Below, piece after piece: positions 1 through 33,237 of a stretch of DNA of 33,237 nucleotides. The DNA is taken from positions 1-33,237 of the forward strand of contig JAIEPP010000402.1 in NCBI GenBank assembly GCA_019748335.1. Reading direction: 5' to 3'. The notes below the pieces were generated by a model. It was given only the letters and a program-made list of their open reading frames with translations, made no database searches and was not told where the DNA came from. How positions within the stretch are numbered: the stretch's first letter is position 1; every line of letters starts with the position of its first letter. Source of the stretch: Xanthobacteraceae bacterium. GTDB taxonomy: Bacteria; Pseudomonadota; Alphaproteobacteria; Rhizobiales; Xanthobacteraceae. The translations under genes and the position numbers were made by a program.

Positions 1-49
1 TGCCCGCGATCCGAGTATCTCCGGCCTCGTCGCACGCAGGACATCGCGC

Positions 50-811
50 TCAGGCAAAACGAGAGAAGTCTGGACGACGCTTTCCCTTGAAGGCCTCAAG
101 CGCCTCGCGCGCCTCCGGCCCAAGCTGAAGCCGCACCAAATGCTCGATTTCAACCTTTACCACGTCGCGAACAGCCGCAACAGACGATCTCTTCAAGAGC
201 ATCTTGGTGGTTCGCACCGATTCCGGCGGCTGCGCCGCGATCAGTTCCGCTTTTGCCTGTGCCACTTCTTCGACCTGACTGTTGGGAAACACGCCATTTA
301 CGAGTCTCAATTCGAGCGCCGCCGCAGCGTCAAACGCTTCACCCGCGATGAGAATTTCACTTGCCCGATGGTGGCCAACGAGCTGCGGCAAAAGGTAAGA
401 AGAACCAAATTCGGGGCAGACGGCAAGCGAGACGAAGGGAGCCTTAAACGTCGTCTGCGACCCGCAATACACGAGGTCGCAGTGCAGCAGCATCGTGATG
501 CCAACGCCGACGACGATTCCGCAAGGAGCCGCGACAACAGGTTTGGTAAATTCCATCAAACTGCTCATGAAACGACCATGGGGCCCCTCCAGCCCCTCGA
601 TCGCCGCGTCGGACAAATCATTGCCCGCGGTGAAGCAGGTTGGATGCCCGGTCAGCACAACCACCCTGATGGAGTCGTTGGCTTGAGCCCATGCAAGACT
701 ATCGGCGATGCTGGAATACATTGCCCGTGTCAGTGAGTTGCGTTTCTCCAGACGGTTCAGGCGAATTGTGAGGATCCCATTGGCGATTTTAGTCAGCACA
801 GCATCCGTCAT
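50..811 (-). CDS. enoyl-CoA hydratase/isomerase (crotonase) family protein
   Basis: ORF 50..832; crotonase-like core (IRLNRLEKRNSLT, VVVLTGHPTCFTAGNDL, KPVVAAPCGIVVGVGITMLLHCDLV). Met at 811 (MTDAVLTKIANG) is the more likely start. Confidence 0.9.
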   Translation of the reverse strand: MTDAVLTKIANGILTIRLNRLEKRNSLTRAMYSSIADSLAWAQANDSIRVVVLTGHPTCFTAGNDLSDAAIEGLEGPHGRFMSSLMEFTKPVVAAPCGIVVGVGITMLLHCDLVYCGSQTTFKAPFVSLAVCPEFGSSYLLPQLVGHHRASEILIAGEAFDAAAALELRLVNGVFPNSQVEEVAQAKAELIAAQPPESVRTTKMLLKRSSVAAVRDVVKVEIEHLVRLQLGPEAREALEAFKGKRRPDFSRFA

Positions 812-1063
812 CTCTGACCTTCTAACCGGCAATATCTAACTCGCTTTCACGGTCGAGCCGCAGCGAGTGCAGGATTGCGACGTGAAAAGAACGCGCTACA
901 GATAGTGCGCACGAGAGGAGTTCTCTATCACACATGACTTCATCGTATATTTATATGACTATTACGTAAACATCGAGATCTGACACCTGATCGGCCGTTT
1001 CGAACCCTGCGACGAAGATTTGAAACGTCAAAAAAGACGTCCAAGGACAAAATCCAAGACTAT

Positions 1064-1077
1064 TGACTAATAAGTCA
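1064..1077. promoter_or_regulatory. candidate operator TGACT-aata-AGTCA upstream of the first nitronate monooxygenase
   Basis: Perfect 5-bp inverted arms in an AT-rich gap about 90 bp before the ATG at 1169. Confidence 0.35.
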
Positions 1078-1168
1078 TTTAAATGAAGATTAAGAAACTC
1101 ACGCGAAGCGTCGTTTCATCTCGAAGCAACGTTCCGACCAGACACGGCTCTTTTCAACGGCGATCAAA

Positions 1169-2155
1169 ATGGAAAGATATGGCGATCCGCAGGTCACGGC
1201 TCGACTCAAGAAGCAACTGAAGTTGCCTCTTGTTGTCGCGCCGATGTTCCTGGTCTCCGGTCAGGACCTTGTCGTGGCCTCATCCTCGTCCGGCGTGATT
1301 GGATCGATACCTGCCTTGAACGCGAGAACTACCGAGATCCTGGACCAATGGATCGGCAAGATCGTCGCAAGACTCAGGGAAAAAACGGCTGCTGCTCCCT
1401 TCGCTGTCAATCTCATTGTGCATGCGAGCAATGCAAGACTCGACGCCGACCTGGATTTGATGGTCAAACACCGTGTTCCGGTCGTGATATCGAGCGTGGG
1501 TAGCCCGGACCGAGTAATCGAGAAGATTCATGGCTACGGCGGCCTGGTCCTATCGGATGCAGCCACAGTCCGTCATGCACGGCGCGCGGCCTCTGTCGGA
1601 GTGGACGGACTGGTGCTACTCAGCGCTGGCGCGGGCGGAAACACAGGGTGGCTTAATCCGCTATCGTTCGTAGCCGAGGTAAGAGACTTCTTCGATGGCC
1701 CGATAGCCCTCGCCGGGGGCCTTTCGTCAGGACGGCAGATCGCGGCGGCTGAAATGATGGGCGCGGATTTCGTTCTGATGGGCACCACGTTCATTGCGAC
1801 GCTGGAAAGCGAGGCAGATCAATCTTATCGAGAGATGCTGATCGAAAGCGGCGCCGACGACGTGGTGACCACGGACAAGTTGAGCGGCATCCCAGCGAAT
1901 ATTCTGCGCGCTAGCCTGGAACGATCCGGATTCACCGTTAGCGGAGACCACAAGGGGTTTAGCGTGAAGCGTGAGGCTGAACTTATGAAGTTGTGGCGGG
2001 ACATCTGGAGCGCTGGCCACGGAGTGGGTGGTGTAACGCGAGTCGCGGGAGTAAGCGACGAGGTCGAAAGATTGATGCGCGAGAGGGCAACCGCCCTTCA
2101 AGGAAATGCTGCCCTGGGCAAGGCGTACCCGATGAACATCGCCAGTTCACGATGA
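1169..2155 (+). CDS. nitronate monooxygenase / 2-nitropropane dioxygenase family flavoprotein
   Basis: LPLVVAPMFLVSG N-terminus, GYGGLVLSDAATVRHARRA, LAGGLSSGRQIAAAEMMGADFVLMGTTFIAT; colinear with the ORF at 4574. Confidence 0.88.
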   Translation: MERYGDPQVTARLKKQLKLPLVVAPMFLVSGQDLVVASSSSGVIGSIPALNARTTEILDQWIGKIVARLREKTAAAPFAVNLIVHASNARLDADLDLMVKHRVPVVISSVGSPDRVIEKIHGYGGLVLSDAATVRHARRAASVGVDGLVLLSAGAGGNTGWLNPLSFVAEVRDFFDGPIALAGGLSSGRQIAAAEMMGADFVLMGTTFIATLESEADQSYREMLIESGADDVVTTDKLSGIPANILRASLERSGFTVSGDHKGFSVKREAELMKLWRDIWSAGHGVGGVTRVAGVSDEVERLMRERATALQGNAALGKAYPMNIASSR

Positions 2156-2264
2156 ACCGAGTCAGGCTTCGTTTCATGCGACGCGAACCTCACGCGCCGA
2201 AAATGCAGTAACGCTCTCTGCGGCTCGCGCACCACGATCGTCCGAGAAACTCACTTTTTCGAGA

Positions 2265-3296
2265 CTACTCTGCAACGATCTGGACCAGCCTCTTCCCGAT
2301 AGCCTCCCCCTTCATCATGCCAATGAGAGCTGGCGGCGCCCGCTCCAGGCCTTGAACGATGTCCTCGTGGAAGTACATCTCACCGTTTCGAAACCACGGC
2401 GCCACGCGCGCTTGGTAGGCCGGGAGCTTGTGGAGATGATCGGACACCAGCAAGCCAGTCATCACGATGCGTTTCGCGAACATGGCCTGCATTCCCTTGA
2501 TGCCGGGCTCGTCCACTGCGTTGTACTCGGAAATCATTCCGCATATCGGAAAGCGCGCGCCAACGTTGGCATGGCGCAGCGCCGCCTCCAGGGTGGATCC
2601 GCCCACGTTATCGAAGTACACATCGATGCCCCTCGGACACAATTCGCGCAGCGCATCGTCCATGTTCCGGGTCTTGTAGTTAAATGCAGCGTCGAAACCG
2701 CACTTGGCCAGCGCGAAGTCCACCTTTTCGTCGCTCCCGGCAGAGCCGACCACGCGGGCTCCGGCGCGCTTGGCGAATTGTCCGGCCAATTGGCCGACCG
2801 CGCCCGCAGCCGACGAAATATAGACGGTATCTCCGGGCAACGGCCTGCCCAGCTCGATCGCGCCCACCCAGGCGGTGAGACCGGGCATGCCCAGAGCCGA
2901 GATTGCCAAGCTTGGCCGCCCCAACGTCGGATCGATCCGGTGAAGTCCCTCGCCACGCGACACAACGCTACGCCGCGCCCAGTCCAAAAAGCCCCAGACG
3001 TAGTCTCCTTCGTTGAAGCGCGGATTCTTCGACTGGAGGATGCGACCCACCACTCGTGATACCATGGGCTTGCCCAACTCGAAGCCGGGCGCATACGAGG
3101 CGCCCTCGTTCATCCGGCCCCTCAGGTAGGGATCCAGCGACAGCCACACCGCCTGCACCAGCACGTCCTGTGGTCCGCACGAAGGTTCGGCGCAATCTTC
3201 AATCAGAAAGCAGGATTCGTCGACCCAGCCGACAGGGCGCTTGTCCAACAGGATGCGAGCATTGGTGAGGCCTTGCTCCGGCTTGGTCTGGCTCAT
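2265..3296 (-). CDS. NADP-dependent MDR oxidoreductase (leukotriene B4 12-hydroxydehydrogenase/curA-like)
   Basis: LSLDPYLRGRM, YISSAAGAVGQLAGQFAKRAGARVVGSAGS, DVYFDNVGGSTLEAAL. Confidence 0.92.
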   Translation of the reverse strand: MSQTKPEQGLTNARILLDKRPVGWVDESCFLIEDCAEPSCGPQDVLVQAVWLSLDPYLRGRMNEGASYAPGFELGKPMVSRVVGRILQSKNPRFNEGDYVWGFLDWARRSVVSRGEGLHRIDPTLGRPSLAISALGMPGLTAWVGAIELGRPLPGDTVYISSAAGAVGQLAGQFAKRAGARVVGSAGSDEKVDFALAKCGFDAAFNYKTRNMDDALRELCPRGIDVYFDNVGGSTLEAALRHANVGARFPICGMISEYNAVDEPGIKGMQAMFAKRIVMTGLLVSDHLHKLPAYQARVAPWFRNGEMYFHEDIVQGLERAPPALIGMMKGEAIGKRLVQIVAE

Positions 3297-3523
3297 GATC
3301 GAGTTCTCGCGGTGCGGAATCAGCTATCGGGATCGCACCCGCGCCCGATGGGAACCGGATGCCCCAACGTATCTTGGTCGGAACACTTGGCAATCGCCGC
3401 ACTGTTCGATTTGAATTGTTGATCGCCAACCACCAGGTGGTCAAGGGCTTGCAAAAAAATCAGTGTATTGATGTCAGCGTCAACGCCATTGCTACCCGAG
3501 TCACCTTTTCGACGCCAAGCAAA

Positions 3524-3542
3524 CCAGAGGCTGATCCTCTGG
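3524..3542. terminator. candidate hairpin CCAGAGG-ctgat-CCTCTGG downstream of the SDR gene
   Basis: Perfect 7-bp arms with 5-nt loop just past the stop of the minus-strand ORF 3553..4362; nested in longer arms caacgcca (3481) / tggcgttg (3540). No strong U-tract. Confidence 0.4.
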
Positions 3543-3552
3543 CGTTGCTATC

Positions 3553-4362
3553 CTAGATTCTGATCGCGAGCATCTGCGCCGTCACGTAGATGCTCTCATC
3601 GGATAAAAAGAAGAGCGCCGCGTTAGCCACCTCGGCCGCGACACGTTGGCCGGCGGGACCGAGATGGCCGTTACAGTTCGAATGACTGGCCCCTCGCACG
3701 CGGCGACCCGCCGGCATGCTCTGGGCGCTTGAGCAAACCAGGTTTGCACGTATGGCGCGCGGCGCGATTTCGTGAGCGATGTTGCGCATCAATCCGAAAA
3801 TTGCTGCTGTCGAAGAATCGTAAGCTGCATTCTTCGAGCCGCCGCGCCGACCTGCGGTCGGCGAAATGAAGACAATCGAGCCGCCGTCCTGAATTCTAGG
3901 GAGCGCTTCGCGGCAACACAGCATTGAACCGCGCACATTAAGGTCGTAGATGCGGGTCCATTCCGCGGCATCAAATCGATCCCGCTCGATCTCTGCGAAC
4001 CCGGCCAGATTCAATACTATACCATCCAGATTGCCACCCATGACCTCGCAGGCTTTCCGGATCATCCAGTGAACGTCAGCCTCGAATGCAAGATCAGCTT
4101 GTATGGCGAAAGCAAGCCGGCCCTCGGCGGCAATCTGAGTAACGGTATCGTTCGCAGCCTGTTCATCGGCATCGGCAACAACAACTTGGGCCCCTTCGCG
4201 GGCAAACAGCACGCTCATCGTTGAACCGCCATCGACCGAACCGGTGGAGGCCTCAACGGTGCGCAGCCCTCCGCCGACCACCAGCACCCGACGACCGATG
4301 AGGCGTCTGGGGACAGGCGGAACTGCTGCAGAACCAATGACCATCGGTCGAACATCCGACAT
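3553..4362 (-). CDS. SDR-family protein with altered active site (possibly decaying)
   Basis: SDR fold features (FAREGAQVVVADADEQAA, LNLAGFAEIERDRFD, NVRGSMLCCREALPRI, AAYDSSTAAIFGL, AALFFLSDESIYVTAQ); catalytic residues altered and C-terminus shortened. Confidence 0.75.
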   Translation of the reverse strand: MSDVRPMVIGSAAVPPVPRRLIGRRVLVVGGGLRTVEASTGSVDGGSTMSVLFAREGAQVVVADADEQAANDTVTQIAAEGRLAFAIQADLAFEADVHWMIRKACEVMGGNLDGIVLNLAGFAEIERDRFDAAEWTRIYDLNVRGSMLCCREALPRIQDGGSIVFISPTAGRRGGSKNAAYDSSTAAIFGLMRNIAHEIAPRAIRANLVCSSAQSMPAGRRVRGASHSNCNGHLGPAGQRVAAEVANAALFFLSDESIYVTAQMLAIRI

Positions 4363-4520
4363 AGCAAATCCTCGCTGTTGGACACCCGCGCCATGGTTCG
4401 CATGCGGAAGTCGTACGGTTAGCCGCCGGTCTTCTCAATCGGGCTCGCGCCCGCCCAGTCCCCGACTATCCGCCAAATGCTGTCGATTGACTTCAAAGTC
4501 AATTTATTATATATTTCGTA

Positions 4521-4537
4521 CTATCGATAGAACGATA
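4521..4537. promoter_or_regulatory. palindrome CTATCGATAG plus repeated CGATA upstream of the second nitronate monooxygenase
   Basis: 10-bp self-complementary ctatcgatag at 4521-4530 followed by gaacgatacgata, about 45 bp before the ATG at 4574. Confidence 0.3.
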
Positions 4538-4573
4538 CGATATTTTGGTTAGCGCGTAGGGAGCGACCCCTGG

Positions 4574-5557
4574 ATGATACCTGCTGCATTAGAGGGCCGC
4601 TTACGCCTGCCCGCTATCGCCTCGCCCATGTTTCTGGTTTCGGGCACCGATCTGGTAGTCGCGACCAGCCGGGCAGGACTCGTGGGGAGCTTCCCTAGTC
4701 TCAATCAGCGGACTTCGGACGGATGTGAAGCCTGGCTGAAGGAAATCCGATCTCGCCTGACGGAAGCCGATGCCCCCTGGGCTATTCAATATGCCGTCCA
4801 TCCTACGCACAAGCGGATGGCGGAAGATATCGCTCTCACCGTCAAGTACCAGGTGCCCATCCTGATAAGCGCGATCGGCATCACACGAGAGGCGACCGAC
4901 GCGATACATTCATATGGCGGCCTGGTCTTTCACGATGCCATCAATATCCGTCACGCAAAGAAAGCGCTCGATGCCAATGTGGATGGGATAATTGCCGTAT
5001 GCGCCGGCGCCGGTGGGCACGCGGGCACATATAACCCTTTCGCTTTCATCGGCGAGTTGAAGCCATACCTGGGCGACAAAACGCTGATTCTTTCCGGTTG
5101 CATTGGCAATGGTCAATCGCTGGCTGCAGCCATAGCTGCCGGCGCAGACCTTGGCTATATGGGCACCCGCTTCGTGAATACCAAGGAAAGCATCGCCGCC
5201 GATCGTATGAAGGAGCTTGTGATCGAATCCGACATCACCGACGTCGTGTATTCCTCGGAAATCGATGGCGTTGGGGCCAATTGGCTCAGGCAGACGCTTC
5301 CAGAAAAGCCGGTTGGCAGTGACAAGCCGGGGGCTAGTCTTGCCGAACTGCTATCCGATCACAAGCGCTGGCGCGATATCCTGAGCGCGGGTCAGGGCGT
5401 CGGGTCGATAGACGACGTTCCAACCGTGTCCGATTTGGTCGACAGAATGGAACGGGAATATCTTTCGGCAACGAAACGGCTTCAAGGCCAATCGATGCCT
5501 GGTAAGCGTAGCGAGATGGCCTCGAGCACAGCACAGAACTGTCCGATCCATCTGTAA
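4574..5557 (+). CDS. nitronate monooxygenase family flavoprotein
   Basis: ASPMFLVSGTDLVVATSRAGLVGSFPSLNQRT, SYGGLVFHDAINIRHAKKA, CAGAGGHAGTYNP, SGCIGNGQSLAAAIAAGADLGYMGTRF. Confidence 0.9.
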   Translation: MIPAALEGRLRLPAIASPMFLVSGTDLVVATSRAGLVGSFPSLNQRTSDGCEAWLKEIRSRLTEADAPWAIQYAVHPTHKRMAEDIALTVKYQVPILISAIGITREATDAIHSYGGLVFHDAINIRHAKKALDANVDGIIAVCAGAGGHAGTYNPFAFIGELKPYLGDKTLILSGCIGNGQSLAAAIAAGADLGYMGTRFVNTKESIAADRMKELVIESDITDVVYSSEIDGVGANWLRQTLPEKPVGSDKPGASLAELLSDHKRWRDILSAGQGVGSIDDVPTVSDLVDRMEREYLSATKRLQGQSMPGKRSEMASSTAQNCPIHL

Positions 5558-5639
5558 GTTGAACCTTGCAGCCGAAGCGTTCGAGCATGATCGGCTCGAA
5601 GGAAAGCAGCTTCAATAAACTGCCGAACGGAGGAATACC

Positions 5640-6851
5640 ATGGATCGCCGCACTCTGCTTATGTTTGCCGCCGCGACTGCTCTCGGGGGTGGTCAACGTG
5701 CGTTCGGTGCTGCTGAAGCGCCAGGTGTGACCAACACCGAAATCAAGATCGGCAACACATCGCCTTATAGCGGTCCTGCATCGGCATTCGGCGTAGTGGG
5801 ACTGGCGCTGAGCGCTTTTTTCCGACAAGTGAACGACAACGGCGGCATCGCCGGACGAAAGATAAACTTTATCTCGCTGGACGACGCCTACAGCCCGCCC
5901 AAGACGGTCGAACAAACGCGCCGGCTGGTGGAAGGCGACGAAGTGGCTTTCATCCTCAACGGCATCGGCAGCGCTCCGCAATCATCGGTTCAGCGCTACA
6001 TGAACCAGCGCAAGGTCCCACAATTGTTTGTCGGAGCCGGTGTCGATAAATGGAGCCAGCCCGACGCGTTCCCTTGGTCAATAGGATGGCAGCCGACGTT
6101 CCGCACAGAAGCCGCGATCTACGCGAAATATATCGACTCGGTAAGACCGAATGCGCGAGTTGCCATGCTCCACTCTACCGACGATGCCGGCAAGGACTAC
6201 GTTGCGGGCCTGAGGTCGGTGTGGCGCGATGGCATGGAGAAGAAGATAGTGAAGATGGCGACCTACGAGACGAGCGACCCGACGGTCGAAAGCCAAATCG
6301 TCGCGTTGCAAGCGTCGGGCGCTGATGTTCTGGTGATTACAGCAACACCAAAATACGTGGCTCAGTCGATCAGGAAAGTTTACGAACTGAATTGGAAGCC
6401 GCTGACTTTGATCACGAACACGTCGATTTCGGTTGCTGCTGTCATCAATCCTGTCGGGCCGGAGAAGGCCGTCGGTATCGTGTCTACCGGCTATTTGAAG
6501 GACAATGCTGATCCCGTCTGGAATGACGATCCCGGCATGAACGAGTGGCGCAGTTTCATGAAGCAATATATGCCGGGCGCCGATCTGGGGGACTCCAACT
6601 ACATTTTTGCATACAGCGTCGCCGGGACCGCGCTTCATGTTCTCAAGCAGTGCGACGGGGATTTTTCGCGCGAGAACATCATGAGGCAAGCCACAAATAT
6701 TCGAAATCTGGCGCTTCCCGGTCTCCTACCGGGCGTCCTGATCAACACCGAACCGACGAACTTCCGGCCCGTACGACAGATGCAATTGCAACGGTGGACT
6801 GGAACAAGATGGGAGCGGTTTGGCGGCTTGATCGAGGGATCCGGCATATAA
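5640..6851 (+). CDS. LivK-type ABC transporter substrate-binding protein
   Basis: Signal peptide-like N-terminus; GVTNTEIKIGNTSPYSGPASAFG, NGGIAGRKINFISLDDAYSPPKTVEQTRRLVE. Confidence 0.92.
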   Translation: MDRRTLLMFAAATALGGGQRAFGAAEAPGVTNTEIKIGNTSPYSGPASAFGVVGLALSAFFRQVNDNGGIAGRKINFISLDDAYSPPKTVEQTRRLVEGDEVAFILNGIGSAPQSSVQRYMNQRKVPQLFVGAGVDKWSQPDAFPWSIGWQPTFRTEAAIYAKYIDSVRPNARVAMLHSTDDAGKDYVAGLRSVWRDGMEKKIVKMATYETSDPTVESQIVALQASGADVLVITATPKYVAQSIRKVYELNWKPLTLITNTSISVAAVINPVGPEKAVGIVSTGYLKDNADPVWNDDPGMNEWRSFMKQYMPGADLGDSNYIFAYSVAGTALHVLKQCDGDFSRENIMRQATNIRNLALPGLLPGVLINTEPTNFRPVRQMQLQRWTGTRWERFGGLIEGSGI

Positions 6852-6944
6852 GATGTCCTGACGCGTGTCGTTCGCCGTTGCCCGGCCAGCATTCGCGCAT
6901 GTTCGATGAGATGCCGGCTGGCATCGTAGCCGGCTCGTACATAC

Positions 6945-7310
6945 ATGGCAGTCGTCATGGATGACCTGGATATCGAAACCGCAATGCCAGCGGTGCTGCG
7001 CGCCTTCTATGCCCGCGTCAAGAGCGACGAACTGCTAGGTCCAACATTCAACGCCGCTGCGCATGATTGGGATGAACATCTGGATCACACCGACAATTTT
7101 GGTCATCGGTGATGCTGAGTACCGGCCGATACAAGGGCAATTCCGTCGCGAAGCACCTGCCGCTCGCTCCGCAGATCGATCAAGCGTGTTTCACGCGTTT
7201 GCAACGACAGGTAAATTTCTGCGGCAGCTGCCGCCGAGGCATTCCAGACACAAGGCGGCGCGGAATGCCGAGAGTTTGCGATTGACAATCGAATTCGCGT
7301 CTCCCCGGGT
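6945..7310 (+). pseudogene. group III truncated hemoglobin, frameshifted
   Basis: Frame from ATG 6945 gives MAVVMDDLDIETAMPAVLRAFYARVKSDELLGPTFNAAAHDWDEHLDHTDNF; the next frame continues WSSVMLSTGRYKGNSVAKHLPLAPQIDQACFTR; a later frame gives AARNAESLRLTIEFASP. Confidence 0.8.
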
Positions 7311-7390
7311 GACGACGGTGTCACGAGCACGATAAGATTGCCGCCGGACAGCATGTTTTCAGACGGCGTTTGTCGAGGAAGTTTCGGTAC

Positions 7391-8113
7391 ATGTCCAGAA
7401 CAAGTCGTCTATTCGAACTGATCAGCGTGCTGCGCGCACGCAGGATGCTCGTTACGGCCCACTATCTTGCGCGTGAACTGGGTATCTCGCAGCGGAGCAT
7501 ATACCGAGACATTGAAACGTTGCGTTCGCTAGGAGCGCCTATCGAGGGACAAGCGGGTATCGGCTATTGTTTGAGAGAAGGGTTTTTTCTTCCGGAATTC
7601 GCATTTTCATCGGACGAACTGGACGCGTTGATCCTTGGTCTAGGCTGGGTGCGGCAGCGGGCGGATCCTGCCTTGGCACAAGGCAGTGAAAGCGCTTTGG
7701 CGAAAATACTTTCCGCGAGAAAAAACACTTCCTCGATGAGCAATGAGCCACCTGCTCTCGTAACGGCGGCCTCAGCGTCTAAACTCATGGACCCTCCGCA
7801 GGTCACACTATTGCGAGATGCCATCCGTCGGCAACGCAAAGTCGCGATCCGCTATGAAGATGCTCAAGGCTCATTATCGGATCGTACCATCTGGCCAATC
7901 GCTATCGTCTATTTCGACGACGTGCGTGTATTGGCCGCCTGGTGCGAACACAGATCGGCCTTCCGTCACTTCCGCGTCGATCGTTTGCACCTGAGGACGA
8001 TTTCGGAGGAGCGCTACCCCGGGCGACGCCAATCGATCGTGACGCGGTGGCGGCAGCAGGATCGTGACTGGCGTTCGATCCTGGCAGTTTCTGACACGTC
8101 GACACGCTATTAA
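7391..8113 (+). CDS. HTH/WYL-domain (YafY-type) transcriptional regulator
   Basis: SRLFELISVLRARRMLVTAHYLARELGISQRSIYRDIETLRSLGAPIEGQAGIGYCLREGFFLP; C-terminal IWPIAIVYFDDVRVLAAWCEHRSAFRHFRVDRL. Confidence 0.92.
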   Translation: MSRTSRLFELISVLRARRMLVTAHYLARELGISQRSIYRDIETLRSLGAPIEGQAGIGYCLREGFFLPEFAFSSDELDALILGLGWVRQRADPALAQGSESALAKILSARKNTSSMSNEPPALVTAASASKLMDPPQVTLLRDAIRRQRKVAIRYEDAQGSLSDRTIWPIAIVYFDDVRVLAAWCEHRSAFRHFRVDRLHLRTISEERYPGRRQSIVTRWRQQDRDWRSILAVSDTSTRY

Positions 8114-8269
8114 TTGACGGGAACAACGTGCGCACCGGCGCCGAGGCGGTAAGTGAAGAAAGTCCGGCCAACATCCCGGCCGTTCTCGGCAGGTCGACGA
8201 GGGTTCGATGAGCAGGGATTCGCCCTTGCCCACGACGAGGCCAGCATTGCTACCCCGGGAGAGACCGCT

Positions 8270-9409
8270 TCATGCACCCTTGTTCGGGTTAATGAGAAAT
8301 TTCTCGCCGGTCGCACGCTTGGCGTAGACGGCGAGATTGCCGAGATCGAGCGCCTCCTGCAGCGATACGACCTTGGTGTAGTGGCTGGCGAAGGTGGTCT
8401 TGAGCTCGCTGACCACGCGCTCCCTGAGCTTCTGGCCCTCCACCGGGCCGATCTTCATCAGGAACGGGAACAGCAGCCAGCCGCCGACGCCCCAGGCCAT
8501 GCCGTAGGCGCGGCTGAGCTCGATCGGGCCGGTATCGAGGCCGCCATAGATGTAGACCTGCTTGTGCACGTTGGAGCCGTAGCGGCTGTAGACCTTGGCG
8601 GTCTTGTTGATCGCGACCTCCATGGCCGTGAGGATCTGGCCCGCCAGCTTGCCGCCGCCGATGGCGTCGAAGGCGATGGTCGCGCCGGTCTCGACCAGCG
8701 CCTGGGTCAGGTCCTCCATGAAGCTCGGCTTCGAGGAATTCACGATATGCTTGGCGCCGAGCTTACGCAGGATATCGGCCTGCTCCTCGCTGCGCACGAT
8801 GTTGACGAGGCTGATGCCGTCCTTGAGGCAGATCTTGTTCAGCATCTGCCCGAGATTGGAGGCGGCGGCGGTGTGCACCAGCGCCTTGTGGCCCTCGCGG
8901 CGCATGGTCTCGGTCATTCCGAGCGCGGTCAGCGGATTGACGAACCAGGAGGCGCCGTCGGCCGCCGTCGTGCCCGCCGGCAGCGGCATGCATTCGTTGA
9001 CCCGCAGCGTCCGGTACTGCGCGTACATGGCGCCGCCAATCATCGAGACGGTCTTGCCCATCAGCGTCTTGGCCGCGTCGGACGAGCCGGTCTTGACCAC
9101 GACACCCGCGCCCTCATTGCCGACCGGCATCGATTCATCGAGCCGACCGGCCATCGCCCGCATGCCGGCATCCGGGACTTTCGCGGTGACGACCGGGAGC
9201 TCCTTCGTGCCCGAGACCTTCGCGGTGGCGAGATCGGCGGCCCCGGTCAGAAGCCCGAGATCGCTCGGATTGATCGGCGTCGCCTCGACCCGGACCACGA
9301 CCTCGTCAGCGCCGGGCTCCGGCGTCGGCACGTTCAACAGCGAGATTTCGAGCTCGCCGCTCTTCTTGATCAGCGAACGAAGCTGCAGGCCGCTCTTGGC
9401 GTCACTCAT
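8270..9409 (-). CDS. MDR-family zinc-binding-dehydrogenase-like oxidoreductase
   Basis: MSDAKSGLQLRSLIKKSGELEISLLNVPTPEPGADEVVVRVEATPINPSDLGLL; start at 9409 is preceded by GGAGAAATTC. Confidence 0.88.
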   Translation of the reverse strand: MSDAKSGLQLRSLIKKSGELEISLLNVPTPEPGADEVVVRVEATPINPSDLGLLTGAADLATAKVSGTKELPVVTAKVPDAGMRAMAGRLDESMPVGNEGAGVVVKTGSSDAAKTLMGKTVSMIGGAMYAQYRTLRVNECMPLPAGTTAADGASWFVNPLTALGMTETMRREGHKALVHTAAASNLGQMLNKICLKDGISLVNIVRSEEQADILRKLGAKHIVNSSKPSFMEDLTQALVETGATIAFDAIGGGKLAGQILTAMEVAINKTAKVYSRYGSNVHKQVYIYGGLDTGPIELSRAYGMAWGVGGWLLFPFLMKIGPVEGQKLRERVVSELKTTFASHYTKVVSLQEALDLGNLAVYAKRATGEKFLINPNKGA

Positions 9410-9481
9410 GAATTTCTCCCGTTCAAGCCTGTTATTTGGGCATGACCCCACTGGATATGGCTTCCAACAATCGTATCAGTA

Positions 9482-10637
9482 TCAGTGAGATACCTTCGCG
9501 TCATCATGACACATCGGCGCCCGGACGTGTGATGCATGCATGGCATACGATTGCTTATGATTTTGGCAGCCTTCCGCCGGCTTGAGGCCGTCAGGCGGCA
9601 CGCTGTGCTCCTCGTGGCCCTGAACGAGCGGCTGGCCATGGGTCTCGGGTCCCAGGAAGGAGAAGGCAAGCCCGGCGGCGAGTGCGCAGGCGCCGAGGAA
9701 TAGGAAGGCGGGCAGCACGGCATCGGCCGTCGTCTGAGGGAGAGCGTATTGTCGGCGCCAGCGATCACCGCAAGGCAAAGAGGATCCAGGATCTTACCGA
9801 CGCCGTTCGCCGCCTGCGAGAGCCGGCGGAGCGCGCGCCCAACCGGACGCCGTAAACCTCGACGATGTAGGGCGCGAGATTCGAGAGGCCGCCGTCAAGG
9901 AAGAAGACAGTCGTAATGAGCGCCAGGATGAACACCGGGAAGCCGCCGATCGTCAGCGGAAAGCACAAAGCCGCGACGACGAGTCCGAGCGCTGCAACAT
10001 AGCCTTGAATTTCACCGACTCTTTTCCCGCCGATTTTCTGTGCGAGCAAGGAAAGCAGCACCTTGCCGAAGATGCCGCCGAGAGTGACGTAGACGAAAGC
10101 GTGCGCCGCCTGCGCCGCCGGAATCTTGAGCAGCAGCGCGATGATCGTTGGCCTCCAGAGATAGACGCCATAAATTGCCGTCGCCACGCCCATCCAGGTA
10201 ATGACGGTGAGCCAGAAAAAGCGCGGCCGGGCGAGGAGCTCGAGGAGGCTGTGGCCGGGCTCGCTCGCAGGTAGCGTGCTGGGTAACGGCACCTGGTCGA
10301 GCGGCAGGCCGAGCGTGCGCGCGACCGTCGCTTGCGCCTCGGCGAACCGCCCCTTTGCCACGAGCCAGCGTGCCGATTCCGGCAAGAGGAGCATGAGGAG
10401 CAGGCCCATCACCGCCGGTGGCACGCCCGCCGCGGCAACGCCGCGCCAGCCCAGCAGGCCAAGGAGTGTTGCGGCGACCAGCGCGGCGATTAGGGCCCCG
10501 ACCGATGCGAAGACGACGAGAAAGCCGGTGATGAGGGTGCGGAGCCGCGTCGGGGTCAATTCGACGATGAGGGCGGTGATCGGCGTGGTGCAACCGGCGA
10601 GCCCGACGCCGACGACGAAGCGCAGGACGGTAAAGAG
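9482..10637 (-). pseudogene. MFS transporter, N-terminally truncated and frameshifted
   Basis: Frame open upstream of 10559 (SLFTVLRFVVGVGLAGCTTPITALIVELTPTRLRTLITG), continuing PESARWLVAKGRFAEAQATV; the last TM and tail (AVLPAFLFLGACALAAGLAFSFLGPETHGQPL) are in another frame (ORF 9482..9778). Confidence 0.82.
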
Positions 10638-11205
10638 GCTGAGAGAACGACGTTGGCGGCGTCTCCTGCGCGGCCTTTGAGGTAGCGGCGCCCGAGGTGA
10701 CCTTTTTGCCTTCAGGTGTCCGATGATGGGCGAGGTTGCGAGCGCCGGCGTAGCGCGCGCTCGATGACACCGAAGACGCCGCGCTTCTGGCCAGAGATAA
10801 AGATGCGACGGGGATTTTGTGCGTCGTGGCCGCGATATCCCACATAGGCCCGCTCGATCGGACAGCCGGTGAGTGCCTCAGTACGATCGATGACGTCCCT
10901 CAAGGTGTGACCGTCGTTGGGGTTATCGGGTAGCGCCCTGTCGTGCAGCACGAACGAGCCACTGGGAGCCGGGCGATTGTTGGTGACGATGAAGAACTGA
11001 AAAAGCAACAACAACCCGATCATGAAGCGGGTCTCGATCCCCGGCCGGCCGTTCTCGCTGTAGAGCGGTGCGATCTCACCTTCGATCCAGTCCCAATCGC
11101 CCTTGCCCGCAAGCAGACCAGCTCGCGCTTCAGGTTGATGATCTGGTCGAGCCGCGCCCGGAACAGATTGTTCGATCACGTCGTCGTGTGCTTCTTTGAC
11201 GGCAT
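10638..11205 (-). mobile_element. IS5-type transposase remnant (internally deleted, frameshifted)
   Basis: Pieces in order: MPSKKHTTT*SNNLFRARLDQIINLKRELV, IAPLYSENGRPGIETRFMIGLLLL, FIVTNNRPAPSGSFVLHDRALPDNPNDGHTLRDVIDRTEALTGCPIERAYVGYRGHDAQNPRRIFISGQKRGVFGVIERALRRRS, GRRYLKGRAGDAANVVLSA. Confidence 0.85.
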
Positions 11206-11571
11206 CGTCCCCTCCGATGCACCACAGAATCACGGTAAGAAGCCAAAGGGAATCCAAAAGCGAAATTACAAGGTTCGAGGCCCCAAACCGCCATTCCCTG
11301 CAATCTCAAATGCCTCCCCAGCCGAAAAACAGACTCCCCATCAACGGCTTGGTGACTTGTTCACGGACGACGAGGTAGAACTAATTGGATCGGGAAAGCC
11401 GAACCTGGCGCGGGTTCGCGCCAACTGCTGATAGATCGGTATCCGCAACCACCTCTCCAGCCGGATCGTAACATTCAGACGCCACTTACGGACTACTGGA
11501 CCGGTCATCTTTCCAGACTGGCTGATTTATGGGCCGAAGCGTAATCCGTGCGTTTCACTCGCCACCAACAC

Positions 11572-12727
11572 CTAGATATGAATTGCGTGACCTAACCCTC
11601 TCAGCGCCGCTTCCTGAAACGTTTCGCTCAGGGTTGGATGCGCGTGAATGATGGAGCCGATATCCTCAAGCCTGGCTCCCATCTCAATTGCGATAGAAAA
11701 TGCGGCAGATAATTCCGATATGCCGCGACCCACCGCTTGAACGCCGATAATCTCGTTATTTGCGCCATCCGCGACGATCTGGACAAACCCCGATTCCTCT
11801 TCAACCGTCATGGCTCGGCCGTTCGCCGTAAACGGAAATGTACTGACACGAACGTCAGCAACGGTCCCCCGAGCCTCATCCGGTGACAGGCCAACCGTCA
11901 CGATCTCAGGATCCGTGAAACAAACGGCTGGTACACACCTCTTGTCCCATACTCTATTCTCCCCCGCGATGTTCTCAGCGACCATTTCACCCTGCGCCAT
12001 GGCGCGGTGTGCGAGCATAGGCTCTCCGGCTACGTCCCCGATCGCGAAGATCCCACGCATCGATGTCTCGCATTTGTCGTCAATCCGAATGAAAGAGTCG
12101 TTCATATCCAGCACGAGCCGGTCCAACCCTAATCCGTGAGTTGAAGGTCTCCGACCTACCGTAACAAGGATCTTGTCGCATTCGACCTTGCGTACAGTTC
12201 CGTCCGCACAGCGGACCAAAAGCGCATCGTCACCGATTTTTCCAATCGCTTGAGCACCGACCAGAACCTCCACTCCCAACCGCTTAAGCCGTGTGCTTAC
12301 GGGACCGGAGAGGTCTTCTCCATAGATCGGAAGTATCCGTTTCTGGCCTTCGACGATCGTCACCTCGGCTCCAAGCTTAGCGAAAGCAGATCCGAGTTCT
12401 AGCCCGATGTAGCCACCTCCAATAACGGCAATTTTCCGAGGTACTGCTTCCAGCGCCAATGCCTCCGTCGATGAAATAACGGAACCACCAAACGGGATAG
12501 CGGGCAACTCTGCCGGGACTGAACCGGTCGCGATCACAATGAATTCGGCCCGGATATCCTGTGAGCCTGCCCTTGTGACAACCGTGACTGTTTTGCCATC
12601 TTCGAAAGTACCGCGGCCTTGGACGATCCTCACCTTTGCCCTTTTCAGCAGACCTGAAACACCACTATTCAATTTGCGAACAATTCCATCCTTCCAAATG
12701 ACGGTTCGTGCGAGATCGATCGAGGGA
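11572..12727 (-). pseudogene. lpdA: dihydrolipoyl dehydrogenase, N-terminally truncated
   Basis: IDLARTVIWKDGIVRKLNSGVSGLLKRAKVRIVQGRGTFEDGKTV, KIAVIGGGYIGLELGSAFAKLGAEVTIVE, TVGRRPSTHGLGLD, IIHAHPTLSETFQEAALRGLGHAIHI; FAD-binding and CxxxxC N-terminal part absent. Confidence 0.85.
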
Positions 12728-12770
12728 GAGTTGCACGTGCGAACGCAGCAGGAGCCAAGGCACCAAACTT

Positions 12771-13314
12771 TCAAAGAATCTCGTCCAACAGCCTGTCGTC
12801 GCCAACCGCACGCGCGAGCGCGATTGAGCCCATCATGGTTGCAAGCGCAGCGGTCGCGATCTGGCGCGCCTGCTCCGGCGGCTTTCCAGGATGGAACCCG
12901 GCGACCACGCCGATCATTTCGTCGAGCTTCCGCGCAAAGATACGCTGCGCCTGCTTGCTGGAACGGGCGATGTCGGTACCCAAGGCCGGCAGCACGCAGC
13001 CCTGTGCGCGATCATCCCGATGCTTCGGGCTCAGATAAGAGGCAACAAAGACCCTGAGCCGTTGCTCGACCGGCATGGCCTTCGTTAGGCCGGTCCATTG
13101 CGCGACCGTCCGGTCCATCGCCAGGGTGAATGCGTCTATCACAAGGGCTTCGCGCGATTCGAAATGAGAATAGAAGCCGCCATGCGTGAGACCCGCGAGC
13201 TTCATCAAATCGGCCACGCTCATGCCGTGGGCACCCGCTTTGCCGAAGCGCATAGGAGGCATTTTCGACGATCCGGTTGCGGGTTTGCTGGCCATGACCC
13301 TTCACATAGCGCAT
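12771..13314 (-). pseudogene. TetR/AcrR-family regulator, frameshifted
   Basis: MRYVKGHGQQTRNRIVENASYALRQSG in one frame, AHGMSVADLMKLAGLTHGGFYSHFESREALVIDAFTLAMDRTV in another; shift near 13233. Confidence 0.82.
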
Positions 13315-13338
13315 GCCGGCTCTCAAGCATGCTGATGC

Positions 13339-14043
13339 TCACCATTTTTCACCGAATGGGCGAATCTCGCTGAGGAAGGACCATGCCGAGCGGTCCTGTC
13401 TGTAGAGATGCCACAGTTCGTCGGCGATGGCCGACGGCTTGATGAAGAACTCGTCCGACGCATCTGGCAGACGTTCGCGCATGCGCGGCACATCGATCAC
13501 GGCGTCGATAAGGACATATGCGACGTGGATGCCGCGCGGTCCGAGATCGCGCGCGATCGATTCCGACAGAATGCGCTGAGTTGCCTTGGTTGGCGCAAAG
13601 CCGGCAAAATTCGCCTTGCCGCGAATGGCCGAGGTGTTGCCGGTGACGAGGATGGTCCCGATGCCTGCCTTGATCATGTCCGGCGCGACTTCGCGCGCCA
13701 GATACAGCAGTCCCATCACGTTCACTTGAAAATTTCGATCGAGCATTTTCGGCTCGATCTCGAGAAATGTCCCCCACCCTCCTCCTACAGCGTTGTGGAT
13801 GAGGACATTCGGAGAGCCATATGATTTGCGTATGTTGGCAACGGCCTCCCTAACCTGGCTTTCGCTGGAGACATCGCAGATCATCGCGTGCGTATCGGCG
13901 AGTTCCGCTTCCAGCGCGCGGATACGATCCGGCGAACGCGCCACGGCGATGACACGAAACCCCTCCGCCGCGAAGCGCCGAACGATCGCGGAACCGGTGC
14001 CGGGCCCGACACCTGTAACGATGGCAATTGGCTTGTCAGACAT
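13339..14043 (-). CDS. SDR-family NAD(P)-dependent oxidoreductase
   Basis: IAIVTGVGPGTGSAIVRRFAAEGFRVIAVAR, NVLIHNAVGGGWGTF, NTSAIRGKANFAGFAPTKATQ. Confidence 0.88.
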   Translation of the reverse strand: MSDKPIAIVTGVGPGTGSAIVRRFAAEGFRVIAVARSPDRIRALEAELADTHAMICDVSSESQVREAVANIRKSYGSPNVLIHNAVGGGWGTFLEIEPKMLDRNFQVNVMGLLYLAREVAPDMIKAGIGTILVTGNTSAIRGKANFAGFAPTKATQRILSESIARDLGPRGIHVAYVLIDAVIDVPRMRERLPDASDEFFIKPSAIADELWHLYRQDRSAWSFLSEIRPFGEKW

Positions 14044-14240
14044 CGACGCCTCGCCAGGAGCTAATTTTGCAGCAACCGAATTTTGGACAACATTGGCGGA
14101 CCAAACGATCGGTTTCCTTCACATTATATGAGGGTTTTGTGAAGCTTGTGGTGCTCGGCGAACTCGCTTCCGTCGTCGAAGCTGATGGTTTTAGCCATGG
14201 ACTTTTAAGACTCTGGCTGGCAAGTCGGTGTCCCAAGATC

Positions 14241-15227
14241 TCACAGAGTGCTCCAGTCGAAACCAAGCTTGCCCCGGGATTGGCGAGACTCGAGAAGATC
14301 GTGAGCCGTGGATGCCTCGGCAGGGTGCAACATCGTCACCGCCGCGTCGTGGATTGCACCATTGGCGATCATGCCGAGGACAGCGACGGCGCTCGGGCGC
14401 CAGTGTTCTGGCGCCGTCGCGCATAGGCCTCCGAGAGAGTAGCCCGCAACCGTCCAGTTGCCGGAGCGCAACTGTTTGAAGGCGATCTCCGTGTCGCTGC
14501 TGAAGTTAGCGTCACCGAAATAAACAGCACGTCCCAGCGGCGCAAGAAATGCGCCCGGGGATGCGAGATTGCTTCCACTTATCCCCTCGAGAAAGAGGTC
14601 TACACCCCGCCCTCCAGTGATTTCGTTCAAGCTATTAAGAAAATCCTCGTAAAGGAATGCCTCGTCGTAGCCATGTTTCAAGGCGAATTCGACCTTGGAC
14701 GCGGATCCGACAGAACCAATCACTCTCCCGGCACCAAGCGCCTTTGCCTGCTGTCCAAGCATCGTGCCGACACCGCCCGCCGCACCTTGAACGAAGAGGG
14801 TCTCGCCTTTGGACATTTTTCCCACCAGCGTCAGCAGCTGGTGCGCGGCTACTCCCGTGCAGGGCAACCCAATCGCTTGGTCGGGCTCAACGGAGTGTCC
14901 GGCTATGTCCAGCGGGACAGCGAGCAATGCTGGGATAGTGGCATATTGCGCATACCCGCTCCGAGCGAATGCCGCGACTGGCTGTCCAATCGAAAAGCCT
15001 TCGACGCCATCACCGATCGCGGCGACCGTGCCCACGATCTCCAGCCCCATGACGAATGGTACGGGTGGAGCTGGGACTATGCCACGACGCACCAGCGTCT
15101 CTGCATAGTTGATCCCGGAATAGCGCACCTTCACGAGAATCTCGCCGGTGGTCGCGATCGGATCAGGCACCTCTTGGAGGGCAAGCGTTTCAGGGCCGCC
15201 CAGCGCGGTGACGACGACGGCCTTCAT
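14241..15227 (-). CDS. zinc-binding-dehydrogenase-like / NADPH:quinone oxidoreductase (MDR)
   Basis: MKAVVVTALGGPETLALQEVPDPIATTGEILVKVRYSGINYAETLVRRG; LFVQGAAGGVGTMLGQQAKALGAGRVIGSVGS. Confidence 0.92.
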   Translation of the reverse strand: MKAVVVTALGGPETLALQEVPDPIATTGEILVKVRYSGINYAETLVRRGIVPAPPVPFVMGLEIVGTVAAIGDGVEGFSIGQPVAAFARSGYAQYATIPALLAVPLDIAGHSVEPDQAIGLPCTGVAAHQLLTLVGKMSKGETLFVQGAAGGVGTMLGQQAKALGAGRVIGSVGSASKVEFALKHGYDEAFLYEDFLNSLNEITGGRGVDLFLEGISGSNLASPGAFLAPLGRAVYFGDANFSSDTEIAFKQLRSGNWTVAGYSLGGLCATAPEHWRPSAVAVLGMIANGAIHDAAVTMLHPAEASTAHDLLESRQSRGKLGFDWSTL

Positions 15228-15456
15228 GCCGCCACCGCCCGGCAGCTCGCTGCCAGACTGCGCTGCGGCCCGCCGCCGGGAACGCAGAGCACGTTCGCCG
15301 CAACCACGTCGCGCATTACGTCCACGGGGACGTCGATCGCATCTCCGCCAAATCCGGCGATTAGCAGGATGTCTCCCACGCTATTCTCCCTTTCAGCTGC
15401 CGACGACCCCATCCCGGCTCTGCATGGACTACCGAACATCTCCGGCTGCTCGGCGT

Positions 15457-16041
15457 CTACGGCGCAGAAAACACGACCTCCTCGCTATTCGTGATCGTTG
15501 CGAAGCGTCTCAGTATCTCGATGGATTGCCGATGTTCGTCCGCACTCGCCGCGGCACAGCCGTCTTCGATAACGCTGCAAACGTAGTCGCGATCGTGGGC
15601 ATCGCGGACGGCAGCCTGGACGACGGCCGTAGTCGATACGCCTGAGGCGAAGATATGCTCGACGCCTTGAGCGCGCAGAAGAGCCTCGAGGCCGGTTGAG
15701 AAGAACGGGCTGACGCGATGTTTGGTGATGACGGCATCGTTCTCATTTAAGCCGAGCGAAGGATGGATCTCCGTTCCCGGTGAACCAAGTTGGAATAGCC
15801 GCTTTTCCTGGGCCGACCCGAACATTGGCGAACGCCGCGGACATTCCTTGTAGTCCGCAGAGAACCCGACGCGAACGAATATGATCGGGATGCCGGAGTG
15901 TCGGGCCTTCTCGATGGCACGTCGCGTATTTGCAAGGACTCCACGCGCCCGCACTTCGGCGCCGATAGGACCTTTCGCGTAAGCCCCGTCTTCGTGAACG
16001 ATCTCGTTCTGCATATCAAGAACAAGGTAGGCTGACTTCAT
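15457..16041 (-). CDS. isochorismatase-fold (cysteine hydrolase-like) protein
   Basis: MKSAYLVLDMQNEIV, GIPIIFVRVGF, DAVITKHRVSPFFSTGLEALLRAQGVEHIFASGVSTTAVVQAAVRDAHDRDY. Confidence 0.9.
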   Translation of the reverse strand: MKSAYLVLDMQNEIVHEDGAYAKGPIGAEVRARGVLANTRRAIEKARHSGIPIIFVRVGFSADYKECPRRSPMFGSAQEKRLFQLGSPGTEIHPSLGLNENDAVITKHRVSPFFSTGLEALLRAQGVEHIFASGVSTTAVVQAAVRDAHDRDYVCSVIEDGCAAASADEHRQSIEILRRFATITNSEEVVFSAP

Positions 16042-16185
16042 GGGGGTAAATCCTCAAATGAGATTGTCTCCGTCCCGACCGCGCATATGCCGGTGGTCAG
16101 GTCAGGTGTCGTTGCGACTACCCGACAGGCATCAGCGGCTCGTTCTCTCCGGCTCGCGCGGCGACCTCCTTCGGCCGCCGCTTCG

Positions 16186-17415
16186 TCAGCGTTGATTTAG
16201 GAATGGACAGCCGCCTTCGGCGAGCGGTTTGAACACCTCCGATCCTGGCGACGTCTGAACGACGTTGTAGTAATCGAAGGGATAGTGGGACTCGGAGGGC
16301 GACTTGACCTGCAGGAGGTAAACGTCGTGCAGCACTCGACCATCCTCGCGTACCCGCACATTCTTGTTGTAGGCATCGTCGACCGGCAACTTCTTCATCT
16401 CTTGCGCGACCTTGAGCGCGTCATCGGTGCCCGCGGCTTCGATCGCACGCAAATAATGCCTTACACCCGCATACACGCCGGCCTGCACCGCCGTCGGCAC
16501 GCGGTCGCTGCCCATCGCTGCGGCAAAACGCTTGGTGAGAGCGCGGGTCTCGTCGTTCAGATCCCAATAAAAGGACGTCGTCACCATCATGCCCTGAGCT
16601 GCTTTCAGACCCAGCGCATGGACGTCGGTGATTTCCACCAATAATCCGGCGAATTGTTGCCCGCCCGTGATGCCGAATTCCGCCGCCTGCTTCACAGAGT
16701 TGATCATATCCGTTCCCGCGTTGGCCAAGCCGATGACTTTCGCATGCGACGCCTGGGCTTGCAGAAGGAAGGACGAAAAGTCGGACGAATTGAGTGGATG
16801 CCGGACTGAACCAAGCATTTTTCCGCCGTTCGCCTGGACGAACCCAGTAACGTCCCGCTCCAAGCTGTGGCCAAAGGCATAATCGGCTGTCAGCAAATAC
16901 CACGTGTTGTAGCCCTGCTTGAGCATCGCTTTGACCGTGCCATTGGCGAGCATATACGTATCGTAATTGAACTGGATAGTGGTTGGCGAACAGCTCGCTC
17001 CCGTCAGCGCTGTCGTCGCGGCTCCGGACGACATGAAAATGCGCTTGGCGTTACGGGTGATCTCGTTGATGGCCAGCGCCGCTGACGAACTGGCGCCATC
17101 GACGATGGCATCGACCTGTTCTGCATCGATCCAGCGACGGGCGATGCCACTGGCAATATCTGCCTTGTTCTGGTGATCGGCAAAGATCAGTTCAACCGGC
17201 TTCCCCAGCACCTGGCCATTGAAATCCTCGATGGCCAACCGCGCCATCACCACCGAGCCCTTGCCGCCGATGTCCGCGAAAGGTCCTGTTTGGTCGTTCA
17301 AGACTCCGATCTTGACGGTTCCATCCGACAGTTGGGCCGATGCTACCTGAGCCGAGCTTCCATAACCGAGCAAGACGGTCAGCATGGCTGCGGCGAAAAC
17401 GATCTGTTTCCTCAT
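16186..17415 (-). CDS. LivK-type ABC transporter substrate-binding protein
   Basis: Signal peptide; LSDGTVKIGVLNDQTGPFADIGGKGSVVMARLAIEDFNGQVLGKPVELIFADHQNKADIASGIARRW. Confidence 0.93.
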   Translation of the reverse strand: MRKQIVFAAAMLTVLLGYGSSAQVASAQLSDGTVKIGVLNDQTGPFADIGGKGSVVMARLAIEDFNGQVLGKPVELIFADHQNKADIASGIARRWIDAEQVDAIVDGASSSAALAINEITRNAKRIFMSSGAATTALTGASCSPTTIQFNYDTYMLANGTVKAMLKQGYNTWYLLTADYAFGHSLERDVTGFVQANGGKMLGSVRHPLNSSDFSSFLLQAQASHAKVIGLANAGTDMINSVKQAAEFGITGGQQFAGLLVEITDVHALGLKAAQGMMVTTSFYWDLNDETRALTKRFAAAMGSDRVPTAVQAGVYAGVRHYLRAIEAAGTDDALKVAQEMKKLPVDDAYNKNVRVREDGRVLHDVYLLQVKSPSESHYPFDYYNVVQTSPGSEVFKPLAEGGCPFLNQR

Positions 17416-17429
17416 GTTTCTCTCCTTTT

Positions 17430-18449
17430 TTATGACTTGATCTCGGCTGCGCCGTCGTCAGAGACGCGCCGGGCTTTCTCGTGCCAGTCGATCAGGCGTC
17501 GAATGCCGCTCTCGAGATCGACCTGCGGCTGCCATCCGAGCATTCGCTTGATTTTCTCCCGCGAGAATCCGATGCGTGATTTTGCGGTAAAGCGCACTCT
17601 CCCCGCCTCTTCGCGATACTCGGGCTTGAGGGCGGAGCCGGTGATGTTCAGCAATATCTCGACGATCCGATTGAGCGTTGTGTCGACGCCACTGACGGCC
17701 AGGAAGCTTTCACCGCAAATGGCGCTGGCCATGGCCATGAGATTGGCGCGCGCAAGATCTCCTACATAGACGTAATCGTGCACCTCGTTGCCATCGCCGG
17801 GCAGCACGGGCGCATGGCCAGCCTTGATGCGATCATAGGCTTCGAGAATGTACAGCGAATTCACGCCGCGATAGTGTTGACGCTCGCCATAGACAGTCGA
17901 GTAACGCAGCGCAACGAATTCAATGCCATAGCGTTGGCCGTACAGCCGACACAGATTCTCGCCGATCAATTTCGTGGCACCGTAGATCGCACCGCCCGGC
18001 TGCAAGCCCTGCCAGCAGAATGGCGTATCCTCCGTCACCGGATAGTCGTCGGTATCGCCAAAGGTTGCGGTTGAAGATGAAAAAACGACCTTTTTCACAC
18101 CTCGGTAACGGCATGCATCCAGCGTATTCAGCATTCCCCTGACGTTGACGTCGATGCCCAACCAGGGATTTTGCGTCAGCGGCATCGTGAGAAAGGCGGC
18201 GACCGCGAATACGCCGTCTATTCCCTCCAGGTGATCGTAAAGATCGTTAGTCCGCAGAATATCGCCACGTACGATTTTAACGCGGTCATCATTCTCGAAA
18301 GCGCGCAAGGTTTCCGGCGTGCCCAGAGAATAATTGTCAAACAGAACGACGGAGGCTGCGCCTGCTTCAAGCAGGTGTTCGGTTATATGGGAGCCGACCA
18401 GGCTAGCCCCTCCTGTTATCAGAAAGGAGCGTCCCTTAATGTCCACCAT
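17430..18449 (-). CDS. NAD-dependent epimerase/dehydratase (extended SDR)
   Basis: FLITGGASLVGSHITEHLLEAGA, VVFSSSTATFG, GAIYGATKLIGENLCRLY; ATG at 18449 preceded by AGGAGA. Confidence 0.92.
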   Translation of the reverse strand: MVDIKGRSFLITGGASLVGSHITEHLLEAGAASVVLFDNYSLGTPETLRAFENDDRVKIVRGDILRTNDLYDHLEGIDGVFAVAAFLTMPLTQNPWLGIDVNVRGMLNTLDACRYRGVKKVVFSSSTATFGDTDDYPVTEDTPFCWQGLQPGGAIYGATKLIGENLCRLYGQRYGIEFVALRYSTVYGERQHYRGVNSLYILEAYDRIKAGHAPVLPGDGNEVHDYVYVGDLARANLMAMASAICGESFLAVSGVDTTLNRIVEILLNITGSALKPEYREEAGRVRFTAKSRIGFSREKIKRMLGWQPQVDLESGIRRLIDWHEKARRVSDDGAAEIKS

Positions 18450-18510
18450 GTTATTGTCTCCTGAAGGATCTCGAGTCTGCTGTTGGAGCGAAATCGTCCC
18501 GAGCGGATGC

Positions 18511-20259
18511 CTAGGGCACTCTGCCGCCACGAGCCTGGCGTGTCGCCGCTTCGTCGATGCGGCACGCGTCGCGATCCGTCGTTAGGACCACCCCATATTG
18601 CGTGTTGGCGTCTTCGATCGTGATCAGGCCGTTCGTGACATCCTTCAGGACCTTGTGCGGGTCTCGTCGAAACGGATTGCCGAAACCGCCACCGCCGGGC
18701 ATGGATATCCGCGCCGTATCCCCGTCCCTGAGGACGACGCCTTCGTCCTTGGTGGTGTGCTCAGGCCGGTAGGGGGCGCCGCCGCGTCGATACTCGACAA
18801 CCGTGGGAAGAGCTTCGCCACCGCCATGGAGACCGGTCGGCGGAAACCGTCCGCGGTCGCCCAGCACGCTGGACACAGCCTCACCCCGAGCCAAACGGAT
18901 CTGCCATTCACTGCCAAATCCCCCACGCCACTCGCCGGCCCCTGCCGACCTTTCCCGGATGCGGTAGTAGTCGAACAAGATCGGGTATTGCTGCTCCAGG
19001 ATTTCGATTGGTGTCGTGCGCGAGGCACCAATAGGCGAATTTGCGTTGGTGAGCCCATCCCCGCTTGCGTGCCCGCCATATCCGCCGCCGCTGAAGCGGA
19101 ACATGATGTACGGCTTGCGCTGCTCGGGGTCGTATCCGCTGATCGTGAAGTTCGCAACAGACCCGAACGAATTTGCGGGAACGCGGTCCGGTACAGCCTG
19201 GCCCAGGCAGCCGAACACCGCATCGACGACGCGCAGCGAGACTTCAGCTGAAGATCCCGAGACCGCTCGCGGATATTTGGCGTTGAGAAAAGTGTCCTCG
19301 GGAACGTTGATCCGGACCGGACGGAAGATCCCCGCGTTGATCGGCACCTCCGGGAAGATGTGCTTGAGGGCGACGAACACCGCTGCGAACGTCACCGAAA
19401 GCGTGCCGTTGAGCGGTCCCTTGACCGGCGCTGACGAACCGGAAAAGTCGAAATCCAGAGTGTCGTCGGCCACCGTCACCGACAAAGCAACGCGGATGGG
19501 AGCCGGCTCGATGCCATCGGAGTCGAGGAACGCTTCCGATCGATAGATTCCATCGGGAATCTCCCTGATATAGGCTCGCATCTGTGTTTCGGAGCGTTCG
19601 CGCAGTTCGTCCATGTAGCGCTCAACTTCGGAATCGCCGTATTTGTCGAGCAGGCCGCGGAGGCGTTCGGCACCGACGTTGAGAGCCGCGAACTGCGCCT
19701 GCAGGTCGCCGCGCCGCTCCTCCGGCACACGCATGTTGGCAAACAACAGCGTCAGGATGTCTTCCCGAATAACACCATTGCGCGCCAACAGTATCGGCGG
19801 AATGCGGACTCCTTCCTGGATGATCTCGGTCGCGCGGACGCCGAATCCACCCGGCACGTTGCCCCCGATGTCGGTCCAGTGACCGCAATTGGCGAGGCAA
19901 GCGAAGCGCCGCCCGTTATAGAAGAATGGGCGGACCAGCTTGACATCCATCAGGTGGGTGCCGCCGCAGTATGGGTCGTTCAGAATGACGACGTCGCCTT
20001 CTTCGAGATCGGGAAAGGCTTCGAGCGCTGACTGGACCGCATATTGCATCACGCCCACGAAGATCGGCAGGCCGGTGTCCCCTTGGGCGACCACCTCCCC
20101 GGTGGTCTTGTGATAAATGCCATTGGCGCGATCGCGAGCCTGCGACATCACGGGATTAAAGGCAGCCCGTTCAAGCGCCAGGTCCATCTCGTCGACAATC
20201 TGGCGCAACGCGTTTTCCATCACGGTCAAAGTTGCGGGATCGATGTTGAGGTTTGCCAT
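18511..20259 (-). CDS. hyuB: hydantoinase B/oxoprolinase family protein
   Basis: TVMENALRQIVDEMDLALERAAFNPVMSQARDRANGIY, GDVVILNDPYCGGTHLMDVKLVRPFF, GGGGFGNPFRRDP. Confidence 0.94.
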   Translation of the reverse strand: MANLNIDPATLTVMENALRQIVDEMDLALERAAFNPVMSQARDRANGIYHKTTGEVVAQGDTGLPIFVGVMQYAVQSALEAFPDLEEGDVVILNDPYCGGTHLMDVKLVRPFFYNGRRFACLANCGHWTDIGGNVPGGFGVRATEIIQEGVRIPPILLARNGVIREDILTLLFANMRVPEERRGDLQAQFAALNVGAERLRGLLDKYGDSEVERYMDELRERSETQMRAYIREIPDGIYRSEAFLDSDGIEPAPIRVALSVTVADDTLDFDFSGSSAPVKGPLNGTLSVTFAAVFVALKHIFPEVPINAGIFRPVRINVPEDTFLNAKYPRAVSGSSAEVSLRVVDAVFGCLGQAVPDRVPANSFGSVANFTISGYDPEQRKPYIMFRFSGGGYGGHASGDGLTNANSPIGASRTTPIEILEQQYPILFDYYRIRERSAGAGEWRGGFGSEWQIRLARGEAVSSVLGDRGRFPPTGLHGGGEALPTVVEYRRGGAPYRPEHTTKDEGVVLRDGDTARISMPGGGGFGNPFRRDPHKVLKDVTNGLITIEDANTQYGVVLTTDRDACRIDEAATRQARGGRVP

Positions 20260-20260
20260 T

Positions 20261-22297
20261 TCAATTCACCTTGATGATCAGATTGCCAAAATCATCGACC
20301 ACAATTTCCGTATTCGGCTCGACGACAGTGGTCGTGTCCATCTGATTGAAGATTGCGGGGCCGCTCAACCGTGTGCCGGTCGGCAGCTTCGCGCGATCGT
20401 AGATCGGCGTATTGACCCATGACTCGTCAAACCACACATCGCGATGGCCGATCACCGCCTCGTCGAAGCTCCCGGGCTTTTGGGTCGCCGCAACAATGCG
20501 TTTGAGATCCAGGGAGGGACGAATGCCGACTACGGTCGTGCGCAGATTGGTAAGCTTCGGACGATACTGGGTTAACGTGATGCCAAACCGTTCCTGATAT
20601 GCTTTGGCAAGCCGGTCCCTGAGGGCGGCCACGTTGAGGGCGGCGGGATCAAGTTGCACGCGCACCGTGTAGGTCTGCCCCTCATATTGCATGTCCGCGA
20701 AGTGAAGGACTTCCGTGCGTTCGATGGGCACCTGGTCGTGGTGAAGAATTTCCTCGCCGGCCTTGCGATGGCGAGCGAGAATCGCGGCCAGGTCCTCCTC
20801 GGCGAGATCGTCGACGGCGCGACTGACGGTCTGCGTGAAATCATGACGAACATCGGCCACGATACAGCCCAGCGCGCAGGTGATCCCTGGCACGTATGGT
20901 ACGATCACCGTCGGCACGCCCAGTTCGCGAGCCAAAGCGACGCCATGCAGCGGGCCGGCGCCCCCAAAGGCGAAGATCGCAAATTCGCGCGGATCGAGGC
21001 CGCGTTGCAAGCTGACTGCTCTGATGGCGCCTGCCATGGCATCGTTAATGACGCGAAGGACTGCGGTCGCGGCTTGCGTGGGCGCCAACCCAAGCGGGGC
21101 GCCAATGGTGTCGCCAAACGCCTTCATTATCTTGTCGCGGTCGATGGCGTCGCTCACTGCGAGTAGGCGCTCCGACGACAATCGCCCCAGCATGACATTG
21201 GCATCAGTAACGGTCGGCCGCTCTCCGCCCCGTCCATAGGCAATCGGACCCGGCACTGCCCCGGCGCTGGCGGGCCCGACCTTGAGGATGCCAGCCTCAT
21301 TGAGGTGAGCGATCGATCCACCCCCTGCGCCGATGGTGTGGATGTCGATGATTGGAATCCGCATCGGCAGGCCGAAATCGAGATCGCGGTCGCCGGTGAC
21401 GATCGGCTCGCCGTTGACGATCATACCGACATCGAAGCTGGTGCCGCCCATGTCACAGGTGATGACGTTTCGATAGCCGGCCAATCGGGAAATGTAGGAG
21501 GCGGCGATAACACCTGCGGCTGGACCAGACAGCACGGTGCTGACCGAGCGGCGGCAAGCCATGTCCACCGACATTATCCCGCCGTTGGCCTGCATGATCA
21601 CCAGGTCTCGGGGCACTCCCGCGTCCCGCAAACTATCGCGAAGGCGGCTGACGTAGCGGTGGATTTTGGGTTGGATGTAGGCGTTGACGGCCGCTGTTCC
21701 GAAACGTTCGACCTCGCGGAATTCGCCCAGGATATCGCTGCTCGTGGTGACGTAAGGATTGTGCCACAGGCGCGCGGCGATGGCCGCCGCTCGCTCCTCG
21801 TGGGAGGAGTTGGCATAGGAATGCAGGAAGCCGATCAGCAAGGATTCGCATCCGCGCGCTTGCAATGTACGGATCGCTTCCTCGACTTCCCGTTCGTCCA
21901 GATCTTCGAGGACTTCGCCCTTGGCGTTGAGACGCCCGGTCACCTCAACGCGGCGATCACGCGGGATGAGCGGCCTGAACTCGCCGAACAGTCCGAACAG
22001 CTGCGGACGTTCGCGTCGACCCAGTTCGAGGATGTCGCGGAAGCCGCGGGTTGTGATCATCCCACAAGCGGCGCCATTACGCTCCAGCGTCGCGTTAGTT
22101 CCGACGGTGGTCCCGTGAACCAGCCAAGAGATGTCCGGAAGAGCGATCGCGGTGGCTGACAGGCCATTGAGAAATCCGGTCGCCTGATTCTCAGGAGTCG
22201 ATGGGACCTTGCTGAGACGAACTTCGCCGTTTTCGGAATCGATACAGATCGTGTCGGTAAACGTACCGCCGATATCGACGCCTATGTGATAAGTCAT
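20261..22297 (-). CDS. hyuA: hydantoinase/oxoprolinase family protein (subunit A)
   Basis: HIGVDIGGTFTDTICID, LVHGTTVGTNATLERNGA, VLSGPAAGVIAASYISR, CDMGGTSFDVGMI, FAFGGAGPLHGVALARELGV. Confidence 0.95.
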   Translation of the reverse strand: MTYHIGVDIGGTFTDTICIDSENGEVRLSKVPSTPENQATGFLNGLSATAIALPDISWLVHGTTVGTNATLERNGAACGMITTRGFRDILELGRRERPQLFGLFGEFRPLIPRDRRVEVTGRLNAKGEVLEDLDEREVEEAIRTLQARGCESLLIGFLHSYANSSHEERAAAIAARLWHNPYVTTSSDILGEFREVERFGTAAVNAYIQPKIHRYVSRLRDSLRDAGVPRDLVIMQANGGIMSVDMACRRSVSTVLSGPAAGVIAASYISRLAGYRNVITCDMGGTSFDVGMIVNGEPIVTGDRDLDFGLPMRIPIIDIHTIGAGGGSIAHLNEAGILKVGPASAGAVPGPIAYGRGGERPTVTDANVMLGRLSSERLLAVSDAIDRDKIMKAFGDTIGAPLGLAPTQAATAVLRVINDAMAGAIRAVSLQRGLDPREFAIFAFGGAGPLHGVALARELGVPTVIVPYVPGITCALGCIVADVRHDFTQTVSRAVDDLAEEDLAAILARHRKAGEEILHHDQVPIERTEVLHFADMQYEGQTYTVRVQLDPAALNVAALRDRLAKAYQERFGITLTQYRPKLTNLRTTVVGIRPSLDLKRIVAATQKPGSFDEAVIGHRDVWFDESWVNTPIYDRAKLPTGTRLSGPAIFNQMDTTTVVEPNTEIVVDDFGNLIIKVN

Positions 22298-22304
22298 GAT
22301 TGGC

Positions 22305-23165
22305 CTATACTGTCGTGTGGTTGTGTTTCACGGGTTGCTTCTTGCGGATGTCGACCCCGGGGATCATGCCAGCGGCGGTGAAACCGCCATCGACAGGCAT
22401 GACAAGTCCGGTGAGGAACTTTGCCTCCTCGGAGGCGAGGAAGAGCACGGCCGACACCACATCTTCCTCGGAGCCGTTGATGCCCAGCGGATTCCGCCTC
22501 CGCCGCTCTTCCCACCCGAGTTCGTCGAGATTGCTGCGCGACATCGGACTGGGGATGGCGCTTGGTGCGACCGCGTTGACGCGGATGCCGTCCGGCCCGA
22601 GTTCAGTCGAGAGCGCCCGTGTGAGCGCGTCGACACCGCCCTTGAGAGCGGCATACGCCGAACTGTAGCCAATCCCCCGCAGGCTCACGACCGAGGATAG
22701 ATTGACGATCGAACCGCCGCCGGCAGTGATCATGCCAGGCACCACCGCGCGGCATGCCAGCAGCAGGCCTTTGATGCCAACCGCCAGCATGCGATCGATG
22801 ACATCCGGCTCCAGGTCGGCCAGCGCACCGTAACGCGCGAAGACGGCACTATTGACCAAAATGACCGGTGGCGCGAAGCGGCGCGACAGGCTGTCGACGG
22901 CCGCTCGCAGGTCGTCCGGACGCGACACGTCCGCAGACAACGCCAGCCCCTCGGCGCCGGTAGCGGCAACCTCCTCCGCCACGTCGGATACCGTCGCGGC
23001 ATTGAGGTCCAGCAATCCGACCGCCGCCCCCGCGCGAGCGAACCCCAAGGCAATGGCTCGACCGAGCCCTTGCCCAGCCCCGGTGACGAGCACCACCTTG
23101 TTCTGTAGGCGGCCTGATGTTGCGCTCATTCGAAGTCCCTGCTCTCGATTGGCGTTGTCGGACAT
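22305..23165 (-). CDS. SDR-family oxidoreductase
   Basis: KVVLVTGAGQGLGRAIALGFARAGAAVGLLDLN, VNLSSVVSLRGIGYSSAYAALKGGVDALTRALSTELGPDGIRVNAVAP; intact YxxxK. Confidence 0.93.
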   Translation of the reverse strand: MSDNANREQGLRMSATSGRLQNKVVLVTGAGQGLGRAIALGFARAGAAVGLLDLNAATVSDVAEEVAATGAEGLALSADVSRPDDLRAAVDSLSRRFAPPVILVNSAVFARYGALADLEPDVIDRMLAVGIKGLLLACRAVVPGMITAGGGSIVNLSSVVSLRGIGYSSAYAALKGGVDALTRALSTELGPDGIRVNAVAPSAIPSPMSRSNLDELGWEERRRRNPLGINGSEEDVVSAVLFLASEEAKFLTGLVMPVDGGFTAAGMIPGVDIRKKQPVKHNHTTV

Positions 23166-23202
23166 CGGATGCGGTGCCCAGTTCCTGATTTCGTTTCGGC
23201 GC

Positions 23203-24072
23203 TCACGCTTCCTTGAACTCGTAGGATTGGCCGAGCTTCAACATGTCCTCCGTTCCGAGAACGGCGTTGAGCGAGGCGAAATCCAGCATGCGGTCGTGAC
23301 AGCCCGCGGTAGACCCCCGCTCTTTCAGGTTCGCCAGAAGGGACTGAAGCGCGTGAACGATGGTGCGCACCGCCGCGCCGGGATAGATGATCAGGGAAAA
23401 GCCCAGATCGTTCAGTTCCTGCCTGTCCGTAATGGGGGTGCTGCCGCCTTCGACCATGTTTGCCATGAGTTTTGAGCGGCCGCGGAAGCGTTTGGCGATG
23501 CCTACGAGTTCGGCGTGGCTGCGCGGCGCTTCGACAAAGATCACGTCAGCGCCGGCACGCACATAAGACTCCGCCCGTTCGAGCGCGGCTTCAAAGCCTT
23601 CGACCGCGATGGCGTCGGTACGGGCAATAATCAGGGTGTCATCGCCGTTGCGGGCGTCAAGCGCAGCCTTGATTTTGCCGACCATCTCGCCACCCGAGAT
23701 CAAGCGCTTGTCCGCCAGATGCCCGCAGCGCTTCGGCATCAGTTGATCCTCCAGCTGGATGGCGGAAGCGCCGCTGCGCTCCATGAGCCGCACTGTTCGC
23801 TGTACGTTGAGCGCGTTGCCGAAACCGGTATCACAATCGACGATCAGCGGAAGATCCAGGCGTTCGCGAATCGCGCTAACGCTATCGGCGACCTCCTTCA
23901 TCGACACCAGTCCGATATCCGGACGGCCGAAGCGGGTGTACGCGAGGCTCGCGCCGGAAAAATATGCGGCGGGAAATCCGGCGCGTTCGATCAGCAGCGC
24001 GGACAGTGCATCGTAGCAGCCGGGCGCGATGACGGGACCCGGTCCGTCCAGGAGCTTTTTCATCTTACCCAT
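23203..24072 (-). CDS. isocitrate lyase/PEP mutase superfamily C-C lyase
   Basis: VIAPGCYDALSALLIERAGFPAAYFSGASLA, PLIVDCDTGFGNALNVQRTV, ASAIQLEDQLMPKRCGHLADKRLI; KRCGH catalytic motif. Confidence 0.94.
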   Translation of the reverse strand: MGKMKKLLDGPGPVIAPGCYDALSALLIERAGFPAAYFSGASLAYTRFGRPDIGLVSMKEVADSVSAIRERLDLPLIVDCDTGFGNALNVQRTVRLMERSGASAIQLEDQLMPKRCGHLADKRLISGGEMVGKIKAALDARNGDDTLIIARTDAIAVEGFEAALERAESYVRAGADVIFVEAPRSHAELVGIAKRFRGRSKLMANMVEGGSTPITDRQELNDLGFSLIIYPGAAVRTIVHALQSLLANLKERGSTAGCHDRMLDFASLNAVLGTEDMLKLGQSYEFKEA

Positions 24073-24562
24073 TGGTGGAAGTCCTCAACGTCTTTTCCAA
24101 GTGCGGCAGGAGGCCCCCATCGCGGACCATCGCCATCAAATGCGAGGGAATCGGCTCGCAATCGTGTTGCTGTCCGGTGGCCGTCTCCACCGCGCGTCCA
24201 CTGGTCGGATCGACAGCGATGCGAGCGCCGTCCGGAATTTCGGACGCGGTCGGGCACACAAGGACAGGTAGACCAAGGTTCAATGCGTTGCGGAAGAAGA
24301 TCCGGGCGAAAGATTTCGCCACGACGGCGCTGACGCCAAGCGCCAGCAGTGCTGCCACGGCCTGTTCGCGCGAAGATCCGGCGCCGAAATTGTCGCCGGC
24401 GACGATGATATCGCCGGGACACACCCGGTCGACAAAGCCGGGGTCGACAGCCTCCAGACAATGGCGGGCGATCTCGGCAATCGCGCCCTTCATGTAACGG
24501 CCAGGCGCAAGTTGGTCGGTATCGATGTTGTCGCCAAAACGATGCACTGCACCTTCGATCAT
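24065..24562 (-). CDS. aconitase-family (3-isopropylmalate dehydratase-type) small subunit
   Basis: HRFGDNIDTDQLAPGRYMKG, GDIIVAGDNFGAGSSREQAVAALLALGVSAVVAKSFARIFFRNALNLGLPVL. Confidence 0.93.
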   Translation of the reverse strand: MIEGAVHRFGDNIDTDQLAPGRYMKGAIAEIARHCLEAVDPGFVDRVCPGDIIVAGDNFGAGSSREQAVAALLALGVSAVVAKSFARIFFRNALNLGLPVLVCPTASEIPDGARIAVDPTSGRAVETATGQQHDCEPIPSHLMAMVRDGGLLPHLEKTLRTSTNG

Positions 24563-25836
24563 GGGAGAAACTCCCGCGGATCGACGATGTGTCCTGCGAC
24601 CGCGGCGGCGGCGACGGTGTAAGGCGACCCCAGATATATCTGTGCGCTGGCTGCGCCCATTCGCCCTTTGAAATTACGGGCCGTTGAGGAAATGCAGACT
24701 TCCGCTTCGCCCAAGAGCCCGGCGCCGTAGCCGGCGCATGCGCCGCAGCCGGTCGGCAGCAGCACGGCCCCCGCTTCCATCAGCGTCGCGAGCGTACCCT
24801 CGGCTTTGGCTTGCTCAACGACTCGATTCGACGCAGGCGCAACCAGCAGCCGCGTTCCGGCGGCGATCTGCCGCCCCGTCAGGATTTCTGCGGCCATCCG
24901 CAGGTCGACAAGTTTGGCGCCGGTGCACGAGCCAATATAGGCTTGGTCTACAGCGACGCCCCTATGCTCGCTGACGGGCCCGGATGCTTGAGGCGAATGC
25001 GGGGCGGCGACCTGCGGCGACAAAGTGCTGGCGTCATAATCACGCCGAAGCTCATAATCGGCGGCAAGGTCCGTTTGCCATGCCGCCGTCTCCGCGGCGC
25101 TGACTGGCGCTCCGACCTCGCTGAGATAGTCGAGTGTTGTAGCATCGGGCGCTATCAACCCGGTTTTGGCGCCCAATTCGGCCGTCATGTTGCACAGGGT
25201 CATGCGCTCGGCCATGGGCAAGGAAGTCACCGCCTCACCTGCGAACTCGACAGCACGGTAGTTGACCGCTGCCTGGCCGAGCGTGGCACACAAATGCAGC
25301 ATCATGTCCTTTGCGGTGACGCCGGCCGCGAGGCGACCATGCCAGGTCAGCAGCAGTGTTCGCGGCACCTTGATCCAGATTTCGCCCCTGACCAGCACGC
25401 CCAACATTTCAGTCGCACCAATCCCGACCATGAAGGCGCCGAAGGCGCCGCCTGTTGGCGAATGACTGTCGCCTCCCACGACGAACATTCCCGGACGGAT
25501 CAATCCGTGCTCGGGAAGCACCACGTGGCAAATGCCTTCGGAGTCGAAAAATTGCGCGATTCCCTGCTCGCGCGCCCATTGCCGTGTTAGGTCAACAATT
25601 GCCGCACTTTCGGCGTCGATTGCCGGTGCGTAATGATCGGTAACCAGCGCCACTCGGCTGGAATCCCAGGGCGCCTCGCCCAGCCGATCGAGCATCGGCT
25701 TGATCCTGCGAGGGCCGCCCGAGTCATGCATCATGGCGAGGTCGACCTTGCAGGTCACGATTTCGCCGGCTGATACGGCGTCACGCCCGCAGGCGCGCGC
25801 GATAAGGCGCTCCGCTAGGGCGCTCGGTCCCGCCAT
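24559..25836 (-). CDS. aconitase-family (3-isopropylmalate dehydratase-type) large subunit
   Basis: GDSHSPTGGAFGAFMVGIGATEM, AYIGSCTGAKLVDLRMAAEIL, LLPTGCGACAGYGAGLL; three Fe-S Cys positions present. Confidence 0.93.
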   Translation of the reverse strand: MAGPSALAERLIARACGRDAVSAGEIVTCKVDLAMMHDSGGPRRIKPMLDRLGEAPWDSSRVALVTDHYAPAIDAESAAIVDLTRQWAREQGIAQFFDSEGICHVVLPEHGLIRPGMFVVGGDSHSPTGGAFGAFMVGIGATEMLGVLVRGEIWIKVPRTLLLTWHGRLAAGVTAKDMMLHLCATLGQAAVNYRAVEFAGEAVTSLPMAERMTLCNMTAELGAKTGLIAPDATTLDYLSEVGAPVSAAETAAWQTDLAADYELRRDYDASTLSPQVAAPHSPQASGPVSEHRGVAVDQAYIGSCTGAKLVDLRMAAEILTGRQIAAGTRLLVAPASNRVVEQAKAEGTLATLMEAGAVLLPTGCGACAGYGAGLLGEAEVCISSTARNFKGRMGAASAQIYLGSPYTVAAAAVAGHIVDPREFLP

Positions 25837-25904
25837 GTTCCCTCTCCATTACGCGCCACGAAATCGCGGCCCCGCGGCCCTTTTTCGTCCGGGCCAATGT
25901 TCTT

Positions 25905-25941
25905 TGGAATACATTTCCATTTTTTATGGAAATGATTTCCA
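25905..25941. promoter_or_regulatory. tandem IclR-type operator pair
   Basis: TGGAATACATTTCCA (25905-25919, imperfect) and TGGAAATGATTTCCA (25927-25941, perfect 7-1-7 palindrome), centres 22 bp apart, between leuC-like (-) and iclR-like (+) starts. Confidence 0.75.
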
Positions 25942-26116
25942 TTTTATTAGATCGAGGAAATACCCGTGTCAAGGGCGCGCTGACGCGCGACCGGAAAGCT
26001 CAGTTTTGAGGAAGAGTTTCAGACGAAGTGCCGTGGCCCCCACAACTTGTTGACTTATTTTGTTGGAAGCGGTTCGTTCGCACCCCCACCGTCAATGGGC
26101 AGGTCGATTCAGGCGA

Positions 26117-26947
26117 ATGATTAAGAGCACGAAAAAAACGGCGGCCAAGCGCTCAAAGCCGCGCCAGGCGGCTATTTCAAGCGCCTTATCTCCTAGCGAT
26201 CTCGACGACAGCCAATTGATTTCGGCCCTTTTGCGCGGCCTGAACGTGCTTAGCTCATTCCACGTAGGAGATAACGAGCTCGGGAATCACGAGTTTGCGG
26301 AGCGCACCGGGCTGCCCAAAGCGACCGTGTCACGCATCACGTTCACGCTCGCCAAAGCCGGCTTTTTGACCTTCGACCAGCGCCAGCGTGTGTATCGGCT
26401 TGGCCCGAAGGCCCTCAATCTTGGATTCATTGCGCGCGCGGATAACGATCTTCGCGCGAACATGCGTCCTCTCATGCAGCGGCTCGCCGACGAAACCGGC
26501 CTAAATGTCGGGCTTGGCGTGCGAGACAAGGACGCGATGCTTTATCTCGACACTTGGGAAGGAACGGCCCTCGTTGGGCTCAAGGTTTATCCTGGCTTTA
26601 GGATGCCGATATTTACGACAGCGATGGGACGGGCCTATCTGGCGGCATTGACGCCGGACGAACTGGAAACAGTCTTAGCAGAATTCAGTCGCCAAATGAG
26701 CGATACTGGAGTGCGAAGAGAGGATGTGCTCGAGCAGATCGAGCATGCTCGTAGGTTCGGGTTTGTGCGCAGCATCGGTGACTGGGTCGAGGACATCGGC
26801 GCTATTGCAGTCACTTTCCGTCGTCCCGACCGCAGACAGATCTACATTCTCAGCCTGGGCGGACCGATCTATAAGATGACCGACTTCTTCGTCTACAACG
26901 AGATTGGTCCCAAGCTCTTACACTTCCGGGACCAGCTTGAGGCCTAA
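26117..26947 (+). CDS. IclR-family transcriptional regulator
   Basis: LISALLRGLNVLSSFHVGDNELGNHEFAERTGLPKATVSRITFTLAKAGFLTFDQRQRVYRLGPKALNLG. Confidence 0.94.
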   Translation: MIKSTKKTAAKRSKPRQAAISSALSPSDLDDSQLISALLRGLNVLSSFHVGDNELGNHEFAERTGLPKATVSRITFTLAKAGFLTFDQRQRVYRLGPKALNLGFIARADNDLRANMRPLMQRLADETGLNVGLGVRDKDAMLYLDTWEGTALVGLKVYPGFRMPIFTTAMGRAYLAALTPDELETVLAEFSRQMSDTGVRREDVLEQIEHARRFGFVRSIGDWVEDIGAIAVTFRRPDRRQIYILSLGGPIYKMTDFFVYNEIGPKLLHFRDQLEA

Positions 26948-26975
26948 GCCTGCACGTCGCGGCTCTTGGCATGAC

Positions 26976-27875
26976 TTACTCGTCCAAGATTCCTTCGCCC
27001 TGTGCGGACCTCAACGCCTTCAGGAAAGCCCGCACGGCCGGCGTTTCGTGATTGCGGTTCCATACCGCCCCGAGCGGAAGCCGTGTGTCAAACCCGGTCA
27101 GCGGCCGAAAGGCGACGCCGGGGTGCGGCTCTTGGGTAAACGACGAAATAATGAAGAGCCCAATGCCTTCCGTCACCAAGTTGTAGCCCAATTGAGGCTG
27201 CGCAGTGTGATAGACAACGTCCGGCTTCTGGCTAGTTGCTTGCAGCAACTTGTCGAGCAGATGATCATAAAGAGGAGGATTGAGGTGACGTGCGAACAGT
27301 ATTAGCTGGGCGCCTCGAAGCTTGGAAGCCGAGATCGTACGAGCCGCAGAGAACGGGTGGTCCTCGGGAAACGCGACCATCCAACGCCCTTCGACAACCA
27401 GCCGGGAGGCCAATTCCGCTTTGCTAACCGGTAGAAACGCGAATCCGAGGTCGATGCGATGTCCGAGAAGCGCCTCTATCACTGCGGAGGAATAGAGTTC
27501 AACGGGTTCAATCTGGATCTGAGGCATTTGTTGCCGATACCAACGCAGCGTTGCGCCTAGGAAGCGTCGACAAACGTACTCAACATAACCGAGCCTAAGG
27601 GTCTTGGTGGATGCCTGCCGCAATCTCTGGAGAGCAGCCAATCCTTGGTCGAGTTCCGACAGGCACGCCTTTGCGGCCGGAAGAAACTCCTGGCCCGCGC
27701 GCGTCAACTCCACGCGAGTGCGGGATCTGGAAACCAACATCACTCCGGTTTCACGCTCGAGTTCGCGGATCTGACCGCTCAGTGCCGGTTGACTGATGTT
27801 TACGCGCGCTGCAGCTTTTCGGAAATTGAGTTCCTCCGCCAAGACGACAAAGGAGCGCAGCTTGCGAGTGTTCAT
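26976..27875 (-). CDS. LysR-family transcriptional regulator
   Basis: MNTRKLRSFVVLAEELNFRKAAARVNISQPALSGQIRELERETGVMLVSRSRTRVELTRAGQEFLPAAK. Confidence 0.95.
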   Translation of the reverse strand: MNTRKLRSFVVLAEELNFRKAAARVNISQPALSGQIRELERETGVMLVSRSRTRVELTRAGQEFLPAAKACLSELDQGLAALQRLRQASTKTLRLGYVEYVCRRFLGATLRWYRQQMPQIQIEPVELYSSAVIEALLGHRIDLGFAFLPVSKAELASRLVVEGRWMVAFPEDHPFSAARTISASKLRGAQLILFARHLNPPLYDHLLDKLLQATSQKPDVVYHTAQPQLGYNLVTEGIGLFIISSFTQEPHPGVAFRPLTGFDTRLPLGAVWNRNHETPAVRAFLKALRSAQGEGILDE

Positions 27876-28057
27876 TGCGGATGCCGCGTCGCTGCAGCGC
27901 AATTCCGCATCGCAGCAAACCTATTTTCGATCGGCCATCGCGGAGAGGATCGTTGGCAGAAGTGGCGGCACATGGGTCGGCCTTTGGGGAAGAGTACCTT
28001 TCAAGAGACATTCTTCCTCGAATCGTCCCACCAGACAATAACCGCTACGCCGCAGTT

Positions 28058-28924
28058 TTAGGAAGGGCCGAACTGCTTCTCGCGCTCGTCCCAAACCTCT
28101 TTCGCCACCGCCCTCTGCCGCTCCTCGAAAGACGCAAGACGTGACGCTATCCTCGTGAGAGATCCCTTGTCTCGCAATTCCGTCAGCACTTCGAATGACG
28201 CCTTCAGCGCGGCTTGAAGTACGGCGTTTGCATAGAGAACGACGGAAAATCCCAATTTGGCGAAACCATCGCGGCCGAGATCCGGAGTCCGCCCGCCGAA
28301 GACCACGTTGGCAACCTGTGGTACATCGAGCTCGCAAGCGATCCGTGCGAGTTCGCTCTCGCTTGTCGGCGCTTCGACGAAGGTCACGTCGGCGCCAGCC
28401 TCGATGTACGCGCGTGCACGTTCGAGAGCATGATCAATTCCCTCGATGGCAAGGGCGTCGGTGCGTGCGATGATCTGAAAGTCGGAGTCGGTCCGGGTGT
28501 CCGCGGCAGCCTTGATCTTGCTAACCATCTCGTCTACCGGGATTACATGCTTGCCGCTAAAGTGGCCGCATCTTTTGGGAAAGACCTGATCTTCAAGCTG
28601 GATCGCCGACGCACCGTGACGCTCGAACCAGCGCACGCAGCGGATGACGTTGAGCGCGCTTCCGAAGCCGGTATCCCCGTCCACGATAATCGGGATGGAC
28701 ACTGCGTCGGCGGTCGCCGCAAGCACGGCCGATACTTCCGTCATTGTCGTAAGACCGATGTCCGGAGCTCCCAAGTGCATGTTTGCAACGCCGGCCCCCG
28801 TTACGTAGACGGCCTCGAATCCCATCGCTTCGACGACCTTGGCAAACATCGCATTGGCGGCGCCGGGTACGGGAATGGCCCGGCGTTGTGAAAACATCTG
28901 CTTAAGCTTCGTCGTGTTTCGCAT
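28058..28924 (-). CDS. isocitrate lyase/PEP mutase superfamily C-C lyase (second copy)
   Basis: IPIIVDGDTGFGSALNVIRCVRWFERHGASAIQLEDQVFPKRCGHFSGKHVIP; colinear with ORF 23203..24072. Confidence 0.94.
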   Translation of the reverse strand: MRNTTKLKQMFSQRRAIPVPGAANAMFAKVVEAMGFEAVYVTGAGVANMHLGAPDIGLTTMTEVSAVLAATADAVSIPIIVDGDTGFGSALNVIRCVRWFERHGASAIQLEDQVFPKRCGHFSGKHVIPVDEMVSKIKAAADTRTDSDFQIIARTDALAIEGIDHALERARAYIEAGADVTFVEAPTSESELARIACELDVPQVANVVFGGRTPDLGRDGFAKLGFSVVLYANAVLQAALKASFEVLTELRDKGSLTRIASRLASFEERQRAVAKEVWDEREKQFGPS

Positions 28925-28967
28925 CCGACAATGTTCCTCAATTCGACTTGGTTCTCGAGTCCGTGGT

Positions 28968-29771
28968 TCAGCTTTTGCCCGCGTGGCTGAGTAAGGGGAT
29001 GGTGCGGACTAGCTCGGCGACCTTTGCAGTCAATGGCAGTTCCAGTCCTGCGTCGGCGCTCGTCCTTGTAGCAATCTCCATATCCTTGATGGACCAACGC
29101 ATTTCTGCGATATGATCCCAATGCCGCAAACTCCAGTTATCGGCGCTACTCGTGATCAACGCCTGCCTTAGTGAAGCCAGGTCGAGTTGCCAGGTTTCCG
29201 CGAGACGCAAGCCTTCGTCGCTTGCGACCACGCAGGCCCAGAGGATCAAATTATTGATGGTTTTCGCAACCTGGGCCGCGCCGGGCCTCGACCCGACGTG
29301 CTTAATGTCCGAGCAGAACGGCCTCATGAATGCGGCAGCCGCGTCACAAGCCGACTTCTCTCCGGAGAGAAAGGCCAGCAAAGTGCCCGCTACGGCCCCC
29401 ATTTCCGCCCTGCATACCGGCGCATCGACGAGCTTGATGCCGCGCTCGTCAGCCGCGCCACTGAGATCATAGACGTATTCCGGCGATACCGTACTAATCA
29501 CCATGACAAGGGTGCCGGGTCGGGCAACGTTCAAGATACCTTTTGAACCGCGAACAAGTTCGTCCACCTGGGCCTGTGACCCAGTCATGATCATGACGGC
29601 CTCGGCTTCGCCGATGGAAGCCGGAAGGTCGGTAACAGCCTGTCCTCCCGCCGTTGCGAAGTGCGCCATTCGGTCGTCGGCAACATCGTATCCACTTACG
29701 TGCAGCCCCGCTCGTAGCGCATGCTTCGCCATTGGAAGCCCCATCCGTCCCAATCCTGCAAACAGCAGCAC
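28968..29771 (-). CDS. beta-hydroxyacid dehydrogenase (3-hydroxyisobutyrate dehydrogenase-like)
   Basis: MLLFAGLGRMGLPMAKHALRAGLHVSGYDV, KLVDAPVCRAEMGAVAGTLLAFLSG, AAQVAKTINNLI. Confidence 0.92.
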   Translation of the reverse strand: MLLFAGLGRMGLPMAKHALRAGLHVSGYDVADDRMAHFATAGGQAVTDLPASIGEAEAVMIMTGSQAQVDELVRGSKGILNVARPGTLVMVISTVSPEYVYDLSGAADERGIKLVDAPVCRAEMGAVAGTLLAFLSGEKSACDAAAAFMRPFCSDIKHVGSRPGAAQVAKTINNLILWACVVASDEGLRLAETWQLDLASLRQALITSSADNWSLRHWDHIAEMRWSIKDMEIATRTSADAGLELPLTAKVAELVRTIPLLSHAGKS

Positions 29772-29780
29772 GATATCACC

Positions 29781-31043
29781 TCAATAGTCGACGTTAGCGC
29801 CGGAAGTTTCTGGAAACGCCCATGCAATGAGCGCGAGCAGAAGCAGTAGAACGACCGCGCCGATAATAAGGGGAGGGTATCCGATCACTGGATACAGCGC
29901 GCTCGCGAGGAGCGGCGCGGCGAAGGTGGTTCCACGCGCCAACTGGAGTGCCGAGGACATTCCTGTCGCACGCAGAGCTACGGGAAACACCTCCGAGAAG
30001 AGGGATCCGAATACGGAAGCAGTCGCGCCGAAGCCAGCGTACAGAAGAAAGAATGGGGCAAGAATTCCCGTCAATGACGTCAGCTCGGACCAGAGAAGGA
30101 AGACCAGGGTTCCCCCTACCGCACCGACCACGGCCGCCAATGAAAGCGTCATACGGCGACCGATGCGATCGATACAAAGAGCGGCGATCGTCGCGCCGCC
30201 AAGGCCGGCCAGTCCCGTGAAGAAAATCCACCAGGATGCCTTGGTCAGAGAAAATCCTGCCACGTTGACCAGATATGTCGGCATCAGCGTGGTGATTCCG
30301 TAGTATGCGAACAACTGGAAGGTCGCCGTGAGATAGCACAGGAGCAGCGGCTTCAGGAACGAAGACTTCGTGAATTCACGACCTGATGCCAGATGTTGCC
30401 CGGCCGCCTTTCTCTGTTCCCAAAGGGATGATTCAGGGGTGTTCAAGCGAATGAGAACAACGAGCGCGATCGGAGCGGACGAAATGATCAGGGACCACGA
30501 CCAGCCGGCATAGGGAAGGACAAGCCCACCGGCGACAGCGGCGAGCACGATGCCGACAAAAATTCCGCTATAGAGCATCGAGCTCCAGGCGCCCCGCCGT
30601 TCCTTGGATACGGTCTCCGTCACCAGCGTTTGTCCCACACCGTACTCGCCGCCGATCCCGATGCCGGCGAAGATGGTAAAGAACAACATGTATTCAAAGT
30701 TCGGGGTGAAGGCGCGAGCAAGTGTCCCGATGCAATACTGCAGAATACACAGCTGGAGTGCCCAGCGGCGACCGAATCGATCGCAGAGGTAGCCCCAGAG
30801 CACGCCCCCAACGGCAAGCGAAGCCAGTTGCGTCGACAGGATCACCGAGATCTGGCCGTTGGTCCAGCCGAATTCTTTGGCCATGGGAACGATGACGATC
30901 GTGAGGAAGTAAACCTCAAAATAGTCGAACACCCACCCCAGATAGGCGGCCATGAATGCCCGCCAGGACGCGCTGCTTTCAGCGCGATCCGTCGAGACCG
31001 ATTCCGGTTGGCTAAGGCCCATAATGTTCGGTTCAGCGCTCAT
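29781..31043 (-). CDS. MFS transporter (metabolite/organic acid:H+ symporter type)
   Basis: GWVFDYFEVYFLTIVIVPMAKEFGWTNGQISVILSTQLASLAVGGVLWGYLCDRFGRRWAL, NTPESSLWEQ; 12 hydrophobic segments by eye. Confidence 0.94.
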   Translation of the reverse strand: MSAEPNIMGLSQPESVSTDRAESSASWRAFMAAYLGWVFDYFEVYFLTIVIVPMAKEFGWTNGQISVILSTQLASLAVGGVLWGYLCDRFGRRWALQLCILQYCIGTLARAFTPNFEYMLFFTIFAGIGIGGEYGVGQTLVTETVSKERRGAWSSMLYSGIFVGIVLAAVAGGLVLPYAGWSWSLIISSAPIALVVLIRLNTPESSLWEQRKAAGQHLASGREFTKSSFLKPLLLCYLTATFQLFAYYGITTLMPTYLVNVAGFSLTKASWWIFFTGLAGLGGATIAALCIDRIGRRMTLSLAAVVGAVGGTLVFLLWSELTSLTGILAPFFLLYAGFGATASVFGSLFSEVFPVALRATGMSSALQLARGTTFAAPLLASALYPVIGYPPLIIGAVVLLLLLALIAWAFPETSGANVDY

Positions 31044-31215
31044 CGTTCTCTCCCCCGATATTGTTCATGACATTTCTTTTGAAACTGTCCGTCGGCTCTG
31101 ATGGAGCCGGCTTGCCGTTCTGCGAGACGGCGACCGGATGTGTGCGGCATCCGGCGCAGCCCACTTCCGCCTGAAAGATTCACGCGGCTCGAGGAAATGC
31201 TCGGCCGCCGATTGG

Positions 31216-32751
31216 CTAGGCGCCCGCTGCCGATGCCACGCGCGCACCGCGCGTCTTCCGCACCCCGTCCGCGAGACTAGCCTTGGCGGCGCTTTCGCCG
31301 GCGATGCGCCCGAATGTGGCGCCACGCAGAACCGACGTCGCCGCCGGATAACGCCGATAGTAGACTCCCACCATCGCACCAGCCGCATAGAGGCCAGGAA
31401 TGCAATCTCCGTCTGCATTCACCACTTCCGCCCTGGCGTTCGTCTTCACGCCGCCGAACGTAATGATGCCCGAGGGAATGATCGGATAGGCGATGAAGGG
31501 CGGCTTTTCAATGCTCCGGGCCCAATTCGATTTGGGCAGCTCAAGGCCCACCGTTCTCAGACCGTCGGCACGAGAAGGGACGAACGTGCCGGGCCTGCAG
31601 GCCTGGTTGAAGGCTTGCACGGTCTCTTCGAGGACGCTTGGCGAAAGGCCGAGCTTGCCGGCCATCTCGGCGATACTTTCCGCGCGAATGGGCGGCTGGT
31701 CCGTGAACACCGCCTTCATGTAGCTGGGAATGTCGTCGATCCTTGCATCCAGGATCATATAGCCGATGCCGTTCGGCTGTGTCTGGATAGCATGGCAGAC
31801 GCGATCGTAGTTGTTGTAGTCCGCTCCCGAGCCTTCATCGACGAAGCGCCTTCCGCGTCGATTGACAACAATGCCGAACGGAAAGATCAGAACCTTCGCT
31901 TCGGTGCGTCCGGACCGTTCGTCGATCGGCGTGGAATGGTATTTACCGAAATCCCCGGAAGCTGCAGCTCCAACCTCGAACGCCATGCGAATGCCTTCGC
32001 CACGGTTATAGTGAGCGCCGCGTGCGATCGGGCGGATGTTGGCCGATCCTGGTCCGACGTAACGAGCCAGCATTTCCGGACTGCCCTCGAATCCTCCGCT
32101 GGCAAGTACGACCGCACAAGCAGAGAGGTCGACCCGAACGTTGTGCCGCCCAACCGCGCGCAGTCCCACGATCTTTCCGCTTTCGTCCTCGATCAGGCTG
32201 CGTCCAGTGGTCTCATAGAAGAATTTCACGCCTCCCTCGAGCGCAGTTCTCGTCAGAGCCTCGAGCATCGCGGCGCCTCCACCGCTCGGTGTGATCATGG
32301 GAGTGTCGTCGCGGCAAGTGATTTGAGGCAGGTGAGTTGGGATGAAGCGGATGCCAAATGATTTCAGCCAGCTAATCGTCGGCACCGCTTCACGCGAGAA
32401 TGTCGCCAGATATTCCGGATCCGTGGCGGACATCGCACGCACGATATTTCCCCAGCTGCTCTGGGCTGAAGCCATCTCGTTCACAAGAGTTGGGTCGGGG
32501 TTTGCGCTCGCTACCTCCGCCATCTCTTCATCAAAATCGTCCGATAATTCGGTTTCGCTCTTCAAGCGGAGGAACGCCTCCGTATAGCGCGTGCAGCCAC
32601 CACTCTCCTCCGAAGGAGCGCGTTCCAGCACCGCGACTTTTGCTCCATGCTGCATCGCGGATACGGCTGCTGACAACCCAGCGATTCCGTGACCGAGCAC
32701 GACTACATCAAAGGTGTCTGTTACCACTGTACGCCTCCTCCGAATTCTCAT
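31216..32751 (-). CDS. FAD-dependent dehydrogenase, tricarballylate dehydrogenase (TcuA)-like
   Basis: FDVVVLGHGIAGLSAAVSAMQHGAKVAVLERAPSEESGGCTRYTEAFLRL, VVLASGGFEGSPEMLARYV, IVVNRRGRRFVDEG, FGGVKTNARAEVV, GLYAAGAM. Confidence 0.8.
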   Translation of the reverse strand: MRIRRRRTVVTDTFDVVVLGHGIAGLSAAVSAMQHGAKVAVLERAPSEESGGCTRYTEAFLRLKSETELSDDFDEEMAEVASANPDPTLVNEMASAQSSWGNIVRAMSATDPEYLATFSREAVPTISWLKSFGIRFIPTHLPQITCRDDTPMITPSGGGAAMLEALTRTALEGGVKFFYETTGRSLIEDESGKIVGLRAVGRHNVRVDLSACAVVLASGGFEGSPEMLARYVGPGSANIRPIARGAHYNRGEGIRMAFEVGAAASGDFGKYHSTPIDERSGRTEAKVLIFPFGIVVNRRGRRFVDEGSGADYNNYDRVCHAIQTQPNGIGYMILDARIDDIPSYMKAVFTDQPPIRAESIAEMAGKLGLSPSVLEETVQAFNQACRPGTFVPSRADGLRTVGLELPKSNWARSIEKPPFIAYPIIPSGIITFGGVKTNARAEVVNADGDCIPGLYAAGAMVGVYYRRYPAATSVLRGATFGRIAGESAAKASLADGVRKTRGARVASAAGA

Positions 32752-32856
32752 GTTAGGTCAGCCGCGCTTGGCGACCTCAGCGGAGCCATTTGCGGCCGCT
32801 GCGCTCGGAAGATCGGGAAAGTTCGCTTGCTATGCCAATCGAAAAGGCATCGTTAC

Positions 32857-32875
32857 TGATAAGAGTCCCTTATCA
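32857..32875. promoter_or_regulatory. candidate operator TGATAAG-agtcc-CTTATCA
   Basis: Perfect 7-bp inverted arms, 5-bp spacer, about 105 bp upstream of the TcuA-like start. Confidence 0.5.
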
Positions 32876-32975
32876 ACATGAGACATGCCGCTAACGCCAA
32901 GTAGACGAAAGCGGCCTTCAATTCTTAAGAGCGCATTTTGCTCGATCTATCGGGATCCTCGAGAGAGACCTTCGG

Positions 32976-33237
32976 GTCGAGTAGAGGCGTCGATTGCTCG
33001 ACGCCCCCCTCACAGATCCGGACGTGCAGCTTTCCCGCATCCGGCTCCTCTGACGAGTAACTTGATCAGGCCATTTGGTGACGCCAGTCGCGTACATGCC
33101 CGATCGGTATCGGGAAGACCTTCAGGATCGCGTTGAACCGCTCCCACGACAGCTTCGGCCGTTGGCTTCGCCGTAGCAGGACCCGCCGCCATGCCTTCAT
33201 TACCTGAAGACGGAAGCGGCCGAGGCAGGTGCTATTG
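32976..33237 (-). mobile_element. group II intron, 3' end (continues past the window edge)
   Basis: Reverse complement contains GAGCCGGATGCGGGAAAGCTGCACGTCCGGATCTGTGAGGGGGGC (domain V), then GGCGTCGA-GCAA-TCGACGCC hairpin (domain VI-like, 32986-33005). Confidence 0.85.
33066..33236 (-). CDS. ltrA: C-terminal fragment of group II intron-encoded reverse transcriptase/maturase (5' part outside window)
   Basis: Minus-strand frame open to the edge: NSTCLGRFRLQVMKAWRRVLLRRSQRPKLSWERFNAILKVFPIPIGHVRDWRHQMA*; not in the ORF track because it has no start within the window. Confidence 0.82.
   Translation of the reverse strand, partial: NSTCLGRFRLQVMKAWRRVLLRRSQRPKLSWERFNAILKVFPIPIGHVRDWRHQMA

Follow-up and report, generated by a model that had tools for sequence, protein, structure and literature searches.

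The window, which is the whole 33,237-nucleotide stretch of the Xanthobacteraceae contig analyzed here, contains two separate gene units rather than one (Table 1). The sequence-only reading had described two neighboring minus-strand blocks with genes for a TcuA-like protein, an MFS transporter, a beta-hydroxyacid dehydrogenase, a LeuC/LeuD pair, and two lyases carrying the KRCGH motif; the open reading frame list and profile matches bore this out, with every named gene intact, on the minus strand, and at the position first assigned to it. Unit 1 (15457 to 25836, minus strand) is a tight run of nine genes encoding, in order, LeuC-like and LeuD-like proteins, an ICL/PEPM lyase (ICL1), a short-chain dehydrogenase (SDR), HyuA, HyuB, an epimerase, a binding protein, and an isochorismatase-fold hydrolase, and it extends past the earlier boundary at 23203 as far as 15457. 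Up to the binding protein, adjacent genes overlap or are separated by no more than about 40 bases. Unit 2 includes the genes for the TcuA-like protein, the MFS transporter, HIBADH, and a second lyase (ICL2), together with a LysR gene that lies between the two units beside an IclR gene of opposite strand.

Table 1. Positions of genes and predicted operator sites in the window
Feature	Position	Strand	Evidence
Isochorismatase-fold hydrolase, Val at catalytic Cys position	15457..16041	-	Profile match and alignment
Peripla_BP_6 solute-binding protein, LIV type	16186..17415	-	Profile match
NAD-dependent epimerase/dehydratase family protein	17430..18530	-	Pfam Epimerase
HyuB, metal-binding subunit of cyclic-amide hydrolase	18511..20259	-	Hydantoinase_B; HLMD and CGH metal-ligand motifs
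HyuA, ATP-binding subunit of cyclic-amide hydrolase	20261..22297	-	Hydantoinase_A; DIGGTFTD, DMGGT, and GAVPGP motifs; best PDB match 7hk5, N-methylhydantoinase
SDR (short-chain dehydrogenase)	22305..23165	-	adh_short_C2
ICL1, ICL/PEPM superfamily lyase, KRCGH and ANMVEGG	23203..24072	-	PEP_mutase; best PDB match 1zlp, petal death protein
LeuD/DmdB-type hydratase small subunit	24065..24562	-	TIGR02087 LeuD/DmdB, 173.5 bits (cut-off 109)
LeuC/HacA-type hydratase large subunit	24559..25836	-	NCBIfam NF001614, 536 bits (cut-off 385)
Second operator copy, imperfect	25905..25919		2 mismatches to TGGAAATNATTTCCA
Perfect TGGAAATNATTTCCA palindrome 5' of LeuC, likely IclR-type operator (predicted)	25927..25941		Exact match
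IclR-family regulator, divergent from unit 1	26060..26947	+	Pfam IclR_C and HTH_IclR
LysR regulator of unit 2	26976..27902	-	Profile match
ICL2 lyase, KRCGH, unit 2	28058..28924	-	Profile match
Beta-hydroxyacid dehydrogenase (HIBADH), unit 2	28968..29771	-	Profile match
MFS transporter, unit 2	29781..31043	-	Profile match
TcuA-like FAD dehydrogenase, unit 2	31216..32751	-	Profile match; Tyr at fumarate reductase Arg402 and Arg544 positions

Two TGGAAATNATTTCCA-type matches 5' of LeuC were reached in none of 100 shuffles, and a sigma-70 scan of the unit 1 promoter region returned no site over the scan threshold. The SDR gene is absent from the conserved cassette at the related loci compared, and neither the SDR nor the epimerase has a place in the scheme proposed below. 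A homolog of the binding protein adjoins HyuAB at one other locus (L192), and LIV transporters occur in the cassette elsewhere as well. The source genome is a draft (81% complete, 711 contigs, 3.5% contamination), and the LeuC type of the window was found in none of 195 other sampled genomes of the genus, so that foreign DNA or a mis-binned contig is possible.

The LeuC-like protein retains the three Fe-S cysteines, which are invariant in all 102 homologs aligned. It scored 250.8 bits against the 3-isopropylmalate dehydratase profile (TIGR00170, cut-off 560), whereas a housekeeping LeuC encoded elsewhere in the genome scored 761 bits; because this LeuC and AcnA are both present, the window protein is not the leucine enzyme. 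The adjacent large and small subunits, of LeuC/HacA and LeuD/DmdB type with the Fe-S cysteines in place, match the arrangement of the DmdAB hydratase. The two lyases are 47% identical and share KRCGH, and both fell short of the PrpB equivalog cut-off (NCBIfam, 354.4 bits), with 292.7 bits for ICL1 and 278.1 bits for ICL2. ICL1 is 67% identical to the lyase of loci L031 and L032, and it carries ANMVEGG, as in petal death protein, rather than the TEFG of methylisocitrate lyases. Petal death protein and the dialkylmalate/methylisocitrate lyases have the same fold and KRCGH or KKCGH, but are distant in sequence (198 bits); the motif comparison (KKCGH/KRCGH plus ANMxEGG) used petal death protein and not the DML sequence 3fa3. 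Relatives of ICL2 adjoin genes for a cyclic amidohydrolase, a Cys-type amidase, and MmgE/PrpD, not this LeuCD type. ICL2 is a lyase of another lineage, and unit 2 is separate and possibly parallel.

The window HyuAB has the motifs for ATP and metal binding that were reported for caprolactamase (PMC8453981): DxGGTxTD, DxGGT, and GxxPGP in subunit A and the metal-binding His/Asp residues in subunit B. The pair scored 512 bits against the caprolactamase profile (cut-off 1000), and the window HyuAB forms a separate lineage outside a clade, with 100% support, of cassette HyuAs. The catalytic Cys (C162 of TrtA, position taken from 6xix/6xj4) is replaced by Gly in 22 of 22 isochorismatase-fold proteins of the HyuBA version (family c7) and by Val in the window, which makes simple amidase action by these proteins doubtful and weakens a simple maleamate-amidase role. 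A true isochorismatase (vinyl-ether) role was also considered; the nearest proteins in a fold search with c7 were triuret, ureidoacrylate, and biuret hydrolases, and both roles are tentative. The closest solved relative of the Cys-type family c81 is N-carbamoylsarcosine amidohydrolase.

Loci chosen by a LeuC query indicate that the core of unit 1 belongs to a strongly conserved cassette. LeuC and LeuD, with or without the lyase, adjoin a ring-opening enzyme at 46 of 81 loci, spread over alpha-, beta-, and gammaproteobacteria; the ring opener is HyuAB at 35 of these, a dihydropyrimidinase/allantoinase-type amidohydrolase (PF01979) at 7, and a PuuE-type hydrolase at 4, which are cyclic-amide hydrolases of three non-homologous folds. 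The LeuC tree implies 15 or more switches of ring-opener type, with at least three separate origins for the PF01979 type and at least two for the PuuE type. An isochorismatase-fold gene is present at 27 of 31 loci with a ring opener versus 0 of 23 without, and an FAD gene at 19 of 31 versus 1 of 23; both comparisons are descriptive, as the Fisher test ignores relatedness, and a phylogeny-aware test, underpowered with only four pairs, found none that contradicted the association and was not significant. Betaproteobacterial versions carry a TctC acid-binding protein in place of the ring opener and also lack the hydrolase and FAD genes, as expected if the acid itself is imported. The hydratase slot is likewise exchanged: three loci (L181, L184, and L185) combine a 35 to 38% identical LeuCD with the same lyase-HyuBA-isochorismatase set, L199 pairs MmgE/PrpD with an ICL2-type lyase, an amidohydrolase, and a Cys-type amidase, and many relatives have the lyase, HyuBA, and hydrolase genes with no LeuCD nearby. 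A PrpF-type isomerase, of the Mii family, is encoded next to LeuCD at L075, L076, and L097.

Linkage of the TcuA-like, LeuCD, two ICL, and HyuAB genes had been put forward as a check on the earlier proposal; its LeuCD-lyase-HyuAB part recurs in many genomes, but this LeuCD type occurs with ICL2, MFS, and HIBADH at none of the related loci, and the window stands alone among more than 100 such loci in having both units. The FAD protein of unit 2 scored 367.9 bits with the TcuA profile (NF006130), just under the cut-off of 369, and no TcuB gene was found among the unit 2 open reading frames. The two Tyr residues are shared by all 29 FAD proteins aligned, the window protein matches most closely 1jrz, an entry with Tyr at position 402, and the Arg-to-Tyr changes rule out a fumarate-reductase-type role. 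Within unit 1, the window contains no FAD gene.

With moderate confidence, and on the evidence of sequence, we read unit 1 as belonging, in divergent form, to a widespread catabolic cassette that seems not to have been described before and that would degrade a cyclic imide or lactam with a ring of five or six members by ring opening, hydration, and cleavage. The sequence itself shows how the genes are linked, which enzyme families they encode, most of the catalytic motifs, and the repeated replacement of ring openers, and the conserved association with cyclic-amide hydrolases of three unrelated folds and an isochorismatase-fold hydrolase suggests that a nitrogen ring precedes the acid. The substrate, the order of steps, the direction, and hydrolysis rather than carboxylation by HyuAB are those that we infer. 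An FAD dehydrogenase would desaturate the ring where needed; the cyclic-amide hydrolase, HyuAB in the window, would open it to a half-amide; the isochorismatase-fold hydrolase would release ammonia to leave a cis-alkene dicarboxylate (a substituted maleate); LeuCD would add water to give a substituted malate; and the lyase would split this by retro-aldol cleavage, releasing a saturated acid along with pyruvate or another 2-oxoacid.

A hydantoin or dihydropyrimidine could instead be opened to an N-carbamoyl acid, decarbamoylated by the isochorismatase-fold enzyme, and its skeleton passed to LeuCD and the lyase. The closest solved relatives of the ring openers, N-methylhydantoinase and PuuE allantoinase, and those of c81 and c7 fit such a ureide route, which we nevertheless consider unlikely: it would yield an amino acid, for which no deaminating enzyme was recognized among the annotated conserved neighbors, whereas an imide would give the cis-dicarboxylate of LeuCD-type enzymes directly, and the ring-opener families include members with known or claimed activity toward cyclic imides or lactams. 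The sequence-only reading had joined both blocks into one nitrogen-free pathway for tricarballylate or an alkylsuccinate, with desaturation by the TcuA-like protein, hydration by LeuCD, and cleavage by a lyase; on this view HyuAB would be an unrelated neighbor. Its hydrate-and-cleave half is supported by LeuCD-lyase linkage in dozens of genomes, the ANMVEGG motif, and leucine synthesis covered elsewhere. The near-threshold TcuA score, the adjoining MFS gene, and the TctC loci, at which the route can start from an acid, favor the remainder, but it is improbable that both blocks form one route, since none of the related loci links unit 2 to this LeuCD type, ICL2 relatives lie in other neighborhoods, and the regulators differ; a nitrogen-free start likewise gave way before the conserved hydrolase partners.

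HyuAB is also homologous to acetone and acetophenone carboxylases and might convert a ketone to a dicarboxylate for LeuCD and the lyase. This is very unlikely: the enzyme has just two subunits, as in lactamases, its best matches are N-methylhydantoinase and caprolactamase, and carboxylation cannot account for exchange with PuuE and PF01979 hydrolases. That LeuCD and ICL1 are an isopropylmalate isomerase and a methylisocitrate lyase placed together by chance, as family names alone would have it, is scarcely credible given the LeuC and AcnA encoded elsewhere, the ICL1 score below the PrpB cut-off, and the conserved linkage. Riboflavin catabolism (PMC12746152), found by text match, uses different enzymes, with no aconitase or hydantoinase mentioned.

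The proposed cassette resembles several known systems in part. In the nicotinate fermentation of Eubacterium barkeri, DmdAB adjoins 2,3-dimethylmalate lyase, and a cis-alkene dicarboxylate is hydrated and split into pyruvate and an acid, as predicted here; there, the acid arises through a B12 mutase, whereas here it would come from a cyclic amide by way of HyuAB, PuuE, or an amidohydrolase, in proteobacteria and, in the window, without an isomerase. Caprolactamase CapAB, N-methylhydantoinase, and IaaCE share the ATP and metal motifs and the two-subunit, ATP-dependent lactam or hydantoin opening predicted for the window but are followed by a transaminase or carbamoylase rather than a hydratase and lyase. 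Cyclic imide hydrolases of PuuE-like fold include HxnM of Aspergillus nidulans and an imidase of P. putida, which likewise precede an amidase, so that the ring passes through a half-amide to a dicarboxylate (PMC9304392), as proposed here; HxnM acts on 3-hydroxypiperidine-2,6-dione in a route that ends at alpha-hydroxyglutarate, with no LeuCD-type hydration or ICL-type lyase. TcuABC, for tricarballylate utilization, shares the FAD dehydrogenase family and an MFS transporter with unit 2, which differs in its lack of an adjoining TcuB, its score just below the TcuA cut-off, and its extra lyase and HIBADH.

The most interesting substrate candidates are alkylmaleimides derived from tetrapyrroles. 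It is a speculative and rather unlikely proposal that the cassette is the missing bacterial route for those released in chlorophyll, heme, and bilin breakdown (methylethylmaleimide, methylvinylmaleimide, and haematinic acid). The imide would be opened to a dialkylmaleamate, and the amide would be lost with help from the neighboring carboxylate, so that the isochorismatase-fold enzyme would need no Cys; the dialkylmaleate would then be hydrated and cleaved to pyruvate and butyrate, a butenoate, or glutarate. Searches of papers available without subscription gave no description of the operon, of bacterial degradation of haematinic acid or methylvinylmaleimide, or of a maleimide together with a hydantoinase.

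That the module keeps its logic while unrelated enzymes have taken over each slot several times strongly suggests that many bacteria use a real substrate from the environment. If that substrate is an imide or lactam, the cassette would connect dimethylmaleate hydratase/dimethylmalate lyase chemistry, described so far in a single anaerobic fermentation, with the catabolism of nitrogen rings by proteobacteria. If it is a tetrapyrrole-derived maleimide, the cassette would explain the fate of the last pieces of heme and chlorophyll; of chlorophyll alone, about 10^12 kg is formed and broken down each year (PMC7318184). The common genes annotated as "hydantoinase," "LeuC-like," and "isochorismatase" thereby gain a testable role, in a cassette that is conserved among many bacteria of soil and sea.

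The genes named in the sequence-only reading, which had proposed one desaturate-hydrate-cleave pathway for a di- or tricarboxylic acid across two neighboring blocks, are all present as intact open reading frames; they fall into two units (see table), and a single pathway is not supported. Unit 1 genes mostly overlap or lie less than 40 bases apart, with a final gap of ~145 bases ahead of the hydrolase gene, and an IclR gene is divergent from the unit. The IclR-LeuC intergenic region contains an exact TGGAAATNATTTCCA palindrome, a sequence that is the Escherichia coli IclR consensus, and another copy that deviates at two positions; two such copies occurred in 0 of 100 shuffles.

Gene units and other features of the window and of comparison loci (L-numbers)
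Feature	Position	Content
Unit 1 (minus strand)	15457-25836	Leftwards: LeuC (starts 25836), LeuD, lyase ICL1, SDR, HyuA, HyuB, epimerase, Peripla_BP_6 binding protein, isochorismatase-fold hydrolase (ends 15457)
Unit 2		TcuA-like, MFS, beta-hydroxyacid dehydrogenase, lyase ICL2, then LysR gene
Prototype cassette, L068		GntR/UTRA regulator, LIV-type ABC transporter, LeuC, LeuD, lyase, HyuB, HyuA, isochorismatase-fold hydrolase, FAD protein
Dihydrolipoamide-dehydrogenase-like ORF	11572-12774	Pfam match covers the profile only from position 58 on; apparently lacks its N-terminal part
Partial MFS transporter ORF	9765-10559	Matches only MFS_1 positions 114-324; possibly decayed or frameshifted
Nitronate-monooxygenase-family gene pair	1169-2155 and 4574-5557	Near one another
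Second LIV-type binding protein	5640-6851	By the nitronate-monooxygenase-family pair
Genes beside cassette	L126, L128 (1-9900)	AMP-ligase, AcmB/beta-lactamase-like esterase, NMT1/THI5-type ABC transporter, extra Cys-type RutB/BiuH-like amidase; possible hint of a larger substrate
HyuAB locus	L192:7288-18129	IclR, TcuA-like FAD gene, LIV transporter, HyuAB, binding protein; no LeuCD or lyase

Scanning ~85,000 species genomes with LeuC homologs from the family (59-63% identity) gave 80 loci and, with the window, a LeuC-selected comparison set of 81, in which our own ORF calls and tblastn thresholds could overlook genes. LeuC is adjoined by LeuD and a lyase in most loci uncut by a contig end, which supports the hydrate-and-cleave idea for unit 1. 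The suggested neighborhood search also revealed a cyclic-amide hydrolase ("ring-opener") within 9.5 kb in 46 of 81 loci (35 with HyuAB, 7 with an allantoinase/dihydropyrimidinase-like hydrolase of PF01979 and 4 with PuuE-like hydrolases); linkage to three ring-opener families does not support a nitrogen-free substrate. An isochorismatase-fold gene accompanies 27/31 loci with a ring-opener versus 0/23 without, and an FAD gene 19/31 versus 1/23, counts from loci of common ancestry that form only four independent pairs; none of the four contradicts the ring-opener association, a number too small for significance. TctC-containing loci of Cupriavidus and relatives carry LeuCD-lyase without the nitrogen module and would import the acid itself. 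In the window's family (L181-L190, L196), lyase-HyuB-HyuA-isochorismatase-fold hydrolase is common, often with an FAD gene and LIV transporter; LeuCD is frequently absent nearby, and the hydratase may lie elsewhere. LeuC-LeuD-PrpF in three alphaproteobacterial MAGs (L075, L076, L097) resembles the isomerase-hydratase-lyase module of Eubacterium barkeri; it lies beside a class II aldolase-type gene, with a lyase also in L076 and L097.

The window LeuC is not the housekeeping enzyme: it falls short of the leuC cut-off (251 against 560 bits) but exceeds that of the HacA/LeuC-like subfamily, and the window LeuD scores above the LeuD/DmdB cut-off. The draft genome (81% complete) encodes a true LeuC (L001, over the curated cut-off), other LeuC paralogs and AcnA. 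No other sampled genome of the genus contained a window-type LeuC.

The LeuC cysteines show no exception (102/102), and the ATP and metal motifs known from caprolactamase (PMC8453981) are preserved in HyuA and HyuB. The lyases retain KRCGH or KKCGH (92/92), most with ANMVEGGxTP as in petal death protein; methylisocitrate lyases have TEFG. The cassette FAD proteins and the window TcuA-like protein, whose best solved match (1jrz) bears Tyr at 402, have Tyr at the fumarate reductase Arg402 and Arg544 positions (29/29), which argues against fumarate-type dicarboxylate chemistry. This arrangement resembles ketosteroid dehydrogenases, which desaturate adjacent to a carbonyl. HyuBA-associated isochorismatase-fold proteins have Gly at the amidase Cys position (22/22; Val in the window), and the modeled fold of this group (c7) is nearest to triuret, ureidoacrylate and biuret hydrolases. 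The PuuE-associated group (c81) keeps Cys and matches N-carbamoylsarcosine amidohydrolase, then entry pair 3ot4/3uao, of which 3uao is maleamate amidase NicF.

All three ring-opener families can open cyclic ureides or imides. An imide or lactam route is proposed because, of these substrates, only an imide (or suitable lactam) yields a LeuCD-type cis-dicarboxylate without a deamination step. We hypothesize that the FAD protein would desaturate the substrate, HyuAB would open the ring, the amide would be lost, LeuCD would hydrate the cis-dicarboxylate and ICL1 would cleave the product; the SDR and epimerase would fall outside this scheme. Loss of Cys could be tolerated, since in maleamic amides the adjacent carboxylic acid group itself brings about cleavage (PMC3913492).

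The main argument that the cassette steps belong together is that unrelated enzymes of like chemistry replace one another. Ring-opener type changes at least 15 times on the LeuC tree, where well-supported branches force at least three origins for the PF01979 type and at least two for the PuuE type. The window itself is an exchange, because its LeuC clusters with L057, L126 and L128 (SH-aLRT 92), all bearing cassette-type HyuBA, but its HyuA forms a separate lineage with L192 (closest HyuAB relative, 65-68% identity), apart from the 100% clade that unites cassette HyuAs, and its gene order is A-B versus B-A. The hydratase slot is exchanged as well: in L181, L184 and L185 the lyase-HyuBA-hydrolase set adjoins LeuCD of only 35-38% identity, with an FAD gene in L184 and L185. 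ICL2 relatives occur in L199 with an MmgE/PrpD-type hydratase, PF01979 hydrolase and Cys-type isochorismatase-fold amidase, and in L198, L200 and L201 with subsets of these; the L198-L201 sets form a parallel cassette using a different hydratase.

The unit 1-type cassette is apparently undescribed in the open-licence literature searched, well conserved, open to direct test and a variant on known chemistry. Alkylmaleimides and hematinic acid, which derive from chlorophyll and heme and are reported in senescent leaves and lake sediments (PMC7318184), would fit as candidate substrates; other imides, lactams or hydantoins may also serve. Products would be pyruvate and glutarate from hematinic acid, or pyruvate and butyrate from methylethylmaleimide.
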